DNA of 51,836 nucleotides from Bacteroidetes bacterium ADurb.Bin145 (GTDB taxonomy: Bacteria > Bacteroidota > Bacteroidia > Bacteroidales > VadinHA17), in contig MWDJ01000023.1 of assembly GCA_002070505.1 (NCBI GenBank), forward strand, positions 1-51,836. The letters are read 5' to 3'. A model generated the notes under the pieces. The model was given only the letters and a program-made list of their open reading frames with translations, was not told the origin of the DNA and made no database searches. The position numbers and the translations under genes are program-made. Positions 1 to 51,836 of this stretch are shown piece by piece; position 1 is the first letter of the stretch; each line of letters opens with the position of its first letter.

Positions 1-137
1 TATAGCCAACCTGCTTTTTAGCAACGATATAGATAAATTTAACCAATGTTGTAAATTTTTGTCATGTACTTAGTTCACTTATAGTAATTCCATCTGTTCT
101 AAAAGACACATCCCCTCAGGCAGATCCTGAAAGAGCA

Positions 138-443
138 GTGCCGGGTATTGTATTCGTTATCATTATCCACCTGCTGATTGTGGCAGCACTGGTAAGGACA
201 ATCCTGATTAATAAACGGGGAGCGAAACTTAATAAAGGACCACTAATTGCTGCAGGAGTGATGTTACTCCTATTGAGCTTAATGGTCCTGGATGGTGCAA
301 CTGCTTATAAAGACAATACCGATCCTACTATGAAAAGAGCAGCTATTTCAATGTTTATTGGCGCCGGATTCAACTTTATTGCCAGTGTGCTGACTCTGTT
401 TACTTCATGCTATTCACGAGGAAGACGTCTACCTTCGGCATGA
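138..443 (+). CDS. small predicted membrane protein, unknown function
   Basis: A 101-residue frame that begins with GTG directly after an in-frame stop. It is strongly hydrophobic, with three likely membrane spans at about residues 3-23, 35-53 and 68-88, and a short basic tail. The loop between spans 2 and 3 contains a small charged stretch (about YKDNTD, residues 57-62). I do not recognise the family. The gene stands alone, about 140 bases ahead of another membrane protein on the same strand. The GTG start and lack of a ribosome binding site leave the exact start uncertain, but the uniform membrane-protein composition argues for a real gene. Confidence 0.5.
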   Translation: MPGIVFVIIIHLLIVAALVRTILINKRGAKLNKGPLIAAGVMLLLLSLMVLDGATAYKDNTDPTMKRAAISMFIGAGFNFIASVLTLFTSCYSRGRRLPSA

Positions 444-580
444 ATTGTATTTTTCCACGCGAGTACCTCTATCATTATTTCTTGATATAATGTTTAATGA
501 TAAACGACAAAAAATTGAATCTGGCTTTCACCTGTGAATTCAGGAATATGGCTTCTTAAAAATAATTAAATCCAAAGAGA

Positions 581-1288
581 ATGAAACTTAGAACTGCTAA
601 AACCCTTCAGATATTAACAGGTATATATCTGGTTTTGTATGTAATAGGTATTGTAAGCTCACTGCTGAATAGTGAATTGTCTTTTTTAAATCTATCAGAC
701 AATTTATTTTTATTGCTCTTTCTTATATTCATATCCGGTTTTGTCTTGTGCTGGAAGCAGGAGAAAATCGCAGGTATTATTTTAATGATCTGGAATGCAG
801 GTATCTGGGCGTATGGACTTTTTTTAAACAGGCATCAGGATGGTGGTATGTTTTGTGTCATGGCTGTTCCGGTTCTGGTCCTGGGGACATTATTAATTCT
901 TCGGTGGTATAAAAGCTCTGTGTCACCGCAACCATCTGTACAACAGCAATGGAAATTCATTCTTCGTGTTCTTCTCATCAATTATCTTGTCCTCTATATC
1001 ATTGTTGTGATTTCTGAGATTACAAACGGTAAGCATACTGATTACTTTAGCTTACCTTATATTTTATTCCCAATGCTGCTTCTGATATTTTGTACGGGTT
1101 TTATATTATCATGGAAGAGGGAATTTCTGGCAGGTCTATTATTTATATTCTGGTATGCAATTTTGACTCTGGGCTCAGTTACCAGTTTTGAATTTCGTGG
1201 TTCGGGACCATGGATCTTATTTGGTGTTCCAATCCTTCTCCAGGGCTTATTTTATATCAAGAACCATTTTCAGTACAAACCCGGATAA
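581..1288 (+). CDS. membrane protein with two homologous four-helix halves
   Basis: A 235-residue integral membrane protein, unrecognised by name. Residues about 8-110 and 124-232 look like copies of one unit. Each half has a hydrophobic helix, a second helix followed by the block GF-[VI]-L-[CS]-WK, an AG-[IL]-[IL] helix with W, and a final helix with VP-[VI]-L-x-x-G. That gives about eight membrane spans. The ATG at 581 follows an AAAGAGA purine stretch. It ends about 75 bases before the oppositely oriented esterase gene. The duplication is visible directly in the protein. Function cannot be assigned; a sensor, transporter or scaffold role would be guesswork. Confidence 0.7.
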   Translation: MKLRTAKTLQILTGIYLVLYVIGIVSSLLNSELSFLNLSDNLFLLLFLIFISGFVLCWKQEKIAGIILMIWNAGIWAYGLFLNRHQDGGMFCVMAVPVLVLGTLLILRWYKSSVSPQPSVQQQWKFILRVLLINYLVLYIIVVISEITNGKHTDYFSLPYILFPMLLLIFCTGFILSWKREFLAGLLFIFWYAILTLGSVTSFEFRGSGPWILFGVPILLQGLFYIKNHFQYKPG

Positions 1289-1292
1289 ATAT

Positions 1293-1435
1293 CTTATGCA
1301 AGAAAATATGCGGGAGCAACTCAATTATTGAATACTTTTTATCGATCAATTTATTGTGGGTATTATTTATACAGCGTCACGAATGCTCTCATATAGGCTG
1401 CCGGCATGCAGGTAACATGTGATTCGTCTTCAAAA
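1293..1435. repeat. copy 1 of a duplicated segment spanning the esterase 3' end
   Basis: This segment covers the last codons of the esterase gene and the sequence just beyond its stop. It matches 2541-2686 at most positions with scattered substitutions and small indels. Shared stretches include the CAATTATT..AATACTTTTT..ATCGATCAA part and the CAGCGTCACGAATGCT part. It is the intact parent of the remnant at 2541-2686. Confidence 0.75.
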
Positions 1436-2301
1436 ACCTGAAAATCAACAGTTAAATTCTGATAATTCCGGGAGAGTAGTTGCGATTCCATTTTTCGCAG
1501 ATTTTGAAGTGTTGCTCCTCCTTCAAGGCTTCCGGCTGAGATAAATAACTTTGCATTCAGATCGCTGTGTGATCCGGCATATTCTTCCTCTATACGGAAT
1601 AGTATCCCATTATCCCATGTTATACTCGGACTACCGGCATAATATTTATTAAATAATTCAGGATGTTTAAATAGTGCATAGAGGCAGAACAGTCCTCCAT
1701 AAGAATAACCTGCAAGTGTTCTGTCAGTTCTTGAAACATGGTAACCGGATTCAATAAAAGGAATGAGCTCTGAAACAATGAAGTTCAGGAATTTTTCTGC
1801 ACCACCTGAATTTACGGTCATTTCCCTGCCGGATAGTCTGGAAAGCATTTCACGTGTATTTTTGTCGGTCGTCGGTACATTAGTAGGGGTCAGGTCCCTG
1901 GTCCTCCATGCTGACCAGTCTTCCAGCCCCCTGATCTTATAACCGACACCGACAACAATTACTTCGGGAAAATCCGTCCTGGGAAATCCCAGAAGAAAAG
2001 AAATATTTGCAATCATCGGAAAGCTTCGGTTAGCGTCAGTTACATACATGACAGGGAAGACCCTGGAGCTATCGGGATGATAGGTTGTTGGCAGGTGGAC
2101 CATGATTTCGAAATCCTGGTCAAATAATTTTGAATGTAGTATGACTGATTCAGTGTAAGGAACAGTAGCAAGTGATTTTTTGAATACCGGAACCTCTTTG
2201 GCTTTTACTGTTTGAGAAAAAGAATTAATACCGATTGCCTGAAGAAGCATACAAAATATTACTATCTGGCATTTAATCACGAGGGGAAAGAGTTTTTTCA
2301 T
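1363..2301 (-). CDS. secreted alpha/beta hydrolase, esterase-D/IroE-like
   Basis: A 312-residue protein with an N-terminal signal peptide (residues 1-30, ending near SFSQ), so it is exported. The body is a serine esterase of the Pfam Esterase (esterase D / enterochelin-esterase) type. The nucleophile elbow GYSYGG places Ser200 as catalytic residue, and His295 in the DESH context near the C-terminus is the likely catalytic His. An FPVMYVTDA block at about 82-90 fits the first core strand of this family. Known members cut ester bonds in siderophores, glutathione conjugates or acylated sugars; the substrate cannot be told here. The last 23 codons are duplicated as a decayed fragment at 2572-2686. 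The ATG start is preceded by an AAGAAGG purine stretch. Confidence 0.85.
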   Translation of the reverse strand: MKKLFPLVIKCQIVIFCMLLQAIGINSFSQTVKAKEVPVFKKSLATVPYTESVILHSKLFDQDFEIMVHLPTTYHPDSSRVFPVMYVTDANRSFPMIANISFLLGFPRTDFPEVIVVGVGYKIRGLEDWSAWRTRDLTPTNVPTTDKNTREMLSRLSGREMTVNSGGAEKFLNFIVSELIPFIESGYHVSRTDRTLAGYSYGGLFCLYALFKHPELFNKYYAGSPSITWDNGILFRIEEEYAGSHSDLNAKLFISAGSLEGGATLQNLRKMESQLLSRNYQNLTVDFQVFEDESHVTCMPAAYMRAFVTLYK

Positions 2302-2750
2302 AAAGAAGGTTTAATTCATAATTAAGCCAAAAGACGGACTAATCTTTCAGACAACGTACTGAAAAATCATTATTAAGATTAATCCGTTTTTCATATTACA
2401 GGGGTTTATAAGTGTGTGAAAGAACTATTTAATTCAAATTTATGAATTAGGATGACACAAGTCAAATAAATATGGCTTTCGTATTAGTAATTTACATTCA
2501 TTTAATGCGTTACAGAGACTTCAGACATTATTATTTGTTTCATTTATGCGAACATATGCGAGAAATGCTCAATTATTCAATACTTTTTTATCGATCAAAT
2601 TATTGTGGGTCTTATTTCTTCAGCGTCACGAATGCTTTCATAAAGCTGCCGGCATACAGGCAACTTGTGATTCGTCTTCAATAACTCAGCGGGAGCGAGA
2701 GTGTTGAAACCCATTAACTGAAATAGAGCGGAATCGGGGTTACTGCTATT
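2302..2750. other. gene-free region with decayed sequence
   Basis: The 449 bases between the esterase start and the VOC pseudogene contain no convincing intact gene. The first part (2302-2470) is the AT-rich upstream region of the minus-strand esterase. From about 2541 it carries the degenerate copy of the esterase tail. The short plus-strand open frame across 2472-2684 runs antisense to that remnant and is judged spurious. Confidence 0.6.
2541..2686 (-). pseudogene. remnant of a duplicated esterase gene 3' end
   Basis: Read on the minus strand, bases about 2620-2675 encode EDESQVACMPAA. This corresponds to EDESHVTCMPAA at the end of the intact esterase (1363-2301). The catalytic His is replaced by Gln. 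One base is missing after the second Ala codon, so the frame runs into TGA instead of YMRAFVTLYK. Homology continues downstream of the old stop to about 2541 but does not extend upstream past about 2686. Only the tail of a second gene copy survives, from an old tandem or segmental duplication followed by deletion. Confidence 0.7.
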
Positions 2751-3083
2751 TCATCGGGAAGCTACGAGCAACTTGGCAATCTCGAACTTTTTCATTTTGA
2801 GTAAGGCATCCATTAAATTTTTGGATTTCGCTGGGTCAAGCACCTCCCAGGCAGTATCAAGCCCCTCAGTATTTTCATAGATAATGTCTAATGAGATCAA
2901 AGGATTGATCCTGAATTCAGGTCCACCGTTGAGCAACATGAATTTCTGCCCCGATGATTCAAAAATTTCTACAAGCTGATTGTCTGACTTTATTTCAGAA
3001 TCTTTGAACACAGAGCAATAATATTCCGCTGATTCTCTTGCATTCCCATCAAATCAAAGATAGCGATATAAATTGTTTTTCAT
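2751..3083 (-). pseudogene. broken VOC-family (PhnB-like) gene with in-frame TGA and internal deletion
   Basis: From an ATG at 3081-3083 the frame reads MKNNLYRYL, then TGA at 3054-3056, then FDGNARESAEYYCSVF and onward to a stop at 2751. The family (PhnB / 3-demethylubiquinone-methyltransferase-like VOC proteins) has LWFDGNA at this place, so the TGA sits exactly where a Trp TGG is expected. GQKFMLLNGGPEFR and the tail KNLMDALLKMKKFEI are typical. The segment between WEVL and DPAKS, where the family normally has the second metal-ligand strand and a GWLKDKYG-type motif, is missing in frame. Two independent lesions argue for a dead gene. An 86-residue product from an internal start at 3011 is open but would lack half the fold. 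Confidence 0.8.
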
Positions 3084-3121
3084 GGGTAGTTATTTTAAAC
3101 CTTACTAGTGCAAATCAGTTA

Positions 3122-3397
3122 TTACTTTTCAGAGCAGTTAAACATCCACTGAATTCCGAATTTATCCCTGCAGCTGCCATAATAATCCCCCCAGAACATC
3201 ACCTGTAATTCCTGCTCCACTTTGCCGCCGGCTGAAAGTTCATCGAAAAGATGTTTGGTCTCTTCTTCCTCTGTGGTTCTTTCAAAATTTAAATATGTGC
3301 TTAAGGTTACCATATTATTAATTTTTAAAATTTGTACAGGTACTGGAATATTATAACAATCAGATATGGAAATTGTTCCTGTGAAATTAAAGGCCAA
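3122..3397 (-). pseudogene. 5'-truncated VOC-family gene fragment
   Basis: Residues about 30-91 match the C-terminal half of PhnB-like VOC proteins, with ETKHLFDELSAGGKVE, MFWGDYYGSCRDKFGIQWMFN and the closing strand all in place. The N-terminal half of the roughly 140-residue family is absent. The open frame begins with TTG immediately after a TGA, with another TGA two codons further up, and no ATG precedes the homologous part. It is next to a second broken VOC gene on the same strand. An active short protein is possible but unlikely, because one of the two beta-alpha-beta-beta-beta modules is missing. Confidence 0.65.
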
Positions 3398-3538
3398 TCA
3401 ATCTCATCTTATACTTCCAGACAGTTGAAAGCCTAAGCAAAAACTCAGATAAGTGAACTTTTAAATAAAGTAAATAGAAGCAAGGAAAATAAATTCTTTG
3501 GGATATTATCTCCATCTCTTAAATCCAAAAATATTGCT

Positions 3539-4654
3539 TCATTCCAGAAATCTGGCTGCCTTATTCATTAGCCTGTCGAAACATCTATCTACTTCATAAG
3601 CAGCACTTCCCGACAATCTGGGAAAGGGATTCTCATGTGTATAGTCATATTGAAAATCAATGACTTCGAACCGGCTGTCATTACCCAGTGTTTCAATGAC
3701 TCCTGTCGCTGGAGTAACCTTGTCCTGGGCAAGTGCTATGGCATAGATCCTGTCCTTCAGTTTTTTCAAAACTTTTTCCCTGACATCTCTGAAACGGTTA
3801 AAACTGATCATCGAGCGGAATGCCATTCCCATATTGCCGGAGGCAATCCTGCCTAACAGCGAATTACGCCTGCGGATATCGTTCTCGAAAAGGTTTTCGT
3901 AATAGTCATATAGTTTATCATAGGCAAGCTTATCCATAATATGGCGTGACTCCCCATACATACTGCTGAAAACTGATCCTCCGCAGAACATAAAGATCTT
4001 TGAATCATTAAAATAGCCTTCGTCATCAGACATTATCATTATCTGAGCGAGGAAAGCACCTATTGAATATGAAAATATGTTAACTGCCTTAACTGCAGGA
4101 ATGACAGGGTGTTTCCCAGTCCTTATCTGGTTAACAAGCAGTTTTATATCGTTTATAGTCTGGTAACCTGACTTAACGAATCTCCCTGGATCGTCGGAAA
4201 GTCTGCAGCTGATAGCGATATTTGCAAAACTCGAATTCCTGATCAATCCTCTGGTTACACTTTGCTCCCTGGAGTATTTCAGCATCGACCTGGGATCTTT
4301 CCACGAATCCGGAGCTCTGTTTATATGAAAAGATATCGGGAATAATATCACATAGCTTCCGGTTGATACGGACAGGTAGTATGCCCAGGCAAGATATTTG
4401 TTCCAGCTTCTTTCATTCAGTCCGTGGAGGAGAAGGATCACCTTATTGCTGATCCCGGCAGGCACAAATACCGGATACGAAAACTCAAAGTTCTCGGCGA
4501 TCGAAAAATCATTGCCGCTGTACAGATCCCGGGAGAGGGTGTCTGAAACGAAACCCATATTGAGAATCTGTGTTCCTGAACAGGGCAATGATATCTGCCT
4601 GGATTCAATATCAAAGGCTGAAGTCAGTTCTGCGTATTTTATCGAATAGACCAT
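3539..4654 (-). CDS. alpha/beta-hydrolase-fold protein
   Basis: A 371-residue protein without an obvious signal peptide. Residues 70-85 (KVILLLHGLNERSWNKY) form the first core strand and oxyanion-hole HG of an alpha/beta hydrolase. FSYSIGAF gives a nucleophile elbow with Ser197. A late YDYTHENPF segment offers the catalytic His. An Asp/Glu is expected near KDRIYAIALAQDKVTP, where the family has DxxTP. It is divergent from the LytTR regulator gene, with about 220 bases between the starts, so joint control is possible. Substrate unknown. It could be an esterase, a lipase or a polyester depolymerase-like enzyme. Confidence 0.7.
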   Translation of the reverse strand: MVYSIKYAELTSAFDIESRQISLPCSGTQILNMGFVSDTLSRDLYSGNDFSIAENFEFSYPVFVPAGISNKVILLLHGLNERSWNKYLAWAYYLSVSTGSYVILFPISFHINRAPDSWKDPRSMLKYSREQSVTRGLIRNSSFANIAISCRLSDDPGRFVKSGYQTINDIKLLVNQIRTGKHPVIPAVKAVNIFSYSIGAFLAQIMIMSDDEGYFNDSKIFMFCGGSVFSSMYGESRHIMDKLAYDKLYDYYENLFENDIRRRNSLLGRIASGNMGMAFRSMISFNRFRDVREKVLKKLKDRIYAIALAQDKVTPATGVIETLGNDSRFEVIDFQYDYTHENPFPRLSGSAAYEVDRCFDRLMNKAARFLE

Positions 4655-4846
4655 ATTTCGGTTAAATGAACTAGATCAGGCATCAAAGGAATAATGTTCA
4701 AATTTGTTCTGCAAAATGATGTGTCAGAACGCGGGAGTGTGTGACGAAAAGCAAAACTTCGTGACGAATTTGTATTATAAGGGACGAAAACCAGGTTATG
4801 TTTCAAGGCAAAATGACAGCATATCAAACCTGAGAAATAAAAACCT

Positions 4847-4854
4847 TATTTTTG
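4847..4854 (+). promoter_or_regulatory. Bacteroidota -7 box (TATTTTTG) ahead of the LytTR gene
   Basis: TATTTTTG matches the TAnnTTTG -7 consensus of the Bacteroidota housekeeping sigma factor. It lies 20 bases before the ATG at 4875. This supports that ATG as the start, rather than an upstream in-frame ATG at 4704 that would put the promoter inside the gene. A clear TTG -33 element was not seen. Confidence 0.5.
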
Positions 4855-4874
4855 CATTTCTTAATGAAGAAGGA

Positions 4875-5717
4875 ATGTCTGACAGTCAGAAACCGATCCC
4901 GCATTATCTGATAGAAAAGAGGAATATCATAAACCTGATTCTTTTCACGGCTTTCTTTGCACTTGTTTTTATAAACCTGTATGCCCCCTTTGGTTCCGAC
5001 AAGTGGTTTGACCTTACAAAAATTGAATTCTTCACATTCTCAAGCCTTGTAATACTTCTGGGCGTCCTGGTTGTAGTTATAAGCCGTGTTTTGATGTACC
5101 TGGTAAGTAAAAGAAGAGTGATTACCTTGCTTATGTTCTTTTTATGGATAGCTGCCGAAATTTTTGCCATGGCCCTTTTCTATGCTCTCTTCGAGAAATT
5201 TGCCCTCCACGACAAAAGGGAATTCATTCATCTGATAAACATATCTGCCCGGAGCACTGCCCTTGTATTGCTTCTTCCATACTCAGTTTCCTGGCTGTAT
5301 TTGTCGTGGCATGATAAAAAGGAGCAGATCAGGATTCTCGCCGAAGGTAATAATACTCCCGACATGATCCCCTTTTATGACGACAGGTCGGTGCTTAAAT
5401 TCTCTGTTAAAAGAGACGGGCTGCTCTATCTCGAAGCTTCTGAAAACTATATAACGATCTGTTACCTCAACAAAGGTAAGGTTTCAAAATACCTGCTCAG
5501 GTCAACAATGAAGAAACTGGAGGAGAACTTTGCAGGAACGAACATAATCCGTTGCCACAGATCATATATGGTTAATTTCGAAAAGGTTAAGGTCATAAGG
5601 AAAGAAAAGGAAGGATTGAAACTTGAACTCGACAATCCTGAAGTGATGGATATCCCGCTATCAAAAACTTACCTTACCAACGTTATGCAAAACTTCGCAA
5701 AATTCAGTGAAGCATGA
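4875..5717 (+). CDS. membrane-anchored LytTR-family transcriptional regulator
   Basis: A 280-residue protein. The N-terminal part carries four membrane helices (about residues 17-37, 51-73, 81-103 and 118-137). A linker leads to a C-terminal LytTR DNA-binding domain (about 180-275) with YLEASENYITICY, RSTMKKLEE, IIRCHRSYMVNFEKV and the closing PLSKTYL block. LytTR domains bind direct repeats in promoters. The four-helix anchor suggests direct sensing in the membrane without a histidine kinase. The start at 4875 is chosen because AAGAAGGA precedes it and a -7 box lies 20 bases upstream. The frame is open further upstream, but that sequence is poor coding. A divergent hydrolase gene next door is a possible target. 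Confidence 0.85.
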   Translation: MSDSQKPIPHYLIEKRNIINLILFTAFFALVFINLYAPFGSDKWFDLTKIEFFTFSSLVILLGVLVVVISRVLMYLVSKRRVITLLMFFLWIAAEIFAMALFYALFEKFALHDKREFIHLINISARSTALVLLLPYSVSWLYLSWHDKKEQIRILAEGNNTPDMIPFYDDRSVLKFSVKRDGLLYLEASENYITICYLNKGKVSKYLLRSTMKKLEENFAGTNIIRCHRSYMVNFEKVKVIRKEKEGLKLELDNPEVMDIPLSKTYLTNVMQNFAKFSEA

Positions 5718-5950
5718 AAGGCAAGATGATTAAAATTAAGGGCTTATTCATGAAAAATTCGAATATATTTCCAGTCACTTAATTAAATATTAATATATAT
5801 AAGTTAATTAATTAGCATACAATAGTATATAATTAATAATTTATTTATTATTTTTCGACCACCCAAAATGGGATAATTATAATTACAGTTAATGATCAGA
5901 GAAATAAGTAATATCACCTATAAATCCAGTTTTAACTAATTCCGAACGTT
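5718..5950. other. very AT-rich intergenic region
   Basis: This 233-base spacer contains a dense run of TTAATTAA, ATTAATAT and TATATATAA motifs around 5780-5850. It could act as a promoter or nucleoid-protein binding region for the synthetase gene that follows. No gene, RNA or clear terminator hairpin is seen. Confidence 0.4.
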
Positions 5951-7489
5951 ATGCTACTCCACCAGCAATTTGTACGCATGGCAAAGAAACATGCAAAGAA
6001 ACTCGCAATTATTGACAAGACTACAGGGAAGAGTGTAACCTATTCAAAAGCACTCATAGGAGCTCTGATCCTCAGATCAAAATTCCGAAAATACGATAAA
6101 GGTTTTATTGGTATAATGATCCCTACATCAGCCGGGTGCGCACTGGCTTCTGCTGCTGCACTGCTAAGCGGAAGGATACCTGTCATGATCAATTATTCCA
6201 CAGGCGCTGAAATAAACGCCCGGTATGCTCAGAAGAAATGCAAATTCAAGACGATTATAGCTTCGAAGGCTTTATTGGACAAAATAGGTTGTCCGGTCAT
6301 TGAGGGAATGGTCATGATTGAGGATATTATGACCGGAGTTACAACAGGAGATAAGCTGAAAGCTGCCCTTAAGTCGCTGCTACCGGTAAGTATTCTCCTC
6401 TCAACTCTCCATAAAGGGAAAGAAGATGATACTGCTGTAATGCTTTTCACAAGTGGTAGTGAAAAAGATCCGAAAGCCGTTCCGTTGTCCCATAAAAATA
6501 TTGCTTCAAATATTGAAGGATTCAGTGAATATGTCGGGATATCCTCTGAGGATAAGCTGCTGGCTAATCTTGTTTTCTTTCATGTATTCGGTCTGACAGT
6601 CAATCTCTGGGTCCCGTTCTACCATGGTATGACCAGTGTCACTTATGCCAATCCTCTCGATTTTCAGACTATCAGCAGGATAGCGCGTGATGAGAAGCCT
6701 ACCATAATGGTTGGAACACCAAGCTTTTTCTGGGGCTACCTTCAGAAATCAGAACCCGGAGATTTTAAAACCCTTAGATTAATGATAGCAGGAGCTGATA
6801 AATGTCCCGATGCATTAAGAGAAGGATACAGGAATAAGCATAACGTAACTTTGCTTGAAGGTTATGGTGCCACAGAAACATCTCCCGTCATTTCGGTAAA
6901 CTCTCTTGAGTTCAACAGACCGGGCAGCACAGGGAAGGTGGTACCAAACATCCGGGTGAGAATTGAAAATTTCGAAACAGGAAAAGATTGCCAGCCCGGT
7001 GAGGTTGGAAAAATACTTGTAAAGGGACCTTCAGTGATGAACGGATACTATGATGACCCCGCGCAGACTGCTGAAGTTCTTGTTGACGGCTGGTATAACA
7101 CCGGTGACATGGGTTACATGGATGAAGATGGATACCTGTGGCATGCGGGCCGCTTCAAGAGATTCACAAAGATCGGAGGAGAGATGGTATCGCTTGTCAA
7201 AGTTGAGAATACCCTCGAGAAATATCTTCCGCAGGGAGCCTCCTGCTGCGTCGTTGAGGTTATAGATGAGAAAAAGGGCTCGGTAATTGTCGCAACAGTT
7301 TCGCTGGAGGTCAATAAAACTGAAATACTCAGAAAAATGATGAATGATCTCCCGATAATAGCTCTCCCGAGACAATTCATTACAATAAGTGAAATGCCAA
7401 TGATGGGGACAGGTAAGATCGACTTCCGCACAGTGACTAAAATGGTGAATGAAATAATGAGCAGATCAGGTGCCGAGGAAATTAGCTAA
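5951..7489 (+). CDS. AMP-forming acyl synthetase, Aas-type acyl-ACP/acyl-CoA ligase
   Basis: A 512-residue adenylate-forming enzyme. The ATP-binding P-loop is LFTSGSEKDPKAV (166-177). The A5 motif is GYGATETSP (304-312). The A7 motif is YNTGDMG (382-388). The hinge is GRFKRFTKIGGEMVSL (400-415), and the A10 motif MGTGKIDF carries catalytic Lys489. The hinge strongly resembles the C-terminal synthetase domain of Aas (KRFAKIAGEMVSLE), which loads fatty acids onto acyl carrier protein for phospholipid repair. Here it is a free-standing cytoplasmic protein without the PlsC acyltransferase domain. It may therefore salvage free fatty acids by making acyl-ACP or acyl-CoA. The FtsX-like permease follows after 37 bases. 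Start ATG clear; substrate inferred. Confidence 0.85.
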   Translation: MLLHQQFVRMAKKHAKKLAIIDKTTGKSVTYSKALIGALILRSKFRKYDKGFIGIMIPTSAGCALASAAALLSGRIPVMINYSTGAEINARYAQKKCKFKTIIASKALLDKIGCPVIEGMVMIEDIMTGVTTGDKLKAALKSLLPVSILLSTLHKGKEDDTAVMLFTSGSEKDPKAVPLSHKNIASNIEGFSEYVGISSEDKLLANLVFFHVFGLTVNLWVPFYHGMTSVTYANPLDFQTISRIARDEKPTIMVGTPSFFWGYLQKSEPGDFKTLRLMIAGADKCPDALREGYRNKHNVTLLEGYGATETSPVISVNSLEFNRPGSTGKVVPNIRVRIENFETGKDCQPGEVGKILVKGPSVMNGYYDDPAQTAEVLVDGWYNTGDMGYMDEDGYLWHAGRFKRFTKIGGEMVSLVKVENTLEKYLPQGASCCVVEVIDEKKGSVIVATVSLEVNKTEILRKMMNDLPIIALPRQFITISEMPMMGTGKIDFRTVTKMVNEIMSRSGAEEIS

Positions 7490-7526
7490 CTTTAAAGGCT
7501 GATAATATTGTTAATCAATTCCGGCA

Positions 7527-9917
7527 ATGAACCTTATCGATCTCAGGTCCACCTGGAACCATCTCAGGAAGAACAGGATCCCTGCAATACTTAATATTTT
7601 AGGCCTAGCCCTGGGACTGTTGTTTTTTCTTCAGCTTGTCACCTATATCGCCTATGAAAAAGGATATGACAAATACTTCAGATCGGGCGATCAGATCTAC
7701 AGGATAAATTATGACATTACCCAAAATGGTGAATCGGTCCTGCATTCTGCCAAAACCCCGCGCAGGCTTTTCAGGGTTCTGAAGGATGAGATCCCCGAAA
7801 TTGAACTAACTGCCATGACCTATTATGAGGACGTTCTTGTAAAGTATGAAGAACAACTTTTTAGCGAACAGAGGGACCTATGGGTGCAGGGCGATTTTAC
7901 AGAGATATTCAGGCTTGAGATGATCAGGGGAGAGGCAAAATTAAATGATGCCTGGAACTGCATTATTTCAGAATCAAAAGCACAGGAAATATTTGGGAAT
8001 GAAGACCCGATAGGAAAAGTTATATGGGTAAATGAAGGGATGCGACATACAATCACCGGTACTTTTAAAGATCTGCCTGCAAATTGCCACATTAACTGCG
8101 ACTATTTTATGCCTATCCGTACCTGGGTGGAATCAGGAGGAATTCCGAATGAGGAGAACTTCATGGGTGCGGGTTGGTGGACCTATATAAAAATTGCTGA
8201 AGGTGCTGATCCTGAAAAAGTAGAGAAAGACCTTGAAAAAGTTTCGAAAAAATATCTTACTCATCTCGAGAACCAGAACCGCGTCGGAAAATTTTCGTTA
8301 CAGCCGCTTGCAAAACTGCATTATACGACTGACCGTGCCGGAGAATTCGGGACAAGCACCCGCGAAAGAACTGTGAATGCCCTGATTGTTATTGCGGCTT
8401 TGATACTGATCATAATCTGGATGAATTATGTTAACATGTCGACGGCTGTTGCCCGTAAGAGACTTGATGTTTTTGCAACATACAGGAAACTGGGAGCTAC
8501 TAAGCTAAACCTCCTGAGGATGTCTTTTATCGAGACGATAATGATCAACTTTGCTGCAATAATACTTGCAACTGCACTGTATTTTATTACTTCCCGCCTG
8601 TTCAGCAGGCTGATCGACACTCCGATAACTGACGGTTTCATGAGCTATGCCAATATCGCTGTTCTGATGGTTTCAGTAATTTTTGCAGGGATACTCATCA
8701 TGGCGCTTATTGGTTCAGTACCATCTTTAAAAGTCAATCCTGCACTTTTACAGCAAAGGAAGATAACGAAAAACAGTGGCTCCCTGTTGCTGGTAGGGAT
8801 CCAGTTTTTCATGTCATGTTTACTTGTAATATGTTTGATTACAGTAGCAAAACAGATACGATTTATGGAAAAGGCTGATCTTGGTATCAACCTGGAGAAT
8901 GTCGTTGTGCTGAGGGGAGCAGCTTCAACTCACACTGATCCGCTTCGCAGGGAACATTTCAATGCGTTCCGGGAGGAGCTGCTTCAGCTTAATGAATTTA
9001 AGAGCGGTACAGCCAGCATGAATGTACCGGGACAGCCAATGAGGAACAGGATAAGTAACCTTGCAAGACCAGATAAGCCGGAAGAACTGAAACAGGAAGT
9101 TACATTGGGCAATATTGACGACGGGTATATTGAGACCTATGGCTTAAAGCTTCTTGCCGGGAGGAACTTCGAGCAGCCGATAAGACTCGATTCAGCCAAA
9201 GTGATTGTTTCAGAATCAATTGTCAGGATACTTGATTATGGCTCTCCTGAAAATGCGGTTGGTAAGCAGCTGCGCATAGGCAATAATAACTTTACAATTA
9301 AGGGAGTGGTGAACGATTTCCACCATGAGGGATTAAAGAAGTCTCTTGAACCGGTTATTTTTAATCACCGTCATCCTTTTGAATTCGGATTTTACTCCTT
9401 CAGGATAAACGGGGATATGCAGAAATCAATTGCTCAGATCCAGGCTGTATGGCCCAAACACTATCCTAACGACCCATGCGATTATTTCTTAAGCGATGAT
9501 TATTTCCTTCTTCAGTACCGTGAAGAGATAAGGCTCATAAGGATTCTGACTGCATTCACATTATTTGCCATAATAGTTACGGCACTGGGATTGTTCGGCC
9601 TTGTAAGTTCAATAGCTGAACAACGTACAAAAGAGATCGGATTAAGAAAAGTCAACGGCGCCACTATTAAAGACATCATGTTAATGATGCTTTCATATTT
9701 CACAAGGTTTGAGATCCCCGCCTTCATCCTTGCCTGCATTCTGGCCTGGTTGCTAATGAGGCGATGGCTTCAGGAATTTGCCTACCAGACTGATTTCAGT
9801 ATATGGATCATTTTTATAACAGGTGTTGTTGCATTTATAATTGCAACGGCATCTGTTATAACGCAAAGCTACAGGGCATCATCAAAGAATCCTGCAGAAG
9901 TGCTCAGATATGAATGA
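7527..9917 (+). CDS. FtsX/MacB-type ABC transporter permease (no ATPase domain)
   Basis: A 796-residue inner-membrane protein with the double FtsX layout common in Bacteroidota. It has helix 1 at about 17-39, a large periplasmic MacB-type core domain (about 45-280), and an FtsX domain of three helices (285-410) with the TYRKLGATKLNLLRMSF coupling segment. A further helix follows (425-445), then a second periplasmic domain (450-670) and a second FtsX domain (680-796) with EQRTKEIGLRKVNGAT. The conserved R-K-x-N/L-G-A-T segments contact the ATPase in this family. No ATPase gene is adjacent, so it probably works with an unlinked LolD/MacB-like ATPase. Substrate unknown; lipoprotein, peptide or lipid export are the usual roles. 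It ends 12 bases before the convergent TPR gene. Confidence 0.88.
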   Translation: MNLIDLRSTWNHLRKNRIPAILNILGLALGLLFFLQLVTYIAYEKGYDKYFRSGDQIYRINYDITQNGESVLHSAKTPRRLFRVLKDEIPEIELTAMTYYEDVLVKYEEQLFSEQRDLWVQGDFTEIFRLEMIRGEAKLNDAWNCIISESKAQEIFGNEDPIGKVIWVNEGMRHTITGTFKDLPANCHINCDYFMPIRTWVESGGIPNEENFMGAGWWTYIKIAEGADPEKVEKDLEKVSKKYLTHLENQNRVGKFSLQPLAKLHYTTDRAGEFGTSTRERTVNALIVIAALILIIIWMNYVNMSTAVARKRLDVFATYRKLGATKLNLLRMSFIETIMINFAAIILATALYFITSRLFSRLIDTPITDGFMSYANIAVLMVSVIFAGILIMALIGSVPSLKVNPALLQQRKITKNSGSLLLVGIQFFMSCLLVICLITVAKQIRFMEKADLGINLENVVVLRGAASTHTDPLRREHFNAFREELLQLNEFKSGTASMNVPGQPMRNRISNLARPDKPEELKQEVTLGNIDDGYIETYGLKLLAGRNFEQPIRLDSAKVIVSESIVRILDYGSPENAVGKQLRIGNNNFTIKGVVNDFHHEGLKKSLEPVIFNHRHPFEFGFYSFRINGDMQKSIAQIQAVWPKHYPNDPCDYFLSDDYFLLQYREEIRLIRILTAFTLFAIIVTALGLFGLVSSIAEQRTKEIGLRKVNGATIKDIMLMMLSYFTRFEIPAFILACILAWLLMRRWLQEFAYQTDFSIWIIFITGVVAFIIATASVITQSYRASSKNPAEVLRYE

Positions 9918-9929
9918 TTTTCAGTAGCC

Positions 9930-10901
9930 CTACTGACATTTAAGGTTCTTTCTCTGAGCAGTTGATGCTTCGACAAATGGCCCGTAAAGGGCATTTTTAA
10001 ATGAAGCACATGCATCAGATGTCTGACCTTTCCCTGCCTGGGCAACGGCAAGCTGATAATAGAATTTTGCCTTGGCTTCAGCATTGCCTGTCTCCATTTC
10101 CAGTCCTTTCTTTGCGAACTCAAGCCCTTTGTCGAAATCCTTTTTCTTGTTATAGACATCGGCAAAGTAATAGAAGAGGTCTTTATCATCCCCGTATTTT
10201 GCTGCTTTGTTCAGCATAACAAGAGCTTCATCCAGATTTTCAGCCTGGTTTGCCTTTGATCCGTCAGCCCTGAAATATTCAAGCGCTGTGGTCCGTGCCT
10301 GCTTAGACAATTCTTCGTTTGTACCACCAAGTTTTTCCAGATACAGGTCGATCGTCTTTTCAACTTCTTCGGGTTTGTCCTGCCTGATATAAATAAGAGC
10401 TTTATTAAAAATAGCGGCTGCATATCCGGGATTGATCATCAAGGCACTGTCAAATGCCTGAAGTGCTTTTTCATAATCATTCTGGCCAAAGAAACCAGAT
10501 GCCATTGAACTGTAAGCCTGCAGCATTATTTTCTCAGCATTTTCCTTGTTTGCTGCATTCCCGTATTTCTCTGATTCGGCTGCAGCCCTTCTGGCGGCAC
10601 GGATAACATCAGTGGCCGGTTTCTTTTCAGTAAGCGCAGTATTTGCAGCTTTAACATACAACCCTGGCAATACCTGTATTGCTTTTTGCTTGAGATCGTT
10701 GGCTGTTTCACCAACCTGATCTGACAGGGTTATGACTTTTTCAAATGATTCAATGGCTACCTTAAGGTCAGCCTGAACAGCTTTTGCACCTTCGTTATAG
10801 GCTTTGATCACATCATTCCTGGTCGTTTGCGCAGTAAGCGATGCAGTTAACAAAGCAGAGATTACAACTATACCTGCAATTTTTCGTGATATAAAATTCA
10901 T
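9930..10901 (-). CDS. secreted tetratricopeptide-repeat protein
   Basis: A 323-residue protein with a signal peptide (residues 1-24, cut after SLTAQ). The rest is helical and built of TPR units. The clearest are about 136-170 (AYSSMASGFFGQNDYEKALQ, DSALMINPGYAAAIFNKALI), 222-270 (LDEALVMLNKAAKYGDD and DFDKGLEFAKKGLEME), and a final unit ending in TSDACASFKNAL. It most likely sits in the periplasm as a scaffold, as similar Bacteroidota proteins do. It is divergent from the OmpA-like lipoprotein gene across a 158-base spacer. Partner unknown. Confidence 0.8.
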   Translation of the reverse strand: MNFISRKIAGIVVISALLTASLTAQTTRNDVIKAYNEGAKAVQADLKVAIESFEKVITLSDQVGETANDLKQKAIQVLPGLYVKAANTALTEKKPATDVIRAARRAAAESEKYGNAANKENAEKIMLQAYSSMASGFFGQNDYEKALQAFDSALMINPGYAAAIFNKALIYIRQDKPEEVEKTIDLYLEKLGGTNEELSKQARTTALEYFRADGSKANQAENLDEALVMLNKAAKYGDDKDLFYYFADVYNKKKDFDKGLEFAKKGLEMETGNAEAKAKFYYQLAVAQAGKGQTSDACASFKNALYGPFVEASTAQRKNLKCQ

Positions 10902-11029
10902 ATTTTCAGATTATCAGGTTAATAAAAAAAAATCCTTGGGTGGTAAATATAAAAATAAAATTAATTAATAACCTAGTTCGTTTTAATGAATTTTAATCCC
11001 ATTTTAATTTCTTCTTCATAACGGTTTTA

Positions 11030-11037
11030 TATTTTTG
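11030..11037 (+). promoter_or_regulatory. Bacteroidota -7 box (TATTTTTG) ahead of the OmpA-like gene
   Basis: TATTTTTG fits TAnnTTTG and lies 22 bases before the ATG of the OmpA-like lipoprotein. The region upstream is T-rich but no convincing TTG -33 element is evident. Confidence 0.45.
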
Positions 11038-11059
11038 GGCTGATTTAAAATTAAGAGAA

Positions 11060-11983
11060 ATGAAAAAAATCAATTTTTTTGGATCCTCTTTAGTTATCAT
11101 CTTGATAATGAGTTCCTGTGCTCCTGTATACAGGTGTGGTGAGATGAGACCGGTTAAGACACCGATCTACTGGAGCAAAAACCTCAAGCTTGTAGTCAGG
11201 GAAAGAGACAGGTTGTGCCAGGACGTTGAAACCAGCAGGAAGAATAATGCAGAGTTGAATATCAATCTTGAAGGTGCCAACAATAAAATCAAAGAGCTGA
11301 GCAGCGAAAGGGATGACCTTACCACCAGGCTGAATAATTTGCAGAAAAATTATGATAATCTGATAAATGAGAGTCTTTCACAGACCGACAGACTGAATAA
11401 AGCTCTTACTGCAAAATCAGATGAGCTGAACGCCAAGGAAAAACTTCTCACAGAAAGAGAGAGAGCCCTTGCAGATATGAGCAGAACAATAGCAAGGCAG
11501 GATTCTATCACAAAAAGGCTTAATTCAATTTTAAGAAATGCTCTGCTCGGATTCAATTCAGATGAGTTATCTGTTGAGGTAAGAAATGGGAAGGTCTATG
11601 TCTCAATGTCGGATAAGCTGCTTTTCAAATCAGGCAGTGCAGCAGTCGAATCAAAAGGCAAGGAAGCTCTGAAAGTGCTGGCAGATGTACTTGATAAGAA
11701 TAAGGATATTGACATACTCATTGAGGGCCATACAGATAACGTCCCGATAAAGACACCTGTGTACAAGGATAACTGGGATTTAAGTGTTGCCAGGGCAACA
11801 TCAATAATCAGGATACTCAGTACAGAATATAATATAGCACCGACCCGACTGACTGCCTCAGGAAGAGGTGAATTCTTCCCAAAAGCTGATAATAAAACAG
11901 AAGCAGGAAGAGCCAGGAACCGCAGAACTGAAATAATTCTCTCACCGAAACTGGAAGAGATAATGCAACTTCTGAAAAGCTGA
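11060..11983 (+). CDS. OmpA-family peptidoglycan-binding lipoprotein
   Basis: A 307-residue protein. The lipobox IMSSC places the lipidated cysteine at residue 20. A long coiled coil (about 45-165, with ELNINLEGANNKIKEL and DRLNKALTAKSDELNAKEKLL) is followed by an OmpA C-terminal domain (about 180-300). IEGHTDNVP, NWDLSVARATSII, LTASGRGE and AGRARNRRTEI are the peptidoglycan-binding signature. It probably links the outer membrane to the cell wall. A clean terminator follows within 80 bases, so it is likely a single-gene unit with the promoter at 11030. Confidence 0.9.
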   Translation: MKKINFFGSSLVIILIMSSCAPVYRCGEMRPVKTPIYWSKNLKLVVRERDRLCQDVETSRKNNAELNINLEGANNKIKELSSERDDLTTRLNNLQKNYDNLINESLSQTDRLNKALTAKSDELNAKEKLLTERERALADMSRTIARQDSITKRLNSILRNALLGFNSDELSVEVRNGKVYVSMSDKLLFKSGSAAVESKGKEALKVLADVLDKNKDIDILIEGHTDNVPIKTPVYKDNWDLSVARATSIIRILSTEYNIAPTRLTASGRGEFFPKADNKTEAGRARNRRTEIILSPKLEEIMQLLKS

Positions 11984-12028
11984 AACCAAATCAGTACTTC
12001 AGAAAGAAAGGTTGATACCGCCATTTTT

Positions 12029-12060
12029 AATCCGGGGGCTTTTGATCCCGGATTTTTTTT
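12029..12060 (+). terminator. rho-independent terminator after the OmpA-like gene
   Basis: AATCCGGG (12029-12036) pairs with CCCGGATT (12047-12054) around a ten-base loop, and the second arm runs into a long T tract that continues past 12060. Confidence 0.85.
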
Positions 12061-12090
12061 TAAATTTTTTCGTTAAGCAATATATTTTTC

Positions 12091-12098
12091 TATTTTTG
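12091..12098 (+). promoter_or_regulatory. Bacteroidota -7 box (TATTTTTG) ahead of the Ehr-like operon
   Basis: TATTTTTG matches TAnnTTTG, 33 bases before the ATG of the first subunit gene. It lies just after the previous terminator, so the six-gene operon likely starts here. Confidence 0.5.
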
Positions 12099-12130
12099 CG
12101 CTCCAAAAAACAGGTCACTTGTAAAATCTG

Positions 12131-14122
12131 ATGCTTATAACTGGAGTTTTTATCTTATTAACACTCTTTTCTTTTATAGTTTTCATAGTCCGGGGATCCT
12201 TAAAGTATTTCCTCTCACTTTTTATTCTGTCAGCCGGGATTATCATCACTTCTGTATGGAGTTTGTCTGTTTTATCTGACAATAAGACCGTTGAACTGAC
12301 TCTTCAGCTTCCTGTTTTACAGCATTCACTTTCTCTTGTAATAGACAGGATATCTGCTTTTTTCATCCTTGTAGTCAACATCACTGTCCCGGTGGGATTT
12401 CTGTATGCCAGGGGCTATCTAAAACAATATTCAAAGACTAAAACCCCTTTGCATTTTTCAATTCATTATTTCTCATATATCTGGTTGTATCTCTCAATGA
12501 TCCTCGTTGTGATGATACGTAACGGTGTGGCATTCCTGATAGCATGGGAAATGATGGCTGTCTCATCTTTTCTTCTGGTGATCTTTGATGCTGAGGACAG
12601 GCTGATAATGAAAACGGGTATCAGTTACCTTATACAGATGCATGTCGGAATGTTCTTTATACTGGTTGCATTCCTGATCGTAGAAAAAGAATCCGGGCTG
12701 ATGAGCTTTGATGCACTTCCTGAATATTTTTCAAAACATTCAAACATTATCCTGTTTTTATTATTCTTCATTGGTTTCGGTATAAAGGCAGGCTTTGTCC
12801 CGATGCATACCTGGCTTCCCCGGGCTCATCCTGCAGCTCCTTCACACGTGTCGGGGATCATGTCAGGAGTAATGATAAAAATGGGTATCTATGGGATCGT
12901 AAGAATACTGATTTCCCTGCAAAATGATTTGCTGCCTATCGGTCTTATTATACTGGGTGTATCAGTTATTTCTGCCCTGTATGGAGTGATGATGGCAATT
13001 GTTCAGCACGACCTGAAGCAGCTGCTTGCTTATCACAGCATTGAGAATATCGGAATTATCGGCATCGGTTTAGGACTGGGTATTATTGGAATTGCTGAAG
13101 GTAATCACGTATTAAGTATTCTTGGTTTCAGCGGAGGGTTACTTCATGTTCTGAATCATTCGCTTTTCAAATCATTATTGTTCTTCAATGCCGGATCGGT
13201 TTACCTGGCTACTCACACCCGTAACATAGAGGAACTTGGCGGGCTAATGAAAAAAATGCCCTGGACGGCCGCGCTTTTCCTTACAGGTTCACTTGCTATT
13301 TGCGGACTTCCTCCGTTCAACGGTTTTATTTCGGAATACCTTATTGCAATAGGGATGTTTAAGAGCCTGTCAGCTGCTGATCTTAACCAGGCTATCGTTT
13401 TATTATCAGCCATAACCGGCCTTATTCTTACAGGAGGACTCGCAGTTTTTTGTTTTACAAAGGCATTCGGGATAGTTTTCCTTGGGCAGCCCCGTTCTGA
13501 GAAAGCCTCTTTTGCCCATGAAGCAGACACGATAATGATCCTGCCCGAGCTTATTACGATCATCTTTATTCTGCTTATCGGGCTGGCATCCCCGTTATTC
13601 GTCAGGCCGGTAATTGACATGGCCGCCGCTGCATTTAACCTTACTGATTCGGTTCCGGCATCAGCCACCTCACTTATCAGCCTTTCTCATATAAGTATAC
13701 TGAGCGGGATCTTTGTCGTTATTGTTACACTATTACTTGTATACAGGTATTTTCATCTTCAAAGGAGGATTGTAACAACAGGATCTGTGTGGGGTTGCGG
13801 ATACACAGCAAGCTCACCGAAGCAGCAATATACGGCAACATCTTATGCCTACAACTACAATCATCTGGCTAAACCTCTGCTGGGGACCCAAAAGATAATG
13901 GAGGAGATGGAAGAGGGTGAGATATTCCCTGGGGAGAGAGACTTTAAATCATTCAGCGAGGACGTTTTCAGAACCAGAGTGATAGATATTCCTGTTGACC
14001 GGATATCCGGGTTACTTAAGAAAATCGCGGTTATGCAGACTGGAGAGATCAGGCATTATATATTATACGCTTTTGTATTCATATTGTTAGTCTTATTATT
14101 GACTTTTTTCAATCTGATCTGA
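12131..14122 (+). CDS. hyfB: HyfB-like antiporter-type subunit of an Ehr/hydrogenase-4-like complex
   Basis: A 663-residue, strongly hydrophobic protein of the proton-conducting NuoL/M/N family. The antiporter-like core contains the conserved TM5 Glu (Glu140 in AWEMMAVSS) and the TM7 Lys (Lys219 in GIKAGFVPMHTWLPRAHPAAPS), with Lys250 further on. These residues pass charge along the membrane in complex I and related hydrogenases. The C-terminal extension with the VWGCGY..PKQQYTATSYAY block is typical of HyfB/HycC. It starts a tightly packed operon; the next gene begins one base after its stop. The symbol marks the closest family. The Ehr counterpart would be EhrA. Confidence 0.9.
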   Translation: MLITGVFILLTLFSFIVFIVRGSLKYFLSLFILSAGIIITSVWSLSVLSDNKTVELTLQLPVLQHSLSLVIDRISAFFILVVNITVPVGFLYARGYLKQYSKTKTPLHFSIHYFSYIWLYLSMILVVMIRNGVAFLIAWEMMAVSSFLLVIFDAEDRLIMKTGISYLIQMHVGMFFILVAFLIVEKESGLMSFDALPEYFSKHSNIILFLLFFIGFGIKAGFVPMHTWLPRAHPAAPSHVSGIMSGVMIKMGIYGIVRILISLQNDLLPIGLIILGVSVISALYGVMMAIVQHDLKQLLAYHSIENIGIIGIGLGLGIIGIAEGNHVLSILGFSGGLLHVLNHSLFKSLLFFNAGSVYLATHTRNIEELGGLMKKMPWTAALFLTGSLAICGLPPFNGFISEYLIAIGMFKSLSAADLNQAIVLLSAITGLILTGGLAVFCFTKAFGIVFLGQPRSEKASFAHEADTIMILPELITIIFILLIGLASPLFVRPVIDMAAAAFNLTDSVPASATSLISLSHISILSGIFVVIVTLLLVYRYFHLQRRIVTTGSVWGCGYTASSPKQQYTATSYAYNYNHLAKPLLGTQKIMEEMEEGEIFPGERDFKSFSEDVFRTRVIDIPVDRISGLLKKIAVMQTGEIRHYILYAFVFILLVLLLTFFNLI

Positions 14123-14123
14123 G

Positions 14124-15035
14124 ATGGCAGTTATCATTCTGATAATAATCACGGCGTTGTTTTTCCCGGGTATAATACTCAGGATCAAGAGTATAGCATC
14201 GGGACGCAAAGGGCCGGGAGTACTGCAGCCAATGAAGGAAATAGCCATTCTTTTCAGGAAAGGGAGTGTTTTCGGAGATACTTCGGGCATCATCTTCAGG
14301 ATTTCTCCGGCTATTTCGTTGTCAGCAGTGGTTTGTGCAATGATGGTTCTGCCATTTGGCAATCTGAAAGCTGTGATCTCATTCGAAGGAGATTTCATAT
14401 TCTTTTCGTACATCCTTGCCCTCGGTAAGTTCTTCTCAATAATCGGGGCACTTGATACGGGAAGCAGCTTTGAAGGAATGGGAGCGAACCGGGAAACTTT
14501 TTTTTCAATGCTGATTGAACCGGCATTCTTTATTCTGCTGGCTACTTTCGCTATGTTTACAGGCCACACTTCATTCTCAGATATTTTTGCCGGCTTTCAT
14601 ATTTCTTCAGATCATTTTATTTTGATATATAGCATTTTAGCTGTTTATATCATTATCCAGATAGCAGTTGTGGAAAACAGCAGGGTCCCTGTCGATGACC
14701 CGAAAACACATCTTGAGCTTACTATGATCCACGAAGTGATGATACTCGATAACAGCGGATTTGATAAAGCCCTGATACATATCGGATCATATCTCAAATT
14801 TGCTGTATTCGGAACACTGCTTTACAATGTTGTCGTCCCGGCCGGAATTAATACAATTCTTCAGATAGCATTGTTCTTTTCAATACAGTTTGTGTTTGCG
14901 TTGACAATTGGACTTGTGGAATCATTCAGGGCAAGGAATAAAATGAACAAGAATCCTAAATTCATACTTACAATTTCAGCTGTGGCATGGATCGCCTTTG
15001 TTCTTATACTTATAATGACAAATAAATTAACATAA
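14124..15035 (+). CDS. hyfC: HyfC/NuoH-like membrane subunit
   Basis: A 303-residue membrane protein of the NuoH/HyfC/EchB family, the subunit that joins the membrane arm to the peripheral arm. Family marks are GSVFGDTSGIIFRISP near residue 47, GSSFEGMGANRE near 113, and the acidic loop ENSRVPVDDPKTHLELTMIHE (184-204). That loop lies near the quinone/redox interface in complex I. About eight helices. One base separates it from the upstream gene and nine from the next. All conserved charged loops appear intact, in contrast to the catalytic subunits of this operon. Confidence 0.9.
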   Translation: MAVIILIIITALFFPGIILRIKSIASGRKGPGVLQPMKEIAILFRKGSVFGDTSGIIFRISPAISLSAVVCAMMVLPFGNLKAVISFEGDFIFFSYILALGKFFSIIGALDTGSSFEGMGANRETFFSMLIEPAFFILLATFAMFTGHTSFSDIFAGFHISSDHFILIYSILAVYIIIQIAVVENSRVPVDDPKTHLELTMIHEVMILDNSGFDKALIHIGSYLKFAVFGTLLYNVVVPAGINTILQIALFFSIQFVFALTIGLVESFRARNKMNKNPKFILTISAVAWIAFVLILIMTNKLT

Positions 15036-15044
15036 CCGGGATAG

Positions 15045-15659
15045 ATGGTCGATTACCTGATAATACTGTTTGCAGTCACGCTTATTTATTTTGCTTCGGC
15101 AGAGAGGCTTGTCAATTATGTAAGGCTGATCGGGATACAGGGATTATTATTATTTGGAATAGCCATATTTGAGCTTAAGGAGATCAACAGTGCGAATATG
15201 ATCTTCATAGCCGCAGAAACCCTGCTGATTAAAACTATTATTGTTCCTTATCTTCTGGGAAGGATAATAAAACGCTCCGGAGTTGCAAAGGTGCACAGGC
15301 AGGCAATGCCCGGATTTTATCTCCTGATACTGTCGATATTTGCCCTTTTGTTCAGTGTAATAATAGCTAACCTGGTCCTCAATCAGTATATAAATACAGT
15401 GTTCATGGCTATTGCACTGTTTACATTGTTCACAGGATTGCTCCTTATTGTCACGCACAAATTAATAATATCTCACCTGATAGGATTTCTTGTAATTGAA
15501 AATGCTGTCTTTCTTTTCTCGATGGCGGTAGGGAACAGGATGCCTATGCTGATCAACATAGGAATACTTCTCGACATCTTCGTCGGAGTTCTGATCCTTG
15601 GATTTTTTGGTTTACGGCTGAAACCACGCACAAACGAACTAACATTATTAAAAGATTGA
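15045..15659 (+). CDS. hyfE: HyfE-like membrane subunit
   Basis: A 204-residue membrane protein with about six helices. The N-terminal half resembles HyfE of hydrogenase 4. The C-terminal part (ENAVFLFSMAVGNRMPMLINIGILLDIFVGVLILGF) is NuoK/MrpC-like, with the buried Glu of the LVIEN segment as in other NuoK-type proteins. It lies between HyfC- and HyfF-like genes, as in hyf and ehr operons, with three bases to the next start. It probably forms part of the ion-translocating membrane arm. Confidence 0.85.
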   Translation: MVDYLIILFAVTLIYFASAERLVNYVRLIGIQGLLLFGIAIFELKEINSANMIFIAAETLLIKTIIVPYLLGRIIKRSGVAKVHRQAMPGFYLLILSIFALLFSVIIANLVLNQYINTVFMAIALFTLFTGLLLIVTHKLIISHLIGFLVIENAVFLFSMAVGNRMPMLINIGILLDIFVGVLILGFFGLRLKPRTNELTLLKD

Positions 15660-15662
15660 CAG

Positions 15663-17087
15663 ATGATATTATTATTCTTCTCAGCGGCAGTCGTATTCAG
15701 TTCGTTAATTATTCTCCTCAGGAATAAAACCTTTACAAAGATCGTTTCAGTTCTTTATGCCGGTCTCCTTATTGTATTTACTTTTTATTCATGGAATAAT
15801 TTAAACCGGACAGAACTTGGTTATTTTAATTTTAACAGCGCCGGGGTATTACTGCTTTCAGTCCTTGCCCTGCTTGGCATTCCGACTGTCTATCATGGAT
15901 TCATATATACTTCCGGTGATGACCCGAAGAAGCACAGTATTTATCATGCAGCCCTGATCATGCTCATGACTTTCATGGCTGGTGCATACCTGGCTAATGG
16001 CATGACCGTGCTGTGGATATTTGTTGAAGCAACGACACTGGCTGTTGCTGCTCTTATCTATCACGACAGGAGTGAAGCCGCTCTTGAAGCAACATGGAAA
16101 TACGTATTTATCTGCTCCACCGGTATAGCTCTTGCCTATCTGGGGATCCTGTTTTTGGGATTCATTTACGGCCGGGGTGATGCTGCAAATCTTTCATTCG
16201 ACACACTGGCAGGACTGATAAAACAGGCCAATCCTTTATATTTGAAGATAGCATTCCTCTTTGTTCTTGTAGGCTTCAGTACCAAGATGGGACTTTTCCC
16301 GATGCATACAGTGACAATAGACGCTCATTCTGTTGCGCCCCCGCCGGTAAGTGCCCTTATCTCAACCACATTGATGAATGTGGGCTTCCTTTCAATATTC
16401 AGAGTGTATACACTGTTCGCATCGTCCGAAATCCTGGGTTTCATGAATCATGTACTAATTCTGTCAGGAATATTGTCGCTGCTGATAGCATCAGGATATA
16501 TGCTGAAGGCAAAGCATCTCAAGAGGATGCTTGCATATTCAAGTCTTGAGAACATGGGACTTGTTGCCCTGGCAATAGGGATCGGAGGATCGGGTTATTA
16601 TGCTGCTTTTTTGCTCATTATTCTTCATTCTCTGGCAAAATCAAGCCTGTTTTACCAGATGGGCCAGCTTTCAAGGGTGCTTCATACCTTCAGGCTTGAT
16701 GATTGCGGAAGGTATATGGCTCTGTACCCTGCAGGAGCACTGGTACTTATTGCAGGAATGATAAGCATAATGGCTATTCCTCCATCGGGCCTGTTTATCA
16801 GTGAACTGATGATCTTCAGGGCCCTTGTGAATAACAATCAGTGGATAGTACTCGTCATCGTGATCCTTCTGCTCTGTTTCATCCTGTATGCCATGAGCAC
16901 CAGAATAATGCATATTGTTTATTCAAATCCCCGGAAAGAGCAGGTTCAGGAAACCATTTCCGACGTAAAACCGGTGGAAACGATAAGCCAGTTCCTCTTT
17001 CTTGGCCTGGTAGTGATCCTGTGCTTTTATCAGCCTGAATTCATCTCGGGACTTATAAACCAGAGTATTGATATTTTTCTCCCATAA
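15663..17087 (+). CDS. hyfF: HyfF-like antiporter-type subunit
   Basis: A 474-residue second antiporter-like subunit (NuoN/HyfF family). Glu122 in IFVEATTLAVAAL and Lys208 in GFSTKMGLFPMHT are the expected TM5 Glu and TM7 Lys, and the proline-rich HSVAPPPVSAL loop follows. So this operon carries two antiporter-like subunits (HyfB- and HyfF-like). The third one found in hydrogenase 4 (HyfD) is absent. It ends one base before the ATG of the large-subunit gene at 17089. Confidence 0.9.
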   Translation: MILLFFSAAVVFSSLIILLRNKTFTKIVSVLYAGLLIVFTFYSWNNLNRTELGYFNFNSAGVLLLSVLALLGIPTVYHGFIYTSGDDPKKHSIYHAALIMLMTFMAGAYLANGMTVLWIFVEATTLAVAALIYHDRSEAALEATWKYVFICSTGIALAYLGILFLGFIYGRGDAANLSFDTLAGLIKQANPLYLKIAFLFVLVGFSTKMGLFPMHTVTIDAHSVAPPPVSALISTTLMNVGFLSIFRVYTLFASSEILGFMNHVLILSGILSLLIASGYMLKAKHLKRMLAYSSLENMGLVALAIGIGGSGYYAAFLLIILHSLAKSSLFYQMGQLSRVLHTFRLDDCGRYMALYPAGALVLIAGMISIMAIPPSGLFISELMIFRALVNNNQWIVLVIVILLLCFILYAMSTRIMHIVYSNPRKEQVQETISDVKPVETISQFLFLGLVVILCFYQPEFISGLINQSIDIFLP

Positions 17088-17088
17088 T

Positions 17089-18612
17089 ATGAAGAATAAT
17101 CAGGAATATTTTATAATTAAGAATAACTCATCATCAGCAGATCTTGAGGATATTCCTGTTATGGATTATGTGTCATTCCGTGAAAAGATAATTTCTGCTC
17201 TGAATGAAGAAAATAAACACTGTATATCATACTATAGTGTTCCATCTGAAGATTATTTAAGACTGATTTGTTGTATAGCTGATGATTCAGATAAAAGCAT
17301 TGAAATATTCTCATGTAAATCCGGCAAAGACATAAAGCTGATTGAATCCGCAGCTTCACTAAGTCCTCAGGTTCATATTTTTGAACGCGAGATCCATGAG
17401 AATACCGGAATTGTTTTCACTGGTCACCCGTGGCTGAAACCAGTCAGGTTTTCCCATAGCAGGGCAGATAAATCAAAAACCGTGGATGGTTATCCGTTTT
17501 ATTCAATTCATAGTGAGGAGCTGCATGAAGTAGGAGTTGGTCCGGTACATGCCGGAGTGATAGAACCGGGCCATTTCAGGTTCATCTGTAACGGCGAAAA
17601 AGTACATCATCTTGAAATACAGCTGGGTTACCAGCACCGGGGAGTGGAAGAATTATTCCTCTCAAAGCAGGATGCCTTGCAATGGTGTATCTTGTCAGAA
17701 TCTATTGCAGGAGATACCTCGGTCGGTCATTCTCTTGCACATTCACAGCTGATTGAATCACTTAGTGGTATGGAGGTCAGTGAAGGGCTGCAGATCGAAA
17801 GATGTATTGCACTGGAACTTGAGAGAGTCGCCGTTCATATTGGAGACACTGCAGCATTATGCGGAGATGTAGCCTATCAGTTGGGCCAGGTGGTCTGTGA
17901 AGCTCTCAGGACAGTTGTGATCAATACTACACAGCTATGGTGCGGGAACCGGTTCGGGAAAGGACTGATTCGTCCGGGAGGAAGTAATTACCCGTTGAAT
18001 GAAGAAATTGCGCAAGCAATATATGATACTGCCGGTATAGTTGAAGAGAGATTTGGTGAGATAGCTGATTGCATCTATTCAACTCCCAGCGTTCTTGCAA
18101 GATTTGATGAGATAGGAATTGTGACAAAAAAACAGGCTCATGCGATCGGAACAGTTGGTCCGTCAGCCAGGACATGCGGAATAGAAAGAGATATCAGACG
18201 GTCTCACCCTTTTCAGTACTTCAGGAATTACATTGTTGATCCGGTGATCCTTGAAAGCGGTGATATACTGGCCCGCGGGATGCTCCGAAGCCTTGAAGTC
18301 CAGGGATCAATAAAAATCATAAGGGATCTGCTGAAGATCTGGTCGGAGAGTAAACGAAATGAAGAAAAACCGGTTTACAATTACAGATTGAAACCAGATA
18401 GTTTTTCACTTGCACTTGTTGAAGGATGGAGAGGAGAGATATGTCACTCGGCTATGACGGATAAGAATGGCAAAATAAGTCATTATAAAGTTAAGGACCC
18501 TTCATTTCATAACTGGATGGCACTGGCACTGGCAGTCAGGAACCAGGAAATCTCCGATTTTCCGGTCTGTAATAAAAGTTTTAACCTGAGTTACTGCGGG
18601 CATGATCTTTAA
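17089..18612 (+). CDS. hyfG: HyfG-like large subunit lacking all [NiFe] ligands (EhrL-type)
   Basis: A 507-residue fusion of a NuoC-like 30 kDa domain (about 1-120, with EREIHENTGIVFTGHPWLKPVRF) and a NuoD/HyfG large-subunit domain. In [NiFe] hydrogenases the first ligand motif reads CGIC; here the aligned stretch is SESIAGDTSVGHS (203-215), so both Cys are lost (Ala207, Thr210) while the nearby His213 remains. The C-terminal DPCxxC is replaced by NLSYCG (499-504). The protein ends three residues later at HDL, so there is no tail for a maturation protease. It therefore should not hold a Ni-Fe centre. I use the ATG at 17089 because the in-frame ATG at 17068 would overlap the previous gene and adds unconserved residues. 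Confidence 0.9.
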   Translation: MKNNQEYFIIKNNSSSADLEDIPVMDYVSFREKIISALNEENKHCISYYSVPSEDYLRLICCIADDSDKSIEIFSCKSGKDIKLIESAASLSPQVHIFEREIHENTGIVFTGHPWLKPVRFSHSRADKSKTVDGYPFYSIHSEELHEVGVGPVHAGVIEPGHFRFICNGEKVHHLEIQLGYQHRGVEELFLSKQDALQWCILSESIAGDTSVGHSLAHSQLIESLSGMEVSEGLQIERCIALELERVAVHIGDTAALCGDVAYQLGQVVCEALRTVVINTTQLWCGNRFGKGLIRPGGSNYPLNEEIAQAIYDTAGIVEERFGEIADCIYSTPSVLARFDEIGIVTKKQAHAIGTVGPSARTCGIERDIRRSHPFQYFRNYIVDPVILESGDILARGMLRSLEVQGSIKIIRDLLKIWSESKRNEEKPVYNYRLKPDSFSLALVEGWRGEICHSAMTDKNGKISHYKVKDPSFHNWMALALAVRNQEISDFPVCNKSFNLSYCGHDL

Positions 18613-18636
18613 TCTATTTATCAACGGTATGTTAAG

Positions 18637-19395
18637 ATGTTAAAAGAACTCAAGATACTAAAGCATCACGGTAAGCAGTATATTAGTGATCTCAGGAGGC
18701 AGAAGATCTCTCCTCTTTTCAGAGGTCGTCCTGTAATATCAGAAAGCATTTCAGAAGAGGAGATAAGGTCCGCTGCTGCTGTTTGTCCGGTCAGGGCCGT
18801 CGACAAGAGTTCGGGATCGATAGACCTTGGCAAATGTGTCTTCTGTAAGGAGTGTGCATTCCTGTTACCCGGAAAGATTGAATTCACAAATGATTATCAT
18901 ATCGCTTCAAATGATCGTAATAGCCTGATAATCAAACCAGGGGATCACAATTTAATAAAGCTTGATGAAAAGAAGGTAAGGCAGGAGGTAAGAGATCTGT
19001 TTAAAGGGGCATTGAAGCTTCGTCAGGTCTCAGCGGGGGGAGACAATTCATGCGAGATGGAGCTGGCTGCATCAGGTAATGTGAATTTTGACATGGGCCG
19101 TTACGGAATTGAATTCGTCGCCAGTCCCCGTCATGCTGACGGAGTAGTGATTACCGGACCAATCTCAGAGAATATGTCCAGAGCCCTGGAAATTACTTAC
19201 GATGCAATACCTGAACCCAGGATCATAATCCTTGCAGGCACTGATGCAATAAGCGGTGGCATTTTCGCAGGAAGTACGGCGCTTGACAGGAGTTTCCTGG
19301 AAAAACATCATATTGATCTTTATGTGCCAGGGAATCCTGCTCATCCGCTTACATTTATAAATGGAATAATGGATCTGCTTGGGATAAAAAAATAA
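18637..19395 (+). CDS. HyfI-like small subunit with reduced iron-sulfur sites (EhrS-type)
   Basis: A 252-residue protein. Residues about 45-80 form half a ferredoxin: Cys50 (CP) plus CxxCxxC at 67/70/73 can hold one [4Fe-4S] cluster. The rest is a NuoB/HyfI domain with SPRHADGVVITGP and SGGIF well kept. The four ligands of the proximal cluster are mostly gone. The CNGC pair is now DNSC (Asp136, Cys139), the third Cys is Asp203 in AGTDAISGG, and PGCPP is PGNPA (Asn233). So a conventional proximal cluster cannot form. It is the last gene of the operon, 24 bases after the large subunit. Ehr complexes of Geobacter-type bacteria show the same gene order; I infer a related non-hydrogenase role. Confidence 0.88.
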   Translation: MLKELKILKHHGKQYISDLRRQKISPLFRGRPVISESISEEEIRSAAAVCPVRAVDKSSGSIDLGKCVFCKECAFLLPGKIEFTNDYHIASNDRNSLIIKPGDHNLIKLDEKKVRQEVRDLFKGALKLRQVSAGGDNSCEMELAASGNVNFDMGRYGIEFVASPRHADGVVITGPISENMSRALEITYDAIPEPRIIILAGTDAISGGIFAGSTALDRSFLEKHHIDLYVPGNPAHPLTFINGIMDLLGIKK

Positions 19396-19435
19396 CACAG
19401 GCCCTTCAGAAAGTCAGAAAACAATTCATTTTTCA

Positions 19436-20191
19436 TTAAAGGATCCGGAAAGAGCTTAATATCATTTCAGCCTCTTTATTATTTGACGGAGCCATTCCGT
19501 TATACAGCCAGAGATTTATAATTACCCTTTCATCATCCTCCCCCGGAATATCTTCTCCTGTATAGCTCCATTCACTCATGATTTTTCTTTTTTTTGGATT
19601 TTCGGTATAGGTTCCACGGTAGCTTTTAAAGTCAATCTTATCTTTTTCCCAGTCAATGATATGAGTGGAATATTTTCCTCCCGGTTTTAATTTAAACCTG
19701 TATGAATTTCCTTCTTTATGAGCAGGCTGAACAATGAACTGTCCGTCAGGGTTATTTTTTATTCCCCATTTTGAGAACTCAATATCAATTTCATTTGAAT
19801 CATCAAGGTAAGTGAACAGGCCGCCTACAACGTTTCTGTCGAGTTTATCGACTCTCGAACCGAGTGTGAAGACATACTTATTATAAGAATGCGATTCTTT
19901 CAGGGTTAGTTTGGCGCAATACCATTTGTCTCCTCTTTTAGTAATTCTAAGATGAAGATTACCTTTTTTATCAATCCAGACATTTTCTTCTGAGCAGGAG
20001 AAATAGTTTTGCCCCGGGTTTATTTTATTGTCACCATACCCTTCCGCTATCCACTCATAACCGGAAAACATTAATACCCGTTGTCTGATTTCATCAGCCA
20101 TTTCAGGTTTCTCCTCCTTTTTATCCTTGCAGGAGACAAGACCCGACGTTAACAGGATAAGATTAAGTAACAGTAAGACTTTATCAGACAT
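19436..20191 (-). CDS. lipoprotein with a GH16-like glucanase domain
   Basis: A 251-residue protein with a lipobox (LVSC, Cys21), so it is probably anchored in the outer membrane. The body has a concanavalin-A-like beta-sandwich pattern. It includes the GH16 catalytic motif ExDxE as NEIDIEF, with Glu134 (nucleophile), Asp136 and Glu138 (acid/base). GH16 enzymes cut beta-1,3/1,4-glucans, agar, carrageenan or porphyran. The regular GH16 length and the intact catalytic triad suggest activity on some beta-glycan. It is convergent with the Ehr-like operon and lies just downstream of the aldo/keto reductase gene on the same strand, 22 bases apart, so the two may be co-transcribed. Confidence 0.8.
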   Translation of the reverse strand: MSDKVLLLLNLILLTSGLVSCKDKKEEKPEMADEIRQRVLMFSGYEWIAEGYGDNKINPGQNYFSCSEENVWIDKKGNLHLRITKRGDKWYCAKLTLKESHSYNKYVFTLGSRVDKLDRNVVGGLFTYLDDSNEIDIEFSKWGIKNNPDGQFIVQPAHKEGNSYRFKLKPGGKYSTHIIDWEKDKIDFKSYRGTYTENPKKRKIMSEWSYTGEDIPGEDDERVIINLWLYNGMAPSNNKEAEMILSSFRIL

Positions 20192-20213
20192 TCACGCACC
20201 TTGTTTATTGTCC

Positions 20214-21200
20214 TTACCAGCGCTGATGAACTTCAGGCTTTATATATCTTGTATAAATTTCATTCATTGCAGAAACTTGTTTTTCAGTCAGCGCAGGTAT
20301 GTTGTATACTGACAGATTGGAAGTTACGTGATCGGGTTTTGAGGCGCCGGGGATTACACAGCTGATCTCTTTATGTTGTAGTATCCACTTCAGTGCTACA
20401 GGCGCGAGATTATTCACACCGGGGAATAGCGATTTCAATTCCTGTACAGCTTTAAGTCCCAGCTCATAGTTAATTCCGGAGAATGTTTCTCCCTTATCAA
20501 AAGCTTTACCTTCGCGGTTAAAGTAACGATGATCATCCTTCCCGAATTTTGTTGAAGCATTGAACAGCCCGGTAAGCAGTCCGCTTGCAAGCGGTACTCT
20601 TACAATTATCCCGGCATTCTTTTTGGCAGCTTCTCTGAAGAAAAGTTCGGCCGGACGTTGACGGAACAGGTTGAAGATTATCTGCACTGTTGTTACATTG
20701 GGATATTCAATTGCCTTCAGGGCTTCTTCCACTTTTTCAACGCTGACTCCCAGGTTAAGTATCTTACCCTGTTCCTTCAGTTTTTCGAATGTCCCGAATA
20801 TCTCAGGTCTGTAATAGACCTCAGAAGGAGGACAGTGAAGCTGGATAAGGTCAAGGGTCTTGAGTCCGGTACGTTTGAGGCTATCCTCCACGTATTTTAC
20901 CAGAACTTTAGGCTGGTAACCTTCGTTGACATGAGGGCTGATCTGGCGGCCGCATTTAGTAGCTACATAAATACGTTCAGAACGGGAACGGACAACCCTC
21001 CCGACAGCAGTTTCACTTAGCCCATCGCTGTAGACATCGGCTGTGTCGATGAAATTAATACCCTTATCAATAGCTGAGTTAATTATTCTCTCAGCATTGT
21101 AATCATTGAATACTGAGCCCCATTTACCTCCGACCTGCCATGTCCCGAGGGAGATCTCTGAAACTTTGAAGCCTGTCTTTCCTAATTTACGGTAATTCAT
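20214..21200 (-). CDS. aldo/keto reductase
   Basis: A 328-residue NAD(P)H-dependent oxidoreductase of the AKR TIM-barrel family. The catalytic tetrad is visible as Asp52 and Tyr57 (NFIDTADVYSDG), Lys82 (YVATKCG) and His122 (LIQLHCPP). VIPGASKPDHV near residue 282 is the cofactor-phosphate loop. It lacks a signal peptide, so it acts in the cytoplasm on an unknown aldehyde or ketone. It sits between a CPA2 antiporter gene (31 bases upstream) and the GH16-like lipoprotein, all on the minus strand; the three could form one unit. Confidence 0.92.
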   Translation of the reverse strand: MNYRKLGKTGFKVSEISLGTWQVGGKWGSVFNDYNAERIINSAIDKGINFIDTADVYSDGLSETAVGRVVRSRSERIYVATKCGRQISPHVNEGYQPKVLVKYVEDSLKRTGLKTLDLIQLHCPPSEVYYRPEIFGTFEKLKEQGKILNLGVSVEKVEEALKAIEYPNVTTVQIIFNLFRQRPAELFFREAAKKNAGIIVRVPLASGLLTGLFNASTKFGKDDHRYFNREGKAFDKGETFSGINYELGLKAVQELKSLFPGVNNLAPVALKWILQHKEISCVIPGASKPDHVTSNLSVYNIPALTEKQVSAMNEIYTRYIKPEVHQRW

Positions 21201-21230
21201 ATTGATATATTTGAAGTGAATAATTGAAAA

Positions 21231-23516
21231 TCATGATTCATTTGATTTTTGAGGGTTATTGACAGATTGTATCTTACCTCTTTCACCAGCTATGAGAACA
21301 ATATCCCCCCATTCAAACACTGTTTCAGAATCTGGATTAAGGATCCTTTTTCCGTTCCTTTCTACACCTATCACGAGACCGTTGGTCCTTTCCCTTATTT
21401 TTGAATCACGTATGGAGAATCCTTTGAGCTTATTGTTTGCATCAACCATTATTCTCTGAACAATAAAATCTTCCATATTAAGTTCAGCAGGATCGAACCG
21501 TTCAGACGCCTCAAATACAGGCTTGAAATTATGCAGCTGTTCATCAGTACCTATAATACCGGCGTGATCATAAGCTAGTAGCCTGGCATTTTTGTCCGGA
21601 GCGAATATTAACCTGTCACCTCTTTTTATGCATGCCACGTTGATCCCATATTTTTCTCTCCATCCAAGTTCCTTTAGAGTCTTACCAATAAAAGCGGCAT
21701 TCTGGTTAACTTCCATATCAGCGATATGAGCATCCCACACGGATAGCTGAGGGTATGATTTCAAGAATCCCGGCAGCGCTTCTTCTGAAAGTCGTTTGTC
21801 AGATTCCTCTTTATCTCTTGCCATCAGATTGGTCATGAATCTTTTTTCCAGGCGGTGATATAGTTTATTGATCCTGTCGGAAAAGGAGATTATGACCACT
21901 AAAATAGCTGAAAGTCCTACTATTATTGCAATAGAAGGAGAAAAAAGCCTGTCCAGAAGATATCCGATAATTAAAATTCCGATTATCACTCTTGAAATCT
22001 CAAGAAGGAACATCGGGCCGATATATTGTTTCTTATCAACCCATAACTCTCTGTATACAAGATTGGTAAAACGTTTTGCCATCAGAGCCCAGAGAAATGG
22101 TGCGGCAAACGCAAGTGCTATGAATAACAGGGCCAGATTACAAAAGAACGGATTAGGGATATATTCTTCAAGGATCGGTAAGAGCAGTTCAATTGAAGCT
22201 GTGAAAATGGCTATGACAAGAATGCTGTTTGTGATCACATTTCTAAGATAAGCGTTAATGATCTTCTGCCATGAACTTTTCGCACGGATATCCTGTGAGC
22301 CGGAAGTAAAGCTGTTAAGTGCTGCGGTCCATGATGCAGGTATTATCCTGATAACCAAGCTATTAACTGCTGGCGAGAATTTAATCATGTAAGGTGTTGT
22401 AAATGTGGTAATTGCTGAAACTCCGACAGCAACAGGGAACAGGAAATTGCTGGTCACTCCCAGTGAAAGGCCGAGGGATGCCACGATAAATGCGAATTCT
22501 CCCACCTGGGCCATGCTCATCCCAACCTGAACAGACTGCTTTAATGGTTGCCCAGACATTAGGGCACCTGCGGATGTGCTTAAGAACTTTCCGAACAAAA
22601 CCAGCAGTGTAACCCAGAGTATTGGCCAGCGGTATTCAACCATTACAGCAGGGTCAATCATCATTCCTACAGATACAAAAAAAACTGCCCCGAACAGGTC
22701 CTTAACAGGTCTGATCAGATGCTCAATTTTTTCTGCCGATGTAGTTTCAGCCAGGATGGATCCCATAATGAAAGCGCCAAGTTCAGCTGAAAAACCGATT
22801 TTTGTAGCCAGTACCACCATACCAAGGCACATACCGACGGAGAGGATGAGTAGTGTCTCGTCATTCAACATTTTTTTTGCTCGCCTCAGTAATGTTGGTA
22901 TCAGGAAGATCCCGGCAATAAACCAGAGGACAAGAAATAACATCAGTTTAAGTATACTGAACAGAACTTCAGCGCCCTGGATCTCTTTAGTAACAGCGAC
23001 AGTTGAAAGAAGAACCATTAACATTATAACAACAAGATCCTCCACAATCAGAACTCCTACTACTACCCGGGCGTACTGTTCGGTCTTAATTTTCAGTTCA
23101 TCGAAAGCTTTACTTATTATAGTCGTGGATGAGCTTGCAAGCATGCCTCCAAGGAATATGCTGTCCATTAATGACCAACCCATCCAGGTGCCGAGCAGAT
23201 AACCGGCTAAGGTTATCACTACAATCTCAACAAATGCCGTTATTGTAACAGCCCCTCCTACACGTTTAAGTTTTCTGAAGCTGAATTCAAGTCCGAGGCT
23301 GAACAGGAGAAATATTACACCGATCTCGGCCAGGGTATTAATATTTGTCTCATCAGTGACTGAAGGTGTAAAATGGATATAAGGACCAACCAGTATGCCG
23401 GCAATTATATATCCAAGAACCAGAGGCTGCTTAATTCTCCTGAACAGGATCGTTGTTACAGCTCCGGTAATTAATATCAGGGCCAGGTCTTTTATTAATC
23501 CTGGAAGATGCTCCAC
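21231..23516 (-). CDS. CPA2-family cation/proton antiporter with extra membrane domain and TrkA-C
   Basis: A 761-residue membrane transporter. Residues about 5-390 form the Na+/H+ exchanger domain of the CPA2 (KefB/NapA-like) type. GYIIAGILVGPYIHF, LFSLGLEFSFRKLKR, FLGGMLASSSTTII and SAELGAFIMGSILAET are family marks. Unusually, a second hydrophobic block of about four helices (430-550) comes before a soluble tail, which ends in a TrkA-C domain (about 665-755). No TrkA-N nucleotide-binding domain is seen between them. It probably exchanges K+ or Na+ for H+. A second, differently built CPA2 protein is encoded at 27320-29305, also on the minus strand. Confidence 0.88.
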   Translation of the reverse strand: MEHLPGLIKDLALILITGAVTTILFRRIKQPLVLGYIIAGILVGPYIHFTPSVTDETNINTLAEIGVIFLLFSLGLEFSFRKLKRVGGAVTITAFVEIVVITLAGYLLGTWMGWSLMDSIFLGGMLASSSTTIISKAFDELKIKTEQYARVVVGVLIVEDLVVIMLMVLLSTVAVTKEIQGAEVLFSILKLMLFLVLWFIAGIFLIPTLLRRAKKMLNDETLLILSVGMCLGMVVLATKIGFSAELGAFIMGSILAETTSAEKIEHLIRPVKDLFGAVFFVSVGMMIDPAVMVEYRWPILWVTLLVLFGKFLSTSAGALMSGQPLKQSVQVGMSMAQVGEFAFIVASLGLSLGVTSNFLFPVAVGVSAITTFTTPYMIKFSPAVNSLVIRIIPASWTAALNSFTSGSQDIRAKSSWQKIINAYLRNVITNSILVIAIFTASIELLLPILEEYIPNPFFCNLALLFIALAFAAPFLWALMAKRFTNLVYRELWVDKKQYIGPMFLLEISRVIIGILIIGYLLDRLFSPSIAIIVGLSAILVVIISFSDRINKLYHRLEKRFMTNLMARDKEESDKRLSEEALPGFLKSYPQLSVWDAHIADMEVNQNAAFIGKTLKELGWREKYGINVACIKRGDRLIFAPDKNARLLAYDHAGIIGTDEQLHNFKPVFEASERFDPAELNMEDFIVQRIMVDANNKLKGFSIRDSKIRERTNGLVIGVERNGKRILNPDSETVFEWGDIVLIAGERGKIQSVNNPQKSNES

Positions 23517-23754
23517 GTGATAATTCTAATTAAATCGTTACCAAACAAAAATAATTAAAAATCATCGTCGGAGCATAAAGCGTTTAACTTGACTTGAAAT
23601 CCTTAAAATGTTTTTTGCACGTTAATAAAATCAAATTCTTGTTCAAATAATTTTAAGTCCTGATTGTTGAAATGTAATTAAATTGCAAATCAGTAACCCT
23701 CTGGACGTATGATGGGATTATTGATAAAGCTTAAGAATTCAATACATAAGATAA

Positions 23755-24678
23755 ATGGTAAAAGTAAATGTTGGAAGAAATTATTTTATCGGCACTTTTT
23801 TATTACTGTGTGGAATTATTCTTACCTCCCTGGAACAAAATGCATCGGGGCAGAGTAATCTTACAGTAACCTCGCAAGAAAAGGATAAATCAGGGAATGA
23901 GAAAAGTGAGTCGTTGCACTCAGTTTATTCCGGTTTAGGATTTGGAAACAATATGATCTACCTGGGATCAAATGTATCCCAGGACAAACCTTTTCTTTAC
24001 ACTTCAGTTGCCTATGGTTATAAGAATGAATTTTTTGCCTCCGTATCAGTCAACCACCTTACTGCTTATGATCCTTTGCTGTCATTCACTTCTTTCACAC
24101 TTAATTATAATCGTGATCTTAATTCCTGGTTTGATATATCGGTTGGTTTGTCGAGGTATCAGGTTAACAAAGAATTATCTGAATCGCTTTTCAGCAGTTT
24201 TTTCTATGGATACCTTAATCTTGGCTTTGACTGGAAAATTCTTTACACACAGTTAAATGCCGGAGGTGTATTTTCTGAAGGGAGCGGGGCTTTTTTTTCC
24301 CTCAGGAACTCACGCTACATAAAGACTTCGGATCTGGCAGGGGGTAAAGCATATTTCTATTTTGATCCTTATTTTAATTTGTTATTTGGAAATCTTACAA
24401 GGACCACTACTGCTGATGGAACATCGACTGGTGTAACTCCTCCATTTAAACCAGGAGGAGGATCTTCTTCAGGAGGAAGTGGCAGTGGTTCAGGAGTTAC
24501 CACTTCTACATTTTTCAGCCTTATGGAGCTTGATTTGGGGCTGCCTGCAGGTTTTACGTTTGGTAAACTTACATTAGAGGCAGAACCCGGATATATTATT
24601 CCAACTTTTTCTGATACAGGCATCACTGATCCGAAAGGTTTTACTTTGTTTTTCAATATTTTTTATAAAATATTCTAA
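23755..24678 (+). CDS. outer-membrane beta-barrel-like protein, copy 1 of a paired cassette
   Basis: A 307-residue exported protein (signal peptide about 1-33, ending ASGQ). The mature part shows alternating aromatic and polar residues typical of a beta-barrel, and it ends in FYKIF, with the terminal Phe used by outer-membrane insertion machinery. A Gly/Ser-rich insert (about 233-250) sits before the last strands. It is clearly paralogous to 25687-26670: both have GFG-x-NM-[IV]-YLGS, NEFF, NSW-[FL]-D, YQV-[ND]-K, SLF-x-SFFY, D-WK-[IL]-LY, NSRY-[IF]-KT and LLFGNL at matching places. I do not recognise a named family. The partner gene for a Gln/Thr-repeat protein follows after 66-75 bases. Confidence 0.75.
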   Translation: MVKVNVGRNYFIGTFLLLCGIILTSLEQNASGQSNLTVTSQEKDKSGNEKSESLHSVYSGLGFGNNMIYLGSNVSQDKPFLYTSVAYGYKNEFFASVSVNHLTAYDPLLSFTSFTLNYNRDLNSWFDISVGLSRYQVNKELSESLFSSFFYGYLNLGFDWKILYTQLNAGGVFSEGSGAFFSLRNSRYIKTSDLAGGKAYFYFDPYFNLLFGNLTRTTTADGTSTGVTPPFKPGGGSSSGGSGSGSGVTTSTFFSLMELDLGLPAGFTFGKLTLEAEPGYIIPTFSDTGITDPKGFTLFFNIFYKIF

Positions 24679-24753
24679 AAATTCATCTGATTTTCATTTT
24701 GCCAATTATAATTTGGCTATGCAATTTATGTTAATCCATTAAAAGTGAAAGCA

Positions 24754-25194
24754 ATGAAAAAGCAAATTATTGTGGTTATAACGGGGCTTCTTGTAAGTGC
24801 TGCCGTTATAGCTCAGGTTCCTCAGCAAAACCAGACTCAAACTCAGTCGGGTACAAGGACTCAGACACAAACCCGTACACAGGAAGCTGTTCAGACTCAA
24901 ACTCAAACTCAGGCAGGAACAATGACACAGACCAGGGGGCAGGCAGGTGTCCAGACTCAGGAACAGTACAAAAACCAGGGTCAGATGACAAAAGCCCAGA
25001 AACAGGCAAGAAATGCCGAAAGAAAGGCTCTCAAACAGCAACAGAAAGAAATGAAAAAACAGGAAGCAGCCCAGAAACGTCTTCAATACCAGGAGCAGGA
25101 TAAAACTGCCACACAGAACAAAGGTGCTCGTAATGCTACTCCTCAAAGAAATGCAGCAAGAACACAGAGAAGTTCGGGAGCTGGCAGAAAGTAG
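24754..25194 (+). CDS. secreted Gln/Thr-repeat protein, copy 1
   Basis: A protein of 146 residues from the ATG at 24754 (the frame is also open from a GTG at 24745). A signal peptide (about 1-20, ending VIAQ) is followed by a low-complexity stretch of alternating Gln and Thr with Arg, Ser and Gly (TQTQTRTQ, QTQTQAGTMTQT). Next comes a Lys/Gln-rich helical stretch (QKQARNAERKALKQQQKEMKKQ) and a basic tail. It shares TRTQ-[ED]-x-VQTQTQ and GTMTQT blocks with 26789-27181, so the two are paralogues. Function unknown. Such repeats could form a beta-solenoid or amyloid-like strand stack at the surface, but that is inference. Confidence 0.7.
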   Translation: MKKQIIVVITGLLVSAAVIAQVPQQNQTQTQSGTRTQTQTRTQEAVQTQTQTQAGTMTQTRGQAGVQTQEQYKNQGQMTKAQKQARNAERKALKQQQKEMKKQEAAQKRLQYQEQDKTATQNKGARNATPQRNAARTQRSSGAGRK

Positions 25195-25219
25195 GTGTCT
25201 TTTGTAAAATATGATCCGG

Positions 25220-25252
25220 AGCCCTGACAGGAAATCAGGGCTTTTTGCTTTT
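25220..25252 (+). terminator. rho-independent terminator after the first repeat-protein gene
   Basis: AGCCCTGA (25220-25227) pairs perfectly with TCAGGGCT (25235-25242) across a seven-base loop, and the second arm leads into TTTTTGCTTTT. This closes the first barrel/repeat cassette. Confidence 0.85.
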
Positions 25253-25334
25253 ATTACGGGCCTTAAAGAGCCCGGATCTTTTTTTCATCAGATCTTCATC
25301 CATGAGGTTATACATTTATAAAAAATTATAAATA

Positions 25335-25667
25335 ATGGCTGCTGAGAACAGAATTTTGAAGATTTGCAGAAGGATATTATTTATTATTACGTTAATGATC
25401 CTTCCGTTTGCTCTTTCAGCAGCTCAGGATGTTTCAGTTAAAAAGGACACTCTCATTCTGAAGCAGGGAAAAGAATCCACAGTTAATAATGAGAAGAAAA
25501 CAGAAAATGTAAGAAAGAATATTGCGATCAAGCAGGTAAGGAGCGGTAATCCTGACCTGAGTCGGGCCCGGGGTGCCCGTCCGCAGTCAGTTGTAAGGCC
25601 AGCCGGATCAGCCATTCCAAAAGGAATTGGCAGACCAGGGGGAGCTAAAGCTATGGGGCGCCCATAA
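25335..25667 (+). CDS. small secreted basic protein
   Basis: A 110-residue protein with a signal peptide (about 1-30, ending LSAAQ). A Lys/Glu-rich middle follows, then a Gly/Pro/Arg-rich basic tail with repeated RP and GRPGG-like units (GARPQSVVRPAGS, GIGRPGGAKAMGRP). It is 19 bases upstream of the second barrel gene and probably co-transcribed with it. It has no counterpart in the first cassette. The basic tail resembles that of the repeat proteins in charge but not in sequence. Family not recognised. Confidence 0.6.
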   Translation: MAAENRILKICRRILFIITLMILPFALSAAQDVSVKKDTLILKQGKESTVNNEKKTENVRKNIAIKQVRSGNPDLSRARGARPQSVVRPAGSAIPKGIGRPGGAKAMGRP

Positions 25668-25686
25668 AGAAAATTAAATATACATC

Positions 25687-26670
25687 ATGTATAAAGTTAC
25701 ATTAAAAAGCATATTATTTTTCACACTCCTCTATCTGCTGTTTCCATATAAAGTTTTATCAGCTTATGCCGAAACTGAATTAAGAGACACTGTCAATACT
25801 GATGTGAAAGAATCAAAACATTCATTATATCCTCTTGCAGGCTTTGGAAGCAATATGGTTTATCTGGGATCGACAATTTCGCATAATCAGCCTTTTATGT
25901 ATTCAGGTTTGGCATATGGATTCAACAATGAATTTTTTCTTTCAGCATCGTCTTTTCATCTTTCAGGGGTGAAGCCCTTCTTCGCTTTTCATAATTTTTC
26001 GCTCAGCTATAACCATGTCTTTAATTCCTGGCTCGATATGTCCTTTGGTGCTTACAGGTACCAGGTTGACAAAACACTTACCGATTCCCTTTTCAATAGT
26101 TTCTTTTATAGCGATATTGTGATCGGTATTGACTGGAAGCTGCTGTATTCAAAATTATCTTTTGGGGGCTTTCTGATGAAAGATCCCCAGACATATTTTC
26201 AAATAAAGAATTCGAGATATTTCAAAACTCCTGATTTCTTTAATGGGAAAGCATTTATATCCTTTGATCCTTATGTTAATCTTTTATTCGGTAACCTTAT
26301 AACTACAAAAATTACCAACGGAGTCTCTACAATTACTACAACGCAGCAATATAATAATCCATGGAATTCAGGTGACAAAACCGGAAACTCATCAACAGGC
26401 CACGGAACAGGTTATTCCGGTGGTTATGGAGCAGGTTCAGGCTCATCAACATCTGCCACAACAACAACAAGCGTCCCGACATACTCTGTCTCATACAAAG
26501 AGGAATTCAATATCATGCAGGTAGAGTTAGGATTACCAGTAGCCTTTAATTTAAACTCAATTACGATAGAGGCTGAAGCTGCTTATGTGTTACCAACCTA
26601 TAAAAGCCTTGAGTATCCAGGACCTGAAGGATTTATATTCCTTCTAAGCGGATTTTTCAGGATCTTTTAA
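25687..26670 (+). CDS. outer-membrane beta-barrel-like protein, copy 2
   Basis: A 327-residue paralogue of 23755-24678. It has a signal peptide (about 1-25), barrel-type strands, and a low-complexity insert rich in Gly, Ser and Thr (about 220-263). The C-terminus is FFRIF, again with a final Phe. Conserved blocks align along the whole length, but the insert differs and is longer (about 44 against 20 residues), as expected for a surface loop under loose constraint. It is followed after about 100 bases by the second Gln/Thr-repeat gene, repeating the barrel-then-repeat-protein order. Confidence 0.75.
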   Translation: MYKVTLKSILFFTLLYLLFPYKVLSAYAETELRDTVNTDVKESKHSLYPLAGFGSNMVYLGSTISHNQPFMYSGLAYGFNNEFFLSASSFHLSGVKPFFAFHNFSLSYNHVFNSWLDMSFGAYRYQVDKTLTDSLFNSFFYSDIVIGIDWKLLYSKLSFGGFLMKDPQTYFQIKNSRYFKTPDFFNGKAFISFDPYVNLLFGNLITTKITNGVSTITTTQQYNNPWNSGDKTGNSSTGHGTGYSGGYGAGSGSSTSATTTTSVPTYSVSYKEEFNIMQVELGLPVAFNLNSITIEAEAAYVLPTYKSLEYPGPEGFIFLLSGFFRIF

Positions 26671-26788
26671 TCCATAACTAAAAATTTTTATAATATTTTC
26701 TATTTGCAGGGTATTTTCATGAAACGTTCATGTTCATGGTTGCATATTTGAAAAAGAAATTATTGATATGAATTTAAAAACAGAAAAA

Positions 26789-27181
26789 ATGAAAAAGTTA
26801 TTTCTTATAAGTGCAGCAGTACTTTTATGTAGTGCAATTGTTACAGGACAGACGATGCAACAGGACAGGACCAGGAACCAGACTCGGACACAGGATCCTG
26901 TTCAGACACAGACCCAATCGAGTACTATGACTCAGACACAGACCCAATCGGGAACGATGACCCAGACTCAGTCTCAGAACGGCACCATGACCCAGACACG
27001 GACCAGGACCCGCACTCAGGACCCGGTTCAGGCACATACCGGTTCCGGAAATCAGATGCGTGAAAGAAGTGCAGTTCACAGTAGAACGGCCGTTAAAAAT
27101 TCAGGTGTAAATAATGCCAGAAGGGCTGGTACTCAATCCCGGGCAAACCAGGCTGCAAAAGCAGGTGCAAAGCGCAGATAA
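26789..27181 (+). CDS. secreted Gln/Thr-repeat protein, copy 2, with 10-residue repeats
   Basis: A protein of 130 residues from the ATG at 26789 (an in-frame ATG at 26768 would add seven residues ahead of MKK). A signal peptide (ending VTGQ) is followed by Thr/Gln-rich sequence with three clean ten-residue repeats of the form [SN][SG]TMTQT-[QR]-x-[QR]. Flanking TRTQDPVQ units come before and after the repeats. The C-terminal third is basic and rich in Ala, Arg and Asn (VNNARRAGTQSRANQAAKAGAKRR region). It is a paralogue of 24754-25194, but the Lys-rich helical segment of that protein is absent. Likely surface or periplasmic; exact role unknown. Confidence 0.7.
   Translation: MKKLFLISAAVLLCSAIVTGQTMQQDRTRNQTRTQDPVQTQTQSSTMTQTQTQSGTMTQTQSQNGTMTQTRTRTRTQDPVQAHTGSGNQMRERSAVHSRTAVKNSGVNNARRAGTQSRANQAAKAGAKRR
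26918..27007 (+). repeat. three in-frame 30-base repeats coding for [SN][SG]TMTQT-[QR]-x-[QR]
   Basis: The repeat units lie at 26918-26947, 26948-26977 and 26978-27007. The DNA copies differ at several codon positions while the protein repeat is kept (S-S/G-T-M-T-Q-T), so selection on the peptide is more likely than recent slippage. Confidence 0.75.
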
Positions 27182-27204
27182 AGTAATATAAATTAGCATT
27201 ACTG

Positions 27205-27253
27205 AAAGAGGGTGAAGCTTGTTTTACAAGTAAGAGGACACCCTCTTTTTTTT
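27205..27253 (+). terminator. rho-independent terminator between convergent genes
   Basis: AAAGAGGGTG (27205-27214) pairs perfectly with CACCCTCTTT (27239-27248), with a smaller CTTG/CAAG hairpin in the loop and a T tract to 27253. It ends the second cassette and separates it from the convergent antiporter gene. Confidence 0.85.
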
Positions 27254-27319
27254 CATAAATAGATTGTTAACAAACGTTCAATCCAGATAAAAGGGATAAG
27301 GATCGTTTAATAAGAATCC

Positions 27320-29305
27320 CTAAAGGTTATAAATTTGTTGCAGCAGTTCTGATGCCCGGTTTATCTGTTCCGGATCCCCAAGAAGATAGGCAATATCGTT
27401 TACCTGTAATTTTGTTTCAGGCACCGGATGCTCAATTATACCGTTACCCCTTTTAATAGCCAACAGAGTCACTCCTGTTTTTTTCCTGAGCTCAATTTCA
27501 ATTATCGATCTTCCCTCGGCATTGGAACCCTTATCGACATTAACTGCCACAATATTAATATTGGAAAATTCGTCAAGTATTGAAGGCTTGTTTACCACAT
27601 CTCTTTCAGTAAATACACCAAGATTTCTATTCCTGATACGTGTTATGATCCTGTTGACCTCTTTCTGCGGAACTAATTTTTTTACGAGGATCCTGTTCAT
27701 CATATCGATAGCAATCTCGAGCTTTTCAGGCAGCACCTGATCTGCTCCTATTTTATAGAGTTGTTCCACATTTTCTATCAGTGGAGATCTTACAAGGATG
27801 TAGGCATTTTTATTAAGTTGCCGGACTTTTTCAATTATTGCCATGCATGGCACTATACTTCCGATAGAAATAACAACAATATCAGCAGTATCGACATGAG
27901 CTTTCTTTAGAATGGGTTCATTGACTGCATCGCCATAAACTACAAACTCATTGTTATTTATTTTTTCACGGGCTATTGCAGGGTCGAAAATAATTGACAC
28001 ATGCCTGAGATTCTCGAATTTCGCCATCAATGACAGCTTCAGTGCACTGGCATCTTTACCGATTATTACAAGATGGTTGCTCATTCCCGGGATCTCTGTC
28101 TCCTTCAGGGGGAAAAGGCCTTTTACCAGAAATTCAGGCAGATTCAATCTGGAAAGTACTCTGTTTGCAGGTGATGAAAGATAAAGCAGGAGAGGCGTAA
28201 GCGCAATTGTAATGACTGCAACAGCAAGGAAGAGATGATAGTAGAAATCAGACAGGATAGCATGTTCAAACCCGATTCTGGCCAGGATAAACGAGAATTC
28301 CCCTACCTGGCTCAACGCGAATCCCACAAGGATGGTTCCCTGGAGCGTATGTCCCAGTAGAAAACCGGTACCTCCCCCGATAATGCTCTTTAGTATTATA
28401 ACGAGCAAAACACTTGCAATAACCAGTTTAAAATTCTCAACAACAAAAGACATGTCAAGCAGCATCCCTATTGATACAAAAAAGAAGCTGGCAAAAACAT
28501 CCTTAATGGGAAGAAAGTTCCCGAATACATTATGACTGTATTCCGACTCGGAAATCATCAGTCCGGCCAGGAAAGCTCCGAATGCAAGTGACATACCAAG
28601 TTTTGAAGTAAACAGTGCAACAGCAAAGCATATCAGGAAGATGCTCATCATGAACAGCTCCTGGTTTTTTGTCTGGGCAATCAGATTCAACAGCCAGGGT
28701 ATGAGCCACCGGTTTCCGGCAAAAACAAGTATTAGAATGATTATAACCTTACCTGTAAGTATTATTATTTCGTGGGGCAGATCAATACCTGTTCCAGCCA
28801 GCAGATCACCAAAAAGCAGAAGGGGAGCAAGCAGAAGATCCTGGAAAATAAGTATCCCCACCACAGTCCTGCCATAATTTGACGTTAGTTCTGACCGTTC
28901 CTGAAGCATCCTGAGTACGAGAGCGGAACTGCTTAAAGCAGCCAGGAAACCTATAAAAAATGAGCCTCTCCATTCCATTCCAATGGCATGAGCAATTAAA
29001 ATAAAAGCTGAAGCAGTCAGTAAAACCTGGATAAGTCCTCCAACAAATACTACTCTGCGGATCTTGAGCAAGTGGGTAAGTGAGAACTCAAGCCCGATTG
29101 TGAAAAGAAGCAGAACTACTCCAACTTCAGCCATCAGCTCAATTTCATGTCTGGCTTCTATGAGCGATAAAAGGTGAGGCCCGGCAATTACACCGGTTAT
29201 AAGGTAGCCCACAATAGTCGGGATCCTTATTCTTGTGAAAACAAGATTTACGAATGTCGAGAGAGCAAATATTAAAACAATATCTTTAAGAATTGCCAGT
29301 TCCAT
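27320..29305 (-). CDS. CPA2-family K+/H+ antiporter with TrkA-N and TrkA-C domains (KefC/YbaL-like)
   Basis: A 661-residue protein. Residues about 1-385 form the exchanger domain (GYLITGVIAGPHLLSL, LFTIGLEFSLTHLLK, GFLAALSSSALVL, SLAFGAFLAGLMISES). A TrkA-N nucleotide-binding domain follows (about 400-520, HLVIIGKDASALKLSLMAK with the strand-glycine entry), then a TrkA-C domain (about 575-655). This is the normal order for potassium-proton exchangers gated by NAD(H) or a second messenger. The usual GxGxxG reads GKDASA, so dinucleotide binding may be altered. It is monocistronic and convergent with the Gln/Thr-repeat gene. Confidence 0.9.
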   Translation of the reverse strand: MELAILKDIVLIFALSTFVNLVFTRIRIPTIVGYLITGVIAGPHLLSLIEARHEIELMAEVGVVLLLFTIGLEFSLTHLLKIRRVVFVGGLIQVLLTASAFILIAHAIGMEWRGSFFIGFLAALSSSALVLRMLQERSELTSNYGRTVVGILIFQDLLLAPLLLFGDLLAGTGIDLPHEIIILTGKVIIILILVFAGNRWLIPWLLNLIAQTKNQELFMMSIFLICFAVALFTSKLGMSLAFGAFLAGLMISESEYSHNVFGNFLPIKDVFASFFFVSIGMLLDMSFVVENFKLVIASVLLVIILKSIIGGGTGFLLGHTLQGTILVGFALSQVGEFSFILARIGFEHAILSDFYYHLFLAVAVITIALTPLLLYLSSPANRVLSRLNLPEFLVKGLFPLKETEIPGMSNHLVIIGKDASALKLSLMAKFENLRHVSIIFDPAIAREKINNNEFVVYGDAVNEPILKKAHVDTADIVVISIGSIVPCMAIIEKVRQLNKNAYILVRSPLIENVEQLYKIGADQVLPEKLEIAIDMMNRILVKKLVPQKEVNRIITRIRNRNLGVFTERDVVNKPSILDEFSNINIVAVNVDKGSNAEGRSIIEIELRKKTGVTLLAIKRGNGIIEHPVPETKLQVNDIAYLLGDPEQINRASELLQQIYNL

Positions 29306-29426
29306 CTACTTTTGGTTTTGGAGAGGCGTGATTTCTTAAAGATACGTTTTTACATGTGAAAATCTGAAAAATTTTTTCCGGATTGTTACTCTGAATATTG
29401 GTTTTTAAAAAACCTTCTGAATTGGT

Positions 29427-29717
29427 TCAGGAAACAATATCCGGACTTTCCTTGACGGAATGATCCCATTTTTCATTGAATTTTTTCTTCCAGGTTGATT
29501 TCCTATGGTCACTGTGCTGCCCTGGTGCGACCCCCGTCAGGAGGATCTTCGAGAGCAGGAACAATCCGGCTGTCTGCCAGTAACCCAGTTCAGGTCCGCC
29601 GAACAGATCCGGTATCAGCCAGTTCCAGAGCGCCTGGACACCAAATATCACAAGGAAAAGGAATGCGGTGCCAAGAATTCCTATTCCGATATACTTAAAA
29701 ACATTCTTTGCTTTCAT
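29427..29717 (-). CDS. small membrane protein paired with an ECF sigma factor
   Basis: A 96-residue protein with two membrane helices (about 9-33 and 48-63) and a basic, hydrophilic tail (KSTWKKKFNEKW). The pattern WNWLIPDLFGGPELGYWQTAGLFLLSKIL is one I associate with small Bacteroidota proteins encoded beside sigma factors. It starts one base after the stop of the sigma gene, so the two are co-transcribed. It might act as a regulator of the sigma factor or be its main product, but it has no zinc-finger anti-sigma motif. Confidence 0.75.
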   Translation of the reverse strand: MKAKNVFKYIGIGILGTAFLFLVIFGVQALWNWLIPDLFGGPELGYWQTAGLFLLSKILLTGVAPGQHSDHRKSTWKKKFNEKWDHSVKESPDIVS

Positions 29718-29718
29718 A

Positions 29719-30279
29719 CTAATTATTTTTTAAAAGTTTATACAAATTTTCCAGGTTCTTCCTGAGAGCAAGGACAGCATACCGTTTTCTTGATATAAGA
29801 GTGTTGATACCAATACCGGTTCTTTCAGAGATCTCTTTAAAACTCATTTCCTCAAATTCATTATCAACAAATACACTTCTTTGCTCTTCGGGGAGAGAAG
29901 CGAGAGTTGTTTCAATTGTTTCCCAGATCATTTCTTTAAGTTCTTCATCATCAGGTGCTGATCCGGTTTGCGGTAGTATCTCTTCAAGTGTGAGGGGCCC
30001 TTCTTCACTCTCGGAAAATGAATCTTTATAACTAAAGGTAACCGGTCTTTTTTTTCGAAAGTGATCAGTTATCCGGTTGTCAGCTACACGGAACAGCCAT
30101 GAAGTCAGACTTTCAATCCTTCTGATGTCGTTAAAGCCCACTGTGAGCTGGTAAAAGACATCCTGCAGAATGTCCTCGGCTTCAGGATAATCGGGGATCC
30201 TCTTCCTTATATAACCGAGAAGCATCTTATGCTCACGGTTATACGCCGATGTTATTTTTTCCAGATCCTTGGGACTCAT
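29719..30279 (-). CDS. ECF-type RNA polymerase sigma factor
   Basis: A 186-residue sigma-70-family protein. Region 2 is at about 8-80 (AEDILQDVFYQLT and the -10-binding SLTSWLFRVADNRITDHFRKK helix). Region 4 is at about 120-175 (LPEEQRSVFVDNEFEEMSFKEISERTGIGINTLISRKRYA, a helix-turn-helix). A 40-residue acidic linker separates them. No classical anti-sigma gene is adjacent; the gene is followed instead by the small two-helix membrane protein. It is divergent from the enolase-superfamily gene at 30478, which may be in its regulon. Confidence 0.92.
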   Translation of the reverse strand: MSPKDLEKITSAYNREHKMLLGYIRKRIPDYPEAEDILQDVFYQLTVGFNDIRRIESLTSWLFRVADNRITDHFRKKRPVTFSYKDSFSESEEGPLTLEEILPQTGSAPDDEELKEMIWETIETTLASLPEEQRSVFVDNEFEEMSFKEISERTGIGINTLISRKRYAVLALRKNLENLYKLLKNN

Positions 30280-30477
30280 TTTAATTGTCTTTAATCCTGG
30301 AGACGTTGAACAGTGAATTATATTTTAAAAAAATCAGTCATTTTACTGTTAAGATAGATCATTCTGGCATTATATGCTAAAGATGGTATTTAAAAGATTT
30401 GTAACTTTCTGTCCTGTGTTGCCGAATAACAGGTGATAATTTACAGGAGAAGAAGATAAACCTAATAATATACACCT

Positions 30478-31923
30478 ATGAAAAGTATTTTAAAGCAGAT
30501 CACTGAGAACCAGGATCATACCGGGGACAGTGAGCGAAGCCGCCGCAGTTTCATCAGGAAAGCTGCAATGGGTGGTATTGCTATTGGCAGTTTTATGAAT
30601 ATGCCTGTTGAGGAAACCCTGGAACAGATGACATCAAAGGTTCAGAGAGCTTCCCGTCCCTCTGAGCTGAAGATCACTGATATGAGAGTAGCTGTGATAA
30701 ACGATAGTGGCAGGAAGCCTATAATACGGCTTGATACAAACCAGGGTATCTATGGTCTCGGTGAAGTAAGAGACGGGGCTGATGAAAGATATGCCCTGAT
30801 GCTGAAAAGCCGGTTACTCGGACTCAACCCCTGCAACATTGAAATGCTGTTCAGGATAATAAAACAGTTTGGATATCATGGCCGTCAGGGAGGCGGTGTC
30901 AGTGCTGTCGAAATGGCATTATGGGACCTTTGCGGGAAGGCTTATGGCGTTCCTGTATGGCAGCTGCTGGGCGGAAGATTCCGTGACAAGATACGCCTGT
31001 ATGCTGATACACCCGGAGTAAACGATCCCCAGGGTTTTGCCGAAAAACTTAAAAAGAGAGTCGATGAACAGGGTTTTACATGGCTGAAAATGGATCTGGG
31101 AATACACCTTGTAAACAAGACCGAGGGGAACATAGTTAACAATAAATTCTGGGGCGGTCTCGCTCAGTATGACCTGCGCGATTATATGGGATACGGTAAC
31201 ACCCTTCATCCTTTCACCCAGGTTCAGATCACGGACAAAGGACTTGAAGATCTCGAAAAATATGTTGATACGATACGAAATGCTGTAGGGTATGAAATAC
31301 CACTTTCATCAGACCATTTCGGACATTTTGACATAAATAATTCAATCCGATTCGGGGAAGCAATGGAAAGATTCAGGCTGGCCTGGGTTGAAGACATGGT
31401 CCCATGGTTCGATACCGAAAGATGGAAAACCGTTTCAGATGCCCTTAAGACACCAACCTGTACGGGGGAAGATATTTTTATGCTGAAAGATGGATTTAAA
31501 CCGCTTCTTGATGCGAAAGCAGTGGACATAATACAACCCGATCTTGCGACTGCAGGAGGTATAATGGAAACAAAGAAGATCGGTGACTATGCTGAAGAAT
31601 GTGGTGTGGCTATGGCGCTGCATATGGCAGGAACACCTGTCTGTTTTATGGCAAATGTGCACTGTGCTGCTGCAACACAAAATTTCCTTGCGCTGGAACA
31701 TCATTCAGTTGATGTCCCCTGGTGGGCTAATCTTGTAATAATGACTGGTGATCAGCCAATGATTTCAAAAGGATTTGCCAACGTGCCTCTTGAAGCACCC
31801 GGTCTGGGTATTGAACTGAATGAAGAAGAGATTAAAAAACATCTTCTGCCATCAGCTAAAGGTTATTTTGAACCCACACCGGAATGGGATCAGAAGCGTT
31901 CTCACGACAGATTATGGAGTTAA
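30478..31923 (+). CDS. Tat-exported mandelate-racemase/enolase-superfamily dehydratase
   Basis: A 481-residue protein. A twin-arginine signal (SRRSFIRKA, Arg22-Arg23, followed by a short hydrophobic stretch) precedes an enolase-superfamily fold. The N-terminal capping domain is at about 64-175. The barrel carries metal ligands Asp279 (SSDHFG), Glu305 (WVEDMV) and Glu331 (CTGEDIF). Likely general bases are Lys204 (WLKMDLG) and His382 (MALHMAG). Family members dehydrate or racemise sugar acids. It is a close paralogue of 49750-51282 and of the partial gene at the window end. A BASS-type transporter gene follows after 27 bases, suggesting a sugar-acid uptake/conversion pair. Confidence 0.88.
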   Translation: MKSILKQITENQDHTGDSERSRRSFIRKAAMGGIAIGSFMNMPVEETLEQMTSKVQRASRPSELKITDMRVAVINDSGRKPIIRLDTNQGIYGLGEVRDGADERYALMLKSRLLGLNPCNIEMLFRIIKQFGYHGRQGGGVSAVEMALWDLCGKAYGVPVWQLLGGRFRDKIRLYADTPGVNDPQGFAEKLKKRVDEQGFTWLKMDLGIHLVNKTEGNIVNNKFWGGLAQYDLRDYMGYGNTLHPFTQVQITDKGLEDLEKYVDTIRNAVGYEIPLSSDHFGHFDINNSIRFGEAMERFRLAWVEDMVPWFDTERWKTVSDALKTPTCTGEDIFMLKDGFKPLLDAKAVDIIQPDLATAGGIMETKKIGDYAEECGVAMALHMAGTPVCFMANVHCAAATQNFLALEHHSVDVPWWANLVIMTGDQPMISKGFANVPLEAPGLGIELNEEEIKKHLLPSAKGYFEPTPEWDQKRSHDRLWS

Positions 31924-31950
31924 TAAGGGCTAAAACTTAAGATTTTTAAT

Positions 31951-33237
31951 TTGAAAAGGATAAATTTATTTAAGATAGCGCTGATAATATCAGCTGTCTG
32001 CCTTGTATTGGCTTTGATAATTTCTTTAAGCGGCAGGTTATCAAAAGCTGGACCTCTTTATGTAGGATTTTTCATTTTACTGGCTCTTGGCATGCGGGGC
32101 TATAAAAAAGTAAAAGGGTTGTCATATACGGTCTGGATATTTACGGCTGTTACAACTTCGATGTTCTACCCGCAGTTATTTCTTTCGGTTGGAGATTTTC
32201 AGCTGAAGAATCTTATTGTTCCATTGCTCCAGATAATAATGTTCGGGATGGGTTCTCAGATGAGCCTGAACGATTTCACAGGCGTGATCAGGATGCCAAA
32301 AGGAGTTCTTTTAGGGATCTTTTCTCATTATACAATCATGCCCCTCGTAGGTTTCGGGATAGCGAATATATTTAATTTTCCTGCTGAAATAAAAGCAGGA
32401 ATAATACTTATCGGATGCGTGCCAAGCGGCCTTGCCTCAAACGTAATGTCGTACATAGCCAACGCTAATCTTGCTCTTGCAATAACTATCGGAGCTATAT
32501 CAACTTTATTATCACCCGTTGTTACTCCGTTCCTGATGAAAATCCTTGGAGGACAGTATATTGAGGTCAGTTTCTGGAGTATGATGCTCGATATTCTGAA
32601 GATGATCATACTCCCGATAGTCGCAGGATTCATATTCAATCTTTTTTCCGGCTCTCGTTCTGACAAAAAGCAAAAAACAATTCAAATGGCAGGGTATTTC
32701 ATTATTATCCTGCTGACCAACCTGGTCTATGTGAAATCAGCCAACGCCGATTTCTCAGCCTTTCTTATAGCATTAGCTAAATCGGTTGCATGGTTTTTCA
32801 TTCTGCCATGCATAGCGGCATTATCATTAAGGTATCTCGTTAAGGGGGAAAAGGTATGGTTGAGCAAGCTGCTTTCACTTGTATCCATGACAGGTATTGC
32901 TGTTATAATTACAATTATTACTGCTGCGGGACATGAAAGTCTCTTAAAGGTTGGAGCCCTTCTTTTAGTGACCAGTTTGCTTCATAATCTGGCAGGATAC
33001 TCGCTTGGATATACTGTTGCATGGCTTACAGGCATGCCGGAAAAGGACCGTCGTACACTTGCTTTTGAAGTAGGGATGCAGAATGGAGGACTTGCTTCAG
33101 GGCTGGCCCTTCAGATGGGCAAGGTGGCAACTGTAGGATTAGCTCCTGCCATTTTTGGACCTTTAATGAATATCACAGGATCAACACTGGCCAGCTGGTG
33201 GAGGACAAAACCCACTGATGTAAAGGAACAACTTTAA
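31951..33237 (+). CDS. bile-acid:sodium symporter (BASS)-family transporter
   Basis: A 428-residue membrane protein with about ten helices and family marks of the BASS/SBF fold. These are FGMGSQMSLNDF at about 99-110, GIILIGCVPSGLASNVMSYIANANLALAITI at about 150-180, and FEVGMQNGGLASGLALQM at about 375-393. BASS proteins import organic acids with sodium; coupling to the enolase-family gene just upstream suggests a sugar or keto acid. The first helices (about 10-80) form an extension ahead of the core. The frame has no ATG near the start and opens with TTG at 31951, seven codons after an in-frame stop at 31924-31926, so the start is less certain. Confidence 0.85.
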   Translation: MKRINLFKIALIISAVCLVLALIISLSGRLSKAGPLYVGFFILLALGMRGYKKVKGLSYTVWIFTAVTTSMFYPQLFLSVGDFQLKNLIVPLLQIIMFGMGSQMSLNDFTGVIRMPKGVLLGIFSHYTIMPLVGFGIANIFNFPAEIKAGIILIGCVPSGLASNVMSYIANANLALAITIGAISTLLSPVVTPFLMKILGGQYIEVSFWSMMLDILKMIILPIVAGFIFNLFSGSRSDKKQKTIQMAGYFIIILLTNLVYVKSANADFSAFLIALAKSVAWFFILPCIAALSLRYLVKGEKVWLSKLLSLVSMTGIAVIITIITAAGHESLLKVGALLLVTSLLHNLAGYSLGYTVAWLTGMPEKDRRTLAFEVGMQNGGLASGLALQMGKVATVGLAPAIFGPLMNITGSTLASWWRTKPTDVKEQL

Positions 33238-33252
33238 AACCGGTTAGCATTC

Positions 33253-36200
33253 TTACCAACCGGGGGTGAAGTTTATTCCGAATGAGCCATTTTTAAAACC
33301 TCCGTTCTGCAAAGGGAATGCATAATATGGTTCTATGACGAGATATCCAAGAAGGTTAACCCTCATAGAGACACCTGTGCTGAAAACGGGATATTTTTCC
33401 TTATAATTCATTATTGATACAGGGCTGAAATCAAACATTATCCTGCTGTCGTTGTTCCATGCCAATCCCGAATCAAAAAACAGACTGGCTTCGGTCAGGA
33501 ACCATTTTGATTTTATGAGGGCATATCTCTCGGGCCCTGTAAAAGGGATCCTTAGTTCGGCATTTGCCACCATTATCCTTGAACCGCTGAGCCATGATAC
33601 GTCGAAAGTGTTTCTTTCCAGGGAGTAGTTGCCTCCTCCTGATATATTGTCATAGCCCCTTATAAGCCATGGATATCCGATGTAAAGCTCAGGCAGAACA
33701 CCTCCTTCAGCATTTTTCCCGTACATTCCGTAATTATAAAACCGGAATGCCAGGCTGAATGGTTTCATGTAAAAGTATTGCCTGTAATCAAGAAGTGCAG
33801 TTAAAACATCAGCGGCTCCGAAATACTTATCTGCCTGGAACCTTGCCCGGTGTCCCCGCATCGGAGAGGTCAGGCCAAAGTAGGAATTATCTTCTACATA
33901 AGCCATGGAAACCTGCTGATAATTGCTGCCTGAAGGTGCAGGAAGTTTCTCTTTTGAATATGCAATATTATAACCATCGAGTGTATAATAGTTGTTAAAT
34001 CTGTCGATACGGTAATAGTACCACGATGCCGAAATTCCGGCTTCAAACCTTCTTGTCTGTGATAGCGGGTATGAAGCAAAAACAGAAATATTGTCTTCGA
34101 AGAGCCGCAGATAATCTACAATAAGGTTATTTACAGGAAGATCAATGTATTCATCAGGATTTTTCGGATCCTTGACACTTATTGTGTCCCAGGTAAGGGC
34201 CATTCTTCCCGAGAGATAAGGAATATGCCCGATGGAAGCCCCCCATTTTATTTTTCCTTTCTGATTAAGATAGGCTACCTGTCCGCTGAAATCATAAATC
34301 TGTCCGTTGAGTGATAAGGAAGAGTACAGCTGGTTATTGCCAACCATATCGCTGAAGATCATATTTATGCTTCCGCCCTGGTTATTGCCATACAGACCTG
34401 TCGATACTCCTATATTTGCATTGTTTGAGATATAGTCAAGCTTGAATTTCGACTTAAATGGTATTATTTTAAGTGAATCCTTTGGCAGATCTGCAAACTT
34501 CAGTCTTTTCTGAAGGGTGGTATCCACTATATTGACGGATACATTTTTAAGGGGAGGCAGAGTAGCCGGATCATAATCCATATAGTGCCTGTCAATCTCC
34601 CTGGCTTTAAACTTGTTTTCGGGTGCAACCAGTATCTTGTAATTGCTTTTAAAGTAGTAAGTATAGGCTATCAGGTTATCTTTTCCTGAAACACTTATTG
34701 CAGGAGAGAAGTCAGTTATACCGCTTATACCTGTCGGGTATTCTGTTAGTCTGTAAACTTTTTCGTTTACCAGGTCGTATTTGAATAAATTCCTGAATCC
34801 ATCGGCATCCGACAGAAAATAGATCGATTTATCATCAGCTGAGAAGAGCGGATTAAGATTATAAGCTCCCGGAAAAACATCCAGCTCTTTAACCTGCTTG
34901 CTTTTCACATCAAGAATTGCCAGGTTAAAACTGTATTTTCTCCTGCCTGACTCTGAATTGATTTTTTCCTGGGAAAAAACTATATAATTTCCATCTGACG
35001 ACCATGAAGGATGAAGGTTTGAAGGGAAATCAACGGTAAGTTTCTCTACTTCTCCCGAATCAAGGTAATAAAGATAAAGGTCGTTTATTCCGTCAACCAG
35101 GCCTGTTACAACAATTTTTTTCCCGTCTGGTGACCATGAAGGATTTGAGAATGAAGGGACTCCGTTAAGAGTTATCTCTTTGCTGATACGCGATTTGCCG
35201 ACATCAACAATGGCCAGCTTGTTCTTACCCTTACTGAAGACGACGAAAGCGAATTTTTTAGAATCGGGAGACCAGGTTCCTGCTGATTCAATAAAGTTGA
35301 AATCATCAATTTCGTTACTTCTGACGGTACTTGAAAGTCGTTTTAACACCTTACCGGTGACGGCATCTGCCAGGAAGAGGTCGAGGGTGAAAACATTCTT
35401 CTCGGAAAAGAATGCTAAATACTTTCCGTCCGGGCTCAGTGAAGGAGATATGTTGGTGGTTCCTGCATTCTTCTCCGATATAAGCAGTTTACCTGCCAAA
35501 GAGTCAGATTTATCCTGAATATATTGCCTGAAATGCACCTCAATAGAGCTCTTCCACAGGTCTGACAGCGCATTTTCCTTTAGTTTGATAAGGGAATCGG
35601 CTGCTCTTGATAATCCATATTGTGCAGTTTTTTTAAGCAAGGGTACAATGATTGTGTCGCCCCATGTTTTTCCGACAAGTGACCAGAAAGCCTGTCCGTA
35701 TCTGTAAGGGAAGTATTTCGAATCGGTTGTCATTTTCTTCAGCGTAGGTACGTCATTGTTAATGACGGCATCTCTCATCCACATGGCTGTGTGCGGATCA
35801 TAGCTCCCGATAGACAGGTATTCAGCCATGCCTTCTATCATCCAGAGCGGGATGTTGTTAAGTGACATCTTTTCAGATGTATCGCTTTTAAGGAACATAT
35901 GATACTGAAACGCGTGCACCATCTCATGCCCAAGAGTATGGTCAGTCTGTGCAAGAGACGATGCAACAGGCAGTATAACCCTGTTCTTCATAGATTCCGT
36001 AACACCTCCGGTTCCGGTACCAATCATGCTGCTTATTGTATTTGTCTGCTGAAAATCAGCATGGTTATTATAGAAAATCAGAGGGTTCTTAACCTTGAAG
36101 GTATCTCTGAAAACTTTCTGATGAACCAGGTACCATTTCTCAGACCATTGTGAAAGGGTGTTCAGTAAGGAATCATTTTTAAGATAGTGATATATCTCAA

Positions 36201-36375
36201 AATGCGGCGTCTGCAGTATGTCGTATTTAAATGTCTTGTAACCTGGTTTGTTCCTGCCGAAATACTGGGCCGACGCATTGAAATTTATTGAAAGACCCGC
36301 CAGGACAACGAATGCAAAAAACATTGCCCTGTAAGCCGACCGAGCAAAATATTGTGTATTCATATCCATGGTCAA
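33253..36375 (-). CDS. outer-membrane protein: peptidase-like domain, TolB propeller and C-terminal barrel
   Basis: A 1040-residue exported protein. A signal peptide (cut near NASAQ, residue 37) precedes a zinc-peptidase-MA-like domain. HEMVH (150-154) is an HExxH motif, and WMIEGMAEYLS (178-188) offers the third zinc ligand and helix. Residues about 290-640 hold PD40/TolB-type propeller repeats (SLSPDGKYLAFFS, TWSPDSKKFAF, SWSPDGKKIVV, SWSSDGNYIVFS). From about 690 on, alternating strands and the ending FGINFTPGW suggest an Omp85-like or other barrel. Start may be Met1 or Met5 (36363). It is probably a surface protease or assembly factor; the substrate is unknown. It is convergent with the transporter gene. 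Confidence 0.85.
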   Translation of the reverse strand: MTMDMNTQYFARSAYRAMFFAFVVLAGLSINFNASAQYFGRNKPGYKTFKYDILQTPHFEIYHYLKNDSLLNTLSQWSEKWYLVHQKVFRDTFKVKNPLIFYNNHADFQQTNTISSMIGTGTGGVTESMKNRVILPVASSLAQTDHTLGHEMVHAFQYHMFLKSDTSEKMSLNNIPLWMIEGMAEYLSIGSYDPHTAMWMRDAVINNDVPTLKKMTTDSKYFPYRYGQAFWSLVGKTWGDTIIVPLLKKTAQYGLSRAADSLIKLKENALSDLWKSSIEVHFRQYIQDKSDSLAGKLLISEKNAGTTNISPSLSPDGKYLAFFSEKNVFTLDLFLADAVTGKVLKRLSSTVRSNEIDDFNFIESAGTWSPDSKKFAFVVFSKGKNKLAIVDVGKSRISKEITLNGVPSFSNPSWSPDGKKIVVTGLVDGINDLYLYYLDSGEVEKLTVDFPSNLHPSWSSDGNYIVFSQEKINSESGRRKYSFNLAILDVKSKQVKELDVFPGAYNLNPLFSADDKSIYFLSDADGFRNLFKYDLVNEKVYRLTEYPTGISGITDFSPAISVSGKDNLIAYTYYFKSNYKILVAPENKFKAREIDRHYMDYDPATLPPLKNVSVNIVDTTLQKRLKFADLPKDSLKIIPFKSKFKLDYISNNANIGVSTGLYGNNQGGSINMIFSDMVGNNQLYSSLSLNGQIYDFSGQVAYLNQKGKIKWGASIGHIPYLSGRMALTWDTISVKDPKNPDEYIDLPVNNLIVDYLRLFEDNISVFASYPLSQTRRFEAGISASWYYYRIDRFNNYYTLDGYNIAYSKEKLPAPSGSNYQQVSMAYVEDNSYFGLTSPMRGHRARFQADKYFGAADVLTALLDYRQYFYMKPFSLAFRFYNYGMYGKNAEGGVLPELYIGYPWLIRGYDNISGGGNYSLERNTFDVSWLSGSRIMVANAELRIPFTGPERYALIKSKWFLTEASLFFDSGLAWNNDSRIMFDFSPVSIMNYKEKYPVFSTGVSMRVNLLGYLVIEPYYAFPLQNGGFKNGSFGINFTPGW

Positions 36376-36691
36376 TATTTTTTAATTCTTTGATCAGTTT
36401 GTTTGTTAAGCATCAACTGATCAATTAATTACTTTATTCCGGGATCAATTATACAAGATTGAGTTTTCAAAAAATATGCCATTTGACATTTAAGTTATCT
36501 ATTACTTCAGTGAAAATTGAAACTTCTATTGTTTATGCAGCTTTGGTTTCTGTGTCATGTTTTTATCCGGAATTCTCAAATTGAGAATATGGATTTGGGC
36601 AAAATCCCTGAAAATATCAGGATTGAAAAATTAATTCATTTAATGTCAGCCATTTAAAGATTAACAGGGAAAGATCTCAATCGGTGGCATA
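36376..36691. other. intergenic region with operator-like palindrome and promoter candidates
   Basis: The 316 bases between the divergent barrel-protein gene and the receiver gene hold no open coding sequence worth calling. They contain the palindrome at 36572-36588 and a weak -24/-12-like sequence near the receiver gene. The rest is AT-rich. Confidence 0.5.
36572..36588. promoter_or_regulatory. operator-like palindrome TTCTCA-N3-TGAGAA, site 1
   Basis: ATTCTCAA and TTGAGAAT are perfect inverted copies around one central base, giving TTCTCA-AAT-TGAGAA inside. The same pattern occurs twice behind the NtrC-type gene (41019-41052). It lies about 106 bases upstream of the -24/-12-like sequence at 36685, a usual distance for an activator site. 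Confidence 0.6.
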
Positions 36692-36699
36692 ATGTTGGA
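36685..36699 (+). promoter_or_regulatory. weak sigma-54-like -24/-12 candidate ahead of the receiver gene
   Basis: TGGCATAATGTTGGA keeps the key GG and the G twelve bases later, and TGGCA of the -24 consensus, but the -12 TTGC is imperfect. If real, transcription would start near 36710 and translation at the ATG at 36722 or 36731 instead of 36692. Confidence 0.3.
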
Positions 36700-37147
36700 T
36701 TTAAGTTATTGTAATCTATTTATGCCTGAGATGGGAAAGACATTCACAGTTCTGGTAATGGAGGATAATCAATATTACAATATCCTCCTCACCAGGACTT
36801 TGCTTAATACCTGTTCCCTGATTGAGGAGAAATTCAGATGTTCAGTAAGGCTCTTGTCATTTACCGACCCCGGTGAATGCCTTTTAAAGATCAGGTCAGG
36901 AGAGTTTAATAAGTGCAATGTTGTTGCATTTATTGATTATTATACCGGCGATGAGATAAACGGGGAACACATATCAAAGCTCATAAAGAAGCTCTGTCGG
37001 GATGCTTTTGTAGTACTTCTTTCACAATCAGGAGAACCTGGCCGGAACAAAAACTGCATGCATGATTCTTTCGTAATAAAAGATCCGCATGCTCCTGCTT
37101 TATGCTGCCTCTATCTTGAGCAGTTCATTGACAATAAATTTTCATAG
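36692..37147 (+). CDS. single-domain response-regulator receiver protein
   Basis: A receiver domain without an output domain. The acidic pair is in VLVMEDN. The likely phospho-acceptor is Asp82 in AFIDYYTGDEINGEHI, the conserved Ser lies in VVLLSQSG, and the Lys in FVIKD. The frame is open from 36692 (151 residues), but receiver domains usually begin a few residues before the first strand, which fits Met14 (36731) or Met11 (36722) better. It precedes a hybrid kinase by 31 bases and probably takes part in its phosphorelay, as a shuttle or phosphate sink. Confidence 0.75.
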   Translation: MLDLSYCNLFMPEMGKTFTVLVMEDNQYYNILLTRTLLNTCSLIEEKFRCSVRLLSFTDPGECLLKIRSGEFNKCNVVAFIDYYTGDEINGEHISKLIKKLCRDAFVVLLSQSGEPGRNKNCMHDSFVIKDPHAPALCCLYLEQFIDNKFS

Positions 37148-37178
37148 CTTTGAGGATACTTATGCTTTAAATCCTGCA

Positions 37179-39581
37179 ATGAGAAAAATCCCTCTCCAGG
37201 TCAAAATCGGGTTCTTAATGTTCCTGGCAGTATTATTGCTGGCAGCTACCGGTTATTTATCTTATATAAATCTGTCATCAGTTGTTTCCCTGATCAGGGT
37301 CGATACAAAACCCGACCAGAGACTTTTATCAATCAGAGAGATCTCCAAGGAGCTTGAAAAGGCTGAAAACAGCATCAGGTTATATACTTTAATAAATGAT
37401 ACAAAAGTCCTGAAGCCATTTTATTCAATCATTTCGAATATTGATGATAAGGTCAATAAGCTGAGGGAAGAATGCGGTGATGATACTATAATGCTGCAAC
37501 AGGTTGATACTATCAGCACTCTTATTGAAGATAATATAGTGATCTGGAAACAGATGCTGTCTCTTAATCCGAACCGGCAGGTAATGGAAAATCTTGAAGG
37601 ACTCTCGGAAATGATCGACAGTGTAACAGTGAATAATCAGAAGCAGGAGCAGGAGAAAGGTATACTGGGGAGAGTCTTCGGCAGGGATAGAAAGATAGAG
37701 CTGGATGAACAGGAACTCAGGGATAACATCAGCAGGATTGAACAGCAGGATCAGGAGATAAAGGAAAAACTCCTTGCCAGGGAAAAGCAACTGGCTGTCA
37801 CAGGAAGTGAGATAAGAGACAGGTTTTATGATCTTATCTCCAAGATGGAAAGTGAGGTGTCGGTGAGTATTGAAGGCAAAGCTTCCAATGCCGGTATTCT
37901 GGCTGCCAGGTTTTACAGGTGGCTGGCAATGTTCGCTGTCTCAGGCGCTCTTCTGGCCATCGCCGTTGTTTTTATAACTGTAAGGTATGTAAGGAAATCG
38001 GATGCATATCAGATAGCACTGGCAAAATCCAGGGATGAGGCTGAGAAACTTGTAAGGATTAAAGAAATGTTCATGGCTAACATGAGTCATGAGATAAGAA
38101 CTCCTGTAACTGCTATTTCAGGCTTTACGGAGCAGCTGCTTCATGAACCGCTGAATGAGAAAAGCCTGAGCACTCTCAGGGTGATAAAGTCATCATCTGA
38201 TCATCTTGTGGCAATTATCAACGATATTCTCGATTTTTCAAAACTTCAGGATGGTAAGATGGCGCTTGAACAGGTCAATTTCCGGATAAAGAATATAATT
38301 GAAGATGTGTATGTTCTTTTCGAAAGGGATGCAGTGAAGAACCGTACAGAGCTAAGTTATTCTCTTGATCCCCGGTGTCCTGAGGTCCTGGTTGGTGATC
38401 CTTACCGGCTTAAACAGATACTAATCAACCTTGTAAGTAATTCAGTGAAGTTCACTAAAGATGGTACAATACTTTACAGTGTCAAATGTATTTCAGGAGA
38501 TCAGGATAAAACAGATCTTGTAATTGAAGTTACTGATACAGGGATAGGAATCGAAGAGAGCAAGCTGAAATATATTTTTGAGGATTTCACCCAGGCTGAA
38601 ATGAGCATTACAAGAAGGTATGGAGGTACCGGTCTTGGCTTGTCGATCGTTAAAAAGCTTGTTGATCTTCATAACGGATCAGTAGAATGTAAAAGCATCA
38701 GGAACCAGGGAACAAGAATAACATGTATAATCCCTGTTAAGAGAGGTGATGAGAAAAATCTTGTGAAGGAAACCGAAATGCCTTTGAGGATACCTTCCGC
38801 GATGGCCGGACTGAAGGTCCTGGTTGTTGATGACGAAGAATATAACAGGTTATTGTTTAAAACCATCCTGGAGCGATGGCAAGTTAAATGCCATGTTGCT
38901 GTAAATGGAGCGGAAGCGATTGAAATGGTGAAAACAGAGAAATTTGACCTGCTGTTCATGGATATAAGGATGCCGGGGATAGACGGGCTGAAGGTAACTC
39001 AGTTCATCAGGAATGAATTGAAGATAAGTGCGAAGGAGATGCCTGTCATCTGTATCACGGCTGCATCTGAGGAAGATATGAAGGAAAAATACACTGAGAG
39101 CGGGATGGATGAATTTCTTTCAAAACCCTTTACAGAAGAGAAACTGCTGAAGGTTGTCATTTCTGCACTCGGAGGAAAACCCATGTCGGGGAAAGAAACA
39201 AAGAACCCCTCGGATATTGATCATTCGGCTGTAAAAGAAAAGATAGACCTGAAGAATCTTTATCACATTTCCGGAGGCGACGAACAGTTCGTAAAGCAGA
39301 TGCTTGTCACATTCATTGAAACCACAGAGAGAGGACTGACTGAGATCCGTGAGGCATTCTTATCAGGGCACTGGCAGACACTGGCCGACCTTTCTCATAA
39401 ATTATTGCCACCATGCCGTCATCTGGGGGCAACAGAACTAAGCCGTTTGTTGAGCGATATTGAACATAAGGCTGGCGGCAGGACAGACATAGGGAAACTG
39501 GAAGGGCTTATTCAGAGAGCTGAAGCTGAATTCGGAAATATCAGTTCACTTATAAGCGAACATATAAAGAAAATCACCTGA
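37179..39581 (+). CDS. hybrid sensor histidine kinase with receiver and Hpt domains
   Basis: An 800-residue protein. Two membrane helices (about 7-29 and 248-270) flank an extracytoplasmic, helical, coiled-coil-rich sensor. The cytoplasmic part has HisKA with His304 (ANMSHEIRTP), HATPase (NLVSNSVKF, DTGIGIE, GTGLGLSIV), a receiver with Asp595 (LLFMDIRMPG) and Lys in FLSKPF, and a C-terminal Hpt with His740 (LADLSHKLL). So four phosphotransfer steps are possible in one chain, ending at the NtrC-type regulator encoded 78 bases downstream or at the small receiver protein upstream. The ATG at 37179 is chosen because the longer frame overlaps the receiver gene and lacks family features. Confidence 0.9.
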   Translation: MRKIPLQVKIGFLMFLAVLLLAATGYLSYINLSSVVSLIRVDTKPDQRLLSIREISKELEKAENSIRLYTLINDTKVLKPFYSIISNIDDKVNKLREECGDDTIMLQQVDTISTLIEDNIVIWKQMLSLNPNRQVMENLEGLSEMIDSVTVNNQKQEQEKGILGRVFGRDRKIELDEQELRDNISRIEQQDQEIKEKLLAREKQLAVTGSEIRDRFYDLISKMESEVSVSIEGKASNAGILAARFYRWLAMFAVSGALLAIAVVFITVRYVRKSDAYQIALAKSRDEAEKLVRIKEMFMANMSHEIRTPVTAISGFTEQLLHEPLNEKSLSTLRVIKSSSDHLVAIINDILDFSKLQDGKMALEQVNFRIKNIIEDVYVLFERDAVKNRTELSYSLDPRCPEVLVGDPYRLKQILINLVSNSVKFTKDGTILYSVKCISGDQDKTDLVIEVTDTGIGIEESKLKYIFEDFTQAEMSITRRYGGTGLGLSIVKKLVDLHNGSVECKSIRNQGTRITCIIPVKRGDEKNLVKETEMPLRIPSAMAGLKVLVVDDEEYNRLLFKTILERWQVKCHVAVNGAEAIEMVKTEKFDLLFMDIRMPGIDGLKVTQFIRNELKISAKEMPVICITAASEEDMKEKYTESGMDEFLSKPFTEEKLLKVVISALGGKPMSGKETKNPSDIDHSAVKEKIDLKNLYHISGGDEQFVKQMLVTFIETTERGLTEIREAFLSGHWQTLADLSHKLLPPCRHLGATELSRLLSDIEHKAGGRTDIGKLEGLIQRAEAEFGNISSLISEHIKKIT

Positions 39582-39659
39582 ATACTGTTATTATCATCTG
39601 ATTATTCTTTTAATTTGCTTCAGATTCGGAAACAGCTGAAAACCATTCTTAATTCATAA

Positions 39660-41012
39660 ATGACAGAAAGCACTTTAAAAATATTTGTCGTCGAGGACAG
39701 CGAATGGTATAACAGGCTCCTTGTTCACACACTCTCTCTGAATCCTGATTATGAAATTAAAAGTTTTCATAAGGGGAAGGACCTGCTTGACAATCTTCAT
39801 GAAGGGCCCGATATAATTACTCTTGATTACAGGCTGCCTGACATAAACGGGCTGGAACTTCTTAAGAGGATCCGTCAGGATAGTCCTGATACGCAGGTGG
39901 TCCTTATTTCTGAGCAGAATGATATAAATGTTGTTGTTTCTTTGCTGAAAATAGGAGCTTACGATTATATAACTAAATCGGAAGATATAAAGGAACGTCT
40001 CCTTATTACTGTTCAGAATATCAGGAAGGGGATTGGTCTTAAGAAAGAACTGGCAGCCCTTCGGAAGGAAGTACAGCAGAAGTATAGTTTCCGGAACACG
40101 ATCATTGGCGAAAGCAGTGCCATTAAAAAAGTATACGGTCTGATAGAGAAGGCTATCGGCACGAACATAACAGTCATCATATCCGGGGAAACCGGGACCG
40201 GTAAAGAACTTGTGGCAAAGGCTATTCATTTCAATTCTGCACGGAAAGACAGGCCTTTTGTGCCGGTTAATATTGCATCGATTCCTTCGGAGCTTATAGA
40301 AAGTGAATTGTTTGGTCATGAGAAAGGAGCTTTCACAGGGGCTTCATCGCGCAGGACGGGAAGGTTTGAAGAGGCTGATGGAGGGACGCTGTTCCTTGAC
40401 GAGATAGGAGAGATGGAACTCAACCTTCAGTCAAAGCTACTGAGGGTTTTGCAGGAGAAAGAAGTCGTCAGGGTAGGAAGCAATAAGCCGGTCAGTACCG
40501 ACTGCCGGGTGATAGTCGCGACTAATAAAAACCTGAAAGAAGAGGTGAGAAAAGGAAAATTCAGAGAGGATCTTTATTACAGGTTATTCGGTCTTCCGAT
40601 TGAAATGCCTCCCCTTAGAGAACGTGAGAGTGATATATTAATATTAGCCAGGCATTTTATTTCGAGATTCTGCAAGGAAAATAATATTCCCCTGAAGCGC
40701 ATGACAGAGGCGGCACAGAAGAAACTGATGAGCTATTCATTTCCCGGGAATGTAAGGGAATTAAAATCGGTTGTCGAGCTTGCTGTTACACTTTCGGATA
40801 AAGACGAGCTCGAACCGGCCGATCTCATGCTTGATTCACCTGATCCCTTCCCGGTTACTATCAGCAATGATCTTACACTCAGAGAGTATGAGCTGAAGAT
40901 AATCATGGCAACCCTTCAGAAATACGATAACGATATCAGGAAAACTGCAGAAAAGCTTGATATTGGTGTATCGACGATATACAGGATATTACAGAAAGGG
41001 AAAGGCATCTGA
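39660..41012 (+). CDS. NtrC-family sigma-54-dependent response regulator
   Basis: A 450-residue activator in the standard order. A receiver comes first (about 5-120, phospho-acceptor Asp56 in ITLDYRLPD). The AAA+ domain follows (about 145-380) with Walker A GETGTGKE (176-183), the sigma-54-contacting GAFTGA loop (223-228), Walker B GTLFLDEIGE and the arginine finger segment. A Fis-type helix-turn-helix closes the protein (about 415-448, IRKTAEKLDIGVSTIYRIL). The intact GAFTGA loop means it should activate sigma-54 promoters. It is the output of the preceding hybrid kinase. Two operator-like palindromes lie just behind its stop codon and one ahead of the cluster, so it may control its neighbours. 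Confidence 0.93.
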   Translation: MTESTLKIFVVEDSEWYNRLLVHTLSLNPDYEIKSFHKGKDLLDNLHEGPDIITLDYRLPDINGLELLKRIRQDSPDTQVVLISEQNDINVVVSLLKIGAYDYITKSEDIKERLLITVQNIRKGIGLKKELAALRKEVQQKYSFRNTIIGESSAIKKVYGLIEKAIGTNITVIISGETGTGKELVAKAIHFNSARKDRPFVPVNIASIPSELIESELFGHEKGAFTGASSRRTGRFEEADGGTLFLDEIGEMELNLQSKLLRVLQEKEVVRVGSNKPVSTDCRVIVATNKNLKEEVRKGKFREDLYYRLFGLPIEMPPLRERESDILILARHFISRFCKENNIPLKRMTEAAQKKLMSYSFPGNVRELKSVVELAVTLSDKDELEPADLMLDSPDPFPVTISNDLTLREYELKIIMATLQKYDNDIRKTAEKLDIGVSTIYRILQKGKGI

Positions 41013-41018
41013 CATTAT

Positions 41019-41033
41019 TTCTCAAAATGAGAA
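41019..41033. promoter_or_regulatory. operator-like palindrome TTCTCA-N3-TGAGAA, site 2
   Basis: TTCTCA-AAA-TGAGAA, perfect in both arms, starting seven bases after the stop of the NtrC-type gene. It lies about 93 bases upstream of the -24/-12 candidate at 41118. Confidence 0.6.
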
Positions 41034-41037
41034 TTAT

Positions 41038-41052
41038 TTCTCATTTTGAACA
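41038..41052. promoter_or_regulatory. operator-like palindrome, site 3 (one arm imperfect)
   Basis: TTCTCA-TTT-TGAACA has one perfect and one degenerate arm (two changes). Its centre is 19 bases from site 2, close to two helical turns, as expected for two activator dimers on the same face. Confidence 0.5.
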
Positions 41053-41117
41053 AATAACATAATTACTGTATTCTTATAAATAATTATAAATCAGTATTAT
41101 ATAAAAACAAACTCATC

Positions 41118-41132
41118 TGGTTTAAAATTTGG
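41118..41132 (+). promoter_or_regulatory. sigma-54-like -24/-12 candidate
   Basis: TGGTTTAAAATTTGG has the GG of the -24 element and TTGG at the -12 position with exact twelve-base spacing, but lacks the CAC after TGG. It would give a leader of about 165 bases before the ATG at 41308. Confidence 0.35.
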
Positions 41133-41294
41133 ATAAAGTATATATAAAAGAAATGAATGGTTTTATCCCTGAAAATTCCGCCAGGAGCAATAATATATTC
41201 CTTTTTCAGTTGTTACTGGCGGATATTAAAGAAACACAATATTAATCAGTAACTCAGGAAAACGTTTATTCGGGAACTAATTTAAAACTCAGAT

Positions 41295-41300
41295 AGGAGG
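41295..41300 (+). promoter_or_regulatory. strong Shine-Dalgarno site (AGGAGG)
   Basis: AGGAGG is followed by AAATAAA and the ATG at 41308, a spacing of seven bases. Most genes in this window have no such site, so this gene is probably translated by a different or more efficient initiation mode. It also fixes the start. Confidence 0.7.
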
Positions 41301-41307
41301 AAATAAA

Positions 41308-42288
41308 ATGGAAAACAAAGAAAACAAAGAAATCAAACCAAATCCTGATCAGGTTTCAGCCGGAAGGCTTGAGATCGCAAGAATGGAAGGGATATCGAAG
41401 GGTGCCTGGACTGCTGCACTTATTGCCCTGGCTGTACTGATCGCATTAGGAGTACTAGGGTACTACCTGCACAAGACAGATCATAATGAGCAGCTTGCTC
41501 TTATGGAAGATCAGAAAACGGCTTTTTCGCTTCAGCTTACTGAACGCGATTCCGTGATAAATGAATGGCTTCAGACATTTGATCAGATCGAACAGGATCT
41601 TGCACAGATAAAGGAGAAAGAAAAAATGATAACTCTTCAATCATCCGATTCAGAGATATCAAAGAGCAGGAAAGACAAGATACGGGAAGATATTAAGTAT
41701 ATCAACACGCTTCTTGAAGCCAACAAGCAGAAAATAGCTTCATTGAATGCCCAGTTAAAAAAAGCTGGCGTAACTATGAAAGCCCTGGAAGATAAAGTTG
41801 CCACTCTTGAAGCTTCAGTTAAACAGTATGAATCTGATATAAATGAAATGAAGGTAGCCCTTGCCAATAAGGATATCGAGATAAATCAGCTGAATACAAA
41901 AGTAACCGGACTTGATCAGACAATCGCGCAGCAGACTGAGACTATCAATGATCAGATCGCAGAGATGAACAAGGCATTTTTAATATCAGGTACCTTTAAG
42001 GACCTGCGCGACAGGGGTATTCTGTCAAAAGAAGGAGGATTCCTTGGAATAGGCAGGAAAGAAGCACTGATTGAAGATTTCAATGACTCTCTCTTTGCTC
42101 AGATCGACATCACACAGACTAAGATCATTCCTGTCAATGCCAAGAATGTAAAACTTGTGACCGAACATCCGAGCGGATCATATGAGCTTATCAGGCAGGA
42201 TGAAAAAACAGTTGAAAGTATTGAAATAAAGGATCCCGAACAGTTCTGGAAGATATCAAAATATGCTGTTGTGGAACTTGTCAAATAA
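41308..42288 (+). CDS. membrane-anchored coiled-coil protein
   Basis: A 326-residue protein. A 33-residue hydrophilic N-terminus precedes one membrane helix (about 33-52). A long coiled coil follows (about 60-225, with EQDLAQIKEKEKMI, NKQKIASLNAQLKKAGVTMKALEDKVATLEASVKQYES and NKDIEINQLNTKVTGLDQTI). The globular C-terminal part (about 230-326) contains FKDLRDRGILSKEGGFLGIGRKEALIEDF and ITQTKIIPVNAKNVKLVTEHPSGSYEL. I know similar hypothetical proteins in Bacteroidota but no function. Its own strong ribosome binding site, terminator and upstream palindromes suggest regulated, high expression, probably by the adjacent NtrC-type protein in an envelope stress or structural role. Confidence 0.8.
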   Translation: MENKENKEIKPNPDQVSAGRLEIARMEGISKGAWTAALIALAVLIALGVLGYYLHKTDHNEQLALMEDQKTAFSLQLTERDSVINEWLQTFDQIEQDLAQIKEKEKMITLQSSDSEISKSRKDKIREDIKYINTLLEANKQKIASLNAQLKKAGVTMKALEDKVATLEASVKQYESDINEMKVALANKDIEINQLNTKVTGLDQTIAQQTETINDQIAEMNKAFLISGTFKDLRDRGILSKEGGFLGIGRKEALIEDFNDSLFAQIDITQTKIIPVNAKNVKLVTEHPSGSYELIRQDEKTVESIEIKDPEQFWKISKYAVVELVK

Positions 42289-42350
42289 CCGTCTGGCAGG
42301 ATAAATTTTAAAGTTCCTTTTACTCATAGTTTAGATACAATCCTGAAAAT

Positions 42351-42386
42351 GCCTTAAACCGGACAACTGGTTTAAGGCTTTTTCTT
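42351..42386 (+). terminator. rho-independent terminator after the coiled-coil gene
   Basis: GCCTTAAACC (42351-42360) and GGTTTAAGGC (42369-42378) form a perfect ten-base stem with an eight-base loop, followed by TTTTTCTTT. Confidence 0.9.
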
Positions 42387-42485
42387 TACAGCCTTCGAAA
42401 AATAATTGCTAAATTGAGATCATTAACTACATGGTAGTTTCAATACAAAATGAAGTTAAATCTCAGATCAATAACAACAACTCTT

Positions 42486-44666
42486 ATGAAAAAGTCCTTT
42501 ATAATAATCATTGCCTGCATCACGGGATTTCTTATTATCAGCTGTAATCAGGATAAAGGCACCAGGACTGTTTTTGTGGGATCCGACAGATCTTCTCCTC
42601 AGGCTCTTTATGCGACTGGAAAACTGAATAAAGCTTTGCTTAAATCAGGTTATACAGTAATTGAAGCAAAAAATGCAGCAGGCTGCATAATAGATCTTCG
42701 CATAGCGGAGAATCTTCCGGCCGAGGGTTTCTCTCTGGTCTCCAATGGGAAAAATATTACAATAACCGGAGGTGATGCAAGGGGTATGATATATGGTGCA
42801 CTTTCACTTGCTGAGGATCTTCGTAATGGCATCAGGCTTGGAAAAGTATGTGACAGGGCTGAAAAGCCTTACTACCCTCTGAGGGCAATAAAGCATAACA
42901 CTCCATGGGATTCATACCGGCCCAGCTCAGCTATCGATCAGCACTATGAGACAGTACGTGACCTTGATTACTGGAGAGCATTCCTTGACATGATGGCAGA
43001 GAACCGCTTCAATTCTCTTGGGATATTCAATCTCCATCCCTTTGTTTATATGATCAGACCGAAGAATTTCCCTGAAGCCAGCCCTTTCAATGATCAGGAA
43101 ATGAAGGAGTGGGAGGATTTTCACCATGAACTTATAAAAATGGCAGAAGAGCGTGCCATCGATACATATATTTTCCCTTTCAATATTTTTGTCAGCGAAC
43201 AGTTTTCAAAAGCTCATAATGTAGCCCTGACAAATTTTTATCCTCATTACTACTGCGCAGGCGATACCTCTGAAATAGTCCGGAGATATATGCGCGAATG
43301 TGTGACTCAGGTCCTGCAGGAATATCCCGGCCTTACAGGGATAGGTTTCACGATCGGGGAGGGAATGGCCGGTATGACACCGCAGCAGAGAGAAGAGTGG
43401 ATGTTTGGGACTTATATTGAAGGAATGCGTCTCGCCGGCCGTAAAGTGAAACTTGTACACAGGATCCCTTTTTCAAGCACCACTGAATCATTGGGGGCAA
43501 CGAGTGTGGATCTTGAGAGGCTTACCCGCAAAGCTATCGAGAAAGAAGCCAGCCTTGATTTCATTGAAGGTCCGATCTATGCAGATCTTAAATACAACTG
43601 GTCCCACGCCCATTCTACACCTAAACTTGTAAAAGTGCACGGGGGTAAAATGTACGACACATTCTATAATCCTGAGCCGGAAGGGTATAAAATAACTTAT
43701 ACAGCCCGCAATGAGGATTTCTTTGCTCTCCGGTGGGGAGTTCCTCAATTCATCCGTGACCATATAAAACTGAACAGCCAGACATATAACGGAGGGTATT
43801 TTGTCGGCTCAGAAACTTATATCCCTGCACTCGATTATTTTACTGCATTAGAATCACCGGTCGACTGGAAATATGCATTTGAGCGCCAGTGGCTCTTCTA
43901 TAAACTATGGGGAAGGCTCCTTTATGATCCGGCCACTCCCGATAAAACTTTCGAAGATGAATTCCTGAGACGTTATGGTAAGATAGCACGTTCTCTCCCT
44001 GAGGCTTTTTCACTTGCTTCATCCACGCAGTTGCGGCTGGCCTCTCTGTATGATTGCGGCTGGGACTTTACACTCTATGGAGAAGGCTTCCTGGCATTGC
44101 AGGGAGACAGCACAAAATATATCTCTGTGAACAGACTTATCTCTCAGCCGGCTTTGGATCCTGATTATATTTCTGTTAAGGATTATGTTGAAGGATTATT
44201 AAAAGGTGAGACTTTCGGGGAAAAGAAAGTCACACCGCCGGAACTGTCTGAATTATTGAGGAATGATTGCTCTAAAGCATTGCAGCTTGTTAAGAACATC
44301 AATACAAGCAGGAACGTATCTCTGATGTACGAGGTTGCTGATGTAAAGACCTGGGCATATCTGGGACTTCACCTTGCAGAAAAGCTTGAAGGTGCAGTTG
44401 CCCTTCAGACTTACCGGTTAAAAGGGGGTGAGGACAATCGGGAAAAAGCAATCACTCATCTTAAAAAAGCTTTGGGAAACTGGGATAAGGTAATTGAAAT
44501 AACAAGGCCCATTTATAAAGACATGCCTCTTACTCATTACAACGGCAGCAGTTATGACAGGAATGACAATAATCTTTTCCATTGGGCAAGGATCAGACCG
44601 GAAGTAGCAAGGGATGTCGAAATAGCTGAAAAGGCTTCACCAAAAAACTCAGCTGATGAACATTAA
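42486..44666 (+). CDS. lipoprotein glycoside hydrolase, alpha-glucuronidase (GH67/GH20b-like N-terminal domain)
   Basis: A 726-residue protein from the ATG at 42486 (the frame is open from 42450, adding 12 residues before MKKSF). A signal with lipobox LIISC places it on the cell envelope. Residues about 25-120 resemble the N-terminal GH67/GH20b domain, ending in [24 protein letters not shown]-barrel-like part follows ([39 protein letters not shown], where Glu in the GEG context may be catalytic). The helical C-terminal third is typical of such enzymes. The gene overlaps the permease-kinase gene by 11 bases, so it belongs to that operon and likely releases the imported acid. Confidence 0.75.
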
Positions 44667-46893
44667 AAAAAAAATTGAAAAGGTCCCCGGCGGGATGATG
44701 ATCATCCCCCTGATAATCGGAGCTTTAATAAACACGTTTATCCCCGGGGCTCTTAAGATCGGAGGATTTACAACTGCCATTGCCACCGGTTCATCTGCCC
44801 TTATCGGTGTGTTTCTTGTCTGCATGGGTGCGGGAATAAGTCTGAAGGCTGCTCCACGCGCTTTGAAAAAAGGTGCTGTAATTACTTTTTCAAAGTTCAT
44901 CATCGGAGTAATTATTGGCCTTCTAATTGCAAAACTATGTGGAGACAAAGGTTGGCTGGGCTTATCTTCCCTTGCAGTGATAGCCGCAATGACCAATAGT
45001 AACGGGGGCCTTTATACTGCTCTTGCCGGGGAAATGGGAGATGAAACTGATGTAGGGGCAGTGGCTGTTCTGTCGATAAATGACGGTCCTTTCCTCACAA
45101 TGATAGCTCTTGGAACCACCGGTCTGGCGACAATACCATTGGGAAGTCTTATGGGCGTTCTAATTCCGATAATAATCGGAATGATCTTAGGCAATCTTGA
45201 TCAGGACATGAGAAAATTCCTGTTATCCGGAGGACCTGTCCTTATCCCGTTTTTTGCGTTTGCACTTGGTGCAGGACTGGATCTTAAAATGTTGATAGTT
45301 GCCGGTTTCTCGGGGATTTTGCTCGGCATTCTGACAACCTTTGTCGGAGGTTTTTTCAATATCCTTGCTGACATATCTTCAGGGGGAAGCGGGATAGCCG
45401 GAGCTGCAGCTTCGAGCACAGCCGGAAATGCAGTTGCCACTCCCGCGGCAGTTGCCCTGGCTGACCCTTCAATGACAGCAATCTCCCAGATTGCTACTCC
45501 TCAGGTTGCCGCATCGACAATAACAACAGCAATACTTACTCCAATCCTTACAACATATATCGCCAAACGGAAGAAATCACGGAAAGTGATAGATTATAAA
45601 GGACCCGCACCCGGGATCAATGAAAAGATGATAATTATCGCCGATGATCTGACAGGGGCCGCAGATACTGCCGTCCAATTCAGCAAGAAAGGGATTAAAA
45701 GTCTGGTTATAAATGATATTGAAAATATTGGCAGATCATGGAATGAGTGCGATGTACTGGCAGTAAATACCGCAAGCCGTTCGGACACGCGAGATATAGC
45801 GTACAGGAAAACATTCAATGCAGGAAAGGTATTGTCAGGGAAAGACATAAAATTCATTTACAAGAAAATTGACTCCACACTGAGGGGAAATATCGGAGCC
45901 GAACTCTCCGGGCTGATGGATTCCCTGAAAATCAATTGCAGTATTATCGTTCCTGCCCTGCCTGAACAGGGAAGAACAGTCATCGACGGCAATCTGTATG
46001 TAAAAAATGTTTTATTATCAGACACTGAAGTCAGATCAGATCCAACGAAACCGGTGACTGAGTCTTTTATTCCGGCAATTGTTTCACAACAGACTGCCAG
46101 GAAAAATGCAGTGATAAATTATGCACAGGTTCTGGGGGGCCGGGATAGCCTGATTGATACTATCAGGCAGCATATTAATGATGATGTTCAGATTTTAGTT
46201 ATTGATGCCAGGGGAAAAGATGAACTGAGAATAATAGCTTCTGCATTGGCAGGGATGAAAGAAAAAATCCTTGTGGCAGGCTCTCTTGGTCTTGCAGAAT
46301 TTATTCCGGAACATTTTTTAGCGGAAAAGATCAGAAAAGCAAATGTAATTATTGCAGGAAGTGTCAGTGATGTAACACTCAGGCAGCTTGATTATCTTAA
46401 GGATGATTCAGATACAGTTCAGGTCGACATCAATATACCTGATCTGTTTGCAGGAGGAAAGATAAAGGAAAAGGAAAGGATAGAAGCGATTGTCCGGGAT
46501 TCTTGCAGGAAGGGCAATGATATAATTATAAGGAGTGCCAGGAGACGCGATGATATGGAGAAAAGCTTTGAGGCAGGAATGAATTCCGGACTGAACAGAC
46601 GGGAGGTCAGTGAAATCATTGCTTCTTTTCTGGGAGAAATAGCCGCTGATATAATCAGGGGAGCCAGGATCAACGGGATGCTCCTTACAGGAGGAGATAT
46701 TGCCCTGCAAACAGCAAAATCGCTGAAAGTGCCAGGATTAGTTGTTGAAAATGAAGTACTTCCTGGAATACCAATTGGTTATTTTTCTGATGCAGCCTGC
46801 AAGGATATAAAGATAATCACCAAAGCAGGCGGCTTTGGTACTGAAGATGCAATTTATAAGGTACTGGAATTCCTTAAAACAGGAAAACGATGA
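44656..46893 (+). CDS. fusion of KdgT-type permease and DUF1537 acid-sugar kinase
   Basis: A single 745-residue frame. Residues 1-303 are a full-length 2-keto-3-deoxygluconate-permease-type transporter ([66 protein letters not shown]). After a basic 21-residue linker, residues 325-745 are a complete four-carbon acid-sugar kinase: [24 protein letters not shown] (404-413), the C-terminal GSVSDVT and the ATP-site LLTGGD and KAGGFG (723-728). Both parts match the usual length of stand-alone proteins. The kinase would face the cytoplasm and could phosphorylate the acid as it arrives. It overlaps pdxA by four bases (ATGA), and an internal ATG at 45628 could also start a free kinase. Confidence 0.9.
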
Positions 46894-47924
46894 AAAAGAA
46901 CAGCAGAATTACAATTGGAATAACAATGGGAGATCCTTCGGGTATCGGACCTGAAATAATAATAAAAAGTTTTGAAAGGAAATCAGTAAGAAACGGAAGG
47001 ATCATTATTATAGGCGATTTCAATATTATGCAGATGGCTTATGATCTCATAAAACCGGACGGTTTTTCTTTGAAAAAAATCACTGATGCAGGTCAATGTG
47101 ATTTCAGTCCATCCCGTCTGAATGTTCTGGATCTTCATTTAATTGACCGCAAGAATTTCAGTCCAGGTGTAGTCAATGCTGACTCAGGAGCTGCTGCTTT
47201 TGAATGTGTCAGGAAGGCAACTCAGCTTGCTATGACCGGACAGATGGATGCGATAGTCACGGCCCCTTTGAATAAAGAGGCATTGCACAAGGCAGGGAAG
47301 AATTTTTCAGGGCATACTGAAATACTGGCTTCATTAACAGGGAAAAAAGATTATGCAATGCTGCTGTATGATCGCAAGCTCAGTGTGATACATGTTTCGA
47401 CTCATATTTCGTTAAAGGAAGCAATCACGGGGCTAACAAGCGACAGGATAGAGAAGGTGATCGTCATGGCTGATGAGGTAATGCAAAGGCTTAATGGTTC
47501 GAGGCCGGGGATCGCAGTGTCGGGTATAAATCCCCATGCCGGGGAGAACGGTCTCTTCGGAAGGGAAGAGATAGAAAAGATAATACCTGCCATCAATAAT
47601 ATGAAAAAGCGGGGGATCAATGTTGAGGGTCCGCTTCCTCCGGATACTGTTTTCCTTCAGGCGATGAAAGGCAGGTACGACATAGTGGTGGCAATGTATC
47701 ACGATCAGGGGCATATTCCGATGAAACTGCTGGGTTTTAACAGCGCTGTAAATATCACTGTGGGGCTTCCGGTAATAAGAACCTCAGTCGATCATGGAAC
47801 AGCATTTGAGATTGCCTGGCAGGGGAAGGCCGATGAGAGCAGTATGGTTAATGCAATCAAGCTGGCGATAAGGATGAGAATACCCCCCAACCCCTCAAAA
47901 GGGGGGCTTATTGATTTCTGCTGA
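46890..47924 (+). CDS. pdxA: PdxA-family 4-phospho-acid dehydrogenase (PdxA2-like)
   Basis: A 344-residue NAD-dependent, metal-binding dehydrogenase of the PdxA family. Family marks are [13 protein letters not shown] (N-terminus), the metal-binding His in SGHTEIL and [22 protein letters not shown] with the third His, and [20 protein letters not shown]. Classical PdxA acts in vitamin B6 synthesis. PdxA2 paralogues encoded next to DUF1537 kinases oxidise and decarboxylate 4-phospho-threonate or -erythronate to dihydroxyacetone phosphate. The four-base overlap with the kinase gene favours that catabolic role here. The last 13 residues come from a C-rich/G-rich palindromic repeat that has replaced or extended the normal C-terminus. 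Confidence 0.9.
47883..47906 (+). repeat. palindromic C/G repeat element inside the pdxA 3' end
   Basis: CCCCCC (47883-47888) and GGGGGG (47901-47906) enclose an inner CCCCT/AGGGG stem. The element is translated as PPNPSKGG at the end of PdxA and may also act as a terminator hairpin between the convergent genes. Similar elements are frequent between Bacteroidota genes. Confidence 0.7.
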
Positions 47925-47932
47925 AAAACCTA

Positions 47933-49435
47933 TCAGTAATCCAGGAAGTCGCTGTTACTCACGAATGCTATTCTTTTACCATCAGGCGACCAGTTGGGAA
48001 CATTCATTGTTCCCTGTCCTCCATACACATAGGCGATGATCTTTGGTTCACCCCCATTGACGGGCATCAGACGGATATAAACCTGCTTGTAGAATGGATG
48101 CTGATCTGAAGGAACGCTTCTGGGAAATGAAATGAATACGATCCATTTTCCATCAGGTGAAATATGAGGGAACCAGTTGTTCAGCTCATCAAATGTGAGC
48201 TGTTCCGGATTCTTACCGTCAGGCGACATCCTCCATATCTGGCTGTTTCCCGTGCGGTTGGAATTGAAGTAGATGTACCTGCCATCAGGAGTGTATTCAG
48301 GCCCGTCATTGAGTCCGGGTGTATTGGCCAGTGCAACTTCCTGTCCTCCTTTTTCGGAGATCTTGTAAACTCCCCAGTTATTGTTCCTGATCGCAGCATA
48401 GACCATATATTTGCCGTCGGGCGACCAGCCATGAAAATAAGATGGAGTTAAAGGTGTTACCCTCTTTGCTTCACCACCTTTCCTGGGTATCGTAAATATC
48501 ACTGACTGCCGGTCCTCTTTTGTAGTACTGCTGATACCCATTTTCTTCCCATCGAAGGAGATAACATGGTCGTTATTGTTATTGATTGCAACGCCTGTTT
48601 CTATTTTAACCGGTTTCCTTGTTCTCAGGTCAAAATCATACAGGGCTCCGTCAGCGTTTATCACAAATACATTCTCATCTATCATCCAGTTGGGAGCCTG
48701 GACCGAGTTTGGGGCACTATATACTATCTTACGGTCGCCTGTAGCGACATCCATCACTTCAATATGACTGCCCAGATAATCGCGATACGGCTGAAATCCT
48801 TCCTTTGGCGGCACAATAATCCGAACATTCCTGAATGTTACCTTATCTGCCGATTCGGGATTTCCCGAGCAAACGAACAACCCGACATAAACTTCCTTTC
48901 CGAGTTCAATTCCGGTGATCTTTTCTTCGAAGAATCTTTCACCCATTCTTGCAGCGGACATGATCAACGAATTTCCGCTGCGTTCAAGCTGGATCACATC
49001 GGCTCCTGTTACAGGCAGTATCTTTTCCATCATATCTGCAGAAGGATTCGTCCTGAACTGGAACGATGCTTTTCCGTCACCGGTTACAGAAGCTGCTGCT
49101 GCCGGTGAGTTGACTTCAAGGCTGTGACGGATCATCCATCCTGTTCTGGCGGCAGAATTTTTAGTGATGGCCTCGGGTTTAATATGCGCCCGCAGAATGA
49201 AGTCCCCGGTCATTTTACGGTAAGTATAATGTAACTCATCTTTCATGTTTCCTATCCCGGATCCGGAACCGGTTATAGTGAATATTTGCTTATCAGTATC
49301 ATATGTTGCAGATCCAGCAATGCTGATATTACCTATTTCAGCATTTCCGGTAAAGGCTCCGGTCACCTGAGCATTCAGCAGAACAACAGAGACGGAATTC
49401 AATAAAATTATCGATAACAGCAGCCTTGTTTTCAT
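47933..49435 (-). CDS. secreted protein: DUF1349-like lectin fold plus TolB/PD40 propeller
   Basis: A 500-residue protein with a signal peptide (cut after LLNAQ, residue 22). Residues about 25-210 look like a concanavalin-A-like (DUF1349/regulation-of-enolase-type) sandwich (DELHYTYRKMTGDFILRAHI, ARTGWMIRHSL, VYVGLFVCSGN). Residues about 225-500 form a propeller with PD40 repeats (HGWSPDGKYMVYAA, EYTPDGRYIYFNSNRTG, HISPDGKWIVFISF, NWSPDGKRIAFVS). Such proteins often occur near sugar-acid and pectin genes and may bind or cut oligosaccharides outside the cell, though no catalytic site is clear. It is convergent with pdxA, eight bases apart. Confidence 0.8.
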   Translation of the reverse strand: MKTRLLLSIILLNSVSVVLLNAQVTGAFTGNAEIGNISIAGSATYDTDKQIFTITGSGSGIGNMKDELHYTYRKMTGDFILRAHIKPEAITKNSAARTGWMIRHSLEVNSPAAAASVTGDGKASFQFRTNPSADMMEKILPVTGADVIQLERSGNSLIMSAARMGERFFEEKITGIELGKEVYVGLFVCSGNPESADKVTFRNVRIIVPPKEGFQPYRDYLGSHIEVMDVATGDRKIVYSAPNSVQAPNWMIDENVFVINADGALYDFDLRTRKPVKIETGVAINNNNDHVISFDGKKMGISSTTKEDRQSVIFTIPRKGGEAKRVTPLTPSYFHGWSPDGKYMVYAAIRNNNWGVYKISEKGGQEVALANTPGLNDGPEYTPDGRYIYFNSNRTGNSQIWRMSPDGKNPEQLTFDELNNWFPHISPDGKWIVFISFPRSVPSDQHPFYKQVYIRLMPVNGGEPKIIAYVYGGQGTMNVPNWSPDGKRIAFVSNSDFLDY

Positions 49436-49749
49436 AGGTTTGGGGTTTAATCTGTTTACAAAGATCCGGGATATTTGTTATGGGTTGATGTAGTAATTTT
49501 AATTATATTTTGTTGAATTTCAAAAACAAATTTCGTCAGGAAAGTTTGAAGTCGGAAGTCGGAAGTTGAGGAACGAAGTGACGAAATCCCGTGAATCGGG
49601 ACGGAAGAAAGAAGGGGCGAGGAAGAGATGGGAGGATCTGCGATAATCTGCGGGATCTGCGGGAAAAAAGACTCCAAGACTTTCAGACTATCAGACTAAA
49701 AAGAGGCCACAGTAGCTGCAGCCTCTTTCTTCATGTAGTCAATTACAGA
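49436..49749. repeat. intergenic region with short tandem and palindromic repeats
   Basis: After the AT-rich upstream part of the propeller gene, 49551-49690 holds non-coding repeat sequence: tandem GTCGGAA units (about 49549-49566), a TCCCG-TGAAT-CGGGA hairpin (about 49585-49600), ATCTGCG units (about 49635-49662), and tandem CAGACTAT-like units (about 49683-49697). The composition is unlike a gene; it resembles repeat clusters dispersed in Bacteroidota genomes. It ends in a minus-strand terminator. Confidence 0.55.
49700..49728 (-). terminator. rho-independent terminator for the minus-strand enolase-family gene
   Basis: AAAGAGGC (49700-49707) and GCCTCTTT (49721-49728) form a perfect eight-base stem. 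Read on the minus strand, it is followed by a T tract (the AAAAA at 49698-49702). It lies 22 bases after the stop of the gene at 49750-51282. Confidence 0.8.
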
Positions 49750-51282
49750 TCAGATCCACAATTTGTCATATGTTCTGCCAGTGCTGTCCCATTCGGGAGT
49801 AGCATCAAAATATTTTGAACCTTTTCTCATTGTCTTCTTCAGATTTTCATCATTGAGTTCTAATCCCAGACCCGGAGCATCAAGAGGAACGTTGGCATAT
49901 CCCTTGGTTACGAGGGGTTGTGATCCTGTCATTTTAACAAGGTCGTTCCAGCCAGGGACATCGACATTATGATGTTCAAGAGCGAGGAAATTCTCGGTCG
50001 CAGCAGCACAATGCACCATTGCCATGAAAGCGATAGGAGTGCTGTTTGTATGAAGAGCCATAGGGATACCGGCTTCTTCAGCGTAATCGCCGATCTTTTT
50101 TGTTTCAAGGATCCCTCCCGCACTCACAAGATCAGGCTGGATGATATCCACTGCATGCGCATCGATAAGAGGTTTGAAACCTCCCAGCAATCCTCCGAGC
50201 ATATAAATATCTTCTCCTGTGCAGGTTGGGGTTTCAATTGCATTGGTGATCGTTCTCCACTGGTCGGTATAGAACCAGGCAACACAGTCTTCCATCCAGG
50301 CGAGCCTGTATTTTTCCAGCACTTTACCAAGCCGTATGGCCTGGTTCATATCAATATGTCCGAAATGATCTACAGACAGGGGCACCTCTGTTCCGACCTC
50401 CTTCCTGACATTTTCAACAATATGGGCGATAGCTTCAAGCCCTTTGTCAGTGATCTGAACCTGGGTAAACGGGTGTTCCTTTTTCCAGTAGTCGGTATAT
50501 CCGCCATCAGCAAAACTCCTGCCCATATACCAGCTGTTTATGCTGCTGCCGTTTGAATTCCAGAATTTGGAATTAACAAGAGTATCAGGCTGATCACTTA
50601 TCTGATGAATACCAAGGTCCATTTTGAGCCAGGTGAAACCTTCAACATTCAACCGGTTTTTTAGTTTCTGCAACTCAACAGCCGGGTCCTTGTCTTCGGG
50701 TGTGTCGGCATACAGGCGTATCTTATCGCGGTATCTTCCGCCGAGGAGCTGCCATACAGGTACACCGAGGGCTTTACCGCAGAGATCCCAGCAGGCAGTC
50801 TCCACTGCACTCACACCCACACCCTGGCGGCCATGGAAACCGAATTGCTTGATGACTTTAAAGATCATTTCAACGTTACACGGGTTGAGTCCGACGATCT
50901 TGCTTTTAAGGAATAATGCAAGACGCTGATCGGAGCCATCTCTTACATCACCTAATCCATAAATGCCCTGGTTGGTTTCTATTTTGATAATACGATTGGC
51001 AAATCCGTTCAGATTACCTTTTTCAGCGACACGGAGGTCGGTTATCTTAAGATCTGAAGGGTTTGAAGCACGTGAGACCTTTTGGGTGGTCTGAGCAATT
51101 GTATCCTCAACAGAGAGGTGTATCAAACCGCCGAGAGCAATGCCCCCGAGGGCTGCTTTCTTAAGAAAATTACGGCGGTTGCCGGAAGTTTTTGGATCAG
51201 CTATCTCAGCTTCGATAGCTTTCCTTTCTGCTCTTTCCTGCTGTTTTGTTTTTTCAGCAATTTCCTGTAGAATAGTTTTCAT
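49750..51282 (-). CDS. Tat-exported mandelate-racemase/enolase-superfamily dehydratase, paralogue 2
   Basis: A 510-residue protein with a long N-terminus and a twin-arginine signal (GNRRNFLKKA, Arg36-Arg37). The enolase-superfamily barrel has metal ligands Asp305 (SVDHFG), Glu331 (WMEDCV) and Glu357 (CTGEDIY). Probable bases are Lys220 (WLKMDLG) and His411 (MALHTNS). It aligns along its length with the protein at 30478-31923 and has an extra segment near 240-265 (WNSNGSSINSWYMGRSF). The Tat signal on a sugar-acid dehydratase is unusual, since most act in the cytoplasm. Its closeness to the acid-sugar kinase operon suggests a shared substrate family. Confidence 0.88.
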   Translation of the reverse strand: MKTILQEIAEKTKQQERAERKAIEAEIADPKTSGNRRNFLKKAALGGIALGGLIHLSVEDTIAQTTQKVSRASNPSDLKITDLRVAEKGNLNGFANRIIKIETNQGIYGLGDVRDGSDQRLALFLKSKIVGLNPCNVEMIFKVIKQFGFHGRQGVGVSAVETACWDLCGKALGVPVWQLLGGRYRDKIRLYADTPEDKDPAVELQKLKNRLNVEGFTWLKMDLGIHQISDQPDTLVNSKFWNSNGSSINSWYMGRSFADGGYTDYWKKEHPFTQVQITDKGLEAIAHIVENVRKEVGTEVPLSVDHFGHIDMNQAIRLGKVLEKYRLAWMEDCVAWFYTDQWRTITNAIETPTCTGEDIYMLGGLLGGFKPLIDAHAVDIIQPDLVSAGGILETKKIGDYAEEAGIPMALHTNSTPIAFMAMVHCAAATENFLALEHHNVDVPGWNDLVKMTGSQPLVTKGYANVPLDAPGLGLELNDENLKKTMRKGSKYFDATPEWDSTGRTYDKLWI

Positions 51283-51522
51283 GATTCAATTGAGGTAAAT
51301 TAGTATTGGTTAATAATTAACTGATAATAAACGAATAGAGATAGAATTCTGCTCCGGATGAAACCTTTTATAAAGGTAAATTATATAATACATTTATTAG
51401 TTACTGTGATAAATATACATTTTTTGTCTTGTAATATTTCCTTTGGAAGGTATATTATTAATCAATAACCTTTCCTAATTCACAACGAAGAACATGGATT
51501 AACCTGGGAATCTGACATTACA

Positions 51523-51563
51523 TTCAGCTCCCCGAAGAGAGGGGCAGGCCCTACAGAGCTGAA
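51523..51563. repeat. palindromic element with TTCAGCTC/GAGCTGAA ends
   Basis: TTCAGCTC (51523-51530) is the perfect inverse of GAGCTGAA (51556-51563), with an inner CCC/GGG pairing (51531-51533 with 51541-51544). It is typical of small dispersed palindromic repeats. Confidence 0.6.
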
Positions 51564-51617
51564 CAGTCTTAGATAGTTGCCCACCCCCAGATTGACTCTA
51601 ACCTTAAACACCATGTC

Positions 51618-51649
51618 ATCCCGAATCCCGATTCATCGGGATGAGGGAT
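51618..51649. repeat. palindromic repeat of the ATCCCGAT/ATCGGGAT type
   Basis: ATCCCGAT (51625-51632) and ATCGGGAT (51635-51642) form a perfect eight-base stem with a two-base loop. An outer ATCCC (51618-51622) pairs with GGGAT (51645-51649). A smaller TCCCG/CGGGA hairpin occurs near 49590. Confidence 0.65.
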
Positions 51650-51699
51650 CTCCAGCCTATTAAAGTAGTGAATTATTAAAAGATGTTTCAAAAAAAAAA

Positions 51700-51717
51700 G
51701 GGCTCCTTTCGAAGCCC
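51700..51717 (-). terminator. terminator for the gene at the window end
   Basis: GGGCT (51700-51704) pairs with AGCCC (51713-51717). An A run lies on the left and a T run on the right, so it can end transcription from the minus strand and perhaps from both sides. Confidence 0.6.
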
Positions 51718-51748
51718 CTTTTTAGAATGATCGTTTATTAAACGATTA

Positions 51749-51836
51749 TCAGATCCACAACTTATCGTAGGTTCTGCCAATACTATCCCATTCGGGTGTG
51801 GGTTCAAATATCTTCGAACCTTTTGGCATTGTTGAA
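51749..51836 (-). CDS. partial third Tat/enolase-superfamily paralogue (C-terminus only)
   Basis: The minus strand encodes MPKGSKIFEPTPEWDSIGRTYDKLWI and a TGA stop at 51749-51751. The gene runs out of the window at 51836, so only about 29 C-terminal residues are seen. They match the end of 49750-51282 (KYFDATPEWDSTGRTYDKLWI) almost residue for residue. So two closely similar dehydratase genes lie in tandem here, with a third at 30478-31923. Confidence 0.8.
   Translation of the reverse strand, partial: STMPKGSKIFEPTPEWDSIGRTYDKLWI

Follow-up and report, generated by a model that had tools for sequence, protein, structure and literature searches.

An uncultured Bacteroidota bacterium carries a real fusion gene in which a KdgT-type permease and a DUF1537 kinase are encoded as one polypeptide. 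The join is a rare variant of component proteins and a pathway that are already known. Judging from sequence comparisons, we consider it rather likely that the product is an importer of D-threonate, or of a near isomer, whose attached kinase traps the acid on the cytoplasmic side and feeds PdxA2. The following features, all on the forward strand, were delineated in the window, by which we mean the whole stretch of 51,836 nucleotides that was analysed:

42450..44666, + strand: distant glycoside hydrolase gene (part match to an alpha-galacturonidase model and to PDB 6hze/6hzf)
44656..46893, + strand: KdgT::DUF1537 fusion gene, 745 aa (single open frame, Pfam domains, recurrence, AlphaFold2)
44656..45564, + strand: KdgT permease half, residues 1-303 (Pfam KdgT, Foldseek, charge counts)
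45565..45621, + strand: tether, residues 304-322, basic and predicted to be flexible (comparison of five fusions, pLDDT)
45622..46890, + strand: DUF1537 acid-sugar kinase half, residues 323-745 (SBD_N and NBD_C, PDB relatives, D-threonate kinase model)
46890..47924, + strand: pdxA2-like gene, probable 4-phospho-D-threonate dehydrogenase (PRK03371 top model, ATGA overlap with the fusion)

Domains and recurrence of the fusion

The frame runs uninterrupted for 745 codons from the ATG at 44656 to the TGA at 46891-46893 with zero internal stops, and Pfam identified three domains in the protein, all full-length or nearly so. Residues 3-305 match KdgT (PF03812; model positions 1-305 of 305) with 394.4 bits against a cut-off of 25, which makes the first half a member of that family. 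The kinase span, residues 325-733, consists of SBD_N (residues 325-548, model 1-228 of 230, 195.9 bits) and NBD_C (residues 564-733, model 1-168 of 168, 107 bits), both above their cut-offs and together a complete DUF1537 kinase. The reading frame and the Pfam domains therefore bear out the first-pass annotation, which had described a complete permease and a complete kinase in one frame with a short basic linker; lysine or arginine occupies seven of the 19 tether residues. The permease half has the consensus residue at 44 of 44 nearly invariant positions of an alignment that contains the window itself, and the kinase half has it at every one of the 33 positions that are conserved in 95% or more of 29 rows, the window among them.

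A search across genomes, as had been suggested with the annotation, was carried out in one genome per species for 84,980 species. It found 317 KdgT relatives; since only 80 of them were retained for frame analysis, some weaker fusions may have escaped notice. At four of the 80 loci (L048, which is G018, L049, L050 and L051) KdgT and kinase share a single frame arranged as in the window, and these fusions are 59-62% identical to that of the window. Counting the window, five genomes thus have the fusion, with pdxA as the next gene in all five; all are Bacteroidota, and family searches assign them to four families. Since four further assemblies have single-frame fusions of matching layout, we conclude that the join is neither a misassembly nor a product of chance. 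That a missed stop or frameshift in a metagenome-assembled contig fused two genes might be suspected from the window being an entire contig of a 218-contig assembly, but the same join in four other Bacteroidota assemblies, with different accession prefixes, excludes an assembly error as its source and leaves this explanation a negligible probability.

The fusion is infrequent, being found in 2 of 117 genomes of the family to which the window belongs, and the window was the sole fusion among 395 genomes sampled from the phylum, 395 from the class and 393 from the order. In Firmicutes and Proteobacteria, matches spanning residues 1-741 suggested a widespread fusion, an idea rejected when frame analysis left only the four single-frame cases among the 80. 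Of three odd rows in the genome searches, L014 and L037 proved to be kinases with separate frames and L131 a sodium/hydrogen exchanger. One of the 80 loci (L109) is cut by a contig end, so that its fusion state is not judgeable. A plasmid search matched 1614 records, 18 of them with a query coverage of 80% or more; among the 10 listed, every match was in two pieces, and the four annotated ones each name two separate products. No KdgT-DUF1537 fusion was found by title or abstract in literature searches, whose coverage excludes most subscription papers, and none is described in the accessible parts of PMC10079672, PMC6892915, PMC9997740, PMC10580937 and PMC12540250.

Substrate and neighbouring genes

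The gene set for D-threonate use (KdgT, DUF1537 kinase and PdxA) is complete within positions 44656-47924, and the overlap with pdxA that had been pointed out amounts to four bases (ATGA) shared by the 3' end of the fusion and the PdxA reading frame. A D-threonate catabolic pathway comprising KdgT, a DUF1537 kinase (DtnK) and PdxA2 was reportedly described by Zhang in 2016. The window resembles it in having the same three protein families, whose gene order recurs at many loci, and in the presumed route from D-threonate through 4-phospho-D-threonate to DHAP; it differs in that importer and kinase are one polypeptide. Together with D-threonate kinase and the dehydrogenase, a KdgT from Ralstonia enabled growth of Escherichia coli on D-threonate, i.e. 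import, in an account whose accessible parts do not include the gene neighbourhood of that importer (PMC10079672). From the protein families and this one published importer we infer the substrate, direction and reaction of the fusion protein.

The permease half, which shares 39% identity with E. coli KdgT across 316 columns, is predicted to be a KdgT-type secondary transporter. In Foldseek comparisons it matched homologues of ASBT-type bile-acid symporters (E 1.2e-4 at best, TM by target about 0.6) and KefC (best E 7.7e-5, TM by target 0.32-0.37). With TIGR00793, the model for KdgT 2-keto-3-deoxygluconate transporters, the fusion scored 268.5 bits, below the equivalog cut-off of 453.8; an unfused KdgT adjoining a kinase and PdxA (L087) likewise fell below it, with 287.8 bits. 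The kinase half, predicted from its family to phosphorylate an acid sugar with ATP, has the D-threonate kinase model NF047819 as its top kinase model. This holds for all five fusions, with 325.6 bits in the window and 342-374 bits in the other four, and the window score is below the equivalog cut-off of 450. The neighbouring gene passes the general pdxA cut-off of 290.35 (377.6 bits), and the best of the seven PdxA models listed for it is PRK03371 (NF002891), D-threonate 4-phosphate dehydrogenase, at 423.8 bits against an equivalog cut-off of 583, which suggests that it is probably a 4-phospho-D-threonate dehydrogenase. A second PdxA of the same genome is encoded on another contig. Threonate, erythronate and 2-keto-3-deoxy acids had all been put forward for testing; the family models favour D-threonate over a 2-keto-3-deoxy acid, and their scores weaken the case for KDG. 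By a Rosetta-stone argument, a KdgT encoded beside DUF1537 and PdxA2 would import the substrate of the kinase and not 2-keto-3-deoxygluconate.

It is unlikely, in our estimation, that the same architecture serves a different acid, be it a 2-keto-3-deoxy acid, D-erythronate, L-threonate or an acid freed by the upstream glycosidase. The missed D-threonate equivalog cut-offs would fit this, as would a nickel-pincer isomerase (NF052515) that accompanies two fused (G018 and L050) and two unfused (G015 and G002) operons and could feed a C2 epimer. Against it, the D-threonate kinase model outscores those for 3-oxo-tetronate kinase (174.2 bits) and 3-oxo-isoapionate kinase (55.2 bits) on the window. 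As to the glycosidase, its reading frame overlaps the start of the fusion by 11 bases, it is probably co-transcribed with it, and by eye its N-terminus resembles a lipoprotein signal. It had been called glucuronidase-like; it does appear to be a glycosidase, but its relative is an alpha-galacturonidase (PDB 6hze/6hzf), a distant one matched over residues 46-327 of 738. A relative of this protein occurs in just one of the 85 searched loci (L074; 26% identity over 742 columns), upstream of a stand-alone KdgT. There, the glycosidase relative, a dehydratase-like gene and KdgT follow in a row and no DUF1537 kinase was found, a layout that may point to a glycan-derived acid as substrate. None of the other four fusions has a glycosidase relative in its searched flanks, which argues against such an acid. 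The proposal of a whole pathway in one operon stands for the overlapping fusion and pdxA genes, and the glycosidase is a candidate part of it.

Origin and role of the join

In 49 of the 80 loci an unfused KdgT gene precedes a kinase gene of the same strand by at most 350 bases, with PdxA also in the locus in 45 of these 49; kinase and PdxA are both present in 52 of the 80. The earlier proposal of sugar-acid import followed by phosphorylation is a natural reading of a real and recurrent fusion, its linkage to pdxA and these frequent unfused pairs. Some KdgT genes next to DUF1537 and PdxA2 genes are named for 2-keto-3-deoxygluconate in public records.

In the mechanism that we favour, the join would have arisen from two adjacent genes of the known D-threonate pathway. 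The KdgT-type secondary transporter would bring in an acid sugar of four carbons, for which D-threonate or a near isomer is the likeliest candidate, and the kinase on the cytoplasmic C-terminus of the carrier would phosphorylate it with ATP to a charged product unable to exit the cell, which PdxA2 would oxidise and decarboxylate to dihydroxyacetone phosphate. As a tether, the join would set the ratio of the two at 1:1 and hold the kinase where the acid leaves the importer, i.e. metabolic trapping by proximity. Both ends of the KdgT half are basic (charge counts, 29 rows), a charge distribution from which both termini are probably cytoplasmic. A transporter fused to the kinase of its own substrate offers a direct test of whether tethering improves metabolic trapping, and one genus provides a natural test set, with the proteins joined (the window and G018), separate (G024) or with the kinase lacking a KdgT half (G015 and G002).

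Alternatively, a stop may have been lost between neighbours in a neutral or near-neutral fusion, with both halves working as if alone and flux unaffected, which we regard as unlikely. Besides the adjacency described above, 18 of the 49 neighbour pairs are in the same frame and in nine a single stop separates the open frames, so a small change can join KdgT and the kinase. The tether sequence is unconserved (mean pairwise identity 17%), and relatives in the same genus manage without the join: in G024 the three genes are separate, with 7 bases between the first two, and the operons of G015 and G002, in which the kinase stands beside a GntP permease, lack the KdgT half, which makes the join dispensable. 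What speaks against neutrality is that the frame and a tether of near-constant length (16-19 residues in all five) have been kept in genomes whose kinase halves are only 47-62% identical, and that start codons have gone in two of the five. The 31-codon stretch ending at the kinase motif holds no in-frame ATG, GTG or TTG in these two, which makes independent synthesis of the kinase unlikely there. L049 and L050 retain GTG or TTG codons ahead of the kinase; the window retains an ATG (M325) and a GTG (V311), and a separate kinase, of 46-47 kDa against 78 kDa for the whole fusion, could therefore also be made from its gene.

Phylogenetic analysis did not return one clean clade of fused operons. 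The KdgT halves of the fusions form one side of a branch (SH-aLRT 96; quick tree, 81 rows), which fits such a clade, but the best kinase tree places G015 and G002 inside the fused group (p-AU of a fused-only clade 0.104; 21 chosen rows), and the PdxA proteins of the five fused operons form no clade of their own (p-AU 0.0501; 21 chosen rows). In a 58-row quick kinase tree the fusion state needs two changes. The kinase and PdxA pattern may mean that G015 and G002 once had a KdgT half and lost it, or that operons exchanged genes.

Finally, the fusion protein might be a coupled machine, in which the kinase takes the acid straight from the importer or gates its opening, a one-step process resembling the PTS with ATP and a KdgT carrier; we think this improbable. 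That the importer is covalently joined 1:1 to the first enzyme would suit it, as would the probable cytoplasmic placement of the kinase. AlphaFold2, however, gave the fusion protein a mean pLDDT of 91.9 with a pTM of only 0.64, which suggests no fixed pose of the halves, and the tether is predicted to be disordered and flexible (pLDDT <50 for residues 311-321). Solved DUF1537 proteins, moreover, are 413-464 residues long and have no membrane half; among them is the closest PDB relative of the kinase half, the 464-residue Pectobacterium atrosepticum protein (4xfm/4xgj by sequence, E 1.9e-50; 4xgj by fold). In its strongest form, equally doubtful in our estimation, the kinase would dock at the inner mouth of KdgT, phosphorylate D-threonate on exit and control the carrier through its own state, amounting to PTS-free group translocation, for which the kinases of G015 and G002, encoded next to a GntP permease and lacking a KdgT half, would be the natural control. 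The PTS also links import to phosphorylation, as proposed for the fusion, but Pfam (E up to 0.001) reports only KdgT, SBD_N and NBD_C in the protein and no EII or HPr domain. With a DUF1537 kinase domain in place of PTS domains and a tether predicted to be flexible, the PTS-like effect suggested at first was not upheld and such coupling is a proposal only.

The tethered trapping that we favour has partial counterparts elsewhere. PnuC and the kinase NadR likewise achieve metabolic trapping, the substrate being phosphorylated in the cytoplasm, but they are separate proteins, and the accessible parts of PMC7221760 state that direct interaction lacks experimental evidence. In Arabidopsis LTD, an OtnK-like (DUF1537) kinase domain is likewise fused to steps of a related pathway, although its partners are dehydrogenase and aldolase domains rather than a transporter and its substrate is L-threonate, according to the accessible parts of PMC12540250.

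The KdgT-DUF1537 fusion and its distribution

The first-pass annotation described a permease and a kinase joined in one frame, and this was borne out: the gene is a single open frame, and the same layout was found in four other assemblies.

44656-46893, + strand, KdgT::DUF1537 fusion, single open frame of 745 residues

Residues 3-305 of the protein cover the entire Pfam KdgT model, and residues 325-548 and 564-733 match the two DUF1537 kinase domains (model positions 1-228 of 230 and 1-168 of 168); a Pfam search of the fusion protein detected no PTS domain. The preceding ORF extends 11 bases past the fusion start, and the pdxA-like gene begins within the final codons of the fusion, in an ATGA overlap. 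When the whole genome was searched with the fusion protein, no second match was found at E 0.001; another PdxA is located on a different contig.

A scan covering 84,980 species, each represented by a single genome, revealed 317 KdgT relatives, 80 of which were kept for frame reading. Among these 80 loci at least four further single-frame fusions with the same layout were identified (L048, L049, L050 and L051), all in Bacteroidota metagenome assemblies and 59-62% identical to the window protein. Locus L109 is truncated at a contig end. L048 is the same contig as that of G018, a genome of the window's genus. Family-wide searches, with the centre genome counted, placed the five fusion-bearing genomes (window included) in four families: the fusion was present in 2/117 genomes of the window's family and in 1/23, 1/28 and 1/16 of those of the other three. 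Of the genomes sampled from the order (393), the class (395) and the phylum (395), only the window's carried the fusion, and G018 was absent from the matches. Three unusually long frames in the results of these genome searches, L014, L037 and L131, proved on checking not to be fusions. The fusion is a rare variant assembled from known parts; the component families are known, and the variant lies in KdgT and the kinase forming one polypeptide.

Tether, fold and possible separate kinase starts

Across the five fusions, identity is 76-80% for the KdgT halves and 47-62% for the kinase halves. The tether between them shows 0-33% identity (mean 17%) but varies little in length (16-19 residues, 3-7 of them basic). 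AlphaFold2 predicts the two halves of the window protein to be well formed (mean pLDDT 91.9), with a relative position that is probably not fixed (pTM 0.64; pLDDT below 50 at residues 311-321). The kinase half is closest in fold to PDB 4xgj. The permease half gave its lowest E-value with KefC (7.7e-5; TM by target 0.32-0.37 across its chains), and coverage was higher with ASBT-type bile-acid symporter homologues (TM by target about 0.6, E-values from 1.2e-4). Basic residues, counted across 29 rows, cluster at the N-terminus, 65-72, 185-192 and 303-312, from which the positive-inside rule predicts both permease ends to be cytoplasmic, and the kinase would thus lie inside the cell.

In L048 and L051, in-frame ATG, GTG and TTG are all absent from the 31 codons before the kinase motif, and because of this their kinase is most likely produced solely as part of the fusion. 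In this stretch L049 and L050 lack ATG and have only GTG or TTG codons, and the window has both a GTG (V311) and an ATG (M325).

Substrate and pathway

The best model for all five kinase halves is D-threonate kinase (326-374 bits, below the cut-off of 450), and the top model for the PdxA neighbour in the window is D-threonate 4-phosphate dehydrogenase, likewise with a score below its cut-off. A kinase was present in 56 of the 80 KdgT loci (4 fused), PdxA in 53 and both in 52. An unfused KdgT lies at most 350 bases upstream of a kinase on the same strand in 49 of the 80; 18 of these 49 pairs share a reading frame, and 45 of the 49 loci also carry PdxA. KdgT of Ralstonia eutropha is described as enabling growth on D-threonate of E. 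coli equipped with D-threonate kinase and dehydrogenase (PMC10079672). Because of these model scores, the gene linkage and the growth result, the best reading is that the fusion would be an importer of D-threonate, or a near isomer, with a tethered kinase: the acid would enter via the KdgT half, be trapped by the kinase and pass to PdxA2 and then DHAP. The outline of the earlier interpretation, a PdxA2-linked importer with its kinase, stands, and the kinase and PdxA model scores narrow the substrate to D-threonate. The PTS-like effect that it proposed, in which transport and phosphorylation would be coupled, is a hypothetical possibility. Trapping by a kinase is described for PnuC and NadR, where, unlike here, the kinase NadR is a separate protein (PMC7221760).

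A glycan-derived acid may instead be the substrate. The upstream glycosidase is a distant relative of alpha-galacturonidase across residues 46-327. Searched by tblastn against 85 loci, it had a single relative (E 2.8e-56, 26% over 742 columns), which lies in L074. The flanking regions of the four fusions outside the window were among these loci and gave no match, so the glycosidase is not a general component of fusion loci. In one run (1959-8105) L074 carries the glycosidase relative, then a dehydratase-like gene (judged by eye to be of the enolase superfamily), a stand-alone KdgT and finally a gene that, also by eye, resembles a glycerate kinase; no DUF1537 kinase was found there. The glycosidase-KdgT association may be more than chance, and the run may be a pathway for a glycan-derived acid.

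Operon relatives and history

In G024, of the window's genus, kdgT, kinase and pdxA are three genes, with 7 bases between kdgT and the kinase. Such sister loci within one genus permit a direct test of the effect of the tether, which gives the fusion moderate interest. Genomes G015 and G002, of the same genus, carry a GntP permease, a LarA-like nickel-pincer isomerase (group 22), the kinase and PdxA, without a KdgT half; in G018 and L050 the run is the same, but the kinase carries the fused KdgT half. In four genomes the isomerase lies between the GntP permease and the kinase, whether or not the latter is fused:

L042 14742-15995, LarA-like nickel-pincer isomerase, group 22
L045 7014-8276, LarA-like nickel-pincer isomerase, group 22
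L046 2726-3985, LarA-like nickel-pincer isomerase, group 22
L050 4608-5897, LarA-like nickel-pincer isomerase, group 22

It was not found in the genomes of the window, G024, G1222 and G1224. This arrangement suggests a C2 epimerase for the kinase pathway. An isomerase acting on C2 of a hydroxy acid would admit the epimer D-erythronate. LarA homologues are described as epimerising 4-deoxy-threonate/erythronate pairs (PMC11770544); no substrate was found for group 22.

The fusion KdgT halves form one side of a branch (SH-aLRT 96; quick tree of 81 rows). The kinase tree contains a clade of the five fusions with G015/G002 (97/92); the alternative topology, in which the fusions form a clade by themselves, was not rejected (p-AU 0.104). 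The five fused operons do not form one group in the PdxA tree (p-AU 0.0501), where the window joins G015/G002 (94/91). One fusion event, with the KdgT half later lost from G015/G002, would fit these trees; gene exchange between operons may be the explanation instead.

Separate genes in the other order, kinase-pdxA-kdgT, were seen in L081 (5968-9147), L024/L012 (G243) and L115 (5965-9162). A 296 aa ORF in L006 (847-1737, G023:C7) has an enolase-superfamily-like start (by eye) and two KdgT pieces, query 61-128 and 242-310, with the middle absent; it may be a KdgT in decay or the product of a collapsed assembly. Elsewhere in the window, 30478-31923 and 49750-51282 encode enolase-superfamily dehydratase-like proteins, both with Pfam MR_MLE and mutually similar by eye, the latter with a twin-arginine signal match (20.4 bits, cut-off 16.7), and the genes at 12131-19395 look by eye like a cluster for a hydrogenase-4/formate-hydrogenlyase or another complex-I-like system.
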